Source of the DNA: Kiloniella laminariae
GTDB lineage: Bacteria > Pseudomonadota > Alphaproteobacteria > Kiloniellales > Kiloniellaceae
NCBI RefSeq assembly: GCF_027214005.1
Contig: NZ_JAPWGY010000007.1
Span: 1 to 64,000 of the forward strand
DNA length: 64,000 nucleotides
Reading direction: 5' to 3'
This document shows, one piece after another, positions 1 through 64,000 of this stretch. Both the position numbers and the translations under genes were made by a program. Below the pieces are notes generated by a model. It searched no databases and was not told the origin of the DNA. It saw nothing but the letters and a program-made list of their open reading frames with translations. Every line of letters starts with the position of its first letter. The stretch's first letter is position 1.

Positions 1-79
<79 letters not shown>

Positions 80-119
80 AAAAAACCCCCTTAGTCAGGA
101 ATGACTAAGGGGGTTTTTT
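80..119 (+). terminator. Strong rho-independent terminator after tRNA-fMet
   Basis: A perfect 18-bp inverted repeat: arms 80-97 (AAAAAACCCCCTTAGTCA) and 102-119, separated by the tetraloop GGAA. Reading rightward, the stem ends in six Ts, and the A-rich left arm makes it bidirectional. It begins three bases after the CCA end of the tRNA. It would also insulate the leftward glycosyltransferase-like gene that ends at 154 from the tRNA operon. Confidence 0.95.
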
Positions 120-153
120 GTTCCACGGAAAAACACAGGAAATGGGGCGAGAC

Positions 154-864
154 CTACTTGAGACGCTTGCCAATAGATCGGACAAGTCGCGCCATGAGTG
201 ATCGGTAATGAGCTTTTTTACGGAAATACTCATGTTTTAACTGTTGCGTCATCAAGGTGGGCTGAACGTTGTTTTTCCAGCATACGTAAGGCAAACAAAG
301 CTGGTCACGTTTACTGTGACAGAGCAACTCTTGCCACCACTGCTCATGAATGTTCTGAATGTCAGGAAGGTTATGGCGCCTGATCAAGAAGTTGTTCTCG
401 ATAAGCTGCGAGGGATCTGGGAGACCGTTTTGAAAATATTTCTCACGTTGTTTTTGAAAAATATCAGGGTCGTCCATTTTTAAAATAGAACACTCTGTAA
501 ACTCATCGTAAACATTATCTCTAAAAGGATGATACGCGGCACCAAAATCGGGCCAGGAGAGTTCATCTAGTAAATGTTCGGGGTTTGCGATCAGACGCGC
601 ATTCCCATCGATATAAACTGAGTATTCATAATCGGGAAGGAAGCGATGTGGGAGAAGCTTCGGCATTCGCGAATATCTGGTATTGTCCACACCAGGGTTG
701 TCATAGATAATCTGTTTCCAATTAGAAAAGCCTGTTAGGGAGCGTAAATTTTTAGATTTGCAATCAGTAAAGCAAATATAATCCCACCCGGGGTAACAAG
801 GCTGTTCCAAGAGTGCGTCATATCCTCCGACAATGGTCGTATAGATTACTTTCTTGATTGCCAA
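154..864 (-). CDS. DUF616-type glycosyltransferase-like protein
   Basis: About 236 residues with the look of the DUF616/TOD1-like glycosyltransferase domain. An N-terminal KKVIYTTIVGGYD strand leads into WDYICFTD, then a VDNTRYSRMPKLLPHRFLP stretch and SVYIDGNARL, whose D-G-N could serve as the DxD-like nucleotide-sugar/metal site. No signal peptide or membrane segment is seen, so it is probably cytoplasmic. No ATG fits. The frame opens at a TTG at 885, but the TTG at 864 has GGAG seven bases upstream and gives the usual family N-terminus, so it is preferred. It is divergent from the amidotransferase at 997 and is the outermost gene of the glycan locus. The substrate is unknown. Confidence 0.72.
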   Translation of the reverse strand: MAIKKVIYTTIVGGYDALLEQPCYPGWDYICFTDCKSKNLRSLTGFSNWKQIIYDNPGVDNTRYSRMPKLLPHRFLPDYEYSVYIDGNARLIANPEHLLDELSWPDFGAAYHPFRDNVYDEFTECSILKMDDPDIFQKQREKYFQNGLPDPSQLIENNFLIRRHNLPDIQNIHEQWWQELLCHSKRDQLCLPYVCWKNNVQPTLMTQQLKHEYFRKKAHYRSLMARLVRSIGKRLK

Positions 865-996
865 AGATAATCTCCAGAACGTCAAATATGTAGTTTAATT
901 AAAGCTTTAGTCAAAGGGTAGCGTTTAATACGATGCTGAACAAGCTGAGATTACCTATCATGTATCAAGTGTAAAAATAACTATAGGGCATAAAAT

Positions 997-2931
997 ATGT
1001 GCGGGTTTGTGGGTGTCGCTCATCTGATGAATTGTGAGAATAGAGAGGGGTTAGTGCGACGCCTGAAACGTAGCTCAGAAATGATTTCCCACAGAGGTCC
1101 TGACGATTCCGATGAGTGGGTCTGTGAGGAAGGCAGAGCTGGCCTTGGTTTTCGTCGGCTGTCTATCCGAGATCTGTCGGTCGCAGGACGTCAGCCTATG
1201 ACGTCGAAATGTGGCCGATATGTTATCGCCTTCAATGGTGAAATATACAATCATGAGGAATTGAGAAGTGCCCTTGAGGCTGAAGATGCTGTTGACTGGC
1301 TAGGACATTCCGATACAGAGACGCTCTTGGTGGGGATATCACGCTGGGGATTAAGGCGTGTTCTTGAGTTTCTGGATGGAATGTTCGCAATTGCGTTATG
1401 GGATAAAAAACTCAAGAAAATGAGTTTGTTACGTGACCGGTTTGGTGAGAAACCACTATATTATGTTTATCAGAACCAGGTGCTGTACTTTGCGTCGGAG
1501 ATCAAGGCACTTCCAGAGCTGGGAGTATCGCTGGGACAAATTGATCGTGAGGCGCTTATTACCTTTTTCAGATTGCGGTATATTCCTGCTCCAGGGTCAA
1601 TCTATACGAACGTAAAAAAATTAAAAGCTGGTGAGATATTAGAATTAACAGATGATCTACATTCAGATATTTATTGGGATGGATTTTCTCAGGCACAGTT
1701 ATCCAATAGTGTTGACTATAAGGGTACTAGAAATAATGCTCTGAACGAGATTGATGAACTGCTTAATTCTCTTGTTCAGAGGCGGTTGGCTTCAGACGCC
1801 CCTTTGGGAACTTTCCTTTCGGGTGGTATTGATTCGTCTCTGGTAACAGCCTTGGCCCAATCACAAAAGAACGCCTCTATATCGTCGTATACTATTCGTT
1901 TTGAAGACGAGCGTTTTAACGAGGCGGATGAGGCACAGGCTATCGCCCGCTATCTGGGGACGGATCACACAGAGATGACTGTCACTGAACAGGATGCTCT
2001 GAATTTGGTGGACAGGATACCACAGGTTTATGACGAGCCCTTCGCCGATCCGTCTCAGTTGCCGACGATGCTTCTTTGCCAATTGGCCAAGAAACACGTG
2101 ACAGTTGCTCTTTCCGGTGATGGTGGAGATGAGATGTTTGCGGGCTATTCACGCTACCTGAAAATTTTACAAAATTTTCAGGGGAAGAAGAGTTTTGGCG
2201 GAAGCCGCGTTCTGTCAAAGGCTTTGGCGGAATTGCCTTGGGGGGAGCTGGATCTTGCTATGGGGGTATTTCGAAAGCGCCCAAGCAGATACGGCGCCAA
2301 AATTCGTAAAGGTCTGATGAAGAGTTGCGCGCGGTCTCTCGGTGAAATCTCGCAGCACCATACCAGCTTTTGGCGTGATGCCATTCCTGTCAAAGGTGTT
2401 TCAAATACTGAAAACTGGGACTATGAACGAGCATGGCCACTTGATTCTCTAAAAATGTCTGAGCTTGGTGATCTTAAGTCACTAATGGTTTCTGATAGTT
2501 TAGTCTATTTACCAGAAGATTTGATGGTAAAGGTGGATCGGGCGAGTATGGCGACCTCTTTAGAGGTACGTACGCCATTTCTCAACCAGGATCTCGCCAA
2601 GCTTTGCTGGTCATTTCCAGCAGAATGGCACGCCAATTCACAGGACGGATTGAAATGCTTGTTGCGTGAAATTCTATATAAATACGTGCCGCGACAACTG
2701 GTTGATCGTCCGAAGAAAGGCTTTGATGTACCTTTGCGAGACTGGCTTAGAAACGACTTGAAAGAGTGGGGACAAGCCTTGGTTTACTCACCGTCAGATG
2801 GAGTGGAGCCGTTGCTGGATATGAAGATGATACAGAGAGCTTGGAGCGAACATCAAAAGGGGGCTAATCGGGAAGGAGATCTCTGGCCCGCCCTTATGCT
2901 GTTGTCATGGTCTTCATATCATTGCTCGTGA
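997..2931 (+). CDS. Asparagine synthase-type glutamine amidotransferase (paralogue 1)
   Basis: A 644-residue class II amidotransferase/ATP-PPi synthetase of full AsnB length. The glutaminase domain starts with MCGFVG, with Cys2 as the nucleophile, and carries the HRGPDD and FNGEIYNH motifs. The synthetase domain has a PP-loop, SGGIDSS, at about residue 275, followed by SGDGGDEMFAGY. In polysaccharide loci such proteins often amidate uronic acid carboxylates (WbpS-like) rather than make asparagine; that role is inferred from context. AGGG lies eight bases before the ATG. It is transcribed alone, divergent from the DUF616 gene and convergent with the glycosyltransferase ending at 2972. Its closest look-alike in the window is the gene at 44305. 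Confidence 0.9.
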   Translation: MCGFVGVAHLMNCENREGLVRRLKRSSEMISHRGPDDSDEWVCEEGRAGLGFRRLSIRDLSVAGRQPMTSKCGRYVIAFNGEIYNHEELRSALEAEDAVDWLGHSDTETLLVGISRWGLRRVLEFLDGMFAIALWDKKLKKMSLLRDRFGEKPLYYVYQNQVLYFASEIKALPELGVSLGQIDREALITFFRLRYIPAPGSIYTNVKKLKAGEILELTDDLHSDIYWDGFSQAQLSNSVDYKGTRNNALNEIDELLNSLVQRRLASDAPLGTFLSGGIDSSLVTALAQSQKNASISSYTIRFEDERFNEADEAQAIARYLGTDHTEMTVTEQDALNLVDRIPQVYDEPFADPSQLPTMLLCQLAKKHVTVALSGDGGDEMFAGYSRYLKILQNFQGKKSFGGSRVLSKALAELPWGELDLAMGVFRKRPSRYGAKIRKGLMKSCARSLGEISQHHTSFWRDAIPVKGVSNTENWDYERAWPLDSLKMSELGDLKSLMVSDSLVYLPEDLMVKVDRASMATSLEVRTPFLNQDLAKLCWSFPAEWHANSQDGLKCLLREILYKYVPRQLVDRPKKGFDVPLRDWLRNDLKEWGQALVYSPSDGVEPLLDMKMIQRAWSEHQKGANREGDLWPALMLLSWSSYHCS

Positions 2932-2971
2932 AGTTAGCAACGTGTGGTACTGGAATAAGGAGGCTCAGGCG

Positions 2972-4126
2972 TTACTGCTTGACATGTACCTCGTCTGAAA
3001 GAACTTTGCACAAAATCAGATGTGTTTTGCTTGCTAGCTTTTCCCAGGAATAATATTCTTCCGTAATCTTGCGGCCGTTTTGCCCGTATTTTTCTCTCAT
3101 GAGATCATCGTTGTAGAGAAGCTTGACTGCATGACAAAGGGATTCTGGAGAGGGATTGTCTAAAACAAGCCCGCATTCATGATTGATAATGATGTCGGCT
3201 TGCTCGGGCATTTGAGTTGTAATCACTGGGATGCCTGCGGCGAGAGCTTCAAACATTTTTAACGGGTATAAACCGTACTGACCTCTTCCTGATATATCCT
3301 GGGTCAGGACGAATGATAATTTTGAGCTGGCCACGAAATAAGGCATGTCCTGGTAGTTTATGCGCCCTAGATAGTGGATGTGTGAATGGTCTTCTGCCGC
3401 TTTTTCTACTTTTTGTCTTAACGCGCCGTCACCAGCCAGCCTTAGGTCGAGTTCTGGTGGCCACTCAGAGGAAGTTGCCGCATCTAGAAGTTTATCTAAT
3501 CCCTGCCAATGAGCGAAGGTTCCGTAGAAAGAAGCATAGTCCCTAAGGTCTGGTGTGATGGCAACATCCTTGCGCTTTGGAAGCTGTTTAATTGGTTTAA
3601 ATATTGAGGTATTGGCCCCATTGGGCACCACTTCAAATAATGACCTTTTTTTTGACCTCTCCAGTTTTGTTTCGGAATATTTTTTCAATCCTTCTGTAAC
3701 AGTGATAATTGCTGAAGCCATTTCCATTTGCCCCAGCATTAGCTTGTCAAAGAAAAAAGCAAATCTCTTGACGGATGGCCAGGCAATATAAAGATCATCG
3801 AAAGGGCCGTTTACTTCGACAACTGTAGGGATTTTTCTCAACTTTCCTATCAGGGAAACGAAAAATCCTGCAAAATGCATTCTGGTGTAATAGATATCTG
3901 TTCTGGGAGAAAGCAGGGTTCTGAACCACAATTTTGCAAACGCGAGAAGCCGTGAGATTATTCCTGGCAGATTTGTGGAATTATACGCCGGAGCTATGAG
4001 GTTGATATCCCAGCCTTGTTTCTTTAGTCCTTCGATTATTTCAATCACATGCGTGTAGGATGCATGGCCTTGACGCAGTGGTTCAAATGATACGTAGGTG
4101 AGGGAACGGGAATTTTTGTTATTCAT
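2972..4126 (-). CDS. GT4-family glycosyltransferase
   Basis: 384 residues with the GT-B fold pattern of family GT4 retaining transferases. The acceptor half runs from SFEPLRQGHASYTHVIEII. The donor half contains YLGRINYQDMPYFV and the segment EALAAGIPVITTQMPEQADI, whose Glu lies in the place of the nucleotide-sugar-binding E of the EX7E motif. One hydrophobic stretch near residues 65-110 could associate peripherally with the membrane. It would add one sugar to a lipid-linked glycan on the cytoplasmic side; donor and acceptor cannot be read from the sequence. It is the last gene of the leftward operon and overlaps the preceding amidotransferase by 8 bases, indicating translational coupling. 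Confidence 0.88.
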   Translation of the reverse strand: MNNKNSRSLTYVSFEPLRQGHASYTHVIEIIEGLKKQGWDINLIAPAYNSTNLPGIISRLLAFAKLWFRTLLSPRTDIYYTRMHFAGFFVSLIGKLRKIPTVVEVNGPFDDLYIAWPSVKRFAFFFDKLMLGQMEMASAIITVTEGLKKYSETKLERSKKRSLFEVVPNGANTSIFKPIKQLPKRKDVAITPDLRDYASFYGTFAHWQGLDKLLDAATSSEWPPELDLRLAGDGALRQKVEKAAEDHSHIHYLGRINYQDMPYFVASSKLSFVLTQDISGRGQYGLYPLKMFEALAAGIPVITTQMPEQADIIINHECGLVLDNPSPESLCHAVKLLYNDDLMREKYGQNGRKITEEYYSWEKLASKTHLILCKVLSDEVHVKQ

Positions 4127-6071
4127 TAAAGTGAAGCCCGTTCATTTCAGCCCATTTGGCAAGATTAACCCAACGCCATATTGATCTGGGAAATTCTATA
4201 TGTCCTTCTTCAAAAGATTGCCAACATTGTTTGACATCTTTCGTTTTGAAAAATGGAAGATCTTGAAAATAATCACTTTTTAGAGTCTGTCTTATCCAAG
4301 GAGTAATTTCACGAAACCAATCTGTTTCTGGGGTTTGGAAACCTATTTTATCTGTACGATCAAGTATTTCGTCTGGGACGAGAGAGCGCATTGCTGCACG
4401 AAATACGGCTTTATCTTGCCCATTCTTGTCAATGAGATATTCATCCGGCAAAGAAGATACAAAGTCGACAATTGTAGGCGTTACAAAGGGTACCCTACTT
4501 TCCAAAGAATGAGCCATACTGTTTCGATCTTCGTAACGGAGGAGGCCTGGCAGATTGAAATAGGAAAGATCTCCTTCTAATGCCTGGTGGAGGCTCTTTG
4601 CAGTGCCTGGTAGATCGGTGTATTCACCGATAACTCCGTTATCTTCGAACCATTTCCAGCTTATTGTTGAATTTATTCCAGTTTCGGCATAGATCCGGTG
4701 TATTTCTTTACTAATCACTGGGGGGCAAAGACGTGTAATAACACGAAATAAAAAATTTGAGAGGGATACCTTGCCCTGTTTAGAAAGTGAATGAGTTAAG
4801 TTAAGAGCTTTGACGATTTGGCCGGATTTAATTAGGCCCGCTACAGCTGCTGTATAATAGGATCTATAACCAGCAAGAATTTCATCAGCTCCTTGCCCAC
4901 CTAGAATTACTTTTATCCCAGCGTTGTTTGCTTCCTCAAAAACCTTGTACTGTGCATAAATACTTGTACTGCCAAATGGTTCATCTTGTGTGTGTAAAAT
5001 TTTGTCTAAATCGGCGAGTAAGTTTTGCGGCTTTAATGTGATTTTGTGAGAGGTTGTTTTCGCACGTTGTATCATAATGTCAGCATAAGATTCTTCATCA
5101 AATGTCGTATTTTTCGTGCTGTAGGTAAACGTTTGTAAGTTCGCTTTACTTCCACCTATTATCCTCATAGCTGCAGTAATGGCACTTGAATCAACTCCGC
5201 CTGATAAAGCAGCTCCGTAAGGAACATCGCTACGCATATGAAGCTGTACACTTTCTAAGAACAACTTTCTCAAGTGTTGAGCGGCGTCCTGAAAAGAAAT
5301 TTCTTTTGTTGTGAGTTTGGCTGTTTGCCTGTTGTAATATTTATAAATCTGAACGTTCTGAGGAGTATTTAGATTTATTTTTAAGTAATGTCCCGGATTG
5401 ATGGATTTAATTGAAGCATAAAAGCTATCTTGATTATGATTTACCAAGCCAAGGGAGAGATAGTCTCTAACAGAAGAAAGGTTTGGTTTATTGCGAACAC
5501 CTGGGAATTTTAATAATGATTTTATCTCTGATCCAAAAAAGAAATTGTTATTCGTTTGAGTATAGAAGAGTGGTTTAATTCCAAAAAAATCTCGTGCGAG
5601 TATGATTTCGTTACTTTCAGTGTCGAGAATCGCTACGGCAAACATACCTATAAAGCGTTCAAATGCATTACAATTCCATTGTATATAGCTTTTTAAGAGA
5701 ACTTCTGTATCTGATTCTGTATGAAAAACATGCCCAAGTTTTTTGAGTTCTTCTCTTAGCTCAATATAATTATAAATTTCTCCGTTTTGGATCAGTAGAT
5801 ATCTGTTGTCTTGACTCTTGATCGGCTGGTCACCATTCGTGGAGGTATCAATAATAGCCAAACGCTTATGAATAAATGCTACATCAGGAGATTTTGTGGC
5901 GAAATCGGCAGAGGTATGATTGTTAATTTCTATTCCCTGCCCCTTAGCCCAGATACCAAAACCTGTAGCATCAGGGCCTCGATGCTGAATGCTTTTGGAT
6001 GCATCGTTAAGAACTTTTACAGTATCCAGTTCTGCTGAAGATATCTTTATATAGCCTGCAATACCGCACAT
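4119..6071 (-). CDS. Asparagine synthase-type glutamine amidotransferase (paralogue 2)
   Basis: 650 residues with the same two-domain layout as AsnB: MCGIAGYI with Cys2 as glutaminase nucleophile, QHRGPDATG, QNGEIYNYIELRE, and a PP-loop SGGVDSS near residue 289 followed by GGQGADEILAGYRSYY. All catalytic landmarks are present, so it should be active. Placed between two glycosyltransferases, it more likely amidates a uronic acid or forms a similar amide in the glycan than supplies asparagine; this is inference from context. It is clearly a different subfamily from the 997 and 44305 copies (shorter insertions, AT-rich codons). Confidence 0.9.
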   Translation of the reverse strand: MCGIAGYIKISSAELDTVKVLNDASKSIQHRGPDATGFGIWAKGQGIEINNHTSADFATKSPDVAFIHKRLAIIDTSTNGDQPIKSQDNRYLLIQNGEIYNYIELREELKKLGHVFHTESDTEVLLKSYIQWNCNAFERFIGMFAVAILDTESNEIILARDFFGIKPLFYTQTNNNFFFGSEIKSLLKFPGVRNKPNLSSVRDYLSLGLVNHNQDSFYASIKSINPGHYLKINLNTPQNVQIYKYYNRQTAKLTTKEISFQDAAQHLRKLFLESVQLHMRSDVPYGAALSGGVDSSAITAAMRIIGGSKANLQTFTYSTKNTTFDEESYADIMIQRAKTTSHKITLKPQNLLADLDKILHTQDEPFGSTSIYAQYKVFEEANNAGIKVILGGQGADEILAGYRSYYTAAVAGLIKSGQIVKALNLTHSLSKQGKVSLSNFLFRVITRLCPPVISKEIHRIYAETGINSTISWKWFEDNGVIGEYTDLPGTAKSLHQALEGDLSYFNLPGLLRYEDRNSMAHSLESRVPFVTPTIVDFVSSLPDEYLIDKNGQDKAVFRAAMRSLVPDEILDRTDKIGFQTPETDWFREITPWIRQTLKSDYFQDLPFFKTKDVKQCWQSFEEGHIEFPRSIWRWVNLAKWAEMNGLHFNE

Positions 6072-6108
6072 ATTAACGTGTTCCTATATATTTGTTTTGC
6101 TGAATTGA

Positions 6109-7293
6109 TTAATTTTTTGCGGTTAAATGTATATATAGTTTTTCTAGGTATTTGGCACAGTGGTGTGCATCATGGTTTTTAATTATGTAAGAAGCTAAGT
6201 TATTTGCGATTTTTCTTGCGTATTGAGGTGTTCCTTTTAAGAGTTCTAATGCTTGAGTTATTTCTGCCGTGTTTCCAGGGGTGACTAATATACCGCGCTG
6301 GTCTTTTAACAAACCAGCCAAACCTCCAACATTGCCACCGATTACCGGAAGATTCACGGCCCCTGCTTCAACAGCAGCTTGTCCCAATCCTTCGTGGTAG
6401 GAAGGCAATAAAAAATAATCAGCAGCTTTTAGCCATACGGGGATGTTCAGGCGAGGAATAGCTCCGAGACAAACGTTTCTTGGATCTGATTGTAGATTAC
6501 TTAGTTCTGGCCCATCTCCAATAAATATAGAGACCCGCTTATCCCATTTCAGAGACATTAATGATTGTTTTAAATCCAAAATTCCTTTTTCTTCAGTTAA
6601 ATTTCCTACATAAATAGTTATATCGGCATCGAGAGGTAAGCCTAATGAGTTTCTTGCTTCTTCTTTTGTTTTTTTTGTAAAAAATTTCGTCGTGTCTATT
6701 CCATTTGGGAGCACGTCGATATCTACACTAACTAATGATTTAGCTTCTTCTGCCAAGGCATGGCTAACGGCAAGTACTTTTGAAGCGCCAAGTACTGTCT
6801 TTTTAAATAATTTATATGCTCGTTTATTTCTATATGGATAAACAGTTACGTCATCTCCATGAAGCGTAAGTACATAAGGTATTCCCCTTTTTCTCTTGAT
6901 CCATAAGGCAGTTGCTCCACTTGAATAAGCAAAATGAGCATGTATCAGGCTAGGAGATACTTTATTTATTATTTTTGATAAGCTGTAGTGTTGGAACAAA
7001 TGCGCTAGGAAAAGATGATTTTCCTTTGGAGTGGTCAAATACCTGGGGCGATAAATTTCAGTATTTCCGTCTTTTTGATATTTTGGTATGGCACTTAAGT
7101 TTTTCCAATGTGTAGAGAATTTTTCTAAAGGGTAAGGTACCCATGGGATAGGATTTGCAATTGTTAATGAAGTGAATTCTTGCTTTAAAATTGATACTGT
7201 TTCACAGTGAAAAGCTCCGGCGGAAGGAGCAACATCAGAAGGCCAACCCTGTGTTATCCAAAGAATATTCGGAACGGTATTTACTCTTTCCAT
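6109..7293 (-). CDS. GT4-family glycosyltransferase
   Basis: 394 residues of the GT4 type. The N-terminal half has ILWITQGWPSDVAPSAGAFH and the acceptor-side IHAHFAYSSGATALW. The linker is followed by VLPNGIDTTKF and the donor site ITIYVGNLTEEKGILDL. The C-terminal half has PSYHEGLGQAAVEAGAVNLP, which matches the EX7E signature. It is expected to act at the cytoplasmic face of the inner membrane on a lipid-linked oligosaccharide. The start overlaps the end of the upstream GT2 gene by 13 bases; there is an AAGGG motif upstream, but its spacing is longer than usual. Sugar specificity is unknown. Confidence 0.9.
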   Translation of the reverse strand: MERVNTVPNILWITQGWPSDVAPSAGAFHCETVSILKQEFTSLTIANPIPWVPYPLEKFSTHWKNLSAIPKYQKDGNTEIYRPRYLTTPKENHLFLAHLFQHYSLSKIINKVSPSLIHAHFAYSSGATALWIKRKRGIPYVLTLHGDDVTVYPYRNKRAYKLFKKTVLGASKVLAVSHALAEEAKSLVSVDIDVLPNGIDTTKFFTKKTKEEARNSLGLPLDADITIYVGNLTEEKGILDLKQSLMSLKWDKRVSIFIGDGPELSNLQSDPRNVCLGAIPRLNIPVWLKAADYFLLPSYHEGLGQAAVEAGAVNLPVIGGNVGGLAGLLKDQRGILVTPGNTAEITQALELLKGTPQYARKIANNLASYIIKNHDAHHCAKYLEKLYIHLTAKN

Positions 7294-8207
7294 GAGCCAT
7301 CGAACCCTTCCTGACGCTTTCTAAATACAGATAGCAAGCCTGAAAGCATCCCAAACAGATGATTTTTCCTTGGAGCGTCCATATGTCGGAGAAAACCCAA
7401 AAAGGCGATTAAAAAAAGGCCAAAAATTGCCCAAGCAATTGCTGGTTTTGAAAAGGTTGCCATTTTTCTTGTGAAATAGAGGCGGTTGAAAATTTGCTGC
7501 CGACCAAATACAAAACGTTTGCTATCAGGAATCTCGCTGGGGTAGTGCCAACATTTACTATCTGCTACAACATAAAGTCGATGTGATCTGGAAACGCGGT
7601 AGCTATAATCGAGATCTTCCAAATAACCGTGTCCTATATACCACTCATCATATTGTATTTTTTCAAATATCTCCCTTTTCCATAGAGTAGCACCGCCATA
7701 AAGCCATTGTGTTTCAATTGTTTGAGCAGGGTATGGAATCGATGTGGCGAAGCCAGAGGTTAGTACTTTTCCTGGGTCAGAGCCGTCGATGCCGAAAAAA
7801 CTATACAATTTTTTTCTGACAGGTATCGGTTGATTGACCACCCCTAGAGATGCGCCACCAGTATCCTTAGACGTGGTCTGCCAGAAGGAGAGCATTCTTT
7901 CATTAGCATCTGGTGCTAACTCAATGTCATCATCCAGATAGCCAGCAATAGTAATATTTGGTTTGACCGCGGCCATTCCAGCATTGCGTTGTTTGGATAA
8001 TGAAGGAGGGAAACAGCGAACATATGTGATTGGGAGCTTAGGGTGCTTCTTGCAAAGGCCCTCTATTGAGGGTGATGATCCGTCACATATAACAATTTGC
8101 TCTGGCGGGACACTCTGTTTTTCAAAGCTATTGAGTAATACTTGTAGATCATTAGGACGGTCTTTTGTCGGAATGACGTAAGCGATTTTAAGAAAATCAG
8201 TCTTCAA
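7281..8207 (-). CDS. GT2-family glycosyltransferase
   Basis: 308 residues. The GT-A domain opens with IAYVIPTKDRPNDLQVLLNS and contains QIVICDGSS and YLDDDIELAPDA, with the DDD as the metal-binding DxD. ERFGYLED-type residues appear later as GHGYLEDLDYSYRV. A hydrophobic segment near residues 255-275 (AIAWAIFGLFLIAFLGFL) suggests a membrane anchor. The only plausible start is a TTG at 8207 with AAGG ten bases upstream; no ATG lies nearby. It overlaps both neighbours, so it sits inside one operon with them. The linkage it makes cannot be inferred. Confidence 0.87.
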   Translation of the reverse strand: MKTDFLKIAYVIPTKDRPNDLQVLLNSFEKQSVPPEQIVICDGSSPSIEGLCKKHPKLPITYVRCFPPSLSKQRNAGMAAVKPNITIAGYLDDDIELAPDANERMLSFWQTTSKDTGGASLGVVNQPIPVRKKLYSFFGIDGSDPGKVLTSGFATSIPYPAQTIETQWLYGGATLWKREIFEKIQYDEWYIGHGYLEDLDYSYRVSRSHRLYVVADSKCWHYPSEIPDSKRFVFGRQQIFNRLYFTRKMATFSKPAIAWAIFGLFLIAFLGFLRHMDAPRKNHLFGMLSGLLSVFRKRQEGFDGSWKE

Positions 8208-9126
8208 AAAGAGAAACCTTCCTTTTTGCTATTCCTCTAAGCCATGTCCCTTGAGGGTGTTGTAGTTCGGGAGCTAGTAACCAATTGTAAAATATTAGAT
8301 TTAATGAATTAGGAAAATATCTCCCTACGCGTTGCCAAATTTTCGGAAGATAATGTCGGAGGCCTTTCCCGTATTGAGATAGGACCGAAGAAGAAGCATC
8401 AACCCCTCTGATTTCTATTGAAATTGGTAAAAGATCACAGGAAATTAGCAATTCATTTAAAGCATCTTTTGTAAAGAAAAGAAGGTGTGGGAATACATTT
8501 TTTTTAAAACGATCATCTCTATGTGGAATTTCGATAAAAAGTATCCCATCTGGTTTTAAATAAGTTGTAATATTCTTTATAAAATCAATAGGGTCTGTTA
8601 CGTGTTCAAGTACGTGTGAGATTGTTATTAAATCAAATTGATCACAGACTTCATCCAAGGAATTATAAAAAAAAGAACTGCAGTCAGTACTTTTCCAATT
8701 TTTTTTGGCGATTTCTCGATAGTTATTATCAGGCTCAACGGCATAATAACCGCCGCCCATCATGATCGATGATTCTGAGGCGATAGTACCAAAAAAAGAA
8801 TGTCCAGATCCAATATCTAATATCTTTAAACCATGAGCACTTTCAGGTGATTTTTCAATAAGGGGGGTGAGTTGTTTCCAGCGAGACAGGGCTAAGGTAT
8901 AGGTTGTGGGGTAGTAGCTAGGAGTGAATGGGAGGCCTGGATCTGTCCAATATTGACCAGCGTAGTACATATTTAACTCTAAAGAGCTTGGCATTGGACT
9001 AGCAATACCTAACCCGCAATGAGTGCAATTCAGAATAGTGTCCGGCAAGAAAAAATCACTTTTCCCCATATACTTTTGCTGATTATTTAATGAGGGATTT
9101 CCACAGGCAGGGCAGAAGTCAATCAT
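8197..9126 (-). CDS. SAM-dependent methyltransferase with N-terminal zinc ribbon
   Basis: 309 residues. The N-terminus carries two Cys pairs (FCPACGN and CTHCGLG) about 30 residues apart, a likely zinc ribbon. This is followed by a class I methyltransferase fold with the SAM motif KILDIGSGHSFFG near residue 100 and the post-motif FDLITISHVLEHVTDP. This layout is common in sugar or small-molecule methyltransferases of glycan clusters. The ATG overlaps the stop of the upstream dehydrogenase by four bases (ATGA). The target hydroxyl or carbon is unknown. Confidence 0.85.
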   Translation of the reverse strand: MIDFCPACGNPSLNNQQKYMGKSDFFLPDTILNCTHCGLGIASPMPSSLELNMYYAGQYWTDPGLPFTPSYYPTTYTLALSRWKQLTPLIEKSPESAHGLKILDIGSGHSFFGTIASESSIMMGGGYYAVEPDNNYREIAKKNWKSTDCSSFFYNSLDEVCDQFDLITISHVLEHVTDPIDFIKNITTYLKPDGILFIEIPHRDDRFKKNVFPHLLFFTKDALNELLISCDLLPISIEIRGVDASSSVLSQYGKGLRHYLPKIWQRVGRYFPNSLNLIFYNWLLAPELQHPQGTWLRGIAKRKVSLFED

Positions 9127-10085
9127 ACTGGGTAAACCCCAATTTCGGGTACTCTATTATTCTCTAATCCATCAATCGCACCACGGCCCATTGCCAATAT
9201 AGCATCAGCGGCACTACCACCGATATGTGGCGTTACAAGGAAATTACTCAATTGTAGTAGTTCTATATCTTCTGGTGGCTCACTGGCGAAAACATCGAAA
9301 GCCGCTCCAGCTATCTGGTTTCTCTGAAGAGAAATTTTGAGGGCATCTTCATCGACAAGCCCGCCCCGAGCTGTATTTATTAATATAGAGCTTTCTTTCA
9401 TTAATTTGAGCTTCTCGGCAGAAATTAGGTTCCGTGTATTCTCATTTAACGGTGTGTGCAGGCTAATGATGTCTGCTGATTTTACAAGAGTATCGAGGTC
9501 AACGTGAGTAATTTTATGGTGTGTGTAAAAATCATGATCAGGATTTATATCAGTCACCAATATCCGACAGCCAAAAGCCTTTAGAAGGTAAACGAGATCT
9601 TTTCCAACATGTCCACACCCAATAATACCAACAGTTTGAGAACTCAATTCACGACCTGGTCGTAATTTCCAGTCTCCAGAACGAATTTCTCGTCCTGAAA
9701 TATCAACATGTCGCAAAAGTGAAATCATCATGCATAGTGCAAGTTCTGATACTGCTCGTTTGTTGACACCACCAGTCCATCCAAGATGAACTTTGTGATT
9801 AATAAGGGCTTGGAGATCAATTTTATCAAAGCCGACGCCAAACTTTCCAATCACCTTTAAATTAGGTAAGGCTGATAATATATCATTATCAATTGGTTCA
9901 AGCGCAAGAATTGCACCATCAGCATCTTCTAAGTAATCGATTAAACCCTTACCCTTAAGACTGATCCCGGCATCATTGAATTTAGCCTGGGGATATTTTT
10001 CTAGAAGCTCTTTTCTCAGGGTTGGGTGTTGCGAGAAAGTCCTAGACGCGACAGCTATTTTTTTAAGAGATGGTCGTGCGTTCAT
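9123..10085 (-). CDS. D-2-hydroxyacid dehydrogenase (SerA-like family)
   Basis: 320 residues of the D-isomer-specific 2-hydroxyacid dehydrogenase family. The NAD-binding motif VGIIGCGHVGKDLV sits near residue 150. The catalytic Arg lies in NTARGGLVDEDAL, the Glu in ASEPPEDIE and the His in VTPHIGGSA. It interconverts a 2-keto acid and a D-2-hydroxy acid with NAD(H). There is no C-terminal ACT domain, so it is not a regulated biosynthetic SerA. Located between a KdsB-like gene and a methyltransferase in a sugar-acid cassette, it may act on a keto-acid intermediate; this is inferred. Confidence 0.86.
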   Translation of the reverse strand: MNARPSLKKIAVASRTFSQHPTLRKELLEKYPQAKFNDAGISLKGKGLIDYLEDADGAILALEPIDNDILSALPNLKVIGKFGVGFDKIDLQALINHKVHLGWTGGVNKRAVSELALCMMISLLRHVDISGREIRSGDWKLRPGRELSSQTVGIIGCGHVGKDLVYLLKAFGCRILVTDINPDHDFYTHHKITHVDLDTLVKSADIISLHTPLNENTRNLISAEKLKLMKESSILINTARGGLVDEDALKISLQRNQIAGAAFDVFASEPPEDIELLQLSNFLVTPHIGGSAADAILAMGRGAIDGLENNRVPEIGVYPV

Positions 10086-10088
10086 TTG

Positions 10089-10862
10089 TTATAGAACCAT
10101 GATTCGGTTATAAATTTCGGATTGTTCCGGGTTATCTCGAATCTCATTCTCAACAGTAAGAACGTCGTCTGGACGGTCAACTCCGATTGTGCGATTGCCA
10201 TAGATACTTGCGCGTATCTTGTAACCATGCCCTAAAATCCTCAGGAAATCGACGGATTCAATAATTTCCAATTGGGTAGGAGTTAGCGCTGTAAATTCTG
10301 TTAAAAATGAGTGGCTAAATGCGGATAACCCTGTTTGCCGAAACATGGGGCGTTGACCTTCAACACGCTGATATGGTGCAGCTGCTCTTGTGAAGTACAT
10401 AACATCTCCTGTTTCTGCAAGTATTGCTTTGACAATATCAACATCTGCCAAATCTTCCGGTGTTGTAATTTTTGAAATCAGATTTACGCAGTTAATCGTT
10501 GGATCTTGTGTGAATGGATTTACCAGATGATTTAGTGCTATTGGCATTAACAAAGGCTCATCACCTTGCACGATAACCACGATATCCCCATTAAGCTCCT
10601 GCATGGCTTCTGCAACACGGTCAGTACAACGTTCATGACTATCGGCAGTCATTACTGCTTTCCCACCTGCTTCCCGGACCGTATCAACAATTTCTTGGTC
10701 GCATGTCGCAACGACGACCTCATCGATGGCTTTACACAGCATTACTCTACGGCGTACATGCTCTATCATCGGTAAGTCAAGAATTTGGGCGAGGGGTTTC
10801 CCTGGGAAACGTGATGAGCCCATCCGAGCCGGTATTACAGCTATCACTTTACGTTGTGACAT
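10089..10862 (-). CDS. KdsB-like CMP-sugar-acid synthetase (cytidylyltransferase)
   Basis: 257 residues, close to the usual KdsB length. VIAVIPARMGSSRFPGKPLA at the N-terminus is the nucleotide-binding loop of 3-deoxy-manno-octulosonate cytidylyltransferases. VVVATCDQEI, HERCTDRVAEA, VIVQGDEPL and VDRPDDVLTVE complete the family pattern. It transfers CMP from CTP to the anomeric hydroxyl of a 2-keto-3-deoxy sugar acid. The neighbouring aldolase, isomerase and HAD genes suggest that the substrate is made locally and need not be Kdo. A housekeeping KdsB is expected elsewhere in the genome. AGGA precedes the ATG at somewhat long spacing. Confidence 0.88.
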   Translation of the reverse strand: MSQRKVIAVIPARMGSSRFPGKPLAQILDLPMIEHVRRRVMLCKAIDEVVVATCDQEIVDTVREAGGKAVMTADSHERCTDRVAEAMQELNGDIVVIVQGDEPLLMPIALNHLVNPFTQDPTINCVNLISKITTPEDLADVDIVKAILAETGDVMYFTRAAAPYQRVEGQRPMFRQTGLSAFSHSFLTEFTALTPTQLEIIESVDFLRILGHGYKIRASIYGNRTIGVDRPDDVLTVENEIRDNPEQSEIYNRIMVL

Positions 10863-10898
10863 AATCAGGAAATCCTTATTGGCATAAGAGTCCGAATT

Positions 10899-11660
10899 TT
10901 ATTGGGGGAGGACACCGCAATCGACATTGATGCATTGACCGGTAATCGCAGACGCCTCGCTTGAAGCAAGGAATACACAAGTCGATCCAACCTCTTCTCC
11001 TGTAGGTAATCGCTTCAATGCGGTTTGTTGATGAGTGAATTCTTCAAGGTAACAATCGACATTTTTTCCCTGTGCGGGAGAGATATCATCTTCTAGAGCT
11101 TCGAGAACACTAGGTGTTTTAACGTACACGGGACACACAGCATTTACGCGAATATTTTTTGGCCCGAGTTCTTTTGCTAAAGATTGAGTGATGCCATTTA
11201 CGGCAAACTTTGATGCACAATAAGCGCCGTTTTGAGCACTACCTCGTTTGCCAGCTAAGCTGGAGATGTTGATGATCGTGCCTTCATTCGATAAATGAAC
11301 AGCAGCCGCCTGGCAACCCCATATTACACCTTTTATATTGGTGTCGAAAATACGATTGAGAAATAAATCATCATAATCTTCAAGTTTTTTCCATTGTGAA
11401 AAACCTGCACAATTTATATATGTATTGAACGATCCTGACCAAGTTAAGGCTTCTTCGATTGCCTTAGTGTGATCATCTCTTTTTTGCACATCCATAGTAT
11501 GGAACTTGATGCTTGGATTTTCTGCTTGAAGACTCTTTAGTTCATCGCTTGCAGTTCTTGCACAACTAAGGACACGCCACCCAGCTTGTAAAAATTTTTT
11601 GGAAATAGAAAAACCAATTCCTTTTGATCCGCCTGTGACAATCGCTGTTCTTAAAGTCAT
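10899..11660 (-). CDS. Short-chain dehydrogenase/reductase (SDR)
   Basis: 253 residues, a classical SDR. It has the cofactor motif TGGSKGIGFSIS at residues 8-19, the NAG-equivalent INCAGFSQW, the catalytic Ser in NISSLAGK, Tyr-x3-Lys as YCASK, and a C-terminal ITGQCINVDCG. It would oxidise or reduce a hydroxyl/keto group with NAD(P)(H). It is one of two adjacent SDRs in the cassette that includes the KdsB-like cytidylyltransferase and aldolase, so a sugar or sugar-acid substrate is likely. The exact reaction is unknown. Confidence 0.87.
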   Translation of the reverse strand: MTLRTAIVTGGSKGIGFSISKKFLQAGWRVLSCARTASDELKSLQAENPSIKFHTMDVQKRDDHTKAIEEALTWSGSFNTYINCAGFSQWKKLEDYDDLFLNRIFDTNIKGVIWGCQAAAVHLSNEGTIINISSLAGKRGSAQNGAYCASKFAVNGITQSLAKELGPKNIRVNAVCPVYVKTPSVLEALEDDISPAQGKNVDCYLEEFTHQQTALKRLPTGEEVGSTCVFLASSEASAITGQCINVDCGVLPQ

Positions 11661-11691
11661 TTTTTTTCCAAGTGTTGGGAATAGTAAGTGA

Positions 11692-12471
11692 TTATATTGT
11701 CATACATGAGAAACCACCATCAACGGCAATCTCTGCGCCTGTAACAAAACCGGCAGCATCAGAAGCCAGCCAAAGTACCGCGCCGACGAGTTCATTTGGT
11801 TGTCCATAACGCGCCATCGGCGTGTGTCCATGGATAGCTTTCTCTCTTGCCTCATCGATGAAATGCTCTTGGCTCCATTCAGTAGGGAAAAAACCTGGAC
11901 GAAGCGCATTTACCCTAACTCCTTTTTGCCCCCACTCGCGTGCAAGGTTTTTTGTTATGTTTAACACTGCAGCTTTGGCGGCTGAATAGCTAAAGGCTTT
12001 CGAAAGAGGAGGGTTTGCAGAGGCAGAAGAAAGGTTGATTATCGACCCCTTCCCATTATCCAGCATATGGGTACCAAAAATTTGCGAACCAATGAGAGTA
12101 GACCCAAAATGTGAGTCAATAATATCAAGATATTCTTGTTTCGGAATATCTAATACAGGTGTCGGCGCATTAATTCCCGCACCATTGATAAGAATGTCAA
12201 CTTGGCCGAATTGTTCAATAATTTTTGCGAGGTTAACTTTGTGAGATTCTCCGTCAGTGGCATCAATTTCCAAAGCAAGTGCTTTGCCGCCTTCCGCTTT
12301 TATTTGTTCAGCAACATCTTCCGCCTTTGAAAGGCGGAGATCCAGAACAGCGACGGATACCCCTGCGCGACCAAATGCTCGAGCCATTTCTCCACAGAGA
12401 TGCCCTCCCCCCCCAATCACGGCAGCGGTTTTCCCCTTGAGATTAAAGAGGCCTTCAAGATAATTACTCAT
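11692..12471 (-). CDS. Short-chain dehydrogenase/reductase (SDR)
   Basis: 259 residues, a classical SDR distinct from its downstream neighbour. The cofactor loop reads VIGGGGHLCGEMARAF, an unusual GGGGH version. INGAGINAP, NLSSASANPPL, YSAAK (catalytic Tyr and Lys) and the C-terminal VTGAEIAVDGGFS follow. The GGGG loop is encoded by a run of eight Gs (Cs on the + strand at 12407-12414). The gene overlaps the upstream HAD gene by four bases. It is probably an oxidoreductase on a sugar-acid intermediate, inferred from the cassette. Confidence 0.87.
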   Translation of the reverse strand: MSNYLEGLFNLKGKTAAVIGGGGHLCGEMARAFGRAGVSVAVLDLRLSKAEDVAEQIKAEGGKALALEIDATDGESHKVNLAKIIEQFGQVDILINGAGINAPTPVLDIPKQEYLDIIDSHFGSTLIGSQIFGTHMLDNGKGSIINLSSASANPPLSKAFSYSAAKAAVLNITKNLAREWGQKGVRVNALRPGFFPTEWSQEHFIDEAREKAIHGHTPMARYGQPNELVGAVLWLASDAAGFVTGAEIAVDGGFSCMTI

Positions 12472-13139
12472 TTTTCTGCTTGTCTCGCTTCTAGATCGTA
12501 TTTTTTCTGAAGAAGAATCGTAATATCATTCATATCTTTGTATAAATGATCCGGTTTCTGGGGGAAAGTTTTCCCGCTATCACGCCCCACAAATTGGATA
12601 GAGACCTTTTGTGCATAGGAATAATCTTCGGCGGTATCACCTACGAAGGCACAACTTTCAGATTTAACGTTGTTTAATTCCATAAAATGACGCATTGCAT
12701 CATCTTTTTTCCAGCTTGCTCCATAAACTGTATGGAAGTAATTGGAAAGACCTCTGCCTTGTACTATTTTTTCAAGCTCTTGGTCTGGGGTGACGGATAT
12801 AAGAACGAGTTGAACACGATCTACAAAGTAATTTAAAAAGGCATCCGCACCGGGTGTGTTTTCCGTAGCGAGTATTTTATTTACAACAATTTTACTGAAA
12901 CGTGTCGCTAAATTTTCTTCAGCTTCTGGTGATAAATTTGTTTTAAGTATGTTCTTGTAGATGTACTTAAACTTATCAAACCGTACTGTCGCATTATGAG
13001 ATAGATGATAGTCCATAATGGCGGGTAAAAATTCCGGCATGTCGGAAAAAAGCTCATGAAAAGCACGATCCTTTATCCCTACGGATTCAATTAGTGTACC
13101 ATCAAGGTCCAGAAAAATTGTTGTTAGGATTTGTTGCAT
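12468..13139 (-). CDS. HAD-superfamily phosphatase
   Basis: 223 residues. Motif I, IFLDLDGTLIES, contains the nucleophile Asp and the acid/base Asp. A helical cap follows, then motif II VLISVTPD, motif III lysine around SWKKDDAM, and motif IV CAFVGDTAEDYSYA, which binds Mg. This is the phosphoglycolate-phosphatase-like (subclass I) arrangement, not the compact KdsC type. It likely dephosphorylates a sugar or sugar-acid phosphate made by the neighbouring aldolase and isomerase. It overlaps the SDR downstream by 4 bases and starts 5 bases after the aldolase stop. Confidence 0.85.
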   Translation of the reverse strand: MQQILTTIFLDLDGTLIESVGIKDRAFHELFSDMPEFLPAIMDYHLSHNATVRFDKFKYIYKNILKTNLSPEAEENLATRFSKIVVNKILATENTPGADAFLNYFVDRVQLVLISVTPDQELEKIVQGRGLSNYFHTVYGASWKKDDAMRHFMELNNVKSESCAFVGDTAEDYSYAQKVSIQFVGRDSGKTFPQKPDHLYKDMNDITILLQKKYDLEARQAEK

Positions 13140-13144
13140 GAGAT

Positions 13145-13933
13145 TTAATTAGCGCGAACTTGCTTGACTAAGGCTTGTTGTTGTTCGGCCCATTTCCAAA
13201 GCAAAAAGACGTCAGAAGAAAGCACAATAAAAGTAAATCCTGCCTCGAAAGCTTCGGTTACGTTTTCAACTGTTGGGCTTACAATTTGTGTCCCACACGC
13301 CTTTCCAGCTGCTTTGCATGCATCAATTACCTTCTGACAGGCGGCCTTAACTTCAGGGCTATCTATTTGCCCAGGAACGCCGAGGGAACCCGAAAGATCA
13401 TATGGTCCTGCCATACAACCATCAACTTCGTTTAATCGGGCAATTTCATCGATGTTATTGATGCCTTCGACATTTTCAATTTGAACGATAAAAGATGAAA
13501 CATCATTCCAACTTGAAGTGTATTCTTGAAAATCGAATCCATAGCCGTGTGCACGAGCGACACCAAAACTCCGCTTTCCACGAGGGGAAAACTTAATCCA
13601 ATCGATGAGTTGTTGTGCTTCTTCTACGTTTGAAACCATCGGGGCTATAATCCCGTCAGCACCAGAATCCAGTAATCGTTTTATTGACTCCATGTCGTGA
13701 GATGCAATCCGGGGTAAGCATAAACTCCCCCCAGCCTGGCTGGTTGCAATAATATCTCGAGATTGCTCTAGAGAAATGGTGCTATGTTCAATGTCGATGC
13801 CTACGAAATCGACATCAGCTCGCGTGAAGATCTCTGTAATTGAGGGGTGAGAAAGCGAAGTCCAAGCAGCTAGTACTCGTTTTCGAGTGCGTAAAGCATG
13901 CTTCAATTCTTTACGGCGGTTCGTCAGGCACAT
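13145..13933 (-). CDS. HpcH/HpaI-family class II pyruvate aldolase
   Basis: 262 residues. The family landmarks are FVGIDIEHSTISLEQ, SGADGIIAPMVSNVEEA, FIVQIENVEGINNIDEIA (metal-ligand Glu) and VDGCMAGPYDLSGSLG (metal-ligand Asp). Members reversibly add pyruvate or a similar 2-keto acid enolate to an aldehyde, giving 2-keto-3-deoxy (or 4-hydroxy-2-keto) acids. Beside a KdsB-like cytidylyltransferase it could build the ulosonic acid carbon skeleton by an aldolase route, in contrast to the PEP-dependent KdsA/NeuB route. It starts 6 bases after the transaldolase-like gene ends. Confidence 0.87.
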   Translation of the reverse strand: MCLTNRRKELKHALRTRKRVLAAWTSLSHPSITEIFTRADVDFVGIDIEHSTISLEQSRDIIATSQAGGSLCLPRIASHDMESIKRLLDSGADGIIAPMVSNVEEAQQLIDWIKFSPRGKRSFGVARAHGYGFDFQEYTSSWNDVSSFIVQIENVEGINNIDEIARLNEVDGCMAGPYDLSGSLGVPGQIDSPEVKAACQKVIDACKAAGKACGTQIVSPTVENVTEAFEAGFTFIVLSSDVFLLWKWAEQQQALVKQVRAN

Positions 13934-13939
13934 AGCTGA

Positions 13940-14620
13940 TTATTTCCTTAGTTTTGCGCCGTCTCTTAAGAACATTTGGACGGTTTCTTTTGTGTATGGG
14001 TGAACAATCATGCCTTTGATCAAGGAAGGTGTTGCCGTAACAATATGAGCTCCGGAATCAAGCCATTCTATAATGTTGAGAACTTCGCGAGTTGAGCCGA
14101 CAATAATCTCTGATTTTAATTCAAATTTATCTAGAAGACGACGGAGGCGTGCAATCTCGTCACAGGAATCATATCCCATGTTGTTGACGCGCCCCCCAAA
14201 TATTGAAACATAACTGGCCCCCGCCATGGCTGCGAGGAAACACTGCTGCGCACTCATCATAGCAGTTACATTAACACGAATATCATGAACGTTTTCTAAT
14301 TCATGAATAACTTGCAGGTTTTCAATTTCACCTTCAGGTCCATGTATAGTAATTTTGATATTAATATTATCAGCCAAGGCTGATAACTCTTTTGCTTCTG
14401 CGATCATCCCATCTGGGTCATTTGTTGTGACTTCAACAGATAGAGGCAAAGGATTGATAATAGCTGCAATCTCAGTCATGCGCTCCTTTATACCGTCCCA
14501 ACCCCCGGTTACCCCCTCTTTCAAGAGGATTGTTGGGTTAGTCGTCACCCCCCGAATGATACCCATTCGGTGGAATTCTTTAATGTCTTCGATCTTGCCA
14601 GTATCAATGAAAATGGCCAT
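13940..14620 (-). CDS. Transaldolase-like (TalC/FSA family) aldolase
   Basis: About 226 residues, the compact TalC/fructose-6-phosphate-aldolase size. The N-terminal MAIFIDTGKIEDI, RGVTTNPTILLKEG, and INIKITIHGPEGE (candidate Schiff-base Lys) match the family, as does ASYVSIFGGRVNNMGYD near the phosphate-binding end. The frame extends to 14671, but that upstream ATG lies inside the preceding SIS gene, while the ATG at 14620 has AGGA nine bases before it and gives the standard N-terminus. It would transfer or condense a dihydroxyacetone unit. The likely role is making the aldose phosphate used by the neighbouring isomerase and aldolase; this is inference. Confidence 0.86.
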   Translation of the reverse strand: MAIFIDTGKIEDIKEFHRMGIIRGVTTNPTILLKEGVTGGWDGIKERMTEIAAIINPLPLSVEVTTNDPDGMIAEAKELSALADNINIKITIHGPEGEIENLQVIHELENVHDIRVNVTAMMSAQQCFLAAMAGASYVSIFGGRVNNMGYDSCDEIARLRRLLDKFELKSEIIVGSTREVLNIIEWLDSGAHIVTATPSLIKGMIVHPYTKETVQMFLRDGAKLRK

Positions 14621-14649
14621 GAGTGTTATTCCTAATATTAGCGCGCTTA

Positions 14650-15249
14650 TTAAACTGCGAGAGATTCCCATTTGTTCTTAATCTGCATCAAGCGCGGATC
14701 CGCAACTATAAGATGCCAGATGACGCCTTGGAATGCTTCTGCGTGTGGAGTGATCGTGTCCGGGTTTACTGTTGGAACAATGACACAAGCATCAGCTACC
14801 CTTGCTGTGTGGCCGCCGTCTCTACCCACTATGCCCATTACTCTTGCGTTCACTTCTTTGGCTTTGTCTAAGGCATGAACGATATTTGCGCTGACATTCT
14901 TTTCTTTACTGCCACCACCAACTGAGAAGACCATTACAACGTCTTTACTATTGATGTGGCTGGTTTCTAACCAAGATGAGAAAACTGTTTCCCAGCCTTC
15001 ATCATTGGTACGGGCTGTAAGTTCAGCAACATTATCGACAGGGCTATAGGTCTCGATGCCTGCAAGTTTACGGAAATCATTAACCGCATGAGAACAATTT
15101 GCCGCACTCCCACCAACACCAATAAGGAATAGGCGTCCTTTATTTTCTCTAGTGTCGAGAAGAATTTGGATCATCTTTTCCACTTGTGACTGGTCTATTT
15201 TTTTTAAAATGTCGATTGCATCTTCGATGTAACGGTTGACAAATTGCAT
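14650..15249 (-). CDS. SIS-domain sugar phosphate isomerase (GmhA-like)
   Basis: 199 residues with a single SIS domain. IGVGGSAANCSHAVNDFRK resembles the phosphate-binding loop of sedoheptulose-7-phosphate isomerases, and VVMVFSVGGGSKEKN supplies the second phosphate loop. Length and architecture fit GmhA more than KdsD, which has CBS domains. It likely interconverts ketose and aldose phosphates. AAGGG lies eight bases before the ATG. In an operon with a transaldolase-like aldolase and an HpcH/HpaI aldolase, it may prepare the aldehyde acceptor for sugar-acid synthesis. Confidence 0.86.
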   Translation of the reverse strand: MQFVNRYIEDAIDILKKIDQSQVEKMIQILLDTRENKGRLFLIGVGGSAANCSHAVNDFRKLAGIETYSPVDNVAELTARTNDEGWETVFSSWLETSHINSKDVVMVFSVGGGSKEKNVSANIVHALDKAKEVNARVMGIVGRDGGHTARVADACVIVPTVNPDTITPHAEAFQGVIWHLIVADPRLMQIKNKWESLAV

Positions 15250-15274
15250 ATGCTAACCCTTTCTTTTATTAAGT

Positions 15275-16255
15275 TTAGACTTTTCGCGCTAGAATTCGTC
15301 CGTAGGAGCTTAATAAGGCTTCCTGTAAGAAGTTCTGAAATGCGTCGAGGTCTTTTTGTTCTCTATTACTAAAAAGATAGCTTACAAATTTGTCCTGTAA
15401 GAACTCTTTATTGGTGTTGATTTCACTTTTAACATTGTTGGTGTCGAACGAGCCAGGAGTACTGAATTCTAATACTTCAAAACCTGAATCTTGAAGAAGG
15501 ATTTTCCAACCCTCGACCGTAAATAGGTTCATCCTGTCCGGAGGAAGGATGCTTTCACATCTCTCTCTCAGGACCCGGATATCAAATCCAGAGCCTAGTA
15601 TTGACGTTATGAACAAGAGGCCTCCTTTATTAAGAGCTTTAGCTACTTTTCCTAAATCATCGCGAGGATGTAAACTGGCATCAAAACTTTCAAAAGCAAG
15701 GCAGGCATCAAGACAATTTCCTTTTAGGGATGAAATTGATATGGAGTTTTTATCAGGGGAATGAAGGGAGTGAATGTTTTGAGGAGAGAATAGGTTTGGA
15801 AGTGCTTTTAGTGCTTCAGTGTAATCAGGCTGCGCATCAATAATTCCTATTTTGGATGAAGCATTTTTGTACTCACTGATGCCTTGAGCAATCCAATCTA
15901 AACGAGGCTGAATAATGTGTTTGAAGCGCTCAGGTGCCGTCGAAGTAGCTAATTTTTCATTCCAATAAGGTATAGCTTTTGAATACTTTATGAATGCTGA
16001 TAGCTGCTCTGTTGTTGGTCTATCATCGACTTGAAGCGATCCGCAACTTAAGCACTCATTATATTGTAGTTTTAGCCGTGAAAATGCTGGTTCTGTTGTT
16101 GGTGCATTACAGGCGTTACAAGCTTGATTTTTGCGTGTAGGTTTTTTAAAGAAATCTTGAATATCTTGTGTGAGAAGCTTTTGATATTCCTGTATAAGTA
16201 TAGTGGGTTTTATATCAGATTTATCGTAACTATTGGTTAGTAAAATACTTCTCAT
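15275..16255 (-). CDS. Divergent methyltransferase-like protein with zinc-ribbon N-terminus
   Basis: 326 residues. CNACNAP and CLSCGSLQ near residues 43-75 form a likely zinc site, as in sugar C-methyltransferases of the TylC3/NovU type. The following region has the layout of a SAM-methyltransferase (KIGIIDAQPDY, then DACLAFESFDASLHPRDDL, then GGLLFITSILGSGFD), but the glycine-rich SAM loop (E/DxGxGxG) is absent. The protein may bind SAM poorly or have another role. It starts in a TAATG overlap with the oxidoreductase upstream. Function is uncertain. Confidence 0.62.
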   Translation of the reverse strand: MRSILLTNSYDKSDIKPTILIQEYQKLLTQDIQDFFKKPTRKNQACNACNAPTTEPAFSRLKLQYNECLSCGSLQVDDRPTTEQLSAFIKYSKAIPYWNEKLATSTAPERFKHIIQPRLDWIAQGISEYKNASSKIGIIDAQPDYTEALKALPNLFSPQNIHSLHSPDKNSISISSLKGNCLDACLAFESFDASLHPRDDLGKVAKALNKGGLLFITSILGSGFDIRVLRERCESILPPDRMNLFTVEGWKILLQDSGFEVLEFSTPGSFDTNNVKSEINTNKEFLQDKFVSYLFSNREQKDLDAFQNFLQEALLSSYGRILARKV

Positions 16256-17277
16256 TATACTTCAGCCTTTTCTGTCCCGGCATCTTTATAAGCTGTATCA
16301 ATGATTTCCATAACTTTTAATGCATCATAAGCTGAGCTTATTGTAACTTCTTTATTTTCGCTAATGCAGGAAATAAATTCCTTCATTTCAAGCTCCCAAG
16401 AAAGGTCTTTATCAAAGTAAGTTAGTTCTTCGGCTGGATTACCAACTGCTTCTGTTTCGTTTTCAAACTGCCTTCTTGCGATGATAATCTGTTCACGTCC
16501 ATAGCTACCACTTTTTGAAAGTAAGCCTTGTACAGAAAGGTATCCCTCTTCAAGGGTCACATCAAATCTAAAGGTATGCTTCCAGAGAGTTGCGGAGGAA
16601 TGGAGCGAAGCCAGTTTCCCTTGTTCATTCATAAGTATTACGCAAGCATTATCCTCTACTGGAAAGTTCCAATATGATTTGCTTGTTATGCATTTTACGA
16701 CAGGGAAATCACCGCCAAGAAATCTGAAGATATCAAGCATGTGGATGCCTTGGTCTAAAAGTATTCCACCTCCAGATATATCTTTTTCGTTTCTCCATGA
16801 TGATTTGAAATCCTGTCCGCCTGATTTACCGTAAATGCCTCTTAGAGATATTACATTACCCAGGCGCCCAGCATCAATCACGGCCTTGGCTTTTAGGACA
16901 GCAGGGTGGAATCTATGATTGAACCCAAACATTAACTTAGTGCCTGGAAGCTGAGCATTAACTATGTTTTGAATGTCTTGTAGATTTCGCCCCGGAGGCT
17001 TCTCACAGAAAACATGCTTACCTGCCTGCATGCTGCGAATACATAATTCTGGTGAGTACACGTTTGGTGTGCAGACAAAAAGAATATCTGGATCAAGTTC
17101 CATTAGTTCTTCGTAAGTTTCGAATGCAGGGCAACCCTTTATCCGTGCTCTTTTTTCAGCTGATACTTCGCTAACTCCAATCACGTTTAGTTCGTCAAAT
17201 TGATCTGCGACCCTTTTTCTGATTTCACCCATGTAGCCAAAACCAATGATGCCACAGGTATAGATTTGGCTTTTCAT
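16255..17277 (-). CDS. Gfo/Idh/MocA-family oxidoreductase
   Basis: 340 residues. The N-terminal Rossmann domain has CGIIGFGYMGEIRKRV, and the family lysine motif appears as HVFCEKPPGRN near residue 95. The substrate-side GGGILLDQGIHMLDIFRFLG holds the His and Asp typical of sugar dehydrogenases. It oxidises or reduces a sugar or (di)nucleotide-sugar with NAD(P). It is the first full-length gene of the 2972-17277 operon. A candidate promoter lies at 17466-17494 with a small ORF in between. Confidence 0.86.
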   Translation of the reverse strand: MKSQIYTCGIIGFGYMGEIRKRVADQFDELNVIGVSEVSAEKRARIKGCPAFETYEELMELDPDILFVCTPNVYSPELCIRSMQAGKHVFCEKPPGRNLQDIQNIVNAQLPGTKLMFGFNHRFHPAVLKAKAVIDAGRLGNVISLRGIYGKSGGQDFKSSWRNEKDISGGGILLDQGIHMLDIFRFLGGDFPVVKCITSKSYWNFPVEDNACVILMNEQGKLASLHSSATLWKHTFRFDVTLEEGYLSVQGLLSKSGSYGREQIIIARRQFENETEAVGNPAEELTYFDKDLSWELEMKEFISCISENKEVTISSAYDALKVMEIIDTAYKDAGTEKAEV

Positions 17278-17298
17278 ATTGTAGTTAGCCCTTTTAAA

Positions 17299-17454
17299 TT
17301 ATGTGCCAATTATAAAAGTTGGTGTTTTTTGAGGATATGGATTGAAGAACCGACTAACATAAGTGATCGTTGTTTGGAGCGGGAAGTGATTTATTTTACG
17401 GTCGGAAAGATACTTATTCATCAGGGTTAAGATAGCTTCATCTTTGGCGTCCAT
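17299..17454 (-). CDS. Possible small protein in the operon leader (51 aa)
   Basis: An ATG-started frame of 51 codons with a soluble, ordinary composition (begins MDAKDEAILTLMNKYL, ends TPTFIIGT). It fills most of the gap between the candidate promoter and the Gfo/Idh gene. The ATG lies only about 12 bases downstream of the proposed -10 hexamer, so the transcript would be nearly leaderless; GGCGGG just before it is a weak ribosome site. It could be a real leader peptide/small protein or a gene remnant. I do not recognise it. Confidence 0.33.
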   Translation of the reverse strand: MDAKDEAILTLMNKYLSDRKINHFPLQTTITYVSRFFNPYPQKTPTFIIGT

Positions 17455-17465
17455 ATTACCCGCCG

Positions 17466-17494
17466 ATCCTAGTTAAATAACTGTAAGCTGTCAA
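17466..17494 (-). promoter_or_regulatory. Candidate sigma70 promoter of the 2972-17277 operon
   Basis: Reading leftward, TTGACA (17489-17494) and TAGGAT (17466-17471) are separated by exactly 17 bases. The -35 is a consensus match and the -10 matches four of six. It lies in an AT-rich intergenic stretch about 190 bases upstream of the Gfo/Idh start and immediately before a 51-codon ORF. No other comparable pair was found in this gap. Confidence 0.5.
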
Positions 17495-17749
17495 AAAATA
17501 TTAAGCGTAAATATCGTATTGAAATTTGAGCAACTTAAGGGCTATTTTGCGGGAAAATTCCAAATATTATTTTTTTAACAATAGTTTATTCGATAAAATA
17601 TTTCCTGTAATAGTTTAAGTTTTGGAAATAGTTTTAGTAAAGTCTCTAATGGAATCTACGACCTAGCAATAGACCATAACATCAATCAGTTTTAGCTGTA
17701 ATTTCGTTGCTATTTCTTAGAATGCTCCAGCCCAACTCTTTGAAGAAGA

Positions 17750-18590
17750 TCATTTTTTCGAAGAGTCGGTTTTTGATTGGGCTGAGATCGGGACTATAGG
17801 GTGGTAAGAAGAGGAGCCATGCCCTAGGGATTTCAGCAGTATTTTCACTTTTGTGAGGCTTAAGTTGTCAATGATCACGGCACCTCCTCGTTGCAGGGTT
17901 GGTGCCAACTGGGTTTCGATATAAGTATCAAAGGTCTTTCTGTTCATCGGGCATTTGAGAACCCAAGAGGCGATCAGGCGATTACAACGAAGCACGGTGA
18001 TGAGGGGTTGCGTCTTCCAATGCCCAAAAGGGCTGTTGAATACAAGCGTGTCCCCCGCAGTGACCGCCCCCGTAACCGTATCATCTTGGTGTTGATCGAG
18101 GTCTCATTAATAAAAATCAATCGATGCGGTTTAAGTCGCATGCGCAGCTGTCGTTGTGCAACCCTGATATGTCGCTGTTTATGGGCTTCTGCGCGTTCTT
18201 GTTCCTTGGCCATCAGTGTTTTTTTATAGCTGAAGCCCAGTATGCGTAAAAGCCGGGACAAAGAGGCTGGCCAAGCCCGAATTCTATGGGGTTCCTTCAG
18301 ACAGGCGACCAGCTCAGGCATGGTGATCTCTGGGCGTTCCTCAACAACAGTTGTCAAAAAAAATCATCGTAGGGAGAGCTTACCACTGCCCGAGGGGTTA
18401 CGACAAGGTTGTGAGCCATGAGAGTCCCCCTGACTGCTCAACCGGCTGTAAAGCCTTGATGGCATAACTCTCGCTCACCCCAAATAAGCGGGCCGCGGGA
18501 CGGCGAGAATGCCTCGAGAGCGCATACCCAATAATCCGACTGCGAAGATCCCCCCTGAATAACTCTTGCCAAAAAAGGGAATCCCATAAG
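17750..18590 (-). pseudogene. IS630-family transposase, inactivated by frameshifts and truncation
   Basis: Three or more frames carry consecutive parts of one IS630 transposase. The N-terminal helix-turn-helix (DLRSRIIGYALSRH, ARLFGVSES) lies at about 18560-18430, then SPYDDF shifts at an eight-T run near 18355. The middle part at 17974-18357 contains TTVVEERPEITMPELVACL and FINETSINTKMIRLRGR. The VIIDNLSLTKV part is in the next frame (17750-17995), and LPPYSPDLSPI in yet another. The first catalytic Asp of the FxDET motif is Asn here. The C-terminal part expected after the third acidic motif is missing. The element cannot be autonomous. Terminal inverted repeats could not be fixed. Confidence 0.85.
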
Positions 18591-18774
18591 AGTCTATTTA
18601 AAGGCCCGATGCTCTAGCTTTAGAAATTACTCCTCTGAGTTAATTTAAAAATGGCTATATCCAGAATTTTTATTGCGATAAGCTCTTCATGTTCTGATTC
18701 AAGAAAATTCAAACGCTTTACTTTAGGGGACCTCAGGAGGATATACATTTGAATATTTGCGATGCGCTTGGGTG

Positions 18775-20583
18775 TTAATGCATGAAAAGAGACATCGTTT
18801 CTGTGTTGACGGGGTGAAAGTAGTCATAAACATATTTTTGAGCAGCAGACTTCTCTCGTTCAAAGATTTTTTGAGACCAAGAATCTAGTGTTGTAATAGA
18901 CTCTTTAAGGGGTTTGTGTGAGTCCGTGCAAAGCTTGAAATTTTTCAACTCAACAAGTGGGTCGTAGTTAAATATTCCGCCTTTACTGAAGTGAATTATT
19001 GGTTTTCCATATAGTATAGATTCAAGTGAGACAGTTGTTCCCCAATAAAGAACCGCATCGCAATTTTGTAAATCTTCTTCTACTGAAATATAATTACTTA
19101 TCATAATATTATCAGGAATTTGGTTGGAAAACTGTAAATGGGTAAGAATTTGTTTTAGTGGAAGTACGGGATGACTTCTGATAATAAAATTAACCGTTGG
19201 GTTCTTTGGCGCTTCCTTAAAGAGGTATGTTACTAAGTCTGCCACTTCTATCAGACCTTCTAGGGCGACAAGTATTTTTTTGATTGGCTGTTGTCTGTGC
19301 TTTTTAGGAGGGGATTTAAAGAGGTACTCATATCTCAAAGCGCAAGCCGGGCGAGTTCTTCCGCGGTTCCCGTTGCCATAGCGTTCAAGCATACGCATTG
19401 GGGCTATTCCTGTGGTGAAAATTATATCTGGTGATGGCCTGAGTGTTTGTTCTTCTTTAGTCGTAAACATTCCGAGTGCTGCTGGCGGGACGACTGAATG
19501 TTGATATCCTTTTATGGATAAATTAGCGGTAACACTTCTCAATCCTTTGATGAACATGAACTCCCAAGGGTTTGCTTCACAGGTCATTAATAAGCTCTCT
19601 ATGTTATATCTAGACGCAATTCGTCGACCCGCCACTTCGGCCATAAGTTGGGGTAATTGTATGGTCCAGATTGCATCCTCAAGGGCGACTTGGGCCAATG
19701 GTGCCCAGTTGATTTTGGTTAAAGACGTGTTGGGGCTGGGTAAGAGTTCTTGTTGTAGGTAGAGTTTTCTCGGAAACTTTAGCGGGTTAAAAATTCCCGT
19801 AAAAACAACAGAAAATAAATGTGTTATAGGGTCTAGTATACTTTGAAATATTTCAAAAGGAATAATTTTTCCTCTTTGATTAGGGGAAATGAGGGCATAA
19901 CAATCTAGTCTATCAGAAAAGCCTTGAATAATAGTTATAGAATTTTTATTCATATTTTCAATGTGATATGACAGGGTTCCAAAAAACGGATCATTGTATT
20001 TTTCTTTTTTTTGGAATGCGGATTTATAAGTGAAACTTTTTATTATGTGTACAGGTTTTTTTGAAGGAGTATAGTGACCGTAAAGTAGCTTAGTCATCAA
20101 AATCCACTTAGTAGAGCGTAGGGATTCTTTAAGTAATTTTTGTATTTGCCCTAAGCGTTTTATACTCATGTTTATAGATTTATATTCCGTCGATATGCCC
20201 TTTTCCTTGGCATAAATATATGTGGCTCTCGCTAGTAAAGGGGGGGCGTTTGATGAAATCCTTATACCGAATTGTTGTTTTTCTGCAAAAGATAATATTT
20301 TGGAAATAGTGATCCAGTTATCTGCTTCAGTTATTGTTAGTGCATTAATTCGGTTACGAGAAGCTATATCTGTTGCCCACCATAATGGGTGGGCATGGTT
20401 TATGACAGAAAGAGTCCCTAATAAGTTAATGAAGGCTGTTATTGGGCTTTCTGTATGATGGGTATATGCCTCAAATAAGTCTTGGACATCACTCTCGCGG
20501 ATGCGCGAAGTATTTGAGCTGACGAGAAATAACCAGTCAAAATTGGTTTTGTGATGGGCTTTGGTTTGATTAAGAGAGTTCAT
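18775..20583 (-). CDS. Unknown GT-B-like surface-carbohydrate protein
   Basis: 602 residues with no family I can name. The C-terminal third resembles the donor half of GT-B enzymes of the CDP-glycerol-transferase/capsule-export (KpsS-like) kind: IKKILVALEGLIEVADLV, NFIIRSHPVLPLKQIL, LQNCDAVLYWGTTVSLESIL and GKPIIHFSKGG. The N-terminal third (DWLFLVSSNTSRIRE) is unplaced. No signal peptide or clear transmembrane segment is seen. It follows an acyltransferase gene by 25 bases. The sequence just before the ATG reads TACCTCCTAAA with no Shine-Dalgarno match, so initiation may depend on coupling. It is possibly a glycosyl- or polyol-phosphate transferase. Confidence 0.6.
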   Translation of the reverse strand: MNSLNQTKAHHKTNFDWLFLVSSNTSRIRESDVQDLFEAYTHHTESPITAFINLLGTLSVINHAHPLWWATDIASRNRINALTITEADNWITISKILSFAEKQQFGIRISSNAPPLLARATYIYAKEKGISTEYKSINMSIKRLGQIQKLLKESLRSTKWILMTKLLYGHYTPSKKPVHIIKSFTYKSAFQKKEKYNDPFFGTLSYHIENMNKNSITIIQGFSDRLDCYALISPNQRGKIIPFEIFQSILDPITHLFSVVFTGIFNPLKFPRKLYLQQELLPSPNTSLTKINWAPLAQVALEDAIWTIQLPQLMAEVAGRRIASRYNIESLLMTCEANPWEFMFIKGLRSVTANLSIKGYQHSVVPPAALGMFTTKEEQTLRPSPDIIFTTGIAPMRMLERYGNGNRGRTRPACALRYEYLFKSPPKKHRQQPIKKILVALEGLIEVADLVTYLFKEAPKNPTVNFIIRSHPVLPLKQILTHLQFSNQIPDNIMISNYISVEEDLQNCDAVLYWGTTVSLESILYGKPIIHFSKGGIFNYDPLVELKNFKLCTDSHKPLKESITTLDSWSQKIFEREKSAAQKYVYDYFHPVNTETMSLFMH

Positions 20584-20607
20584 TTTAGGAGGTACTTAAA
20601 TTGAGTC

Positions 20608-21180
20608 TTAACGATATTTCTTAACTACCGCGGGGATGCCCGCGGCTATTGCGAAGGGAGGTATTCTTCCGCGAACAAGAGAACCAGCTGCAATAACGGC
20701 TCCTTCACCTATTTTTGCTCCAGAAAGAATTGTTACATTTGCTCCTATCCAAGTTTCAGTTCCTATTCGTACGTTACCTTTCTTGTGCCCTTGTTCTCTA
20801 ATTTCCCTTCTCCCTTTAATAATGTGGTTTGAGGAGCTGATAAATGTATTCGGGCCGATAAGCGCCCCACTATCAATTATAATCTCCCCAAAGTCAGAAG
20901 ATAATGTGACGTTGTGGTTTAGTGCGCAGTTGTTTCCAATTTTAATGACGCCCTTGGAGGATTCTAAGCAGCAGTTTCGACCAAAAGAAACGTTGTTTCC
21001 TAACGTGATGTTTGGGATACCCGAAATGAAAAAACCAACATTAATTCCCGTATTATCACCAAACTTTAAGCCAGAATATTGGAGTAATTTTTTTCTGATC
21101 CAGAATCCAGATTGGCCTGGTATTGAACGGCTGATGGAATAAATCCAATCTTTTATTTCGGAAATCAATAAGTTACACAT
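20608..21180 (-). CDS. Left-handed beta-helix (hexapeptide) acyltransferase
   Basis: 190 residues of the WbbJ/maltose-acetyltransferase-like class. From residue 35 on there are repeated hexapeptides (GDNTGINVG, IPNITLGNNVSFGRNC, IGNNCALNHNV), then LIGPNTFISSSNHI with a candidate catalytic His, and TWIGANVTILSGAKIGEGAVI ending in AAGIPAVVKKYR. It transfers an acetyl or other acyl group from acyl-CoA to a sugar. The group it sits in (sulfatase-like, APS-kinase-like, GT-B-like genes) points to glycan decoration. Confidence 0.87.
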   Translation of the reverse strand: MCNLLISEIKDWIYSISRSIPGQSGFWIRKKLLQYSGLKFGDNTGINVGFFISGIPNITLGNNVSFGRNCCLESSKGVIKIGNNCALNHNVTLSSDFGEIIIDSGALIGPNTFISSSNHIIKGRREIREQGHKKGNVRIGTETWIGANVTILSGAKIGEGAVIAAGSLVRGRIPPFAIAAGIPAVVKKYR

Positions 21181-21240
21181 AAATTAGGGCCCTTCAAAGT
21201 ATAAGCGTAATTTATAATATTCTTTTTGAGATGTGGGTTA

Positions 21241-22965
21241 TTAACTATGAGAAAAGAAAGTTGGGCTTTCGATGTGTTCTCTTATAGCTGTCTCAAGCTC
21301 AATGTCAGTGGTGTCAAGTGGTTCACTATAATCTGTAGCTCCTGCGCGGAATGTGTTGGAATAAATTTCTGAGCCTGCAATTTTAAGTTTGGCATCGTCA
21401 AATGAAAATTGTTTTATAAGGCAGTGGTTAGTATTTCGGGCAGAAATTTCATAAATTCCATTGTATACACTTTCAGAGATTACACACTTCCTCGGCGTAT
21501 GGTTCGATAGTATATCAATCCCATCGAATGATTCTTCGTTAGAAAAACCCATTAGATTATGTAACGTTGGTCGCAAATCAATATTGGGCGAGCACAGTTC
21601 GGTATAATCTATATTAGGTATGCCAGGCCCTTTAATGAAAAAGTCGATCTTAACTCGATCATCTACCAGCGTGGGCTCTGAAACCATTTTGTGACTTGGT
21701 CTAAACGCTTCCCAAGCACTTCCATGGTCGGCGGTTAGCACTACCAGAGTGTTGTCAGGAATGTTCTTTTCAATAAACGAGAAAAGTGAACCAAGTTCAC
21801 GGTCTAAGTCATGTACACGGAGTTGTTCAAGCTGTTTACTCTGAGAAAAGATATTGGGATGGTTTTTTATTTCAAAAAAATCTAACCCAGTTGATGATCC
21901 TTCTCTGCTTAAATTATAGCTTCGTGATAGTGGCGGAATGTTCCATGGTGGATGGGGGTCTGGCAGTTGTAAATAAGTGAACGTTCTATCATGGCGATGT
22001 GTTGAGAGTTGTCCAATAACATCGGAAATCCATTTACTGGTATCGTAGTTATTTTCAGTTCTACCCTCTAAAGCCCAATTATATACAAAACGATCAAATC
22101 CCCTATTGAATCCGTAGCTTGGTGTGACACGGTTCGCTGCGGAATAACATGTGGTATGAAATCCATTGCTTTGAAATGTTTCTGCCAAAAGGAGATTGTT
22201 TAAAGGTAGTTTATAATTTCTAGTGGGGTGAAATGCATGGTGACGGGATGTTCGTAATCCTGTAAAAAAACTGGTTACAGACGGGAAGGTCCATTCGCTA
22301 GACGAAAAACAATTATTTGCTTTAAAGCCATTTTTAAAAAAATGATTAATGTTTGGCGTTAACTCTACTCCATGTAAAGTAGGGTGAGCTTTGCCTAGTA
22401 TTCGTTTACATCCTCCGTCTAATACTAGAATGAGAATGTGCTTGATCTCTTTAGCCTGAGGGGGGGGGGTACGACCTTTGATATTTACCCATCTCGGCAT
22501 TGTTATATGGATGACCTCATTGCATTGAATAATAATTTTTGTGGCTTTTGGGGGTACTGGGAGGCGTAAATCTAGCCACCTTCCTTTTTGTGATTGCCAG
22601 TGTATCGATTTAAGGTGCGTTTGTTCAACAGTATAATCGCCGATTGTTATTTTCAATACACTGTTTGGCTGCCAATTGTCAGCAGTTACACCAATTTGTA
22701 AATGTGTGGCTCTGTTGCCCAATGGTAATGAGAGAAGGGTTTCACCTGAAGTGGTTAAGCAACTACGTGTATCGTCGCCTCTTGTTATGGTTTGTTGATG
22801 GCCACCCAAGTCTTTGAAATATTGTTTTTCGAAATGAGGGATTTCAAATGATTCATTCGTCCAAAATTTTTGAGTGGAAATGCGTTGACCGGATGGGCTT
22901 ATAAGCCGTTTTATCCCAGGTGGGAGTAGCCAATCTGTTGCAAAATTTTTAAATTTCGATTTCAT
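21241..22965 (-). CDS. Alkaline phosphatase/sulfatase-superfamily hydrolase or transferase with C10 tract
   Basis: 574 residues. Residues 1-180 form an unassigned, beta-rich N-terminal region. The metal-dependent core begins at HILILVLDGGCKR. The nucleophile segment reads SEWTFPSVTSFFTGL, where a Thr (or the Ser) takes the place of the Cys in the sulfatase CxPSR motif; this fits phospho- or phosphoglycerol/phosphoethanolamine transferases better than sulfatases. LVVLTADHGSAWEAF and KGPGI supply the later metal and substrate motifs. There is no signal peptide, which is odd for this family. Codons for TPPPQ near residue 170 are an uninterrupted run of ten Cs (+ strand G10 at 22460-22469), currently in frame. 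Confidence 0.75.
   Translation of the reverse strand: MKSKFKNFATDWLLPPGIKRLISPSGQRISTQKFWTNESFEIPHFEKQYFKDLGGHQQTITRGDDTRSCLTTSGETLLSLPLGNRATHLQIGVTADNWQPNSVLKITIGDYTVEQTHLKSIHWQSQKGRWLDLRLPVPPKATKIIIQCNEVIHITMPRWVNIKGRTPPPQAKEIKHILILVLDGGCKRILGKAHPTLHGVELTPNINHFFKNGFKANNCFSSSEWTFPSVTSFFTGLRTSRHHAFHPTRNYKLPLNNLLLAETFQSNGFHTTCYSAANRVTPSYGFNRGFDRFVYNWALEGRTENNYDTSKWISDVIGQLSTHRHDRTFTYLQLPDPHPPWNIPPLSRSYNLSREGSSTGLDFFEIKNHPNIFSQSKQLEQLRVHDLDRELGSLFSFIEKNIPDNTLVVLTADHGSAWEAFRPSHKMVSEPTLVDDRVKIDFFIKGPGIPNIDYTELCSPNIDLRPTLHNLMGFSNEESFDGIDILSNHTPRKCVISESVYNGIYEISARNTNHCLIKQFSFDDAKLKIAGSEIYSNTFRAGATDYSEPLDTTDIELETAIREHIESPTFFSHS
22460..22469. repeat. Homopolymeric G10/C10 tract inside the sulfatase-superfamily gene
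   Basis: Ten consecutive Gs on the + strand (Cs in the coding strand) about 500 bases into the 21241-22965 gene. The frame is intact with ten residues; a gain or loss of one base would shift it and truncate the catalytic domain. Long G/C runs of this kind are rare by chance in AT-rich DNA and are the classic substrate of slipped-strand mispairing. Confidence 0.9.
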
Positions 22966-23029
22966 TTTTTAGAGAACTTTATAAAGTTGCATTTACTTGT
23001 TCTGGGTGATGTAGGATTGTTCTTCTCCT

Positions 23030-24175
23030 TTAGCTCTTATGGGCAGTTAGTCTAATGATGACAGGATTTTCATCTTTGTACTTTGCCAGTCCGTCACTCT
23101 CAATTGATTGAGTGATTTGTAATCCAGTATTTTTAACTCTTTGTGTTAGCTCATCTAAAACGATGAAGCGACGGTAATGCCCCGCTATTCGTTCTGTAGG
23201 ACTTAATACCTCGCCTTCTCGGGCAAGGGGGTCATTTATTGATCTGCACTCAATAAATACACTTCCATTCTTTGACAGTAATTTAGCCGCAATATCCCAA
23301 AACTCTATTTCTTCAGAAAGGGTCATTGCATGAAGACAGAATCTACTGAAAATTACATCAAACTGAGTGTTTTTATCTTTTGATAACAGGTTTATTGTGC
23401 CAGTAGAAAAATTGATATTCTGCCCTGAATAATTATGAAGACAATAATCAATAGCTGCTTCAGATGCATCCAAAGCAAAAACGTTATGCCCACTATCTGC
23501 AAAAAAAGACGCATCTCGACCATTCCCACAGCCAATTTCAAGGATCTTACTCCTTGAAGTAAGTTGTGAATTTACATGCAGGGCGAATGCCGATGGAGTA
23601 TTAGGAGCATCTTTTTGCGAATAATAACTATTCCAATGCTTTTTCCGTCCTCGGTCTGATGTAATTTGTTCATCTAGGGATAGAAAATGATCTACAATCT
23701 GGGAAGCAGCTAACTCGGGATTAATATCCCCGTGATTTTCTATGGTTAAATCTGGACTCTGTGGAAAATCATAGAGGCTTTCAAAATCAGTGTTATCCGT
23801 ATAAATACCCTTAGTAAGGCCATCTCTACGCCGTCGTTCTTTATCAGGGACATCTAGAAAGACTTCAATTGAATGAGATACATTCTCTTTCAGCCAGATC
23901 CTTACTTCATCATACATTGCTACCGCTGAAATTATAACTATAAAGCCTTGTGCGGCTAGGTGACTTGACAGGTGAAAATATACTTTCGCTAATTCGACTC
24001 TGTCACTTTTATTATACCCCCATTTATTTGCAAGAATTGCGCGCAAATCGTCTCCGTCTAGGAAAATACAGGAATATCCATGCTCTTTGAGCTTATTCTC
24101 AACTTTCCTGCCGATTGTAGTTTTTCCAGAAGCTGAATATCCAGAAACCCAAATAATTCCATTTTCAATTTTCAT
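23030..24175 (-). CDS. APS-kinase-like (CysC-type) kinase fused to a SAM methyltransferase
   Basis: 381 residues with two clear domains. Residues 1-170 match adenylylsulfate kinase: Walker A GYSASGKTTIG, FLDGDDLRAIL, VYFHLSSHLAAQGF, IEVFLDVPDKERRRRDG and TKGIYTDNTDFE. The usual ISPFR region reads SAVAMYDEVR. Residues 180-381 are a class I methyltransferase with KILEIGCGNGRDASFFADS and FDVIFSRFCLHAM. No CysD/CysN sulfate-activation genes are in the window. CysC homologues in capsule clusters can phosphorylate other nucleotides, as in Campylobacter O-methyl phosphoramidate synthesis, so sulfation is not assured. It is probably the first gene of the 18775-24175 group. Confidence 0.85.
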   Translation of the reverse strand: MKIENGIIWVSGYSASGKTTIGRKVENKLKEHGYSCIFLDGDDLRAILANKWGYNKSDRVELAKVYFHLSSHLAAQGFIVIISAVAMYDEVRIWLKENVSHSIEVFLDVPDKERRRRDGLTKGIYTDNTDFESLYDFPQSPDLTIENHGDINPELAASQIVDHFLSLDEQITSDRGRKKHWNSYYSQKDAPNTPSAFALHVNSQLTSRSKILEIGCGNGRDASFFADSGHNVFALDASEAAIDYCLHNYSGQNINFSTGTINLLSKDKNTQFDVIFSRFCLHAMTLSEEIEFWDIAAKLLSKNGSVFIECRSINDPLAREGEVLSPTERIAGHYRRFIVLDELTQRVKNTGLQITQSIESDGLAKYKDENPVIIRLTAHKS

Positions 24176-24792
24176 AGAAAGTAACGTACCTTAATGTGTG
24201 ATGGAGAAGTTGGTGATAAATAGGAAAATATAAATAGCTGTTATTTCACGGTATGTCATAACTCATAAAACAAGAGGTTTAATTTTTGGTAGTACTGGTG
24301 CAACGATATAGTTCCATATTTGGGTGCAGTTAGTGACGCGTGATAGGAGCCTTAAAAAGATATGAAAGCTAGTAATTTACTCTTGGGCTCTTGGAAACAC
24401 AGAAGAGGAAGGATCCTATACTTGTGAAAACCAGATCATATTTTTCGTGAAATCTTCCCACCCTTAAGTAGATAAACACCTTTGCAACAAATTAACAGGC
24501 CCATAACAGCTAGAGGTTAACCGCCGTAAATCTACCATATTAGGGCGATAGCGATACAGCGAATTATCATAACGCCAATTTTGACGCCCTTATGAAACTA
24601 GTAGACGTAACCCATTTTGATCTGGTTCTATTTTTGCGTCTTTCATTTCGCCTAGTGCCAGAAATTATCAATGCCATTGATATGATTTTTCTTGTCCGCA
24701 AAGAGCTTCGGGTTATTTATTCCGGACTGTTTAGTGGTGTTTGTAAGGTCTATCCGGTTTAGGTTTTATACCGCCAGTTTTGTTTGCTCTGC
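24176..24792. other. Gene-poor AT-rich stretch upstream of the kinase/methyltransferase gene
   Basis: About 620 bases with no convincing gene. The only open stretch is a 56-codon rightward frame at 24592-24762 (begins MKLVDVTHFDLVLFLRL), preceded by an in-frame stop at 24541-24543, without a ribosome site and not recognisable. The part nearest 24175 should hold the promoter of the leftward group, but no convincing -35/-10 pair was found. The right edge merges into the decayed IS3 element. Confidence 0.4.
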
Positions 24793-25704
24793 TTACCAAT
24801 ATGCTTCGCCGAGTGTCTGATGTTCAGGTGCTGAATGGGGTCGGAAGTTTATCCAGTTTTTGATCACGCGTCTGGCCCTGAAGCCGTCGGTGAGTTCTTC
24901 CAGATAGGCTGCCTCTTGCAAAGCTTCGACGCAAAATTCGGCATGCATGGTGTTTGATAAGCCAACTCAGAATCATGCGACTGTGCCAGTCAATGATCGC
25001 CACCAGATACAAGAAGCCATGTTTGACCGGTATAAACGTGATATCCTACACCCGGACTTGGTAGAGCTGGTCGATCTCCAGTTTCCTGAATAGATAGGGT
25101 TAAATACGGTGCTGCGGGTGCTGCTGGCTGGTTCTTGGCCGTTAGTAGATCCGCTCTTGCAGTCCCATCAGACGCATCAAGCGCTGGGACGCGGGGTGAT
25201 ATCGACACCCCCTTCGGCGCAAACTGGTCGCGATCTGACGACTGCCGAAGAACAGATATCCGGTGAAGACCTGGTCGCCGGCCTTCATCACCGTCAGCGT
25301 GTCTGCATCAATCCCTACGGGGTTGTAATAAATGGCGGAGCGGCTCAAACGCACGAGTTTGTATTGCCGACGGGTGCTCAAATCCGGATGATCGCGGCAG
25401 ATCATTCCTCTCTTCTTAGCCAGGCTCATTTCTTGTGCCCTTGCGCTAAAAAATCATTCTCGATGGTCAGCCTCTGGATCCTGGCATGTAGCTTCTTTGA
25501 TCTCGGCTTCGCTCAGCCCTACCGGTTTGTTTCCCTATAAAAACAGATTTGTCATCCCGCCTATCGCCTAGCGTTTCCAGGTGCTCACTTGGTTTAGATG
25601 CACCTGATACCTGACTGCGATTTCCTAGATTGTCTTATCGCCACGCAGTGTCTCAAGAGCGCTTTGGCTTCGAATTGATCGCTGAAGTTCCGGCGCCTAG
25701 CCAT
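24793..25704 (-). pseudogene. Decayed IS3-family insertion element (orfA/orfB transposase remnants)
   Basis: The leftward strand holds an IS3 transposase in broken frames. OrfA begins at 25704 (MARRRNFSDQFEAK, then, in other frames, QVSTW). The OrfB start region is at 25142-25429 (ATG, SLAKKRG; YKLVRLSRSAIYY; a GYLFFGSRQIATSLRRRG stretch). The catalytic-core piece LVAIIDWHSRMILSW carries one Asp at about 24970-25010. The C-terminal end has RPHSAPEHQTLGEAYW and a TAA at 24793-24795. Several frameshifts and internal losses make it inactive. Outside orfA the motif GTCCGTTTTTCTAGGACC (about 25747-25764) resembles an IS3-group terminus; a matching left end was not found. Confidence 0.82.
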
Positions 25705-26035
25705 TTCTCTATCCCTTATGTCATCGTGGGATACACCTTAACAGACTGTCCGTTTTTCTAGGACCAGTTCACACTTCGGATGACCTGAAGGACCTTTACG
25801 CTTACACCCAAAGTTACATTTATCGACATCAATTTCGTCGCCAAGGTTTCATTGTCCAATTCAGGGGCAATTAATTCACATAAGCGTTGATAATAATATA
25901 CTAATTTTTTCAATAAAGCCGCACACCTAGTCGTCGTTCTTACTACCAAATAATTGATTCCTCGGTCTAGTTTCGCCTAGCTTAAATGACTTTTTCTCTT
26001 TGGCATTATCTGGTAGAGCCCAATAATGTATACCC
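25705..26035. other. Intergenic stretch between IS3 remnant and the long operon's last gene
   Basis: About 330 bases. The first 60 contain the likely IS3 terminus. The rest has a 63-codon leftward frame (25758-25949, contains LLKKLVYYYQRLCELIAPEL) of uncertain status, without a ribosome site and partly overlapping the putative IS end. No terminator with a T tract was recognised after the gene that ends at 26036, although one would be expected here. Confidence 0.4.
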
Positions 26036-27946
26036 TTAATAAGTTTCTTCCTTGATGGTGCGTCTGAGTTTATTAAGGCTGCCGGGGTTAATACGTGGTG
26101 ATATGAAGTTTTTAAAATAAATATTATTTCTTAATTCGGTTTTATATTCTTCGTGTGGTTGGTTTAATAAGTCCTGAATTTTATTTTTTAATTCATTTCT
26201 TCCATGAGCAACGAAACCTGCTTGGTCAAAAGGATATCCATGATGAGAATGTGTTGGGTCGTACCAGAAAGCTTTCTTCCCAACGGAAAGGGCGTCGGCT
26301 GTAGGGGAGGACAGTCCATCAGTAATTATGACATCAGATTCAGCTATTAACTCTATTGGATCTTTATTATCCGAAAAAAGATAAACATTATGTAATGTAG
26401 ATAGTTTTTTTCGGTTTCCTACAATTTTTTTTCCTAATTTAGGGGAGGCCCAGAGACTTGTATCCGATAAGAAATAACTATCTGGTTTTGAAGGTTTAAT
26501 ATTGAATCCATACATTGGAAATGTTTGGGCCAAGTCATAGATATCTTCAAGGAATGTTATTGCGTGTTGGTAGTTGGTGGGGCAAATTTGAGAGTTAATA
26601 TAGGTAGTGTCAAATACTGATATTTTAAGGCTGTGTTCTTTACTTTCTGGTGTGTCGTTAGTCGTGTGCGAAAGAATTTTATTTATTATTAATTCAGCGA
26701 ATATCGGTCCGTGATAATGGTAATGTTGAGTTCCTTGATTGTGAGTTATGTGTGAATCTGCAGCTGCTTTTGAATAGAGGAACATATGGGTGGGATTTTG
26801 ACCGTACCATAGTATTTCTTTTTTATCATGAGGGGAGTCAGTCTTATCAAAAATAGCAGGTGATCCTATAAACAAGGGGTACCAAATTGAGGAAATGCCT
26901 ACATAACGGAGTGCTAAATTTTTTGCGAATTGGTTTGCATAATCCTTATTGGTATATACGTACACTTTCGTGTGTGTAGATTGTTTAAGATAAATAGCAG
27001 AAATGAATTCATCGCCTAAAATTATTAAACTAAGAGATATTTCATCAAGTGAGGCAAAAGCGGATTTAATCCATAAATTAAAAATTATTTTTAGTTCTGA
27101 ATTTAATAGGAGGACTTGTTTTTTTGATAATATTGATGTGCTATTTTGGTAGTATTCGTGAAAATTCCAGCCGTGGCTCCTATGTTCATTTAATGTATTT
27201 TTGCTAATGTTTATTTCGTCACAAAATAAAACATCTTCTTTTTTTAAAACTTGATCATCAACAAGAAAATGAAAAGCTCTGGGCCCGTTAAATTTTAATT
27301 GCCAGGGAAAGCCTAGGGATATAGCAATTTTTTGAGGTGCTCGTGGTGTTGTTTTCTTCGATGTAAATAAAATATTATAACATAGATATATTAATCGATT
27401 TATGGTTTGTATTATTTTCTTGCTTAATGATATTAAGCGTAATGTAGCGAGCAGAGTTGATGAATCTGCGCCAATTATCGCGTCTTTCTCGATTGATATT
27501 TTTTCTGCTGTGCCCCACTTCTGACATAGCTGGTTTAAACGGATGGCTTCAAAAGATACGACGTACGATTGATGTGATAATTTTTTAGCAGTACTTAAAG
27601 CGTAGAACAGTATTAGAAATTTCTCAGCTAATAACCGCTTGGGTATTACGTCTGCTTTTTTATCATCTGTTGCCTTTTTTAGGAATCTTATCTCGCGCGT
27701 ATTAGAGAGTTGTGTAATGATATGTTCGGCTTGTGCTATTCCCATGCTATGGAATGGCTTCATGGGTTGTTGAGTGATTTGGATCAATATTTTTTTTTCA
27801 ATTGCATTTTTCCATTGCGGGTGGCGCCGCATGCCCTTGCGATCTAAAAATGCTACAGTAAACCCAATTTTTGTTAGTGCGATTAAAATCGTAAAAGCCC
27901 ATTTAGGAGGGAAGATAAATAGTAGAGTGTATTTTTTCAGGGGCAT
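26036..27946 (-). CDS. Unknown GT-B-like glycan biosynthesis protein
   Basis: About 636 residues, AT-rich and Lys/Ile-rich. It opens with a hydrophobic YTLLFIFPPKWAFTILIA. The C-terminal third looks like the donor half of a GT-B enzyme or capsule-type glycosyltransferase: GFNIKPSKPDSYFL, NPIELIAES-type segment DPIELIAESDVIITDGLSS, and TADALSVGKKAFWYDPTHS. The frame opens at a TTG at 27961, but the ATG at 27946 (MPLKKYTLL) is the better start; neither has a good ribosome site. It is the last gene of the long leftward unit. It recalls the unknown gene at 18775 in layout, but homology is not established. Confidence 0.55.
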   Translation of the reverse strand: MPLKKYTLLFIFPPKWAFTILIALTKIGFTVAFLDRKGMRRHPQWKNAIEKKILIQITQQPMKPFHSMGIAQAEHIITQLSNTREIRFLKKATDDKKADVIPKRLLAEKFLILFYALSTAKKLSHQSYVVSFEAIRLNQLCQKWGTAEKISIEKDAIIGADSSTLLATLRLISLSKKIIQTINRLIYLCYNILFTSKKTTPRAPQKIAISLGFPWQLKFNGPRAFHFLVDDQVLKKEDVLFCDEINISKNTLNEHRSHGWNFHEYYQNSTSILSKKQVLLLNSELKIIFNLWIKSAFASLDEISLSLIILGDEFISAIYLKQSTHTKVYVYTNKDYANQFAKNLALRYVGISSIWYPLFIGSPAIFDKTDSPHDKKEILWYGQNPTHMFLYSKAAADSHITHNQGTQHYHYHGPIFAELIINKILSHTTNDTPESKEHSLKISVFDTTYINSQICPTNYQHAITFLEDIYDLAQTFPMYGFNIKPSKPDSYFLSDTSLWASPKLGKKIVGNRKKLSTLHNVYLFSDNKDPIELIAESDVIITDGLSSPTADALSVGKKAFWYDPTHSHHGYPFDQAGFVAHGRNELKNKIQDLLNQPHEEYKTELRNNIYFKNFISPRINPGSLNKLRRTIKEETY

Positions 27947-28014
27947 AAAGTAATTAACCAAATAAAAATAAGTTTACTCACATCAGAAGATTGCAATGCA
28001 TGGAAACCCTGACG

Positions 28015-29937
28015 TTAACTATACCAGCCTGTTTGGCAAATAAGGTACAGGGAAACAATATCACTTAGCTCTGATCCTTCAAGTTTTTCACCGACAATAT
28101 ATCGGTCTACTAATTCAGAAGCATAACCCAAATTAAATGTGTCTGGGTGGAGAATTTCTTCATAGGGTTTGGCTTTTAGAGTGTCAATGGCGAGGTTTCT
28201 CATTGATGAGTGATAAAGTAACTCAAAGTTATGGTTAAAGTTATGGTCAGTGTCATAAGTGTAGGAATGTGGCCCTGTTTGTAGGTCCTTGGGGTAAGGA
28301 ATACGGGTTCCTAGCATAGATTTTAAAAGGTATTTAGTCGATTTGAAGTCCAAGCCTCTGCCGTAACTTTCAGGCATGACTTTGAGTAAATTTTGTATTT
28401 GACCATCCCAATAAGGCATATCAGATTTTGCACCAAAATGGTCGGACATAATGTGGGCTGTTAAAACTGTTGATCCTTGCCAGTGAAAGCTATTGTAAAG
28501 ATCAAGGTACCAAGAATAAATTTCCTCTTCCACTGAGTTTTCTATGCCTTGAAAATAGCATTCTTGCATGTTCCTGGTGTATTTTTCTGCTCCTGATGGC
28601 TTTAACAGCTTTGAGTTCGTTATTGACCAAAAAGGCATCCGCCCATTGCGAAGGAAAAAACTCGTGAGCATTTGGCGCATCTGACCGCCATAGGTGCTGT
28701 CGGGATCATCAAAATTGGTTGCGCCGGCCTTTGACTTGAATAGTTGAAAGATAGGGTCTTGGTTATAGGATTTATTTTTTATTTGTTTTATGAAAGTTGG
28801 CCCAAATAAATAAGAGGCCATCTTATCTGCATATTCGCGAAAATCGTATGAGGGGTGGAAAATTGTAGCGTATTGACTGAAGCCTAGATTGTGAGCACCA
28901 TCACTAATCTCTCCAATATAACTTGTCTCTTCCCCACATGCAGTGTCTTTAATTTTTTGTGCTAATAAATAGTGGTTTAGACCGGTAATACTTTGAAAGT
29001 TGTGTTTTTTAAATATAGGTTTAGCGTCACTAATAGTCTGTGGGGCATTATTTAAATGATCGAGATCGACGATGTCGATTTTAACCCCATAATGTTCAGA
29101 AAATTTCTTTGCTCGTTCGATCTCATATCTGTTGCAAATACCACTACGTTCCGAATATTTCATTTGCCCGATTACGCCACGTACCTTTTGGGGACCTCGT
29201 AAATGGACCAAGCCAGCTAATATCGAAGTGGAATCCCATCCCGAGGAGAGGAATATCGCATTGCCATCTGAAGAAGAACTCGCTTCGAGATGGTCCAGAA
29301 AAGAATCAACATAATTTTTCTCTTCATGTATACCAAAGTCTTCTTGTTGTTTTTTGGCATACATAGGCCTGTGGTGTATTTTGAAATTGTTATGATTGAT
29401 AGAAATAGTTTCCCCAACACCTAAACGGGTTACTGATTTATATATGGTATGCTTTTTGGGCGGTCGATGTCCGTAATAAGTTAGTGTGTGCGCTAATGCG
29501 CATTGGTCGTACCCGTCTCTAGCTGGATTTTCAGGTAAAAGCGACAAATCACTTGCTGCAGTTACGATTTCGTTTGATCGCTGAAGATAGACGTCTATTT
29601 TTCCAAATTGATCTCGGTAAATATTAGTTTTGCCATTCGCTTGAACCCAAACCAGTAAAAACCGCCCTTCAAGGTGCTCCTGAATATTAATCTCAGTTTT
29701 CCCACTTATATCCTGAAGAGCAGACATAGTTGTAGGGTACGGGTGTAGCTTGTGTGTTTTGTCTCGCCATCCAAGAATGTTACCAAAGCAAAATAACTTA
29801 TCACCGGCTAAGGTAGAGATTGAGGTTGCGCCATTTCCTTCGGCGCTGAAGTATGGAGACGAATACAGGCTCGTTAAGGTATTACTGCTGATTGCGCACC
29901 CTTGAGCTATTTGCCCAATATTTAATTTGAATTCCAT
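28015..29937 (-). CDS. Asparagine synthase-like protein lacking the glutaminase cysteine
   Basis: About 640 residues. The synthetase half is recognisable: FLSSGWDSTSILAGLVHL is the PP-loop near residue 229 (SSGWDS instead of SGGxDS), followed by MKYSERSGICNRYEIERAK. The N-terminal half keeps the fold-like FLLVWVQANGKTNIYRDQFG, but the protein starts MEFKLNIGQI, with no MCG, so it has no Cys nucleophile to hydrolyse glutamine. It may use free ammonia or another amine, or be a beta-lactam-synthetase-like amide former. The frame starts at 29967, but the ATG at 29937 is preferred because of a GGGG motif and minimal overlap with the GNAT gene. Confidence 0.8.
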   Translation of the reverse strand: MEFKLNIGQIAQGCAISSNTLTSLYSSPYFSAEGNGATSISTLAGDKLFCFGNILGWRDKTHKLHPYPTTMSALQDISGKTEINIQEHLEGRFLLVWVQANGKTNIYRDQFGKIDVYLQRSNEIVTAASDLSLLPENPARDGYDQCALAHTLTYYGHRPPKKHTIYKSVTRLGVGETISINHNNFKIHHRPMYAKKQQEDFGIHEEKNYVDSFLDHLEASSSSDGNAIFLSSGWDSTSILAGLVHLRGPQKVRGVIGQMKYSERSGICNRYEIERAKKFSEHYGVKIDIVDLDHLNNAPQTISDAKPIFKKHNFQSITGLNHYLLAQKIKDTACGEETSYIGEISDGAHNLGFSQYATIFHPSYDFREYADKMASYLFGPTFIKQIKNKSYNQDPIFQLFKSKAGATNFDDPDSTYGGQMRQMLTSFFLRNGRMPFWSITNSKLLKPSGAEKYTRNMQECYFQGIENSVEEEIYSWYLDLYNSFHWQGSTVLTAHIMSDHFGAKSDMPYWDGQIQNLLKVMPESYGRGLDFKSTKYLLKSMLGTRIPYPKDLQTGPHSYTYDTDHNFNHNFELLYHSSMRNLAIDTLKAKPYEEILHPDTFNLGYASELVDRYIVGEKLEGSELSDIVSLYLICQTGWYS

Positions 29938-30491
29938 AAGTACCCCGGATCCCCTCTTCGTTGCCAAATATCAGTAAGAACTCCGTCCTCTCTTTCCAAT
30001 TTTTCGTCAGGGAGAATATGGAATCCTGATTTTGTAAAAGCACTTTTTGATCCAATATTTAGAGGATCTATTGCGGCTCTGATTTGTTCTATATTGAGTT
30101 GGAGTAGCGCATAATTACTAACAGTAGTAATAATTTTGTTCCCCCACCCTTGCCCCCAAAGTGATATGTCAAAAATAGCCAAACCTAGCCATGCACAGTT
30201 TTGTGTAATGTCATGTAATCGACAGGTGCCAGAGTGCTTTCCTCGGACAAAAAATCCAAACAGTATAGCGCTACGATCCTCATCGTTCTCTAGTACAAAT
30301 TGAGTGACATTTTTACGGGTATATTGACTCCCCGTATGAGCTGCTAGGTATTTTCTAACGTGAGGATGGTTTAAACTATCTATATAATTCTGATGAATAT
30401 CTTCGATTTTTAGAGGCCGTAGTAATACATCCTCATTAATATATAAGATCGGAACGCTGGTTTTATGGAAATTTTGTGATGATATTGTCAT
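29922..30491 (-). CDS. GNAT-family N-acetyltransferase (RimJ/RimL-like)
   Basis: 189 residues. The family pattern is LLRPLKIEDIHQNYIDSLN at the N-terminus, then HSGTCRLHDITQNCAWLGL, the acetyl-CoA loop region DISLWGQGWGNKIITT, and LNIEQIRAAIDPLNIGSKSAFTKSGF in split form. In nonulosonic-acid loci GNAT enzymes of this size (PseH, NeuD-like) acylate amino sugars. Here it follows a class III aminotransferase by two bases, so it probably acylates the amino group that enzyme installs. The substrate is inferred. Confidence 0.86.
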   Translation of the reverse strand: MTISSQNFHKTSVPILYINEDVLLRPLKIEDIHQNYIDSLNHPHVRKYLAAHTGSQYTRKNVTQFVLENDEDRSAILFGFFVRGKHSGTCRLHDITQNCAWLGLAIFDISLWGQGWGNKIITTVSNYALLQLNIEQIRAAIDPLNIGSKSAFTKSGFHILPDEKLEREDGVLTDIWQRRGDPGYLWNSN

Positions 30492-30493
30492 CG

Positions 30494-31822
30494 TTAGATA
30501 ATCGCTCTAAATACAGGCTTAATTTCTGGACCTACTAATAAATTTTTTGCATTCCGATTATCCAAAGCCATTAAATATATATCGCATGCATTTTCAAAGG
30601 CCTGGCATGTCAACCTTATATCCCGCTCTGAGTGGCTAGGTGTAACTATAAAGACACCTTGGAATAATATTCCGTAAGAAGCCATTTCTTGCATGAATAA
30701 GGTCCTGAAAGTCCAGTCGAGTTTCTTGTCTGGCCCTAAAATATTGAGCAACATATTACAAGGATATCCACTTATTTGGAGATAATCGTTTAATCCTTTA
30801 TCTACAATAATATTTGAAAGGCTATTTTTTAGGAGTATTCCTGTATCCCAAATTTTTGAAATGTAATTTTTCTGTTTAAATAGCTTAATCGTGCTCATCA
30901 TAGCAGCTAATCCTACAGATTCTGCCCCATGAGTACTGGATAATAGAAACAACTTTGGGTCACCCGTTCTTGAGATCCCCCCAAGTTCCATAATTTCTGA
31001 ACGACCAGTTAGTGCTGCGAACGGGAAACCATTGGCAAAGCCTTTTCCATAAGTATTCAGGTCTGGAACTACGGCGTAATAACTAGAAGCGCCAGGAATT
31101 CCCATTTTTAGACCAGTTATCATCTCATCTAGGATCCACAAGGTTCCATTTCGATCGCAAAGCTCTCGTATACCCTCCAAGAAACCTTCTTTCGGAGGGT
31201 CAAATTTTACAGGCTCCATTAGAACACAAGCAATTTGACCGGGGTACTGAGTAAATAGTGCCTTCAATGAATCAAGATCATTATAGGAAAATGTTATCGT
31301 AAATTTCTTCAGTTCATCCGGGATACCATAATTGGCGGCGGTGACGCCTATAAACCAGTCATCAAAGGAGAAAAAGGGATGTTCTTTGGGAACAGCAACA
31401 ATCTTTCTACCAGTAAAGGCACGGGATAATTTAACTGCTGCTGTGGTAACGGAGGAGCCATGGCGAGCAAATTTCACCATGTCAGTTCCTGTCGTCTCCA
31501 GGAATACTTCTGCTGCTTCAAGCTCAATGCTACTTGGTCTGGATAAGTTCACGCCCTGTGAAAGAGTGTTAATTACAGCTTGATTAACATCAGGCGTAGC
31601 ATGCCCAATAGAAACAGATGCCAAGCCCATAGACCAGTCAATGATTTCATTCCCATCCGCATCCCAAAGGTGTGTTCCTAAACCTCTGACTATCCCTGAT
31701 GATGATAATTCCGGATATTGATCACTGCCCTTTGAATAGGTATGTGCTCCCCCAGGAATTACCCTTTCTATACGCTTAGTGAATTCATGTGATTTTTTAA
31801 AAGACAGTTTACTATTTTTCAT
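30494..31822 (-). CDS. Class III (glutamate-1-semialdehyde-type) PLP aminotransferase
   Basis: 442 residues, close in length to HemL. VIPGGAHTYSKGSDQYPE lies near the N-terminus, WSMGLASVSIGHA follows, WILDEMITGLKMG holds the cofactor Asp, and NTYGKGFANGFPFAAL carries the Schiff-base Lys. A haem-pathway HemL would not be expected in a glycan operon. In NeuB/SpsF-containing loci such enzymes are thought to aminate a sugar or an acyl side chain. It overlaps the SpsF-like gene by 11 bases and is followed by the GNAT gene. Confidence 0.88.
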   Translation of the reverse strand: MKNSKLSFKKSHEFTKRIERVIPGGAHTYSKGSDQYPELSSSGIVRGLGTHLWDADGNEIIDWSMGLASVSIGHATPDVNQAVINTLSQGVNLSRPSSIELEAAEVFLETTGTDMVKFARHGSSVTTAAVKLSRAFTGRKIVAVPKEHPFFSFDDWFIGVTAANYGIPDELKKFTITFSYNDLDSLKALFTQYPGQIACVLMEPVKFDPPKEGFLEGIRELCDRNGTLWILDEMITGLKMGIPGASSYYAVVPDLNTYGKGFANGFPFAALTGRSEIMELGGISRTGDPKLFLLSSTHGAESVGLAAMMSTIKLFKQKNYISKIWDTGILLKNSLSNIIVDKGLNDYLQISGYPCNMLLNILGPDKKLDWTFRTLFMQEMASYGILFQGVFIVTPSHSERDIRLTCQAFENACDIYLMALDNRNAKNLLVGPEIKPVFRAII

Positions 31823-32609
31823 GGTCGTGAACTTCTTTTTGGCAATGAGCCCATAGAGGTGTCATATCAACGTAGGGTTCTACTAATTTGTGGAGTTCTG
31901 GGTGCTGATCGACAAATTTCAATATTGCCCCTGTTGGTATATGAGGTTTTGTGCCCTTTAGGTTTTTATATACCGCGCGGCATAGGATTAAATCCTCTGG
32001 ATTGTCTACAGTTAGCCGTATGTCAAGACGCGCCCAGTCTTTTTGACACGGAATTACTTGGATCTTAAATTGATCGTGACAACGTCTTGCATAGGCAGAA
32101 CAGAACTCGCTTCTTTCGTTGTCATTTCCTTTTTGATGAGACTTTACAAGCGCAGCTAAAGAATAAATCTCAAAATTCAAACCCTCAGGCAAAAATTCTG
32201 TAACTGTAATATCATTATTATTCTTTTTATGCTCTCGCCAAGCTTCAGGAAGCATCTCCCAAGACGTAAAAGGGCACTCGCTTGTAATCCTGAAAACATC
32301 AGTGGCTGCTTCATGGCGACCACATTGTACTAGGCGCTTTAACACATCTTTTTGATCACCAAGTATGTAACTAATCTCATGATGCTTGGCTACGTCTACA
32401 AATATTTGGTTTTCTATGCCTTCTGAAATACCGAGCACGATGGCGTCTATTTCATTTGTGGATTTCATTTCTTCAATAATGTGATCAAGAATTGTGATTC
32501 CTTGATCCAAATTTTGAAGGGGTTTTCCGAAAAGCCGGGAGCCCCCAGCCCTGCAAGCGAGAGCAGCTACAAGACGTTGTTCTTTTATTGCAGGTAGGTT
32601 GGTTTTCAC
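31812..32609 (-). CDS. SpsF/NeuA-like cytidylyltransferase
   Basis: 265 residues. The nucleotide loop LVAALACRAGGSRLFGKPLQ matches the SpsF group. IDAIVLGISEG, DVFRITSECPFTSWEMLPEA and LDIRLTVDNPEDLILCRAVY follow in family order. SpsF proteins are usually paired with SpsE (NeuB-like) synthases and activate the ulosonic acid product as a CMP-sugar. Here an SpsE-like gene lies just upstream. The start is a GTG at 32609; no ATG fits. It is the second CMP-sugar-type enzyme in the window, the other being the KdsB-like one at 10089. Confidence 0.85.
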   Translation of the reverse strand: MKTNLPAIKEQRLVAALACRAGGSRLFGKPLQNLDQGITILDHIIEEMKSTNEIDAIVLGISEGIENQIFVDVAKHHEISYILGDQKDVLKRLVQCGRHEAATDVFRITSECPFTSWEMLPEAWREHKKNNNDITVTEFLPEGLNFEIYSLAALVKSHQKGNDNERSEFCSAYARRCHDQFKIQVIPCQKDWARLDIRLTVDNPEDLILCRAVYKNLKGTKPHIPTGAILKFVDQHPELHKLVEPYVDMTPLWAHCQKEVHDHEK

Positions 32610-32614
32610 TTCTA

Positions 32615-33598
32615 TTACTCAATATCACTTTGTTTTAAGGGCTGAGATTTTTTTACTGCTGTAGTTAATTTTTTACCGATGACAAGATCAGGATTCTCCA
32701 TCCCCAATGGTATATTCGGGCGAATGAGGGTTATATCTGAGGTCTGAAGAGTGTGACCTGCAGGCAAGTCATGGATTAGGACAATTTTTTTAACCGCTTT
32801 ATTGCGATACTCTAGTTCTTGTGGTGTGGGTACTATATCACTACTGCCAATGGCGGATAACGAACGTTTAATTGAATGGACATAAGCCTTGAATTCTTTG
32901 GGGGCTAGCGCAGAGACATAGTCCTCTATTTTTAGAAGTCTATCTAGGGTGATGTGCTTTTCTATGATCCGGCAACCCAGTATGAGTGACATGGCAGTTA
33001 TTGCTGCTGCATCTTCTGATGCTCCATCAACATGATCTAAAAAGCCTATTTCAGTATCTAAAGAATGTGATAGGGCTGGAATACGGGCAAGATTGGTTAA
33101 ATTAAGAGGGGTTGGTTCCGACTGAAACCCGTACATCAAGGTCACATCTGGACGAGTTTTTAGATTATAATAATGAGTATATTCTTGTAATTCCTCGAGA
33201 GTAATTCCGCCAAAAGCAATCAATACGGGTTTGCATTCGTTTAGGACTTTTTGAGTAAGATCCTTATCGAAAAATGTTGTGGTGTGGAGTTTAAAGCCAT
33301 CAACATTGATTTTTTTTGCAATACTAAAAGATCTATCCCCAAAAACATCGGCATAAAATTCAATGCCAAGCTCTGCTGCATAGTCTTTTACCTCTTGCCA
33401 GCTTTCGAGAGGCATTTCCAAAGACTTAAATATATCATAGTGGATATTTCCCGGAGCAGCCAGTTCATCGACAAAAACTATTTGGAACTTTACAGCATCA
33501 GCTTCTGCTTCCTTTGCACTACGTATAAGCAGCTTCGCTAAGTCAACGCTACCTTCATAACCCTGTGCAGCTTCGGCGATGATTTTTAAACTCGTCAC
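32615..33598 (-). CDS. NeuB/SpsE-family sugar-acid synthase (paralogue A)
   Basis: 327 residues. The TIM-barrel NeuB domain has LKIIAEAAQGYEGSVDLAK, ADAVKFQIV, and the metal/PEP-site region LSHSLDTEIGFLDHVDGAS and RIIEKHITLDRLLK. A C-terminal SAF (antifreeze-like) domain follows (DLPAGHTLQTSDITLIRP, DLVIGKKL). The family condenses PEP with an N-acyl-amino sugar to give a nonulosonic acid. It starts with a GTG in a GTGA overlap with the preceding oxidoreductase. Its N-terminal domain is shorter and more diverged than the 35226 paralogue. Confidence 0.86.
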   Translation of the reverse strand: MTSLKIIAEAAQGYEGSVDLAKLLIRSAKEAEADAVKFQIVFVDELAAPGNIHYDIFKSLEMPLESWQEVKDYAAELGIEFYADVFGDRSFSIAKKINVDGFKLHTTTFFDKDLTQKVLNECKPVLIAFGGITLEELQEYTHYYNLKTRPDVTLMYGFQSEPTPLNLTNLARIPALSHSLDTEIGFLDHVDGASEDAAAITAMSLILGCRIIEKHITLDRLLKIEDYVSALAPKEFKAYVHSIKRSLSAIGSSDIVPTPQELEYRNKAVKKIVLIHDLPAGHTLQTSDITLIRPNIPLGMENPDLVIGKKLTTAVKKSQPLKQSDIE

Positions 33599-34557
33599 GT
33601 TTCTGATATCTCAATCTGGAGGTTCATTATTCGATTAGCATCTTTTACAGAAGTAACCGGGGAGGAGAGACCTTTAATCCCATCAAGAACATGTTGTGTT
33701 TGTAAAACATACATTTCATTGAGATCATCTAATTTTCCTTCAGGAAAATTAACGGTTTCATTATTTTTTCTAATGAGTTTAAGTCCATCATGGAAATCCC
33801 ACTCTATAACACCTTTCGTTCCTGCGATTTCATATCTCCGACGGTAAACGGGATAAAGATAATCCATCTGGAGTGTTGTGAAGTTTCCGTTCTCATGATG
33901 CAGGCAGGCAATAGCTATATCGTTGGTATCGATTTCAAGATTTCCGGTATTCTTTGCCATGGATTTAATCGACTTGATAGGACTTAAAAGCCAAGCGATA
34001 GCATCAAGTTCGTGTGCATCGAACTCGATGCCTCCCCCTAAATCTTTACGAGCGGAATAAGTTTTGCGATAATCTTCCCAAGGATGCCAGTCGGGTAGCC
34101 AATATCCCCCATGTACTCTTGAAGAGAAGATATTGCCAATATCTCCATCATTAATGAGTTGTTTCATCTTTATAAATGCAGGGTGAAATTTCCAATTCGA
34201 GCCTACGTGTACAAACAGCTTCTTTTCTTCGATTGTTCTGATTAACTGGGGCACGTTGGTATTATTGGTTCCTAATGGCTTTTCGATGAGCAGATTGCAA
34301 CCATGTCTTGCTGCAAGTATGGATTGCTGAATATGAAATGAATTAGGGCTTGCAATTACAACCAGATCGGGTTTTTTTTTTAAACAGTTTTCGAAGTCAT
34401 CACTGCTATCTGAATCCATCTCTGCTTCAAAAGATGCCCGCCTTTCAGCGTTAGGATCATACCCGATAATATCGGTGATTCCGCAGGACTTTAAATTTCT
34501 GGCGTGCCGAAGGCCAATGGAGCCTAGGCCGGATATTAATACTGTTGGCTGTACCAT
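33595..34557 (-). CDS. Gfo/Idh/MocA-family oxidoreductase
   Basis: 320 residues. The Rossmann motif is VLISGLGSIGLRHARNLK, the lysine motif NLLIEKPLGTN, and the active-site region GGGIEFDAHELDAIAWLL has the expected acidic residue and His. It is similar in architecture to PtmF/NeuB-locus oxidoreductases. A run of ten As in the coding strand (+ strand T10 at 34372-34381) encodes KKKP, in frame. It likely oxidises or reduces a sugar on the way to the nonulosonic acid made by the adjacent synthase; the exact substrate is unknown. Confidence 0.86.
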   Translation of the reverse strand: MVQPTVLISGLGSIGLRHARNLKSCGITDIIGYDPNAERRASFEAEMDSDSSDDFENCLKKKPDLVVIASPNSFHIQQSILAARHGCNLLIEKPLGTNNTNVPQLIRTIEEKKLFVHVGSNWKFHPAFIKMKQLINDGDIGNIFSSRVHGGYWLPDWHPWEDYRKTYSARKDLGGGIEFDAHELDAIAWLLSPIKSIKSMAKNTGNLEIDTNDIAIACLHHENGNFTTLQMDYLYPVYRRRYEIAGTKGVIEWDFHDGLKLIRKNNETVNFPEGKLDDLNEMYVLQTQHVLDGIKGLSSPVTSVKDANRIMNLQIEISET

Positions 34558-34575
34558 TCTTACCCCAAGCTTTTG

Positions 34576-35238
34576 TTATAAATAATAAAATCTAAGGTCG
34601 TTCGCGATACACTTTGCCCAAGCACGTAAAATACGATAATTCGCCTTGAGTACCCCACCAATTCGAGCCTGATTGTCTTGGCGGGAAATTATATTAATCG
34701 GTACACTTGATATCTTTCCCCCGTCCCTGGCAACATCTAGCAAGAGGCCTGTATTGATAGTTTTTCTGGTCTTGGGGTTGTTATATTTTTTATATACATC
34801 TGATTTTATCGCTTTCAATCCACACAGAGGGTCTGGAATTGAAAAACGTTTTTTTGTATAATAACCAAAAAGATACTCGGAAAACCGTGGAAAATAATTT
34901 CGTGCACCGATAGCTATAGAAGTATTGTCGTCTGACATTGCTTTTAGAACGCTATGAACGGATTCTAAACTGTGTTGTCCATCTGCATCGCAGGTTAACA
35001 GGATTTGTGCGTCTCGTTCAATCGCTGCGACAAAGCCAGCAGCGAGAGCTTTATCATATCCACGGTTCTTGTCATGCTTGATTACAGTTGCACCTCCACG
35101 TAGCGCTTCTGTCGATGTTCCGTCTATAGAGCCATCATCAACAACAATAACCAAACCTATTCCTGTTAGGCCTTTTACAATATCATATATTGTATTGGCT
35201 TCATTGAGAGCCGGGATGATTATTGCTACTTTGGGCAT
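34576..35238 (-). CDS. GT2-family glycosyltransferase (dolichol-phosphate-mannose-synthase-like)
   Basis: 220 residues, a minimal GT-A domain. KVAIIIPALNEANTIYDIV, LVIVVDDGSIDGTSTEALR, VIKHDKNRGYDKALAAGF and AQILLTCDADGQHSLESV (the DAD metal motif) are in order. PDPLCGLKAIKSDVY also fits the DPM1-like subgroup. No membrane segment is seen. Small GT2 enzymes of this kind commonly sit inside NeuB/SpsE/SpsF cassettes. It overlaps the upstream NeuB paralogue by 13 bases. Confidence 0.87.
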   Translation of the reverse strand: MPKVAIIIPALNEANTIYDIVKGLTGIGLVIVVDDGSIDGTSTEALRGGATVIKHDKNRGYDKALAAGFVAAIERDAQILLTCDADGQHSLESVHSVLKAMSDDNTSIAIGARNYFPRFSEYLFGYYTKKRFSIPDPLCGLKAIKSDVYKKYNNPKTRKTINTGLLLDVARDGGKISSVPINIISRQDNQARIGGVLKANYRILRAWAKCIANDLRFYYL

Positions 35239-36299
35239 TCGATATCTTTGCTACGTACACAATCCCCTTCAGGGATATCTCGGGTTAATCTTTGGCCAAT
35301 TAGGGTATGTATTTTATAAGGTTCTAGAGCATCCTTTGGACAAGGGCGCAGAACAACCAAATCCTCTGGTTTGATAATTGATCCAGCTGTTAGGTTTTTG
35401 GCTGTGCGTATTGCGCGTCTTTGTACGACAACGGTTTCCAGTTCATTCGGCATTATAGTCTTTTCATGACTACCTAGTGCTGCCTCTAACCATCTTGTTC
35501 GCTCAACCATTAAGGACCATGATTTAGGATCCATTGCGAATAGGTGATCGGGTCCTTCACGATTATTATCATCAGTGAAGTGTTTCTCAATAACACGTGC
35601 CCCCAAAGAAACGGCACCAAGAACAGTCATGTCTCCTGGGGTATGATCGGAAAGTCCGAGAACTGTATTTGGGAAGAATTTTTTATAGGTTTTTAAGACG
35701 TTAAGGGCAGAATAACTTATATTATCAATGTTACCAGTGTAGTTAGTATTGCATTGCATTAGAACAAGTTTATCTGTTTCTTTATTTGCAACATCCATCG
35801 CCAAAACAACTTCGTTCATAGTTGTCGCGCCAGTTGCCAGCAAGAGTGGTTTGTCATCTGAGGCTAGTTTTGAAATCATTTCATGCCATGTTATGTCACC
35901 AGAACCAAGCTTCCATGCACAAACGTGTTCGCTTAAATAATCGACTAATCCAAGGTCATAAGGGGTCGTGAAATAGTCAATTTTTGCTTCTAGGCATGAT
36001 TTTTTGAGTTCTTCTGTCCATTCGATTGGTAGAGATGCTTCTCTATATACCTCGACAACTGATTTTTTCCATTTTGATTGATGCCCGAGACCAGTATCTA
36101 AATTGGCGAAGCCATAATTGGACACAATTGTTTCAGCTATAAAATTTTGAAATTTTGCAGCGTTTGCACCGGCTTCAGCTGCAAGAAATATTAGTTCCTT
36201 AGCCCTTTCAAGAGATCCATCATGATTTGCAGCGATATCAGCAATAAAATAAGTTGGGTACTCCATACCAATAGTATTTTTCCCAATTGAAATGTTCAT
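35226..36299 (-). CDS. NeuB-family nonulosonic acid synthase (paralogue B)
   Basis: 357 residues, the full NeuB/PseI length. The barrel includes YFIADIAANHDGSLERAKEL, AAKFQNFIAETIVS, YFTTPYDLGLVDYL, VLGLSDHTPGDMTVLGAVSLG and ARVIEKHFTDDNNREGPDH. A C-terminal SAF domain contains NLTAGSIIKPEDLVVLRPC. It condenses PEP with an amino-sugar such as ManNAc or a 2,4-diacetamido hexose. All recognisable catalytic regions are present. It lies 47 bases after the FlaA1/PseB-like dehydratase. It could be a PseI- or LegI-type enzyme, but the rest of neither pathway is complete here. Confidence 0.9.
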   Translation of the reverse strand: MNISIGKNTIGMEYPTYFIADIAANHDGSLERAKELIFLAAEAGANAAKFQNFIAETIVSNYGFANLDTGLGHQSKWKKSVVEVYREASLPIEWTEELKKSCLEAKIDYFTTPYDLGLVDYLSEHVCAWKLGSGDITWHEMISKLASDDKPLLLATGATTMNEVVLAMDVANKETDKLVLMQCNTNYTGNIDNISYSALNVLKTYKKFFPNTVLGLSDHTPGDMTVLGAVSLGARVIEKHFTDDNNREGPDHLFAMDPKSWSLMVERTRWLEAALGSHEKTIMPNELETVVVQRRAIRTAKNLTAGSIIKPEDLVVLRPCPKDALEPYKIHTLIGQRLTRDIPEGDCVRSKDIECPK

Positions 36300-36346
36300 T
36301 GCTTAGTGTCCGTTGATCTTCTTCAAATATAAGATTTTTGAGTATA

Positions 36347-37351
36347 TTATACGTCGGATTCAATTACTGAGCGTAACTGTTCAGTATTAAACCACTCTGT
36401 GTTTGTGTCGCTGGCATATTCAAAATTTTGTCTAACGGGTTTACCTTCTTCGCCATTGAATACGGGGCTTTCATCGTAATCCCAGAACGTAGATTGTGGC
36501 CTAATAATGTAGTGATCTTTAAATTCAAGGGTATTGCGAGCTTCATCTTTTGGAATCATCATCTCATGCAGCTTTTCGCCTGGGCGAATGCCAACGATAT
36601 CTTGCCTACAGTTCGGATCGATTGCAGAGGCGAGATCTGTAATTTTCATTGATGGAATTTTGGGGACAAAAATTTCTCCCCCTCTCATACGCTCTGCTGA
36701 ATCGATTACAAACTGTACACCGCTGGTAAGAGTAATCCAGAAACGAGTCATTCGGGGATCCGTAATAGGGAGTACTCCTTCTTTTGCCCTCTCCCTAAAG
36801 AAGGGAATGACGCTTCCCCGAGATCCGATGACGTTCCCGTATCTAACGACTGAAAATCTGGTTCCGCCAATATCTGAGAGGTGATTTGCTGCAACAAATA
36901 ATTTGTCTGAACAAAGCTTTGTTGCGCCGTACAAGTTGAGGGGGTTTACCGCCTTATCTGTTGATAGGGCGATAACTTTTTTTACTCCGGTATTAATCGC
37001 GGCGTTAATTATGTTTTCAGCACCCAAAACATTAGTCTTAATACATTCAATAGGGTTGTATTCTGCCGCGGGCACCTGTTTTAAAGCTGCTGCGTGAATG
37101 ACATAGTCAACACCCTTAAAAGCTCTTTCTAGCCGAGCCTCATCCCTGATATCTCCGAGGAAGTAACGAAGATTTGGATGAGATATTGTCTGTGCCATTT
37201 CAAACTGCTTGAGCTCATCCCGTGAGAAGACTATCAGGCGTTTTGGGTTATGATCTTTCAGTAATTTTGAAATAAAAACTTTACCAAAGGAGCCTGTGCC
37301 ACCTGTTACAAGTATCGACTTTTCATTAAAAATGCTCATATTGCTAACCAT
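36347..37351 (-). CDS. FlaA1/PseB-like UDP-GlcNAc 4,6-dehydratase (inverting type)
   Basis: 334 residues. The cofactor motif ILVTGGTGSFGKVFISKLL and KRLIVFSRDELKQFEMAQ are hallmarks of PseB/FlaA1 short dehydratases. YVIHAAALKQVPAAEYNP, LSTDKAVNPLNLYGATK (YxxxK), and PGEKLHEMMIPKDEA follow. The enzyme converts UDP-GlcNAc to a UDP-4-keto-6-deoxy hexose, the first step of pseudaminic-type sugars. The ATG at 37351 overlaps the RmlD-like stop by 8 bases; an internal ATG at 37339 is also possible. No PseC-like aminotransferase is adjacent. Confidence 0.9.
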   Translation of the reverse strand: MVSNMSIFNEKSILVTGGTGSFGKVFISKLLKDHNPKRLIVFSRDELKQFEMAQTISHPNLRYFLGDIRDEARLERAFKGVDYVIHAAALKQVPAAEYNPIECIKTNVLGAENIINAAINTGVKKVIALSTDKAVNPLNLYGATKLCSDKLFVAANHLSDIGGTRFSVVRYGNVIGSRGSVIPFFRERAKEGVLPITDPRMTRFWITLTSGVQFVIDSAERMRGGEIFVPKIPSMKITDLASAIDPNCRQDIVGIRPGEKLHEMMIPKDEARNTLEFKDHYIIRPQSTFWDYDESPVFNGEEGKPVRQNFEYASDTNTEWFNTEQLRSVIESDV

Positions 37352-38228
37352 TCATTTCTGTATATAAATCGTCTATACCTTCATCAATTGAAGGCATCTT
37401 TCGGCCAAGGAACGTCGAAATTTTTTGTGAGCTCAATGACATATCTTTAGGCCGTGGTGTTTGCGATTTTGTTTCACAGCTTTTTATACCCTTAACCTTC
37501 TCTTCGGGTAAACCAAATTTAGTGGCTACTTTTTTGATGAAGTCGTATTTGGAAATTCTCTCACTACTGACGACGTTGTAAATTCCCCTCGCATCAAGTG
37601 AGATCAGATCTAGTAAAAGATTAATGAGTTGCTTCCTGTGGAGAGGGGTGAAATGTATATCAGTATAGCCGTTTAGATCTTCCCTCTTCTGCAGTGAGCT
37701 TATGATCCAGTCAGAGAACGAGGGGCGCCATTCGAGGCCTTTACCATAAAAATTCGTGCGAGCAATGAGAGCCTTGGGGTTTGCTGCAAGTACCTGTTGT
37801 TCCCCGTTGCTTTTCGTTTCCGCATAATTGTTCAGGGGAACGGGTTGTAAGGTTTCTGGAACGTATTTCTGTGTGCCGTCCCATAAATGGTCGGTAGATA
37901 TATAAACCATCTTGCAAGAATTGTTATAAGCCCATTTGGCCATCAGTGTGGGAGCTGTAACGTGCAACTCTGTAGCCAAGTTAAGATTTGTTTCGCATTG
38001 ATCAATATTTGTAAGGGCAGCACAGTGGATTATTATCGTAGGGGCAGCGCTTTCTAATACATGGCTTATGGCATTTTTGTCTGTAATGTCGCATTTCTTT
38101 ATAAGTGCCTTGTCTATTTTTATTTTGTGGTGATTGATAAGCCCTATAGCTACTGAATGTTTATTATTTAATTCGGCACATAGAGCGCTGCCCAACAAGC
38201 CACTGGCGCCGGTAATTAACCATTTCAT
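37344..38228 (-). CDS. RmlD-like (dTDP-4-dehydrorhamnose reductase family) SDR
   Basis: About 294 residues of the extended-SDR RmlD family: WLITGASGLLGSALCAELN, TIIIHCAALTNIDQCE, MVYISTDHLWDGTQ, and YAETKSNGEQQVLA with the Tyr and Lys. KKVATKFGLPEEKV and TPRPKDMSLSSQKI lie in the C-terminal part. It reduces a 4-keto nucleotide sugar. Next to the FlaA1-like dehydratase it may reduce that enzyme's 4-keto product. The frame opens at a TTG at 38243; the ATG at 38228 gives the usual family N-terminus and is preferred. Confidence 0.86.
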   Translation of the reverse strand: MKWLITGASGLLGSALCAELNNKHSVAIGLINHHKIKIDKALIKKCDITDKNAISHVLESAAPTIIIHCAALTNIDQCETNLNLATELHVTAPTLMAKWAYNNSCKMVYISTDHLWDGTQKYVPETLQPVPLNNYAETKSNGEQQVLAANPKALIARTNFYGKGLEWRPSFSDWIISSLQKREDLNGYTDIHFTPLHRKQLINLLLDLISLDARGIYNVVSSERISKYDFIKKVATKFGLPEEKVKGIKSCETKSQTPRPKDMSLSSQKISTFLGRKMPSIDEGIDDLYTEMNG

Positions 38229-38361
38229 TGAGTTTTCATTCAATCTTTTTATCGTGTGAGAAAGATTTTCTGTGATTGTTGCTTAATAAATTGCTGTTTT
38301 CTAAAGAACCGGCTTTATACGTAAGCGGTGCAGCTTTTGCATACTCTTCTGTAAGTTCGGA

Positions 38362-40161
38362 TTATGTCATCACGTTACCAGTAATCGCGAGATCTCGAAA
38401 CGAAGCATTTCGTGAAATAATATCTGAAAAGTGGCCACAATCAACAACCTTTCCATGCTCCATATATACAATTTTATCAAAAGACTTTAGAGCGCCTAGC
38501 CTATGAGTAACAAATATTAGCGTACTTGTTGAGTGCTGGGATAGTAGTTCATCGATAATGAATTTTTCAATCTTTAAGTCTAATGCTGAAGTTGCTTCGT
38601 CGAAGATCAGAATTTCTGGCCTATTGTAGAGTGCCCTTGCAACTCCAATTCGCTGAGCTTGTCCGCCAGAAAGTTGAGAACCTTCATCTCCTACAATTGT
38701 ATCTAAACCGTCAGGTAAGGCAGCGATAAATTCTGTTAAACCAGCATTGAGGACTGCATGGTTCACGGCTGCCGAATCAATCTCCTCGTCGGTTATCCCT
38801 AAGGCTATGTTACGGCGTATACTATCGTCATTAATATAAATTTTTTGTGGAACATATCCGATCATTTTTCGCCAGGAGGGTAAATCGAAAAAAATATTGT
38901 TCGTATCGCAAAGAATTTCACCTTTTTGGGGGCATTGGAAACCCAGCAATAAATCAACTAGCGTTGATTTTCCAGCCCCCGAGCTGCCTACAATAGCAAT
39001 GTTCTCTCCCTTATTAAGGGTAAGGTTTATGTTTTCGATCTGCCCGCTTTCTTGTTTGGGATGTCTATACCAAACGGAATTGAATTTAATAGAAGCATTA
39101 TAGCTAAGTTTATTATTAGTAGTGAAGGCTGTTGGAGTTTGTACCGTTTTAATGAATTTAATTTCTTCAGTTAAGCAATCTATCGCGACTGCTCCAGCCC
39201 GGATTTGCTGAGCCGCTACTAACATTCTGTTAGTTGAGGATGCCACTCTTAAACTTGCAGCGCCAAGCAATGCTAAGCTGGCAATAATTTCACTAGAAGA
39301 CCGTTGTGTTGAAAGGATTAGAATAATTAGAGCAAGGCTAACAGCGATGAGTATCTCAAGAATAAACCTAGGGGCTATTTGATATAATCTCTGTTCCGCT
39401 GAGATTTTTGTAAGATTTTTGGTATAGTTATCAACAAGATTAATTATATATTTTTGTCTATTGAGAATGTGCAATTCTTTCAGGGCGCCATATCCTTGTC
39501 TAATCCAAGTCAATTGCTTGATGTTAATGCTTTGATAAGATTTCGCTAAAATTCCAAGTCTTTTATGCAGCAACAGATAAAAAACAAAGCCTCCGCCTCC
39601 TAAAACAACAAAGGCAATGCCAGAGGAAAGGGGATCAATTGCTACTAGTACAATCAGGGCAAGGAGGACTGTAATGAGTTCAATTACAATCGCTGTAGCA
39701 GGAAGAATGATCATTGAAACTATTTGTCGACTCAATGCATAAACATTTCTTATGAGTTCTGACGTGCTTCGTACTTTTACCTTAGAATATGGAGCTTTGA
39801 GGTGACTGGAGAATATAGATGATACGAGAGATGCCTCGAATCGTACTAACGTATTGTTTTGCCAATGATAAATCGCTAAGGACCCGATATTTTTGAATAC
39901 AATGAGCCCAAAAATAGAAATTGCTAAAAAAATTGAAATTTGTTCACGATCATAGCCTGAGAAAAAAACGTAAATAATTTTCACTATAGAGTTTTTATCC
40001 AAGCCATCATCATCTAGTAGCATGAGTATAAGTGGGAAAACCAGGCCTAAGCCTAATACTTCAAGAGCAGACAACGTTGCCCCTGAAAGGACTATCAAAG
40101 GGGTTAATCGTCTTGTCTGAGGGTCAAGCAGACTGAGTAAATTTAAAAATTTATTTTTCAT
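38362..40161 (-). CDS. ABC exporter/flippase (PglK/MsbA-like)
   Basis: 599 residues with fused membrane and ATPase domains. Hydrophobic segments lie near residues 20-40, 60-80, 130-185 and 250-300. The nucleotide-binding domain has Walker A VGSSGAGKSTLVDLLLG, Q-loop region FDLPSWRKMIGYVPQK, signature LSGGQAQRIGVARAL, Walker B EILIFDEATSALD and the switch His in FVTHRLG. PglK flips lipid-linked oligosaccharides in Campylobacter N-glycosylation. Here it is followed by glycan genes, so flipping a lipid-linked glycan is the likely role. It overlaps the aminotransferase upstream by four bases. Confidence 0.9.
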   Translation of the reverse strand: MKNKFLNLLSLLDPQTRRLTPLIVLSGATLSALEVLGLGLVFPLILMLLDDDGLDKNSIVKIIYVFFSGYDREQISIFLAISIFGLIVFKNIGSLAIYHWQNNTLVRFEASLVSSIFSSHLKAPYSKVKVRSTSELIRNVYALSRQIVSMIILPATAIVIELITVLLALIVLVAIDPLSSGIAFVVLGGGGFVFYLLLHKRLGILAKSYQSINIKQLTWIRQGYGALKELHILNRQKYIINLVDNYTKNLTKISAEQRLYQIAPRFILEILIAVSLALIILILSTQRSSSEIIASLALLGAASLRVASSTNRMLVAAQQIRAGAVAIDCLTEEIKFIKTVQTPTAFTTNNKLSYNASIKFNSVWYRHPKQESGQIENINLTLNKGENIAIVGSSGAGKSTLVDLLLGFQCPQKGEILCDTNNIFFDLPSWRKMIGYVPQKIYINDDSIRRNIALGITDEEIDSAAVNHAVLNAGLTEFIAALPDGLDTIVGDEGSQLSGGQAQRIGVARALYNRPEILIFDEATSALDLKIEKFIIDELLSQHSTSTLIFVTHRLGALKSFDKIVYMEHGKVVDCGHFSDIISRNASFRDLAITGNVMT

Positions 40162-41285
40162 TGATATGGAAATGTTTCTTCTATTGCAGCACAGATATTA
40201 TTCTGATCTGCCTCTGCTAAATAGGGGTGCATAGGCAAGCTGAACACTTGAGACGAAAGCTTTTCAGATGTGCTAAGACCAGCAGAGTCCATGGGAAAAT
40301 GTTTATAAGCCTGAAGCTTATTAAGAGGCGTTGGATAGTATACTGCTGTTGGAATACCCTTTTGGTCTAGGTGATCTCTAATCCTGTTACGATTTTTGCA
40401 GCATAAAGTGTATTGCGCCCATGCTGATCTTACACAGGTAGGTATCGCTTGTCTTGTAAGCGCGAGAGGAAGCCTTGTAGAATAATAATCAGCAATTTTC
40501 TGCCGGGCTAATATTTCAACAGAAAGGATCTGGATTTTCTCTATAAGTATAGATGCCTGTAGCGTATCTAGGCGGCTGTTCATGCCAATCCGTATATTAT
40601 CGTACTTATTTTTTCCTTTGCCATGAATACGTAAAGATTTGATACTTTCGGCAATTTCTGCATTATCGGTCAGAACTGCACCACCGTCACCATATGCGCC
40701 CAACGGTTTACTGGGGAAGAAGCTCGTTGTTGTTATGTCTGCCATCGTGCCGACTTGTTTGCTGCCACGAGCACCGCCAATACTTTGAGCTGCATCTGCT
40801 ATTACAAAAAGATTGTTTTCTTTTGCGATAGTTTGAATTGTTTCGTAATCAGGGACGGAGCCGAAGAGGTCTACAGCTATTATACCGCGTGGCCGAAAGC
40901 CTCGGGTTTTGGCGTCAAGAATTGAGCGCTTTAAGCTCGTCTGGTCCAATAAAAATGATTTTTCATCAACGTCAACGAAGTACGGTACAGCTCCTAAAAG
41001 GGCGACCGCTTCTGCGGAGGCAGCAAAAGTAAAGGCTGGTACGAAAATAATATCATTAGGCTGAATATCCATAGCCATCAGGGCGAGAGAAAGTGCATCG
41101 GTTCCATTTGCACAGCTTATGGCGTAATGTGCCCCTGTGTATTTTTCTAAAGCGATCTCGAATTCACGGACTTCGGGGCCCATAATAAATTGGCCGTGAT
41201 GTATTACTTTCTGAATTGCAGCTTCTATTGCGCCATTTAAGTTCAAACGTTGCGCATCTAGGTTGATAAAGGGGATGCTTTTCAT
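40158..41285 (-). CDS. DegT/DnrJ/EryC1/StrS aminotransferase (WbpE-like)
   Basis: 375 residues. [20 protein letters not shown] at the start and [19 protein letters not shown]-type [11 protein letters not shown] are family hallmarks. [17 protein letters not shown] and [19 protein letters not shown] (Schiff-base Lys) follow, with [15 protein letters not shown] near the dimer loop. It aminates the 3-position (or another) of a keto nucleotide sugar, with Glu as amino donor. With WbpB- and WbpD-like genes next to it, it is best read as WbpE: amination of a 3-keto UDP-GlcNAc uronate. Confidence 0.89.
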
Positions 41286-41878
41286 ATCGGAACTTCTGTA
41301 AAATTGACTTTGATCACAAGATAGCCGTCTAGGTTTTCTTCGTATTCTGTATTGTCAATTGGGCATACGAGATTTTTCTCTAGTTTTGATCCGGCTTTAC
41401 TCATCCAGCCGATCTGCTTTGCTGGAACGCCAGCCATCAGGGCAAATGGTTTGACGTTTTTTGTCACAACCGCACCAGCGGCAATAAAACTGTATTCCCC
41501 AAGTTCGTGGCCACATACAATCGTCGCATTAGCTCCTATTGTGGCGCCTCTGCGAACCGTCGTATCCAGAAACTCTTCCTTTCGCTCTATTTCCGCCCTC
41601 GGATTGTTGACGTTCGTAAAAACACAAGAAGGTCCACAAAATACACCGTCTTCAATTGTAATTCCTTTGTAGATACTTACGTTGTTTTGAATTTTACAAT
41701 TGTCCCCGATTTTTACAGACGGCCCAATCATAACATTTTGTCCTAAAGTACAATTTTTCCCGATCGTTACATCACCAAGGATGTGACTGAAATGCCATAT
41801 TTTTGTACCTTCGCCAATTTTAACATTGGCATCAATGTATGAACTTTCATGAATATAGGTTGATGATGGAGCGGGCAT
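41282..41878 (-). CDS. WbpD/WlbB-like hexapeptide N-acetyltransferase
   Basis: 198 residues. The left-handed beta-helix starts at [18 protein letters not shown] and runs through [18 protein letters not shown] and [16 protein letters not shown], with [16 protein letters not shown] (the WbpD-type loop) and [19 protein letters not shown]. The tail carries a Cys-containing extension ([12 protein letters not shown]). It N-acetylates UDP-3-amino-GlcNAc uronate to UDP-GlcNAc(3NAc)A. It overlaps the WbpE-like gene by four bases and follows the WbpB-like oxidoreductase by 12. Confidence 0.9.
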
Positions 41879-41890
41879 GTTTGGGGGCTT

Positions 41891-42832
<942 letters not shown>

Positions 42833-42886
42833 TTAAAAGGATGCTTCATAGAAGTTATATTTCGTGTTGTTCATGCTCGATATCTT

Positions 42887-42898
42887 CATGCTACCGCA
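42887..42898 (-). promoter_or_regulatory. Candidate ops-like element (NusG-paralogue recruitment site)
   Basis: The leftward strand reads TGCGGTAGCATG. This contains the invariant GCGGTAG core of the E. coli ops element (consensus GGCGGTAGNNTG) and mismatches it only at the first base. It lies in the 119-base gap between the NusG-like gene and the WbpB-like gene, at the upstream end of the long biosynthetic run. In E. coli, ops in the non-template strand recruits RfaH to paused RNA polymerase. The only other same-strand GCGGTAG noticed in the leftward operons is inside coding sequence (20625-20631). Confidence 0.45.
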
Positions 42899-42951
42899 CT
42901 TCGGGTGAATTACTATTCTGCCCGGTTATCTTTGCTGCCAACATTTGCTGC

Positions 42952-43443
42952 CTAGGTAGCAGGTGTTACATTGAGACGTGAGGTCGTTGCAGTAACTTCT
43001 CTACCAAGTAAATCCAATAAGATGCTAATTCGTTCTTTGTCAATCATTTGTGATAGAGTCCCGATTACATTTGCAAATGGGCCGGTTAGAAATTTCACTT
43101 TGGTGCCTATTCGCAAATCTGGGTCAGCATGCTCTGGGGTGTTACTTGTATCTTTTAAGCAGGAAACAAATTGATCGGGTAGACTCGGCAGATGGTTGCC
43201 ATTCGCAACAAGGCGGCGAACGCCAAAAGTGTTATTTATAGGACTCCAACTGTCAATTGTCACATCTAGTGCTACAAATATATATCCGGGGAATAGAGGC
43301 TTTTTGACGATGTCAATTTTCCTGGCATGTTTGCGGGACTTCATGAAGTAAGGCAGAAACACCTGATATCCTTGCCGGGCAAGGTTTATTTCAGCTCTGA
43401 TTTCTTGATTAGCTTGAGTGTTGACCACGTACCACTTTTTCAT
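42952..43443 (-). CDS. NusG-paralogue processive antiterminator (RfaH/UpxY-like)
   Basis: 163 residues. The NGN domain opens with KKWYVVNTQANQEIRAEINL and contains FPGYIFVALDV. A KOW domain follows from LRIGTKVKFLTGPFANVIG and EVTATTSRLNV. It is too short and too specialised to be housekeeping NusG and matches RfaH-like proteins in length. Such factors travel with RNA polymerase and suppress termination in long surface-polysaccharide operons. It is the second gene of the candidate 18-kb unit, starting in an ATGA overlap with the MarR_EPS-like gene, and is followed by an ops-like motif. Confidence 0.87.
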   Translation of the reverse strand: MKKWYVVNTQANQEIRAEINLARQGYQVFLPYFMKSRKHARKIDIVKKPLFPGYIFVALDVTIDSWSPINNTFGVRRLVANGNHLPSLPDQFVSCLKDTSNTPEHADPDLRIGTKVKFLTGPFANVIGTLSQMIDKERISILLDLLGREVTATTSRLNVTPAT

Positions 43444-44066
43444 GAGTTTTCCTTGCCCAAGATATCAGGAGAATGGACGCGGAGAAAATCCGGAACAATT
43501 AATTGAGCGTTGACCTTAAGTCGGCGGGCTTTCTCGAAAGTTGCCTGAGGTTCATCTGAATCTGTGAGAACAAGAGCATCGTATGAGGTGGCTTCATCCA
43601 GTGTTTTTAGTACAACTAAGTTTCCAATAGCCTCGCGCTGAGATTTTGCATCAATGATGGCAACTAGTTCAATTTTTGAATCCCAAGCCGCCATAATGGC
43701 TATTTCTGCCAACTCTCCTGCGCCAAGCAATATGATCCTGTTTTGGCCGCGAATATGAGCTTGTTCGAATATTTCAACATACTGTCTACGGGCATTTTTG
43801 AAAAACCCGAGTGAGCTGTCCAGATATTCCACAACGAGTCGACTTTTTTCACTAAAACCCCTCGGTGTCAGGTAGTAAGCAAATCTTTTGTAAGGTGCAG
43901 ATTTTGCTTTGACATAACCCTTGTTGATGGCTCGTTTTAAAAGGGCGTTTGTAAAGCCGATCGAAACCCCTATCCGTTTTGACAAGGTCATCTGTGACAT
44001 AACTTCGCCTTCCTCAAGAGAGTGAAGAAATTCGATGTCTGTTTTGATGTCCGACTTAGGTGGCAT
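43440..44066 (-). CDS. MarR_EPS-like winged-helix regulator with C-terminal Rossmann-like domain
   Basis: 208 residues. The first 90 (FLHSLEEGEVMSQMTLSKRI, GVSIGFTNALLKRAINKGY, YYLTPRGFSEKSRLVVEYLD) match the winged-helix 'EPS-associated MarR family' regulators that precede polysaccharide operons. The rest has RIILLGAGELAEIAIMAA, a nucleotide-binding-like GxGxxxE loop, then LVAIIDAKSQREAIGNL and VLTDSDEP, as in PglD/NeuD N-terminal domains. This suggests a DNA-binding protein that senses a nucleotide or nucleotide sugar; that is inference. It is the first gene of the unit, with a candidate promoter and a 45-bp palindrome directly upstream. Confidence 0.8.
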   Translation of the reverse strand: MPPKSDIKTDIEFLHSLEEGEVMSQMTLSKRIGVSIGFTNALLKRAINKGYVKAKSAPYKRFAYYLTPRGFSEKSRLVVEYLDSSLGFFKNARRQYVEIFEQAHIRGQNRIILLGAGELAEIAIMAAWDSKIELVAIIDAKSQREAIGNLVVLKTLDEATSYDALVLTDSDEPQATFEKARRLKVNAQLIVPDFLRVHSPDILGKENS

Positions 44067-44095
44067 ACGGGTACTTCCTAGTAGAATATAGATTC

Positions 44096-44124
44096 AATCT
44101 ATCGACATTTTTTGAGGGGGTCAA
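44096..44124 (-). promoter_or_regulatory. Candidate sigma70 promoter of the 26036-44066 operon
   Basis: Reading leftward, TTGACC (44119-44124) and TAGATT (44096-44101) are spaced by 17 bases, a five-of-six -35 and a four-of-six -10. The ATG of the regulator gene lies about 30 bases downstream. The -35 overlaps the last three bases of the 45-bp palindrome at 44122-44166, so a factor bound there would contact or block RNA polymerase. Confidence 0.5.
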
Positions 44125-44166
44125 CTTTCGTTCATGTTGTGAACGTCACAATTTGAACGAAAGTTG
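44122..44166. promoter_or_regulatory. 45-bp near-perfect palindrome, probable operator
   Basis: Two 21-base arms around the centre ACG match at 19 of 21 positions. The outer 13 bases (CAACTTTCGTTCA / TGAACGAAAGTTG) are perfect, as is the inner TTGTGA / TCACAA pair. It lies between the divergent MarR_EPS-like gene and the amidotransferase at 44305 and overlaps the -35 of the leftward candidate promoter. It has no T tract and should lie upstream of the leftward transcript, so a protein-binding site is more likely than a terminator. Two nested half-site pairs may mean two dimers. Confidence 0.65.
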
Positions 44167-44304
44167 CCTTTTTAGTGGAAAACAGCTACTTATAAAGTAT
44201 TCTTAGAATGGCTCGATAGCTTTATGTGTTTGGCCTAATGATCTGAATTTATAGGCAAGTTACCTCTATAAAAGTGAGGTGATAGGCTATCAGGAGTATA
44301 ACCC

Positions 44305-46263
44305 ATGTGTGGCATTGCCGGGTTTCTAGAAAACGCTGCGGATCGTAGTGACGAAGGTCTGTCCCGGCTGGCCATGGCAATGGCAAACGCACTGTTGCAT
44401 CGTGGGCCGGATAGTGGTGATGCCTGGGCGGAAGCATCAACCGGTATTGCGCTGTCGCATCGGCGGCTGGCTATTGTTGATCTGTCTTCGGCCGGGGCTC
44501 AGCCAATGGTTTCTGCCTGTGGCCGTTATGTTCTTGCCTATAACGGCGAAGTTTATAATCACAATGATATTCGCCCAGAACTGGAAGAAAACGGAATCAA
44601 ATTTCGTGGACATTCCGACACAGAGGTAATTCTCGAAGGCTGTGCGCGTTGGGGTATTAAGGCCACAGTTCGGAAGTTGATTGGCATGTTTGCCTTTGCT
44701 TTGTGGGATCGCCATGAAAGGCGTTTGACACTTGTCCGCGATCGTTTGGGAATCAAGCCTCTTTACTGGGCACAAACCTCAAAAAGCTTTTTGTTTGGTT
44801 CCGAGCTCAAGGCCCTGAGGTCACATCCTGACTGTCCTGGAGAAATTAACCGTAATTCTGTTGCGGGTTTTCTTCGGCACAACTATATCGGTGGAGCGAA
44901 CAGCATATACCAGGGGGTCAATAAACTTGAACCCGGATGGATGTTAAGCGTGCGAGCAGGGGAAGAACCCGTTCTGGAACGGTACTGGTCACTGGATGAT
45001 GTTGTCGCCGAGGCTCAGGCCAAGCCTTTTACGGGTAGTGACACAGAGGCCGTTGACGCGCTTCATGACCTTTTGATGGATGCTACTGGTCGAAGAATGA
45101 TGGCAGATGTGCCACTGGGGGCATTTCTGTCCGGAGGAATCGATTCTTCAACCGTTGTTGCCTTGATGCAAGCTCAGAGTGAGAGAGCAGTCAAAACCTT
45201 TTCTATCGGGTTTAATGAAGAAGGGTATAACGAGGCCAGGCATGCAGCCGAAGTGGCGCGTCATCTGAAAACAGATCATACGGAACTTTATGTTTCTCCA
45301 TCGGAAGCGCGGGATGTGATTCCTCAACTTCCATTCTATTTTGACGAGCCCTTTTCTGATTCTTCGCAGATACCGACGTATCTCGTTTCCAAGATGACGA
45401 GAGGACATGTCACCGTTGCCTTGTCAGGCGATGGGGGGGATGAACTGTTTGGTGGTTATACGCGGTATTTTACGGCAGAGAAATACGGCAGGTCGCTGTT
45501 TGGGCAGCCGCAAGCGTTGCGGAATTTAGAGGCGTACGCTATCCGAAGTTTATCGCCATCAACCTGGGATAGTTTAAGCAATATTATTCCGGCCAGTCGT
45601 CGTCCTTCCCTGTTTGGTGATAAGCTCTATAAGCTAGCAAATTTGCTGAATGGTGAACGAGACGATTTTTATCGTGGATTGATTAGTCATTGGCACAATC
45701 CAGATGATCTGGTTATCGGTGGCGTCGAGCCACGAGGCCTGGTCTGGGATGAAGCGGTCAAGCAGAGAGTCCCCGACTTCATTGACCGGATGCAGTATCT
45801 CGACACCATGACCTATCTGCCTGATGATATTCTGACCAAGGTGGATCGTGCTTCTATGGCTGTCTCTCTTGAGGCCCGGGTTCCACTGCTGGATCACAGG
45901 GTTGTAGATTTTGCCTGGAGGCTTCCCCGCCATATGAAGATCCGAAACGGACAGGGGAAATGGTTGTTGCGTCAGGTTCTTTACAAATATGTCCCAAAAG
46001 AAATGGTTGAGCGTCCCAAGATGGGCTTTGGTGTGCCGATTGATGCCTGGTTACGCGGACCACTGCGTGAATGGGCTGAGGAGCTATTGTCGCCGGCTGC
46101 CCTTCAGAGTACGGGCTTGCTGGAATCAGCACCTGTCCAGAAGAAGTGGCAAGAGCATCTCTCTGGGCGACGGAACTGGCAGTATCTTTTGTGGGATGTC
46201 TTGATGTTACAGGCGTGGCATCACGAACATTGTAAACCCGTAGCAATGCAGAAATATGCTTGA
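44305..46263 (+). CDS. Asparagine synthase-type glutamine amidotransferase (paralogue 4)
   Basis: 652 residues with the complete catalytic set: MCGIAGFL with Cys2, HRGPDSGDAW, YNGEVYNHNDIRP, the PP-loop SGGIDSS near residue 276 and SGDGGDELFGGY. TYLPDDILTKVDRASMAVSL and KMGFGVPIDAWLRGPLREW are typical of exopolysaccharide-cluster amidotransferases. AGGAG lies nine bases before the ATG. It is GC-richer than the glycan genes to its left but resembles the 997 paralogue in subfamily. It is divergent from the MarR_EPS/NusG operon and shares the palindrome region with it. Confidence 0.91.
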   Translation: MCGIAGFLENAADRSDEGLSRLAMAMANALLHRGPDSGDAWAEASTGIALSHRRLAIVDLSSAGAQPMVSACGRYVLAYNGEVYNHNDIRPELEENGIKFRGHSDTEVILEGCARWGIKATVRKLIGMFAFALWDRHERRLTLVRDRLGIKPLYWAQTSKSFLFGSELKALRSHPDCPGEINRNSVAGFLRHNYIGGANSIYQGVNKLEPGWMLSVRAGEEPVLERYWSLDDVVAEAQAKPFTGSDTEAVDALHDLLMDATGRRMMADVPLGAFLSGGIDSSTVVALMQAQSERAVKTFSIGFNEEGYNEARHAAEVARHLKTDHTELYVSPSEARDVIPQLPFYFDEPFSDSSQIPTYLVSKMTRGHVTVALSGDGGDELFGGYTRYFTAEKYGRSLFGQPQALRNLEAYAIRSLSPSTWDSLSNIIPASRRPSLFGDKLYKLANLLNGERDDFYRGLISHWHNPDDLVIGGVEPRGLVWDEAVKQRVPDFIDRMQYLDTMTYLPDDILTKVDRASMAVSLEARVPLLDHRVVDFAWRLPRHMKIRNGQGKWLLRQVLYKYVPKEMVERPKMGFGVPIDAWLRGPLREWAEELLSPAALQSTGLLESAPVQKKWQEHLSGRRNWQYLLWDVLMLQAWHHEHCKPVAMQKYA

Positions 46264-46295
46264 TAATGGAGTGTTTTTGAAGGGGACCTTAGAAT

Positions 46296-47129
46296 TTATG
46301 CTTTCAGCTTCCCCAATACTCCGTCCATCGCTTTGGTCCAGGCGCTGATCCCCTGCTGGTTGCGGAGCTGTTTCAGCCCGTCGAGGGTGAAGGTGCCGGG
46401 GGTGGCGATGCCCTGGGTGATGTCTTGTAGCGTCTCGTTCTTTTTTAACAAACCATAGGCAGTCGCGCCGCGGATGTTGTGCAGGATCATCTCACGGGTT
46501 TTGTCCTCGGGCAGACCCTTGTTTGTAAGCCAGTCTGCCAGATCGCCAAAAAACTCATAGAGCCAGCCGTTCATGCAAGAAGCAACCAGGGCGAGGTCAA
46601 ACTGTTCTTCACTTTCGAGGGCGACAGGCGTTCCGGTGAAACGGGCCAGCGCCTCGACGAGAGGGTGGGAAGGGAAAATCGGGATGATGCCTTCGCCAGC
46701 TTCAATTGAGCAAACCGGGATCATGCGAACCAGTTGCTCCGGCAAGGGCCCTGCAGCACGATGTTCATCCAAAGAGATACCTGCGATTGCTGAAATTACA
46801 ATCTGGTCTGACCGGAAGGTAAGATCTTTCAGCAGATCAGCCAGCTGGTGAGGCCGAACGGAAAGCAGCAGCATGCTGGCGCGGTCAATGACTTCCTGAT
46901 TACTGCCTGCAACAAGACAGCTCTGTTCTTTTGCCAGTGTTCGCGCGACTTCTGCATTGCGTGGTGACAGGACGACCTGTCCGGAAAAGCCACCACGGCG
47001 TAATCCTGCAAGGGTGTAGCTGGCAAAGTGTCCCACGCCCAGAATTCCCAAAACAGGCAAGGCGGGATGAAGATCCTGTCGGAGGAGATTGGCGGTTTGC
47101 TGGGAAGGAGGAGAGGCGGGTTTGGGCAT
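46296..47129 (-). CDS. Pyrroline-5-carboxylate reductase-family protein (ProC-like)
   Basis: About 277 residues from the chosen start, the usual ProC length. The NAD(P) motif is VLGILGVGHFASYTLAGL. SAIAGISLDEHRAAGP and RMIPVCSIEAGEGIIPIFP fit the family middle region, and TREMILHNIRGATAYGLL / TPGTFTLDGLKQLRNQQG the C-terminal helical domain. The frame opens at 47270, but the ATG at 47129 has AGGA seven bases upstream and avoids an atypical N-terminal extension. It probably reduces an imine such as pyrroline-5-carboxylate. The canonical SV-K-AG residues are altered, so substrate specificity is uncertain. It is convergent with the amidotransferase. Confidence 0.8.
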   Translation of the reverse strand: MPKPASPPSQQTANLLRQDLHPALPVLGILGVGHFASYTLAGLRRGGFSGQVVLSPRNAEVARTLAKEQSCLVAGSNQEVIDRASMLLLSVRPHQLADLLKDLTFRSDQIVISAIAGISLDEHRAAGPLPEQLVRMIPVCSIEAGEGIIPIFPSHPLVEALARFTGTPVALESEEQFDLALVASCMNGWLYEFFGDLADWLTNKGLPEDKTREMILHNIRGATAYGLLKKNETLQDITQGIATPGTFTLDGLKQLRNQQGISAWTKAMDGVLGKLKA

Positions 47130-47427
47130 GGTCTCGTCCTGACAAGATCGGAGGTGGGGGGCGACAGGTAACTGGTGTTTCAGTCTATATCGCTCTTGGG
47201 CTTCGCGACCAGTCTTGATTCTGCCTGTGATACGTTTGGAATATTTTGCAAATACAGGAATAGTAAACATATGTTGCCTATCTCAGTTAGGTTCTGCTAG
47301 CGTGTATTCTCAATTTCCAGCCCGCAGATTTTGTCCCCGTTTCAGGATAAATTTCAGGTTTGAGCTGAACAGCTCTGCCACGGCGGGAGGCCTATAAAAA
47401 TAACCAAAGAAAAGTAAGGAGCTAGGA

Positions 47428-48816
47428 ATGAGTGCTCTGGAGCAGGTGCTCTCTCATGTTGATAATCACTTGGAAGAGAGTATCGAGAGACTTTTTGATC
47501 TTGTCCGGATCGAGAGTATTTCTACAGATCCGGCCTACAAGGCAGAATGTCTCAAGGCGGCCCAATGGCTGGAACGTGAGCTGAAAGGCCTGCAGTTTGA
47601 CGCATCGGTTCGCCCAACCCCGGGACACCCGATGGTGGTGGCGCATACGCCGGATCAGAGCGAAGGGCCGCATGTTCTGTTTTATGGACATTATGATGTG
47701 CAACCGGTTGACCCACTCGAGCTGTGGGATGAACCGCCGTTTGAACCTTATATTTCCGAGCAGCCTGATGGTTCCAAGCAACTCAAGGGGCGCGGCACCT
47801 CAGATGATAAGGGCCAACTGCTTACCTTTGTTGAAGCTTGCCGAGCCTGGCGGGCCGTGACGGGCAAGTTGCCGCTGAATGCTTCGATCCTGTTTGAAGG
47901 AGAAGAGGAAACCGGGAGCCCGAGTCTGGATGCTTTTCTGGCAGCAAACAGGGATGAGCTGCGCGCGGATCTGGCGCTGGTTTGTGATACAACCATGTGG
48001 GATCGCGATACCCCCGCGATCACGGTCCAGCTGCGCGGGATGATGAAAGAAAACCTGGTTATCAAGGCCGCCAGCCGGGATCTGCACTCTGGTGCCTATG
48101 GCTCCTCGGCGCGCAATCCTATTCATGTGTTGTCCAGAATTCTTGCAGATCTGCGTGATGACAAAGGGCGCGTGCAGATTCCCGGTTTCTATGATGGCGT
48201 CGAAGAACTGTCGCCGGAGATGAAACAGCAGTGGGACGGCCTCGGCTTTGATGGTGCCGCCTATCTCAAGGAAGTGGGGTTGTCCATTCCTGCTGGCGAA
48301 GAGGGCTATAATGTTCTTGAACAACTGACTGCAAGGCCGACCTGTGAAGTCAATGGCATCTGGGGGGGATATACCGGTCAGGGCTCAAAGACTGTTATTC
48401 CAGCTGAGGCAAATGCGAAGTTGACGTTTCGCCTTGTTGGCACGCAGGATCCGGCAAAAATCCGTGCGGCTTTCCGGACGTTTGTCGAGGCCCGCTTGCC
48501 GGCAGATTGCAGTGTTGAATATGAATCTGTTGGCGGCGAATTTGGTCCCTTGAGTGTGGATACCGATATGCCCTTTATGCAGAAGGTCAAGCAGGCCCTG
48601 TCTGATGAATGGCAGAAAGAAGCCGCCTTGATCGGCTCTGGCGGTTCAATTCCCATTACCACAGAATTCCGCCGGGTTCTGGAAATGGAAACCTTGCTGG
48701 TTGGTTTCGCTCTGGATGATGACCGGATACACAGCCCCAATGAAAAATATGATTTGAAATCCTTCCACAAAGGCATTCGCTCCTGGGTTCGGATTATTGA
48801 GGCCCTGTCGCGTTAA
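47428..48816 (+). CDS. M20-family metallodipeptidase
   Basis: 462 residues, the typical length of dipeptidases with a lid domain. The metal site is built from GHYDVQPVDP, GRGTSDDKGQL (bridging Asp), FEGEEETGSPSLD (catalytic Glu pair), LVCDTTMWD and the late DDRIHSPNEKYD His. LHSGAYGSSARNP lies at the dimer/lid domain. It should hydrolyse dipeptides or acylated amino acids in the cytoplasm using two zinc ions. AAGGAG lies just before the ATG. It is transcribed alone, ending at a shared terminator with yeiH. Confidence 0.92.
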   Translation: MSALEQVLSHVDNHLEESIERLFDLVRIESISTDPAYKAECLKAAQWLERELKGLQFDASVRPTPGHPMVVAHTPDQSEGPHVLFYGHYDVQPVDPLELWDEPPFEPYISEQPDGSKQLKGRGTSDDKGQLLTFVEACRAWRAVTGKLPLNASILFEGEEETGSPSLDAFLAANRDELRADLALVCDTTMWDRDTPAITVQLRGMMKENLVIKAASRDLHSGAYGSSARNPIHVLSRILADLRDDKGRVQIPGFYDGVEELSPEMKQQWDGLGFDGAAYLKEVGLSIPAGEEGYNVLEQLTARPTCEVNGIWGGYTGQGSKTVIPAEANAKLTFRLVGTQDPAKIRAAFRTFVEARLPADCSVEYESVGGEFGPLSVDTDMPFMQKVKQALSDEWQKEAALIGSGGSIPITTEFRRVLEMETLLVGFALDDDRIHSPNEKYDLKSFHKGIRSWVRIIEALSR

Positions 48817-48852
48817 GACGTGCGTTACAGAGAACTCTGTTGTGTTCTGAAA

Positions 48853-48889
48853 AACAGGAGGGGCGGGAGTTTATTCTGCCCCTCCTGTT
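48853..48889. terminator. Bidirectional terminator between the M20 and YeiH genes
   Basis: Perfect 12-bp arms AACAGGAGGGGC (48853-48864) and GCCCCTCCTGTT (48878-48889) enclose a 13-base loop. The two flanking genes converge on it. The outer bases are A-rich on the left and T-rich on the right (ATTTCT), so it can stop transcription in both directions. Confidence 0.82.
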
Positions 48890-48916
48890 ATTTCTGCTCT
48901 TGAACAGTCCTGAATG

Positions 48917-49924
48917 TCAGCGCAGGAAAAAAACGCTCGCGATAATCAAACCGGCGATAATCAGGGTTTCGATGACGACCAGGAACAGGGCCTGATGGCC
49001 AATTTTCAAGACGTCGCGCAGAGATGTCTTGAGGCCAACGGCTGCGATGGCTGTAACCAGGCACCAGCGGGAAAGCTCTGAGAGACTGCTGATGATCAGC
49101 TCTGGCAGCAGGCCTGTAGAACGGAGCCCGGTAAAAAAGACAAAACCGATCAAAAAAAGTGGCGGCAGATAGGTAGAGGCTTTGGCCGGGCCTGCCTGCC
49201 TGAATATTGCCGTGACGAATAGTGTAATCGGCACAAGCAAAGCCACGCGGAACAGTTTGGCAACAGTGGCGGCGTCTCCTGATTCTGGCGAGATGGAATA
49301 GCCCGCACCCACAACCTGGGCGACATCATGAATGGTGCCCCCAAGGAAAAAACCAGCCTCTGTGTCGGACATGCCAAGCCAGAGGGCAACGGGGGGATAG
49401 AGGACCATGGCGATGGTACTGAGGGTGGTCACTGCAACGACGGCAAACAGTGTGGTCCGTTCAGAATCATCAGAATTTGGCATTGCAGCAGAGATTGCTA
49501 AAGCCGCGGAGGCCCCGCAAATGGCTGTTGCCCCTCCGGTCAACAAGCCGAACCGTTTGTTGAAACCAAAAAAACCGGCAAGAAGAACGCCAGCAATAAT
49601 TGTGATCACCACCGCCAGAACCAGGATCAGGGCTGCGTCTAGGCCCAGCTGGGCGATCTGTTCAAAGCCGATCCTGATCCCGAGAAGCGCAACCCCGATG
49701 CGCAAGATTGATCGGCTGGTATAGTCGATCCCTGCTTTTGCCGATGAGCCTTCAATCAGAGAGTTCAGGCTCATGCCTAGAAGGAGAGCATAGAGTAAAG
49801 TTGGCCCGCCATGATGATCGGAGATGAAGGTGGCGGCAAAGGCGAGCACCAGAGCTAATATCACACCGGGAATTCTGCCTGTAATCAGGGGGAAACGCGC
49901 TGCGCCTGAGGCAAGAAGAGACAT
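48917..49924 (-). CDS. YeiH-family (UPF0324) membrane transporter
   Basis: 335 residues, very hydrophobic, with about ten predicted transmembrane segments (for example GVILALVLAFAATFISDHHG, then ALILVLAVVITIIAGVLLAG). The conserved GATAICGASAALAISAAMP and FFLGGTIHDVAQVVGAGYS mark the UPF0324/YeiH family, sometimes called putative sulfate exporters. The transported compound is not established for most members. It precedes, on the same strand, a small gene of unknown function (50025-50306). No LysR-type regulator is adjacent, unlike in E. coli. Confidence 0.88.
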   Translation of the reverse strand: MSLLASGAARFPLITGRIPGVILALVLAFAATFISDHHGGPTLLYALLLGMSLNSLIEGSSAKAGIDYTSRSILRIGVALLGIRIGFEQIAQLGLDAALILVLAVVITIIAGVLLAGFFGFNKRFGLLTGGATAICGASAALAISAAMPNSDDSERTTLFAVVAVTTLSTIAMVLYPPVALWLGMSDTEAGFFLGGTIHDVAQVVGAGYSISPESGDAATVAKLFRVALLVPITLFVTAIFRQAGPAKASTYLPPLFLIGFVFFTGLRSTGLLPELIISSLSELSRWCLVTAIAAVGLKTSLRDVLKIGHQALFLVVIETLIIAGLIIASVFFLR

Positions 49925-50024
49925 GGCTTACTCTGGAATCAAGTGGGTTGAATAGAAATTCGGAACTGGCGCGAGTATAGTCGGCAAGAACGCAAAAGAT
50001 CTATTCAATAGTGAAGGTGGTGTT

Positions 50025-50306
50025 TTATTCAGGGGTGTTCTGAATACCCAGAGTCGAAAAGGTTCTGCTTTTTTCCTGTACTGGCTGGTGTCGCAGGCGA
50101 TTTTTGATCATCCGGTCATGCAGTTTCTCGACCAGGCGGCTTCCGGTTTTTTCAAAAGCCCCGGGAACGAGGGCGTGGCAGAAACAGACGAAACACCCCA
50201 GTCCGAGGTAGAAGGAAAAATAAAGCGCCTGGCCCATGTGTTCCAGATAGCTTTCATGGACAGATAAAGGGTGAGTGATAAATAGTTTGCTCCACAAGCT
50301 GGTCAT
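50025..50306 (-). CDS. Small membrane-associated protein, DUF6356-like
   Basis: 93 residues. SVHESYLEHMGQALYFSFYL resembles the DUF6356 signature (H-P-x-S-V-x-E-x-Y-x-E-H). One hydrophobic stretch at about residues 25-45 (FSFYLGLGCFVCFCHALVPG) probably spans the membrane, followed by a basic C-terminal tail. A clear GGGAGG ribosome site lies upstream. Function is unknown. It lies between yeiH and the divergent Lrp-type regulator. Confidence 0.75.
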   Translation of the reverse strand: MTSLWSKLFITHPLSVHESYLEHMGQALYFSFYLGLGCFVCFCHALVPGAFEKTGSRLVEKLHDRMIKNRLRHQPVQEKSRTFSTLGIQNTPE

Positions 50307-50349
50307 AACAGCCTCCCTGTTTTTTATTATTGACTCCTAATGGTATAAC

Positions 50350-50378
50350 TTGATGACAGGGAAATATTTTCTCATAAT
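50350..50378 (+). promoter_or_regulatory. Candidate sigma70 promoter of the Lrp-family gene
   Basis: TTGATG (50350-50355) and CATAAT (50373-50378) are separated by 17 bases, giving a four-of-six -35 and a five-of-six -10. It lies in an AT-rich divergent intergenic region about 50 bases before the regulator's ATG. The AT-rich, partly dyad-symmetric surroundings would suit autoregulation by an Lrp-type protein. Confidence 0.5.
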
Positions 50379-50430
50379 ATCATCACTATTATAAAATTAT
50401 TGAGATTATTTCACAATAAATGAGGGTTTT

Positions 50431-50895
50431 ATGAAGCTTGATGCAACGGATCGACGCATTCTAAAAGAGTTGCAGAGGGATGCGGGGCGACCGGCATCAG
50501 AGATTGCAGAGATCGTCAATCTGTCGACCAATGCCTGTTGGCGCCGGATCAAGCTTCTGCAAGAAGAAGGGATTATCCGAAAACAGGTCGCGCTGGTCGA
50601 TGCCGAGAAGGTCGATATGGGGTTGACTGTCTTTGTCGAAATCCGGACATCCCAACATGATGAAGCCTGGTTGGAGCGTTTCTCTAAAGGGGTCAGTCAG
50701 ATTGATGAAGTGGTTGAATTTCACCGCCTGAATGGAAATGTTGATTATCTGCTGAAAATTATTGTTTCAAGCATTGCTGATTACGACCGGGTCTATAAAA
50801 AAATTATCCGTACAGTGCCATTACATGATGTGACTTCCTATTTTTCCATGGAGCGGATCAAGGAAACAACAGAGATTCCGCTGGATAAAAGATAG
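50431..50895 (+). CDS. Lrp/AsnC-family transcriptional regulator
   Basis: 154 residues. The N-terminal helix-turn-helix (LDATDRRILKELQRDAGRPA, SEIAEIVNLSTNACWRRIKL, LQEEGIIRKQVAL) is followed by the RAM ligand-binding domain (VFVEIRTSQHDEAWLERFS, VVEFHRLNGNVDYLLKIIV). It probably senses an amino acid or amine and controls the adjacent FAD-dependent oxidoreductase, which starts 99 bases downstream in the same direction. Confidence 0.92.
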   Translation: MKLDATDRRILKELQRDAGRPASEIAEIVNLSTNACWRRIKLLQEEGIIRKQVALVDAEKVDMGLTVFVEIRTSQHDEAWLERFSKGVSQIDEVVEFHRLNGNVDYLLKIIVSSIADYDRVYKKIIRTVPLHDVTSYFSMERIKETTEIPLDKR

Positions 50896-50994
50896 CCGCT
50901 GAAGGACCAGAATTCCCTTCCTCTATCCCACTGCCCATGGCAGCATGCGATCACTTCATCCCCCCATAGCCATTCCGCTGATGAGAGAAGAGAA

Positions 50995-52296
50995 ATGACT
51001 GAAGTGAAGTCTTTTACACATCGCCCTTATTGGTGGGCAGATGCCCGTTTTGAACCAGACCGTTTTTCTGAAAAAGGACTGCCGCCAGTGCAGGCCGATG
51101 TTGTCATTGTCGGAGCTGGTTATACAGGCTTGTCAGCAGCTTTGACGCTGGCGCGGGCGGGGCGTTCTGTCGTGGTTCTGGATGCGGAACGTCCAGGGTG
51201 GGGGTGTTCGGCGCGCAATGGCGGTCTGTTGGGACCGAGCTTTCATAAACTGGGTCTGGCGGGTCTGTCCCAGGCCTATGGTGCCGAGAAGGCCCGTGCA
51301 ATCATGCGTGAGAGTATGGAGAGTATGCACTCTCTGGTTTCCTTTATCCGGGACGAGAAGATTGATTGCGAACTGAACATGGTGGGGCGGTTTCGGGGTG
51401 TTGCGCATCCTGGACATTATGATTCTCTGGCCCGACAGGTTGAGAGCTTACAGAAAGACCTTGGGCTAAATGCCTATATGGTCTCGAAGGCTAATCAGCA
51501 TCAGGAAATTGGCTCTGATCTCTATCATGGCGGAGCTGTATACGAGGATGACGGAAGCCTGCAGCCGGGATTGCTGGTTCAGGGGTTGTTGGAGCGGGCC
51601 GTCGCCGCAGGTGCAAAAGTTTATAGCAAACAGGCTGTGCTGGATATCAGCGGACAGACCGGTGCGCTGGAAGTTCGTACTGCCAGCCAGACGGTTAAAG
51701 CCAGGAATGTGGTTGTGGCAACCAATGGCTATACATCCAAAAATCTGAAATGGTTCCGGCGTCGATTGATCCCGATCCGCTCGGCCATTATTGCGACGGA
51801 GGCTTTGAGTGAAGAAAAAATTCGTGAACTTTCTCCTAAGTTAAGGGGGCATGGGGACACGCATCGACTGGTGTTCTATTATCGACCTTCTGCTGATGGC
51901 CGACGGATGATTTTTGGCGGGCGGGCACAATCGCTGAAGGAAAATCCGGCTGAGTATGTCAGTTATCTGAGCAAATCCATGCGTCGGGTTTTCCCCCAGC
52001 TTGGCGATGCGTCTGTTGAATATGGCTGGTCCGGCGTTGTGGCCTATACCTTTGATCATGCCCCCCATGTCGGCGAGGTCGAGGGGGTTCATTACGCGAT
52101 TGGCTATTGTGGCTCAGGCGTTGGACGAGCTGTGTATTTTGGACGGAAAGCGGCGCTTAAAATTCTTGGCTCTCCCGAGGGACGAACGGCGCTGGATGAT
52201 CTCTCGTTCAAGAGCCGGCCGCTCTATAATGGAAATCCGTGGTTTATGCCTTTTATGATTCGCTGGCATGATTTTGCTGACCGGATGGGGTGGTAG
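50995..52296 (+). CDS. FAD-dependent amine oxidase, PuuB-like (DAO family)
   Basis: 433 residues. The FAD-binding motif VVIVGAGYTGLSAALTLARA lies near residue 36. PGWGCSARNGGLLGPSFHKL is typical of gamma-glutamylputrescine oxidase and related DAO enzymes. RRLIPIRSAIIATEAL and YGWSGVVAYTFDHAPHVGEV complete the family layout. It oxidises an amine with O2, giving an aldehyde, NH3 and H2O2. The substrate may be a gamma-glutamylated or free polyamine. No PuuA-type synthetase is adjacent, so the assignment stays at family level. The Lrp-family gene upstream is the probable regulator. Confidence 0.86.
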   Translation: MTEVKSFTHRPYWWADARFEPDRFSEKGLPPVQADVVIVGAGYTGLSAALTLARAGRSVVVLDAERPGWGCSARNGGLLGPSFHKLGLAGLSQAYGAEKARAIMRESMESMHSLVSFIRDEKIDCELNMVGRFRGVAHPGHYDSLARQVESLQKDLGLNAYMVSKANQHQEIGSDLYHGGAVYEDDGSLQPGLLVQGLLERAVAAGAKVYSKQAVLDISGQTGALEVRTASQTVKARNVVVATNGYTSKNLKWFRRRLIPIRSAIIATEALSEEKIRELSPKLRGHGDTHRLVFYYRPSADGRRMIFGGRAQSLKENPAEYVSYLSKSMRRVFPQLGDASVEYGWSGVVAYTFDHAPHVGEVEGVHYAIGYCGSGVGRAVYFGRKAALKILGSPEGRTALDDLSFKSRPLYNGNPWFMPFMIRWHDFADRMGW

Positions 52297-52540
52297 ATTG
52301 TATCTGCTGGGTTGATTTGCATCGAAAATACTTCAGGCGCTGGGGCTGTCGAGCAAAATTTCTAACAATGGTGCTTAATAAAAACATTACCAAATCAGGG
52401 TAGTGTTGTGCCTGTTGTTTGCGCGTTTTGCGTGACGTACAAGGTGGTTCCTTTGAATTTGTGCTATAAGTTGAATTCCTGGCCTTCTTTTCAGTAAAAG
52501 AATTTCAGGCTTGTTGAGACAACAGAGCGCTGGGGGATGG

Positions 52541-54379
52541 ATGCGGCAGTTAGTAGTTATCGAGCGACGCGTGGCTCTGGCACTGGTCGCTTCCTTGCTT
52601 TTGGCCGTTCTTGCGGGGGGGCTTTTGGTGTCCTCGGTACTGTCGCTGCGGCAATTGGAAGAGTCGGGCTATCAGAATACGGGATGGGATATCTATACGG
52701 TCCAGTCGGAGTATTACCGGCTGCTGGATGCATTACATGAAGCTGAACATCGGCGGACTGACGCCCGTGAGACGATCAAAACCCGATTTGATGTGTTCTA
52801 TAGCCGGGTAGATGACATAAAACGGGGCACGGTTTCCCGCAGTCTGCAAGACGAAGTTTTTTTTAAGGATGCGATCAGCCGGTTTGATGAACTGATCAGG
52901 AATCTTGATCCGGTATCAAATGATGAAACCCTTCCTATAGACGAGTATCTTGAGATCATGCTTCGTGAATTGACTGCCTATGATGGTGTTGTTCGCGGTT
53001 TTGTCTCTGACAGTCGTCGTATCCTCAACCAGAACAACTACAAAGGTCGGGCCAAGGTAGCTCAGTTATATGGCTGGGTTCTTGTTTCTTTTGTTCTGTT
53101 GTTCGGGGTTCTTGCTTTCATGTTTTTCCTCATGATCCGGCAAATGCAGACGATCCAGAGATCAAAAGAAGAGGCTGATCGTGCCAATCTGGCGATGGGA
53201 GAATTCCTGGCCACGATGAGCCACGAGATCCGAACCCCGATGAACGGTATTCTGGGGATGACCCATGTTCTTTTGGCCGAAGAACCGCATTCCAAATTAA
53301 AGGATCAGTTGGAGATTATTCGGGAATCAGGCTCGATCCTGATGGGACTACTGAACGATATACTTGATATCTCCAAGATCGAGGCAAAGCTTTTACGGGT
53401 GGAAGAGCATGACTTTGATTTTCTGGATCTGGTCAAGGCGGCCTACAACCTCTGGAAGCCGCGGGCGGCAAGTAAATCGCTGGAGCTCGATCTTGTTGTC
53501 GCCCCTGATATGCCCCGGGTCCTCAAGGCCGATCCTGTACGTATACGACAGATTCTTTACAACCTGATCAGTAACGCGATTAATTACACCGATCAGGGGG
53601 CCGTAAAAATATCCATCGGCTTTCAAAATAGGATTGATGGCCGGATCGATCTTCTGCTCTCGGTCCAGGATACAGGCCCCGGCATTGCCAAGGAGGAACT
53701 GACCCGTCTGTTTGACAAGTTCACTCAAGGGAGTGCACAGCGTGCACAGCATGCCCGGCGTTTTGGCGGCACCGGACTTGGACTTGCGATCTGTAAAGAG
53801 CTTTCAAGACTAATGGGGGGAGATATTCTGGTCGAAAGCCAGGAAGGAAAGGGAAGTACCTTTTCACTGCTCTTGCCCTGTGCGTTAGGAAATCCTGCTG
53901 AAATCGATGATTCTCTTGACGGCAATATCAGCTATCTTCTGCAACCGCAGGACCAGATTTCCTCACTCCGGGTGCTGGTTGTCGAGGATAACGAGATCAA
54001 TCGCTTTGTCTTGAGCGCCATGCTGAAAAAGGCCGGTCATGATGTAGATCTGGTGACCAACGGCCTTGAAGCCGTGAATGCAGTGACGCACCGAAGTTAC
54101 GATCTGGTCTTTATGGATATCCAGATGCCGGAAATGGATGGTGTTGAAGCTACGAAAAAAATTCGCAGTAGTGAGCTGGATTCATCCGGCATGTTTATTG
54201 TTGCCTTAACGGCGAATGCTATGGCCGGGGATAAAGAACGTTATCTGGCTGCAGGAATGGATGATTATCTCTCAAAACCGATTTCACCTGCTGATCTGCG
54301 TCGCATACTTCTCGCCGCTTCGGGCAAGAACAAGGCTTATTATACGGGTGACGATGCCAGCCGGGTGATGCCCGAGTAA
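52541..54379 (+). CDS. Membrane hybrid sensor histidine kinase/response regulator
   Basis: About 612 residues. The first transmembrane helix ([19 protein letters not shown]) and the second ([20 protein letters not shown]) enclose a periplasmic sensor of about 150 residues. HisKA follows with [13 protein letters not shown], then the HATPase domain ([47 protein letters not shown]), and a C-terminal receiver with [13 protein letters not shown] and the phospho-acceptor Asp in [13 protein letters not shown]. No output domain or Hpt is present, so a separate partner must complete the relay. The frame opens at a TTG at 52511; the ATG at 52541 is preferred. The ligand is unknown. Confidence 0.9.
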
Positions 54380-54591
54380 TCTACGGGATAACGTCCGGGC
54401 AACGCCGAGGGGATATCACGGATATTCCGGACCAGATCCCTTCAGGACTGGTGAGCGTTTGGCAGAGTATGTATCTTATTTATTCTCAAATGGAATAAAT
54501 CCTGATAATTATTCCGTATTTTTATGATATATCGGCTCGGATAAGCTCGTTCCAGTTTATTTACTGGAAACTTTTGTCGGGATTGTTAGTC

Positions 54592-55758
54592 ATGGCTGGT
54601 CGTAATTCACTCTTTATTCCTGGGCCTACCAACATGCCAGAGCGGGTTCGCCTGGCAATGGATATCTATACGGAAGACCACAGGGCCGGTTCGGCACCTG
54701 AATTCATGATGCCGCTATTTGAGGATCTGAAAAAAGTATTCCGAACCAAAACGGGTGAGATTATTGTTTTCCCCTCTTCCGGAACAGGCGGCTGGGAGGC
54801 GGCCATTACCAATACGCTGTCTCCAGGTGACAGGGTTCTGACGGCCAAAATCGGTCAGTTTTCGAGCCTATGGGTTGATTCCTGTCGGGCACTGGGAATT
54901 ATTGTTGAAGACATTGATGTCGAGTGGGGCGAGGGTGTCCCCGTTGAGATTATCGCCGAACGTCTGGCCGCAGACAAAAAGCATGAAATCAAGGGTGTGA
55001 TTGTTTGCCACAATGAAACGGCAACAGGGGTCACCTCGGATATCAAAGGGGTGCGTCAGGCGATGGATGCCAGTAACCACCCGGCTCTTTTGTACGTCGA
55101 CGGGATCAGCTCCATCGGGGCGATTGAATTCGAGATGGATGCCTGGGGTGTTGATCTCGCTGTTGCCGGATCACAGAAGGGCTTCATGCTACCCGCCGGG
55201 CTTGGCCTGGTGGGGGTGAGTCAGAAAGCACTCGATGCAGGGAAAACGGCAACTTGCCCGAGGTTTTATTTTGATTTCAGGATGATGATCAATCAGAACC
55301 GGACCGGTTACGGTCCCTATACACCGGCGATGGGGTTGCTGCGAGGATTGCGCGCCTCGACCGACATGTTGCTGGAAGAAGGTATGGAGAATGTCTGGGA
55401 TCGTCATCATCATCTGGCCGAGGGTGTCCGTCGGGCAGTACGAGCCTGGGAGCTTAAAACCTGTGCCAAGAAAGCCCAATGGCAATCCGATACTGTGACA
55501 GCGATTATGGTACCCGAGCAGATCGATGGTCAGGAATTGATTAAACGTGCGTACAATGACTTCAACCTGTCCCTAGGGGCAGGCCTGGCCCGGATGGCCG
55601 GAAAGCTGTTCCGGATCGGGCATCTGGGAGACCTGAACGAATGTATGCTGTTCAGTGCTCTTGGAGGAGCAGAAATGGTCATGCGTGATATGGGAATGGC
55701 GATTGAGCCGGGCAAAGGTGTCGGTGCTGCGGTTGAGTACTGGCGGAAGAATAGCTGA
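54592..55758 (+). CDS. Class V aminotransferase, serine-glyoxylate type
   Basis: About 388 residues. The N-terminus MAGRNSLFIPGPTNMPERVR and EDHRAGSAPEFMMPLFEDL match serine-glyoxylate/alanine-glyoxylate aminotransferases. VVCHNETATGVTSDIKG and YVDGISSIGAIEFEMDAWG (PLP-contacting Asp) precede AVAGSQKGFMLPAGLGLVG with the Schiff-base Lys. It converts serine and glyoxylate to hydroxypyruvate and glycine, as in the serine cycle or photorespiratory-type metabolism. The open frame begins at a TTG at 54574; the ATG at 54592 is the conventional start. A GlxA-family regulator follows 122 bases later. Two dyads upstream may be regulatory. Confidence 0.9.
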   Translation: MAGRNSLFIPGPTNMPERVRLAMDIYTEDHRAGSAPEFMMPLFEDLKKVFRTKTGEIIVFPSSGTGGWEAAITNTLSPGDRVLTAKIGQFSSLWVDSCRALGIIVEDIDVEWGEGVPVEIIAERLAADKKHEIKGVIVCHNETATGVTSDIKGVRQAMDASNHPALLYVDGISSIGAIEFEMDAWGVDLAVAGSQKGFMLPAGLGLVGVSQKALDAGKTATCPRFYFDFRMMINQNRTGYGPYTPAMGLLRGLRASTDMLLEEGMENVWDRHHHLAEGVRRAVRAWELKTCAKKAQWQSDTVTAIMVPEQIDGQELIKRAYNDFNLSLGAGLARMAGKLFRIGHLGDLNECMLFSALGGAEMVMRDMGMAIEPGKGVGAAVEYWRKNS

Positions 55759-55880
55759 CGACCTCAAAGAGGTGCTTCTTTAACAACGCTTGAGTCTTTC
55801 CCTGACTGGGCTTAGAACAGGAAGATGTCGTTTTGGAGGCAAAGCGACATCTTCATGATCGAGTCGGGGAGAAGCAAGCG

Positions 55881-56891
55881 GTGTTTCCAGAGCCAAAAGA
55901 AGGTATTACCCGACAGGTAGGGTTTGTTCTCCTGCCTGGGTTTTCGATGAATTCCTTTACCTTTGCCATGGAGCCGCTCCGGGTCGCCAACAAGGTTGCG
56001 CGAAAACCACTCTATGCCTGCCCGGTTTTCTCAATCAACGGCGAGACGGTGGAGGCCTCGAACGGGCTCCGTCTTGAAGTTCTCGGGGACCTGAAAGCCG
56101 CAGCACTGCCGGAGAATATTATCCTTTGTGGCGGCCATGACATCAAGGCTTTCCCCTCGGGAGAACTGCTTGCCTGGCTTCGGATGCTTGGTCGACAAAG
56201 CAAGGTCATCGGGGCTCTCTATACCGCATCTCATTATCTGGCTGAAGCCCGCTTGATCGATGATTGCAAGTGTGCGGTTCATTGGGAATATCTTTCTGCT
56301 TTTAATGAAAACTTCCCGGATCTTGAAACGTCGAATGAGCTTTTTGAAGTTGGAAACAAGCGCTTTACCTGTGTCGGCGGCACGGCTGGTCTTGACATGA
56401 TGCTGAATTTCATTGCCGACCTGCATGGCTTTGAACTGGCCCGGATGGTGGCAGACCAGTTCGTGCATGAACGGATCAGAGACCGCCGCGAGTTTCAGTA
56501 TTTTGGCCTTTCCGCCCGTTATTCAATCCAGGATCAACGGTTGCTCCGGGTCATCAAGATCATGGAAGAGCATCTGGAAGAGCCGCTTGAGCTTGAGCAA
56601 CTGGCTAAAGTCGCTGGCGCATCCCGTCGCCAGCTTGAGCGTATGTTCAGCAAGCAGTTCAATAAATCTCCTGCGCGCTACTACAGCGAGCTCAGGCTTT
56701 ATCGCAGCCGCCAGCTGATCATGCAGACAAAGATGCGGATTATTGAAATAGCCCTGGCTTGCGGATTTAATTCTTCCGCACATTTCTCAAGATGTTACCG
56801 CAATTTCTTTGGCTGTACTCCCTTGTCAGAGCGCAAGCTTCCTGGCAAGGAAAGTGCCGTCTCCCACCCCGATGAGCCGGGCCCAGTGTAA
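55881..56891 (+). CDS. GlxA-family AraC-type transcriptional regulator
   Basis: About 336 residues. The N-terminal DJ-1/PfpI-like domain (QVGFVLLPGFSMNSFTFAME, VAYRNEW-type region replaced by VHWEYLSAFNENFPDLE, FTCVGGTAGLDMMLNFIAD) is followed by a double helix-turn-helix AraC domain (LEQLAKVAGASRRQLERMFS, IEIALACGFNSSAHFSRCYR). This is the GlxA/GbdR/ArgR-type layout. The frame opens at a TTG at 55833, but GTG at 55881 has GGGGAG nine bases upstream and fits the family N-terminus; both remain possible. A perfect 10-bp inverted repeat lies at 55821-55854. Regulation of the serine-glyoxylate aminotransferase is likely. Confidence 0.87.
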   Translation: MFPEPKEGITRQVGFVLLPGFSMNSFTFAMEPLRVANKVARKPLYACPVFSINGETVEASNGLRLEVLGDLKAAALPENIILCGGHDIKAFPSGELLAWLRMLGRQSKVIGALYTASHYLAEARLIDDCKCAVHWEYLSAFNENFPDLETSNELFEVGNKRFTCVGGTAGLDMMLNFIADLHGFELARMVADQFVHERIRDRREFQYFGLSARYSIQDQRLLRVIKIMEEHLEEPLELEQLAKVAGASRRQLERMFSKQFNKSPARYYSELRLYRSRQLIMQTKMRIIEIALACGFNSSAHFSRCYRNFFGCTPLSERKLPGKESAVSHPDEPGPV

Positions 56892-56995
56892 ACTTCTAGG
56901 CGAACCTGGCTGCTCAGGGGTATTCCCAATCTCACCTTTGCCTTATTTGTTCTATACTTCTGGCAGTAGATTTATTCCATCAAGAAAGAAGCCAG

Positions 56996-57457
56996 ATGAT
57001 GATCAGGAAATCTGTAATTTGGGCCGTGGCATTCTTCGTGGCAGGGGCGGGTTATCTTGTCCTGCCATCAGGCGAAAGCGGGGGAGTGGCCCAGGCATCA
57101 CAAAGCCAGAGCGATGTGCTGGAGGACGTGGTACAGGAAGTCGAAAAAGCAATCATCAACCGCTATTTCGGCAAAGAGGATACGACCTATAGCAAATCCA
57201 AAAAGCAAAAGGAGAAGCAGAAAGGTCTGCCACCGGGGCTGGCAAAAAAGGGGAACTTGCCTCCGGGTTTGCAAAAACACCTCGATGAAAATGGAACTCT
57301 GCCTCCGGGTCTGGCAAAACGTGACTTGCCTGATGATCTGCTCAGTCGTTTACCAAAACGGAAGAATACAAAATTTGTCAGAGTCGATGATGATGTTGTG
57401 CTGATCGACATTCTGACAAACAAGGCACTGGACGTGATCGAAGGTGTTCTGAAATAG
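56996..57457 (+). CDS. CigR/RcnB-like envelope protein with repeated LPPGL motifs
   Basis: 153 residues. An N-terminal hydrophobic segment (SVIWAVAFFVAGAGYLVLP) probably acts as a signal peptide or anchor. A charged region follows, with three spaced LPPGL units (QKGLPPGLAKKGN, LPPGLQKHLDENG, LPPGLAKRD) and then LPDDLLSRLPKRKNTKFVRV. That pattern matches the CigR/RcnB-like group, in which the C-terminal module is periplasmic. CigR in Salmonella is an anti-virulence regulator, but most relatives are uncharacterised, so the function here is unknown. The gene stands alone, convergent with the manganese importer operon. Confidence 0.75.
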   Translation: MMIRKSVIWAVAFFVAGAGYLVLPSGESGGVAQASQSQSDVLEDVVQEVEKAIINRYFGKEDTTYSKSKKQKEKQKGLPPGLAKKGNLPPGLQKHLDENGTLPPGLAKRDLPDDLLSRLPKRKNTKFVRVDDDVVLIDILTNKALDVIEGVLK

Positions 57458-57480
57458 AGAAAAGCCTGCTCCTCAATTTT

Positions 57481-58449
57481 TCAGGGCAGGTTCTGTTTCA
57501 TCTTCAGGGCATGACGTTGTTTCAGAACCCGGCCCAGTTTGCCATGGTCTGGGGCAAATATCATGGAGATTCCCTGGAAAACACACGCGATCACAGCAAT
57601 CATTCCTGCGGCGTTAAGGGCGAAGTCCGCGCCGAGCAGCAGGGGGCCAAAAGCTGCGACAAGGTACCCCGTAATTCCGGAGAGTGTTGCGAAAAAAGCC
57701 GAGAGCCAGAGTTGCCTGCTCAGGCAATCTGTCCACATGCGGGCAGTCGCAGCCGGGCAGATAAACATGGCGATCACAAGAATAGACCCCACTGCATCAA
57801 AGGCTGCGACAGCTGATAAAGCCGTTATGATCACCAGCCCGATACTGATCAGGCGGGCGCTAAAGCCGAGAGAGCTCGCCATTTCAGGGTCAAAGGTCGA
57901 GATTTTGAGTTCTTTGAAAAAGGCGACCGTGAGCAGGATAACCAGCAGGCAAACCCCGAGAAGTCGTTGCAAGCTGTTGGGCATCTGTTCCAGGCCTGAT
58001 GGTGAAACCAGATCCTGCCAGTTATTTAGACCAAGCCAGAGCGTGGATTCCAGATTGCCATAGAGGGCGTGTTCAACATCCAGATGTACGCCGGATGCTC
58101 CTGTCTGTTCAAGGATAAGGACGCCAAGAGCAAACATGGAGGTGAAAACCACGCCCATGGCTGCACCGGCTTCGATCTTGCCAAGGCGTTTGATGCCTTC
58201 AATCAGAACAGCAGAAATCAGGGCTGCGGATAGAGCGCCTAGCAACATGGGAAGTGTATCAAGCGTGCCTGAGAGCAGGTAGCCAACAACGATACCGGGC
58301 AAGACGACATGGCTCATGGCATCGCCGATCAGGCTTTGTCGACGCAAAACCAGAAAATTTCCGGGTAAACCACAGCAAAGGCCTGCGAGTACGGCAACCA
58401 GTAAGGCAGGAAGGTCAATCTGAAGAAAGTCGGCCAGAGGCAGATCCAT
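57481..58449 (-). CDS. Manganese/zinc-type ABC importer permease (MntD-like)
   Basis: 322 residues, an ABC-3 family permease with about eight or nine transmembrane segments. LRRQSLIGDAMSHVVLPGIV is the conserved loop. AAMGVVFTSMFALGVLILEQ and VITALSAVAAFDAVGSILVI mark later segments. It is the second permease of the importer; its ATG overlaps the end of the 58449 permease by one base. With MntR and an E. coli-like MntR site upstream of the operon, manganese is the most likely substrate, though zinc cannot be excluded from the permease alone. Confidence 0.89.
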   Translation of the reverse strand: MDLPLADFLQIDLPALLVAVLAGLCCGLPGNFLVLRRQSLIGDAMSHVVLPGIVVGYLLSGTLDTLPMLLGALSAALISAVLIEGIKRLGKIEAGAAMGVVFTSMFALGVLILEQTGASGVHLDVEHALYGNLESTLWLGLNNWQDLVSPSGLEQMPNSLQRLLGVCLLVILLTVAFFKELKISTFDPEMASSLGFSARLISIGLVIITALSAVAAFDAVGSILVIAMFICPAATARMWTDCLSRQLWLSAFFATLSGITGYLVAAFGPLLLGADFALNAAGMIAVIACVFQGISMIFAPDHGKLGRVLKQRHALKMKQNLP

Positions 58450-59663
58450 TAGACGGTCACCTTTTGCTGTCGTTGAAGGCGTTCTTCGAGCTCGTTAATC
58501 AGGTCTGGGGAGAGCACGTCACTGATCATGGCAAGGGACCAGTCTTTCTGGGCAAAAGCTTCTTCAGGGTAATCAGTGAGATACTGGTTCCAGAGATCCT
58601 GGTCCCGCATCATCTGTTTGATCTTCTGGTGACCGGATTTTGTGATATGCCCGTGACTGTCGAGGGTACCTTCGCGTTTGAGCGACAGAACCAGCAGGGG
58701 GGAAAACAAGGGGCGTCCCTGGCCAAGGTCGAGCAGGGCACGTCGCCGGCTGATACGGTAGCGAAAGAAAATCTGCTGAAGTCCTGTAGCGAGAACACCA
58801 CGCCGTGGAGCGAGAAACAAAGACAGCAGGAAAAGTGTTGTTGCGGTAAGGACAATGGTGGCGCCAGAAGGGAAGTCGGGTGTCAGAGCAGAGAGCCCGG
58901 CCCCAAGGAAGCAACTGATTCCCCCTGTGAAGGCAGAAATACCGACCATCAACCCAAGGCGGTCCGTCCAGAAGCGGGCCGTGACTGGAGGAATGATAAC
59001 CAGAGCAATGATGAGAATAAGGCCGACTGTTTTCAGGCCGATGACGACGACAGCCAGAAGAAGCGCCATCATCAGAAGATCAAGTTTACTGACAGACCAT
59101 CCTCTGGAAGCTGCGTAGTCAGGATCGAAACAGACCAGACCAAATTCCTTGAGGAAAATGATCGCCGCCAGAGTGATAACTAGGGCGAAAATGGCAATCA
59201 TCTCGGCCTCGCTCTGGAGCATGCTGGCGGTTGATCCCAAAAGATAACTTTCCAGTCCGGCCTGGCTGCCGTCTCTCAGCGTCTGGATGTAGCTCATCAG
59301 GACGACACCAAGCCCGAAAAACGAGCTGAGAACAGTGCCGATCGCAGAGTCTTCCGGCAAGCGGGTATTATCCTTGATCCACTGAACAAGCAAAACCCCG
59401 AGGATGCCGCTGATGGTCGCCCCTGCCATCAGGAAGGGCAGACTTTTCCCGGTACCAGTCAGGGCAAGGGCAACAAGAAATCCCAGGGTAATCCCAGGCA
59501 GGGTTGCGTGGCTGATGGCGTCACTGATCAGGGCGCGTTTGCGCAGAAGGGAAAATACCCCGATCACGCCGCCTGCCATGCCAAGAAGTGCTGAGCCAAG
59601 CAACACAACGCTGGTGTTGTAACCGCCCTGAAAACTCAGGATATCAAGAAGCTCTGTTAACAA
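58449..59663 (-). CDS. Manganese-type ABC importer permease with C-terminal DtxR-like extension (MntC-like)
   Basis: About 404 residues, longer than the usual ABC-3 permease. The permease part (residues about 1-280) has LLRKRALISDAISHATLPGI and later helices. The C-terminal 110 or so residues (SRRRALLDLGQGRPLFSPLL, TLDSHGHITKSGHQKIKQ, MMRDQDLWNQYLTDYPEE) are soluble and winged-helix-like, resembling the C-terminal DtxR-type domain of some MntC/TroC permeases. The frame opens at a TTG at 59699; the TTG at 59663 has AAAGG about eight bases upstream and is preferred. The gene is followed at once by the second permease. Confidence 0.86.
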   Translation of the reverse strand: MLTELLDILSFQGGYNTSVVLLGSALLGMAGGVIGVFSLLRKRALISDAISHATLPGITLGFLVALALTGTGKSLPFLMAGATISGILGVLLVQWIKDNTRLPEDSAIGTVLSSFFGLGVVLMSYIQTLRDGSQAGLESYLLGSTASMLQSEAEMIAIFALVITLAAIIFLKEFGLVCFDPDYAASRGWSVSKLDLLMMALLLAVVVIGLKTVGLILIIALVIIPPVTARFWTDRLGLMVGISAFTGGISCFLGAGLSALTPDFPSGATIVLTATTLFLLSLFLAPRRGVLATGLQQIFFRYRISRRRALLDLGQGRPLFSPLLVLSLKREGTLDSHGHITKSGHQKIKQMMRDQDLWNQYLTDYPEEAFAQKDWSLAMISDVLSPDLINELEERLQRQQKVTV

Positions 59664-59726
59664 GGAGTAACCTTTGTGTCCGTTCTGGCTGTCATGCAAG
59701 AATGAGTGTAGTGATTTCTAGCCCGG

Positions 59727-60539
59727 TTATTGTCCGGCAAGGGGAATAAGACCGGAAAGTTCTGAAGGTGCCAGACGCCCACCGTAGGCATGCTGAAGGT
59801 TTTCAGCGGTGAAGGTCTCTGCCATAGGACCACTTGCGACAGGTCGGATATTCAAAATCAGGGCGTGATCAAAATAATCGGGGGCCGATTGCAGGTCATG
59901 GTGAACGCAGATAACTGTTTTGCCCTGATCTTTCAGGTCCTTCAGCACGTTGACAATGGCGCGCTCGGTTGCAGCATCAACACCGACAAAAGGTTCATCC
60001 ATAAAATAGAGAGCTGCATCCTGGGCCAAGGCACGGGCAAGGAAAACCCGTTGTTGCTGGCCCCCGGAAAGCTGGCCGATTTGCCGATCGGCGAAGTCTG
60101 CCATGCCGACTTGTTCCAGATACCCCATGGCTGTGGCGCGATGAGCCTTGCGCACCGGACGCAACCATCCGATTTTACCATAGAGTCCCATCGTGACGAC
60201 ATCCAGTGCTGAGGCGGGGAAGTCCCAGTCAACACTGCCGCGTTGAGGGACGTAACCGATAAGATGGCGCTGGCTGGCAACCGATTTTCCATAGACGGTT
60301 ATTTCTCCGGAAAGCTTGGGAATCAGCCCCAGGGCGGCTTTGATAAAGGTTGATTTTCCCGCGCCATTGGGGCCAACCACGGCAACCAGTCCCTGTGCCG
60401 GGGCGACAAAGGAGAGGTCCCAGACCACAGGCTTGTGGTGATAGGCAACAGAAAGTCCTTCTATCGCCAGAGGGGCGGATCGGGCCTCATCTGTCGAGAG
60501 GCTGTGTCGGGGTTGTAATCGGAGGAGCTTGGCGATCAT
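59727..60539 (-). CDS. Manganese-type ABC importer ATP-binding protein (MntB-like)
   Basis: 270 residues. Walker A VGPNGAGKSTFIKAALG, the Q-loop region LIGYVPQRGSVDWDFPASAL, the signature LSGGQQQRVFLARAL, Walker B ALYFMDEPFVGVD and the switch His in ICVHHDLQSAPDYF are all intact. SVDWDFP is characteristic of manganese/zinc ABC-3 ATPases. It powers import through the two downstream permeases and starts 16 bases after the binding-protein gene ends, in one operon. Confidence 0.91.
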   Translation of the reverse strand: MIAKLLRLQPRHSLSTDEARSAPLAIEGLSVAYHHKPVVWDLSFVAPAQGLVAVVGPNGAGKSTFIKAALGLIPKLSGEITVYGKSVASQRHLIGYVPQRGSVDWDFPASALDVVTMGLYGKIGWLRPVRKAHRATAMGYLEQVGMADFADRQIGQLSGGQQQRVFLARALAQDAALYFMDEPFVGVDAATERAIVNVLKDLKDQGKTVICVHHDLQSAPDYFDHALILNIRPVASGPMAETFTAENLQHAYGGRLAPSELSGLIPLAGQ

Positions 60540-60555
60540 AAATATATCCTCGGGA

Positions 60556-61536
60556 CTAGTTGGGGGTGTTCTGGCTGAGGGTCAGCATTTCCTGCATGCC
60601 GCTGGTTGTTGCATTCCCTCCGAGTGCCCGACTGATAACGGTGGCATTGTGATCCAGCATCCCGATATAGGTCCCTTCGTAACTGCCAAGAGGTCCCATA
60701 GCATCAGAGAAAAGCGTGCCGCCGATCTGGACCGGGTGTCCTCTGGCTGCGGCTCCCTCGATCAGGGCGCGAACATTTCTGTCTGCAACCGAGCTTTCAA
60801 CAAATACGGCCTTGATTTTCCGCTCGACAATAAGAGCGACGAGCTCTTCGATCTTTTTTAATCCGGCTTCGCTGGCCGTACTCAGACCCTGAATTCCAAT
60901 GACTTCAAAATCGTAGGCCTGTCCAAAATAGTTAAAGGCATCATGGGCCGAGATCACAACGCGTTCGTTCTCGGGAACTGATGCGAGGACACGGGTTACA
61001 TAGCTGTTGAGCTGTTCGAGCTGCGCAAGATAGGCAGTGGCGTTCTCTGTATAAAAAGCCTGATTGCCAGGATCAAAAGCGATAATGACTTCAAGTGCTT
61101 TACGGGTGACCGCCATCCACTTTTGAACATCCATCCATACGTGGGGGTCGTGCTTGTTTTCATAACTCTGGCTGGAGAGCAGCAGGGTTTGATCAATTGC
61201 CGCGGCAAGAGGGACAACAGGCTTGTTCTGGGCCATGCGCTCCAGCGCGTCTTCCATCTGGGCTTCGAGATAGAGGCCGTTGTACAGGATAATGTCAGCC
61301 CGGGTGAGGGCAGCAATGTCCTTGCGGTTCATCCGATAGGTGTGGGGGTCAACACCTTCGCCCATCAGGCTGGAGACTTCCATTTTATCCCCGGTGATAT
61401 GGCTCACGACATCAGCTATCTGGGCAATGGTTGTCACAACAACAGGTTTCTCGGCTTGTGCAGGGGTGCAGAGAGCCAGAATAAGCAGAACGACACCTGT
61501 AACAGATAGTTTTGCTTTTAGAGTGAAGCTGTTCAT
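60556..61536 (-). CDS. Manganese-type periplasmic binding protein (MntA-like, ZnuA/PsaA cluster)
   Basis: About 326 residues from the chosen start. The signal peptide ends near LCTPAQA, giving a mature start at EKPVVVTT. Metal ligands are the His of VDPHTYRMNRKDI, the His of NKHDPHVWMDVQ, a Glu in AVFVESSVADRN and an Asp in GGTLFSDAMG. That His-His-Glu-Asp set is typical of manganese-type A-I binding proteins. There is no His-rich loop as in zinc ZnuA. The frame opens at 61626; the ATG at 61536 gives the signal peptide and has AGGA upstream. First gene of the operon, downstream of the MntR-type operator. Confidence 0.9.
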   Translation of the reverse strand: MNSFTLKAKLSVTGVVLLILALCTPAQAEKPVVVTTIAQIADVVSHITGDKMEVSSLMGEGVDPHTYRMNRKDIAALTRADIILYNGLYLEAQMEDALERMAQNKPVVPLAAAIDQTLLLSSQSYENKHDPHVWMDVQKWMAVTRKALEVIIAFDPGNQAFYTENATAYLAQLEQLNSYVTRVLASVPENERVVISAHDAFNYFGQAYDFEVIGIQGLSTASEAGLKKIEELVALIVERKIKAVFVESSVADRNVRALIEGAAARGHPVQIGGTLFSDAMGPLGSYEGTYIGMLDHNATVISRALGGNATTSGMQEMLTLSQNTPN

Positions 61537-61591
61537 ACCTTGGTTCCTGATTCGATGTTGTGCTATCTTGGTTATGTCGCCCGTGTCTGAA

Positions 61592-61620
61592 TTTGTAGCC
61601 ATGGCTACATTTATTGTCAA
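61592..61620 (-). promoter_or_regulatory. Candidate sigma70 promoter of the mnt operon
   Basis: Reading leftward, TTGACA (61615-61620) and TACAAA (61592-61597) are exactly 17 bases apart, a perfect -35 and a four-of-six or better -10. The binding-protein ATG lies about 55 bases downstream. The 16-bp palindrome at 61594-61609 covers most of the -10 and part of the spacer, so a bound repressor would block polymerase. Confidence 0.7.
61594..61609. promoter_or_regulatory. Probable MntR operator
   Basis: A perfect 16-bp palindrome, TGTAGCCATGGCTACA, that overlaps the -10 of the mnt promoter. Its TAGC-N4-GCTA core equals that of the E. coli MntR site upstream of mntH (ACATAGCAAAGGCTATGT, from memory). 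A full MntR-like gene lies 235 bases to the right, divergently transcribed. Manganese-bound repressor would shut off import. Confidence 0.72.
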
Positions 61621-61843
61621 TGGCAATTTTGAACAGGAAATATATTTGAATGAGCTGTTGTAATCGGATTGGATTTGTCTGAATCAGCAAGCTTTATTGC
61701 AGGATTGCCTTGTGCTTGGGACGAAGCGAGAGAGGTCAAGGATTCTTGTTCTCTAACCGAAAGGCTTGATCTCTTCTTGTACTTGCGGTTTTCTTTCGGG
61801 TAGTAAAGGGCTTCAAGCGGATTGTGAAAGGTTTCAAGGGTCA

Positions 61844-62281
61844 ATGACATCTAGTTCTGAACTGGAAAATGCAGCGCTGCAAGCAGCCAAGTTCGAACGA
61901 GTCCGTGAGGCTCATAAAACCGAAGTTGCCGAGGATTATGTTGAACTGATAGATGATCTGATCAACGTTAATGGTGAAGCCCGTGTTGTTGAACTGGCGG
62001 AGCGCATGGGCGTGAGCCATGCCACAGTTAACAAGATTGTCGGGCGGTTGCAGCGTGAAGGACTGGTGGTTTCTCGCCCCTATCGTTCGATCTTTTTAAC
62101 GGATGAAGGCCGGGAAATGGCTGTTGAAGCCCGGCGTCGTCACGAGATTGTTGTAAAGTTTCTCAAAGCCGCAGGGGTGAGCCCTGAAACGGCAGAGATT
62201 GACGCCGAGGGAATCGAACACCATGTCAGTGACGAGACACTTGATTGTCTCTCGGCGCTCACGGGCAAGATTGAAATCTGA
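61844..62281 (+). CDS. mntR: Manganese-responsive transcriptional regulator MntR (DtxR family)
   Basis: About 145 residues. VAEDYVELIDDLINVNGEAR, VVELAERMGVSHATVNKIVG (winged-helix recognition helix) and GLVVSRPYRSIFLTDEGREM are followed by RRHEIVVKFLKAAGVSPETA and AEGIEHHVSDETLDCLSALT. The HEIVVKFL and E-x-x-x-HHVSDE residues form the metal-binding sites of E. coli-type MntR, which the protein resembles closely. The frame opens at a TTG at 61766; the ATG at 61844 has AAGGG just upstream. It likely represses the divergent mnt operon with Mn2+. sodB follows in the same direction after 218 bases. Confidence 0.9.
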   Translation: MTSSSELENAALQAAKFERVREAHKTEVAEDYVELIDDLINVNGEARVVELAERMGVSHATVNKIVGRLQREGLVVSRPYRSIFLTDEGREMAVEARRRHEIVVKFLKAAGVSPETAEIDAEGIEHHVSDETLDCLSALTGKIEI

Positions 62282-62499
62282 TATCCGGCTCTGAAATGTT
62301 TTGGAAACCTTTGCAAAGGCGGGCAGCAAGCTCTCCGGGGAGTGCCGCGTGGCGTACTGTTTGTTCCCGGGTCCAAAAGATTGAAAATGAAAATCATCTT
62401 ATCAGGTTTTTCGCTTTTGTACCGGGGGTGAAAAGCGCTAAAGTGCCGCTGAAATTTTGATACTCATTATTTGAAATTAGACAAACTGGGGAATGACCA

Positions 62500-63105
62500 A
62501 TGGCTCTTGAATTACCAGCTCTTCCATATGCATACGACTCTCTTGGCCCATATATGTCAGCTGAGACACTCGAGTTTCATCACGACAAGCACCACAATGC
62601 CTATGTCGTGAACGGCAACAAGCTTCTGGCCGGAACTGATCTGGAAGGAAAGTCGCTTGAAGAAATCGTTAAGGGCTCTTTTGGTGACGCGTCAAAGGCC
62701 GGCATCTTCAACAATGCTGCACAGCACTGGAACCACATCGAATTCTGGAACATGATGAAGCCAAACGGTGGCGGTGCCATTCCTGGTGAACTGGAAAAGA
62801 AAATCGTAGAGGACTTCGGCAGTGTGGATCAGTTCAAGGCTGATTTCATCAATGCCGGTGTTACCCAGTTTGGTTCCGGCTGGTGCTGGTTGGTCCTGAA
62901 CAGCAACGGTAAGCTGGCTGTGACCAAAACGGCCAATGGCGAGAACCCGCTGGTCACCGGCGGTCACGCACTGCTCGGTTGTGATGTCTGGGAACATTCC
63001 TACTACATCGATTATCGCAATGCCCGCCCGGATTACGTGAAGGCGTTTGTCGATAATCTGGTAAACTGGGATTATGTTGCACAGCGCTTCGCAGCGGCAT
63101 CCTGA
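62500..63105 (+). CDS. sodB: Superoxide dismutase, iron-type signature (SodB-like)
   Basis: 201 residues of the Fe/Mn superoxide dismutase family. The four metal ligands lie in LEFHHDKHHNAYV (His), NNAAQHWNHIEFW (second His), and CDVWEHSYYIDYRNARPDYV (Asp and His). The AAQ motif with Gln in the N-terminal half marks the Fe type; Mn enzymes usually have Gly there and a Gln later. Placement after mntR hints that it might use Mn or be cambialistic, but that is not shown. GGGGAATGACCA gives a good ribosome site. It dismutes superoxide in the cytoplasm. Confidence 0.93.
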   Translation: MALELPALPYAYDSLGPYMSAETLEFHHDKHHNAYVVNGNKLLAGTDLEGKSLEEIVKGSFGDASKAGIFNNAAQHWNHIEFWNMMKPNGGGAIPGELEKKIVEDFGSVDQFKADFINAGVTQFGSGWCWLVLNSNGKLAVTKTANGENPLVTGGHALLGCDVWEHSYYIDYRNARPDYVKAFVDNLVNWDYVAQRFAAAS

Positions 63106-63173
63106 AACGGTCTGGTTGCTGGCCTCTGTCCGGGTAATACAGGCCTGAGAACAGCATGAATGATCAGAAAGCG

Positions 63174-63211
63174 GAGCGGCCCGGATTTCCTGGCCGCTCT
63201 TTCGTTTTTTT
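63174..63211 (+). terminator. Rho-independent terminator of sodB
   Basis: GAGCGGCC (63174-63181) pairs with GGCCGCTC (63192-63199) around a ten-base loop and is followed by a T-rich run with seven consecutive Ts (63200-63211). It lies 69 bases after the sodB stop. Confidence 0.87.
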
Positions 63212-63324
63212 GAAGCAGAGAATGTATCATCGATGTTTCCTTTCCCGAGGGTTCCTGTTATTTTGCCTAGGAATTTTTCAGGCTTCCTCCAGGGAGCTTC
63301 GGGTTGGTACGGAGAAAGAAGAGT

Positions 63325-64000
63325 ATGAGAGCATTGCGACGGATCGCAGGGATCGTGGTAGCCTTTGTATCTGGCGTCGGCTCATTATCTGGGCAAGCTC
63401 TGGCGCAGCAGGCAATACAGGACCCTGCAGCGAATCAGGTTCTGGCTTTTGATGGTGCGGATTACAGTGGCGCCGGGAAGCTGTTTAACCTGCCAGATGG
63501 TCAGCTCTACTCGTTTATTCCGTCTCTGGAAGATTTCTCCGGAAAGATTTCCTCGATCAAGCTGGGTGACCAGGTTGGCGTGATTCTTTTCCGGGAAGAG
63601 CTGTTTCAGACGACGGATAATTCCTGTGCACCGATTATCGGAACACGCGAAGAGCCGCACCTGCTGTGGAAAGGTGCAACGGCAGACCTGCTGCCGCCCC
63701 GCCCAAGTTCGAATATTCCACTTGCGATGCCCGTCCCCCAGGACAATGCCTATGCTTCGATGATTATCTATCGGCGAGACGTTGGGCCGCCTCCCGGCGT
63801 CTTGATGTTACAGCGTCTTAACAGCTATAGCCGTGGCTGTGGCAACGTGCTCGACCAGCTTAATTATCGACGGGTGTTTATCCCTGCCTGGGATAACGGG
63901 AAAACCGGCTACTGCCAGAATCTTGTTGGCCCGACCAGTTATGCCGGCGCCAGAAGTACATTCCGTTTCAATGACAGTGACCAGTTGATTTTCATGCATC
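63325..64000 (+). CDS. Secreted protein of unknown function, cut by the window end
   Basis: A frame of 225 complete codons runs off the right edge, so the C-terminus is unknown. The ATG at 63325 is preceded by GGAGAAAGAAGAGT. Residues 1-28 form a signal peptide ending in QALA, followed by a mature start near QQAIQD. Residues about 40-85 (VLAFDGADYSGAGKLFNLPD, LEDFSGKISSIKLG, VGVILFREELF) look like a beta-gamma-crystallin-type repeat, but this is only pattern resemblance. There are several Cys residues (near 97, 162, 184), consistent with a periplasmic or secreted location. I do not recognise a family. Confidence 0.7.
   Translation, partial: MRALRRIAGIVVAFVSGVGSLSGQALAQQAIQDPAANQVLAFDGADYSGAGKLFNLPDGQLYSFIPSLEDFSGKISSIKLGDQVGVILFREELFQTTDNSCAPIIGTREEPHLLWKGATADLLPPRPSSNIPLAMPVPQDNAYASMIIYRRDVGPPPGVLMLQRLNSYSRGCGNVLDQLNYRRVFIPAWDNGKTGYCQNLVGPTSYAGARSTFRFNDSDQLIFMH

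Follow-up and report, generated by a model that had tools for sequence, protein, structure and literature searches.

A MarR-like regulator, an RfaH-like NusG paralogue and a hairpin-ops element at the head of a long glycan operon in Kiloniella laminariae

The window analysed in this work, that is, the whole stretch of 64,000 nucleotides from Kiloniella laminariae, harbours a leftward operon of about 18 kb, which is headed by a marR-like gene and a nusG paralogue and continues into about 17 kb of glycan genes. The relevant features are the following, each with its strand and the basis of its assignment:

44122..44166, strand not applicable: 45-bp inverted repeat CAACTTTCGTTCA-N19-TGAACGAAAGTTG, a predicted MarR-like operator (palindrome enrichment)
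44130-44144: exact GTTCA-N5-TGAAC, one copy, within the 45-bp inverted repeat
44096..44124, minus strand: promoter-like TTGACC-17-TAGATT, a prediction, overlapping the edge of the inverted repeat
43440..44066, minus strand: MarR_EPS-like winged-helix protein with a C-terminal Rossmann-like domain, 208 aa (ORF list, NCBIfam profile scores)
42952..43443, minus strand: NusG paralogue, RfaH-like, 163 aa (ORF list, NCBIfam profile scores)
42902..42924, minus strand: leader RNA hairpin, CGGG/CCCG plus GAAT/ATTC, which includes the conserved TCACCC (folding, family-wide covariation)
42887..42898, minus strand: ops-like core TGCGGTAGCATG, with GCGGTAG inside it at 42891-42897(-)
26036..42832, minus strand: 15 glycan ORFs downstream of the element, the first a Gfo/Idh/MocA oxidoreductase (ORF list)

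The gene order, the strand, the overlap and the leftward unit down to 26036, as described in an initial annotation of this DNA, are borne out by the analysis: the two regulatory genes overlap by 4 bases and the leftward ORFs are near-continuous to 26036, the biggest gaps being of 118 and 119 nt. The same holds for the GCGGTAG core, which had been placed within 60 bases of nusG and lies 54 nt past its stop. A profile scan took in seven of the 15 glycan ORFs, the others being assigned by eye. Over its cut-off was a PseB; sub-cut-off matches comprised two NeuB/PseI-like synthases, a PglK/MsbA-like ABC transporter, an asparagine-synthase-like protein and a PFTS-motif protein. Promoter-like matches in the region occur at chance level (46 found, 50.0 expected from shuffles), as do the results of a terminator scan. 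A short ORF beyond the operon end (25142-25429, minus strand) resembles a transposase remnant by eye, and a fusion of adenylylsulfate-kinase-like and methyltransferase-like domains (23030-24175, minus strand) adjoins the glycan operon. The host genome, of 4.38 Mb, possesses one NusG besides the paralogue, on contig C10. Among named genomes scanned, that of Kiloniella laminariae DSM 19542 matches the NusG paralogue at 99% identity. To survey the order, wide regions were fetched by paralogue similarity around 20 of 26 paralogue rows (L035-L054): marR and nusG are direct neighbours in 19 of these loci, and the twentieth, L049, stops at a contig edge.

The first protein of the operon had been labelled MarR_EPS. 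This label is appropriate for its N-terminal part, which matches TIGR04176 with 51.9 bits, and does not extend to model membership, the cut-off being 88. The C-terminal Rossmann-like part, more variable than the winged helix in an alignment of 22 homologues, weakly matches NeuD/PglB/VioB (TIGR03570) over residues 111-162, with 19.5 bits against a cut-off of 160.8. The sugar sensing suggested in the initial annotation has its sole hint in this weak match. When the family profile was compared with solved structures, MarR was matched weakly (E 0.0034), and the C-terminal part found no convincing match in the same search. Upstream of marR, the most enriched hexamers are those of GTTCA/TGAAC. Specifically, the palindrome GTTCA-N5-TGAAC is exact in 62 of 86 such regions (dinucleotide-shuffle mean 0) and present with at most one mismatch in 79 (shuffle mean 0.65), often beginning five bases past a TTGAC or repeating 22-24 bases apart. 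From its position, GTTCA-N5-TGAAC is probably the operator of the MarR-like protein, and this candidate operator would represent a second, independent sequence mark of the regulon. The palindrome alone does not define the regulon, since the host genome contains 8 exact places and the reversed control 4.

The best NCBIfam match of the second protein is RfaH (TIGR01955), with 110.3 bits under an equivalog cut-off of 144.5. UpxY (NF033644, 63.1 bits, cut-off 100), housekeeping NusG (TIGR00922, 62.2 bits, cut-off 135.7) and LoaP (NF033641, 45.6 bits, cut-off 125) also stay below their thresholds, and against Pfam NusG the contig C10 protein scores 110.1 bits versus 74.1 for the window paralogue. 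In E. coli RfaH, according to the accessible part of PMC5995543, the side chains K10, H20, R23 and R73 contact ops and Q24 is found in the T6 pocket. The window paralogue displays Q10, N20, R23 and F73, thus keeping one contact of four, together with Q24. An E. coli-type reading of ops, as presumed from the core alone, was not adopted because the contact residues mostly differ; with R23 as the sole retained ops-contact side chain, the paralogue is not proven to be the reader of the motif. Among 106 distinct paralogues, position 10 is Q in 37, H in 25, K in 18 and R in 17, position 20 is N in 71 and H in 32 (N or H in 103), R23 occurs in 70, Q24 in 92 and R73 in 17; nine housekeeping NusG proteins in the alignment show Y, S/G/A, E and Q at positions 10, 20, 23 and 24. 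By this comparison with housekeeping NusG, the ops pocket of the paralogues is partly RfaH-like.

As for autoinhibition, E48 and F130 are reported as required in RfaH (PMC7593976, as far as accessible). At E48, I93 and F130 the window paralogue has K48, V93 and L130, none being kept, and in the 106 paralogues E48 is found in 6, I93 in 49 (V in 48) and F130 in 59. F56 is invariant among 24 aligned paralogues, and the Phe of the NusG Rho loop (position 146) is replaced by Leu or Met in 103 of 106, a loss whose significance as an RfaH-like trait is discussed in the same portion of PMC7593976. A single-sequence structure model of the paralogue reached a pLDDT of 32, too low to read the KOW fold.

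Taken alone, the 7-mer GCGGTAG is unremarkable, with 4 copies in the window and 3.28 expected; it is its conservation in relatives that makes it significant. GCGGTAGC is located within 260 nt past the stop of the nusG paralogue in 41 of 99 cases on the coding strand, in none on the opposite strand and in 5 with reversed letters, the corresponding figures for GCGGTAG being 41, 2 and 7. The 99 are those of the 106 distinct paralogues with a full 260-nt downstream window. This set mixes loci retrieved through the element with loci retrieved through the paralogue; the rate of 41 in 99 is thus not unbiased, and the strand contrast acts as its control. Offsets from the stop range from 48 to 217 nt, with 37 of 41 at 102 nt or less; just over half of the distinct paralogues (55 of 106) are without GCGGTAGC inside 260 nt. 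Less biased rates come from the search downstream of NusG paralogues in relatives that the initial annotation had proposed, and this search found the motif conserved. In the order, GCGGTAG lies within 300 nt past the nusG stop in 15 of 20 loci; L036, L037, L039 and L046 do not have it there, and L042 has just 36 nt left. The genomes of three of those four GCGGTAG-free loci (G018, G057 and G050) contain the exact element elsewhere. In the class, the exact element is found at most 400 nt downstream of 24 of 92 paralogues, on the same strand, across 19 families (tables, by eye). The likeness to ops proposed at the outset is exact for the GCGGTAG core and partial for the full 12-mer: TGCGGTAGCATG and E. 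coli ops12 GGCGGTAGCGTG agree in 10 of 12 letters, among them the C3:G8 pair, the loop and the TG at positions 11-12. As a separate observation, a stretch like ATACTATTTGTTAAGTAATTC precedes the next gene after nusG in L039, L040, L045 and L046, less exactly in L039, and occurs with or without the ops-like element.

The conserved unit is larger than the 7-base core originally noted. That is, the core stands, and the full element is TCACCC-N5-GCGGTAGC, which adds the arm of a hairpin. TCACCC and the core are invariant in the site set described below because the search pattern required both. The commonest spacers among 60 sites are GGACT (18), GGAGT (6) and GAAGT (4), and the core is followed by A or G in 46 of 60, then by T in 51 and by G in 39. 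In the host genome the extended pattern has one exact place, and with up to 3 mismatches it has 1 place, the reversed control also having 1. In the order, 22 of 61 genomes contain the exact pattern, at 30 places (reversed-pattern control, 2 places); in the class, 49 of 385 genomes do, at 52 places (reversed control, 7, counted by hand). A draw of 299 genomes from the phylum gave 23 places, 7 in the class and 16 outside, with 6 for the reversed control (hand count). The consensus form looks class-specific, because the spacers of the 16 outside places, compared by their letters, look mostly unlike the consensus, the nearest being GGATG and GCATG.

Within the class, the paralogue profile (A1, 21 of whose 24 rows came from loci fetched through the element) yields 92 rows at 117 bits or more in 89 of 385 genomes; rows at 91 bits or less were taken as housekeeping NusG. 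Element and paralogue co-occur with a Fisher p of 5e-24 over the 385 genomes: both are present in 42, the element alone in 7, the paralogue alone in 47 and neither in 289. In other words, the paralogue is found in 42 of 49 genomes with the element versus 47 of 336 others, and the exact element is absent genome-wide from 47 of 89 paralogue genomes. Six of the seven element-only genomes have their match inside long reading frames (L086, L100, L110, L116, L118, L130); the seventh, G285, which is 10% contaminated, has it behind a marR-like gene, where it overlaps an antisense frame as well. The 52 class places divide into 24 behind a paralogue, 11 that were dropped as lying in reading frames and 17 others. 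One of these 17, L087, is near a contig end, and about 23 letters of that end recur at another contig end, which directly follows a paralogue in this genome (L186). The other 16 stand at a different genomic location, after a lone marR-like gene or next to a pair differently arranged. For 16 of the 17, the genome has a paralogue. For 11 of the 17 (L090, L091, L122, L123, L124, L126-L129, L132 and L133), the 400 nt upstream contain the palindrome in exact form or with a single mismatch, a count taken without shuffle control.

Variants of the element, read by eye, are present behind 10 of 60 further class paralogues and include GCGGCAGC, GCGGAGC and a longer spacer; the reading covered 60 of the 68 class paralogues without the exact element behind them, omitting the last 8. 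GCGGCAGC, with T6 changed to C, follows paralogues at L157/L174 (G237), L181 (G293) and L189 (G387), and in these three paralogues residue 23 is D, A or E and R73 is retained. A coevolution of core base 6 and residue 23 is possible, and three cases are too few to use. Another core variant, GCGGAGCGTG, follows ACACCC behind the NusG paralogues of L206 and L210. Among plasmid-borne relatives (59 records matched), TCACCC-N5 precedes the core in none of the 6 loci read. Plasmids of Ensifer adhaerens (L249) and Agrobacterium sp. RAC06 (L244) carry RfaH-like loci with GCGGTAGC in their leaders, preceded by other short inverted repeats and no TCACCC, which suggests that wider hairpin-ops variants may exist. 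Two Chelatococcus plasmids have a MarR-like gene with no element and, in an incomplete gene table, no annotated nusG adjoining.

TCACCC-N5 forms the 3' arm of an RNA hairpin that shows covariation. The hairpin set derives from 78 element rows, reduced by one duplicate to 77 and by a further 17 to 60. The 17 were left out after their flanks had been viewed, 15 because they are inside reading frames of more than 120 codons and two (L059, L082) because they were judged doubtful, and at least 11 kept sites overlap open frames (L060, L064, L077, L080, L090, L091, L094, L104, L122, L123, L126). The choice of 60 is thus a judgement; a test on all 77 sites is free of it, and the dropped set serves as a partial negative control. 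The fold of the 25 nt before TCACCC together with the spacer is more stable than in shuffled sequences (mean z -2.35, 60 sites), and CCC is fully paired upstream in 44 of 60 sites, with 28.2 expected. A fixed-loop register test, which found no register for 22 of 60 sites, yielded a weaker signal, with 92 paired in columns 6-9 versus 76.9 (sd 4.6, maximum 92). As it forbade short loops and bulges, it was replaced by a permutation of folding energies. Following the exchange of five-base spacers among the 60 sites, the summed MFE rises from -793.4 to -662.6 (sd 13.8), a total cost of 131 kcal/mol, and none of 20,000 permutations is as low as the native arrangement. The z value of this test is -9.6 for all 77 sites and -8.3 for 46 dissimilar sites, and it is weak (-0.9) for the 17 dropped sites. 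Among the 27 spacer types, the native one folds best in just 15 of 60 sites. The window hairpin is weaker than most, with a 43-nt fold of -11.1 kcal/mol (z -1.74; 11 of 200 shuffles fold equally well) and a stem that ends four bases short of the core; L067, identical to the window over the hairpin stretch, has a z of -2.78. The 3' arm reaches right up to GCGGTAGC in 33 of 60 sites, and a polymerase halted on the T of the closing TG would there have ten bases between the stem and the RNA 3' end. Such a spacing would be close to that of pause hairpins.

The first ORF downstream was examined for 19 elements that are marR-linked or unlinked. Thirteen of these ORFs belong to glycan-cluster families (ABC transporters, DegT, CTP_transf_3, Polysacc_synt_2, NTP_transferase, GFO_IDH_MocA, FkbM and glycosyltransferases, one of the latter scoring below its cut-off); the other six are two methyltransferases, one MarR-like gene and three ORFs without family. 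Copies of the element also precede glycan genes unlinked to a paralogue. These copies, like the hairpin and the probable MarR operator, do not figure in the initial annotation. The initial view of a cis-encoded module of RfaH/UpxY type with an ops-like site is upheld as to conservation and has to be modified: the system is not purely cis, because in many relatives the element occurs away from the paralogue.

The regulatory head is real and larger than first noted, as it brings together the MarR-like fusion, the RfaH-like paralogue, the palindrome and the hairpin-ops element; the mechanism that we infer for it is strongly constrained. We consider it probable that these parts form a two-stage control head of the long glycan operon, with MarR acting at the promoter and the paralogue at a hairpin-ops pause. 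Binding, pausing and antitermination, as well as the direction of MarR control and any ligand, are proposed here on the grounds of the gene pair, the element and its covarying hairpin, the palindrome, the genome association and the distribution. In the first stage, the MarR-like protein would bind GTTCA-N5-TGAAC before its own gene and gate initiation, possibly in response to a ligand of the Rossmann domain. In the second stage, RNA polymerase would transcribe marR and nusG and arrive at the leader element, where a nascent RNA hairpin would form right before the ops-like pause GCGGTAGC-R-T-G. The paralogue, made from the same transcript, would bind the paused polymerase through the non-template GCGGTAGC loop and, by remaining bound, shut out housekeeping NusG, allowing the polymerase to cross the 17 kb of glycan genes. 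Unlinked glycan operons that carry the element, often with the palindrome, would likewise be served by this pair in many relatives. Extending this scheme to a two-key glycan system of Alphaproteobacteria, in which promoter control by MarR-Rossmann and GTTCA-N5-TGAAC is combined with recruitment, at the hairpin-ops pause, of a paralogue predicted to be free of RfaH-type autoinhibition, is a proposal to which we give even odds.

Other explanations have to be weighed against two-stage control. The paralogue could act in cis without reading the element, being loaded during its own translation, and the element could be a pause site or have another role. Cis loading is indeed proposed for monomorphic RfaH proteins in the accessible part of PMC13015549, which deals with ops-independent, cis-located homologues without some of the ops-binding residues. 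The window paralogue has K48 for E48 and L130 for F130, three of four ops contacts are missing from it, and many paralogues are without a neighbouring element. Yet cis loading requires neither an element behind the paralogue in 19 families nor one before unlinked glycan genes of paralogue-bearing genomes. We hold it to be unlikely. It is also conceivable, albeit quite improbable, that the reader of the element is the MarR/Rossmann protein or another factor, or that the element is a stand-alone RNA attenuator, its link with nusG then being indirect. A few elements do follow marR without an adjacent nusG (L060, L071, L080, L102, L104), and in G285 (L104), although that genome is contaminated, no paralogue was detected. 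Against this, the element or a one-mismatch form follows paralogues with no marR match in the fetched flank (L056, L097, L119, L205), marR has a palindromic candidate operator of its own and the core is identical to that of RfaH-ops.

A chance 7-mer behind a NusG paralogue, which the initial annotation had kept as a possible origin of the motif, would agree with the near-expected number of copies in the window and is contradicted by the strand contrast of 41 versus 0 and by the hairpin covariation, besides the conservation in order and class and the association across genomes. The motif behind the paralogue is not due to chance, an origin to which we assign next to no weight. A further caution applies to two-stage control itself, in that the element and the gene pair could have a common ancestry and yet no effect on each other.

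The recruitment mode of operon-encoded NusG paralogues is called unknown in the accessible part of PMC7593976, which also places 18% of RfaH genes in Alphaproteobacteria and describes a cluster, CL4, linked with an HTH regulator. An element found behind such paralogues in 19 families would offer a recruitment site that can be tested. Moreover, it would help to predict regulons for capsules and exopolysaccharides in Alphaproteobacteria, and it would allow one to test whether the reading of ops preceded autoinhibition. If the two-key reading were true, ops-type recruitment would operate without the K10/R73 contacts and without the E48/F130 autoinhibition, and proteins resembling early stages of RfaH evolution would already read ops, both in cis and in trans. 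A different alphaproteobacterial antiterminator is the subject of PMC11150451, as far as its accessible part indicates. Among the matches listed in a search of the open-access literature, no title or abstract opening describes a hairpin-ops element, which does not establish its absence in print.

In comparison with known systems, the leader shares with the JUMPstart RNA (Rfam RF01707) a stem-loop followed by GCGGUAGCGUG in polysaccharide leaders. It differs in that the UCACCC-N5 3' arm reaches the base before GCGGTAGC in those 33 of 60 sites, while the Rfam model has two more unpaired bases. The identification of the element as JUMPstart was rejected, the window scoring 14 bits against a gathering cut-off of 35; six relative loci gave no match to JUMPstart at E up to 5, and the RNA is listed for gammaproteobacteria in the accessible part of PMC2864571. 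The winged helix of the first protein, like MarR_EPS, stands at a glycan cluster and covers positions 6-87 of 105 of the model; unlike MarR_EPS, the protein remains below the model cut-off and has a Rossmann-like C-terminal part in 22 aligned homologues. As in Bacteroides UpxY and Myxococcus TaA, the paralogue gene is inside the operon that it presumably serves; here, a conserved candidate recruitment site is present, and the UpxY model stays below its cut-off.

The closest resemblance is with E. coli RfaH/ops, with which the system shares a NusG paralogue, glycan operons, the GCGGTAGC core in the leader, F56 and the replacement of the Rho-loop Phe. In particular, the presence of an ops element in target leaders, a criterion for RfaH, has its equivalent in the GCGGTAGC downstream of 41 of 99 paralogues as well as ahead of unlinked glycan genes. 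Differently from E. coli RfaH, the paralogue scores under the RfaH cut-off and is often encoded beside its target with a MarR-like gene, and it has Q10, N20 and F73 in place of K10, H20 and R73, with no E48 or F130. Finally, unlike E. coli ops, the core in this family directly follows a covarying RNA hairpin. On these sequence features, we read the hairpin-ops head as a new variant of RfaH/ops control.
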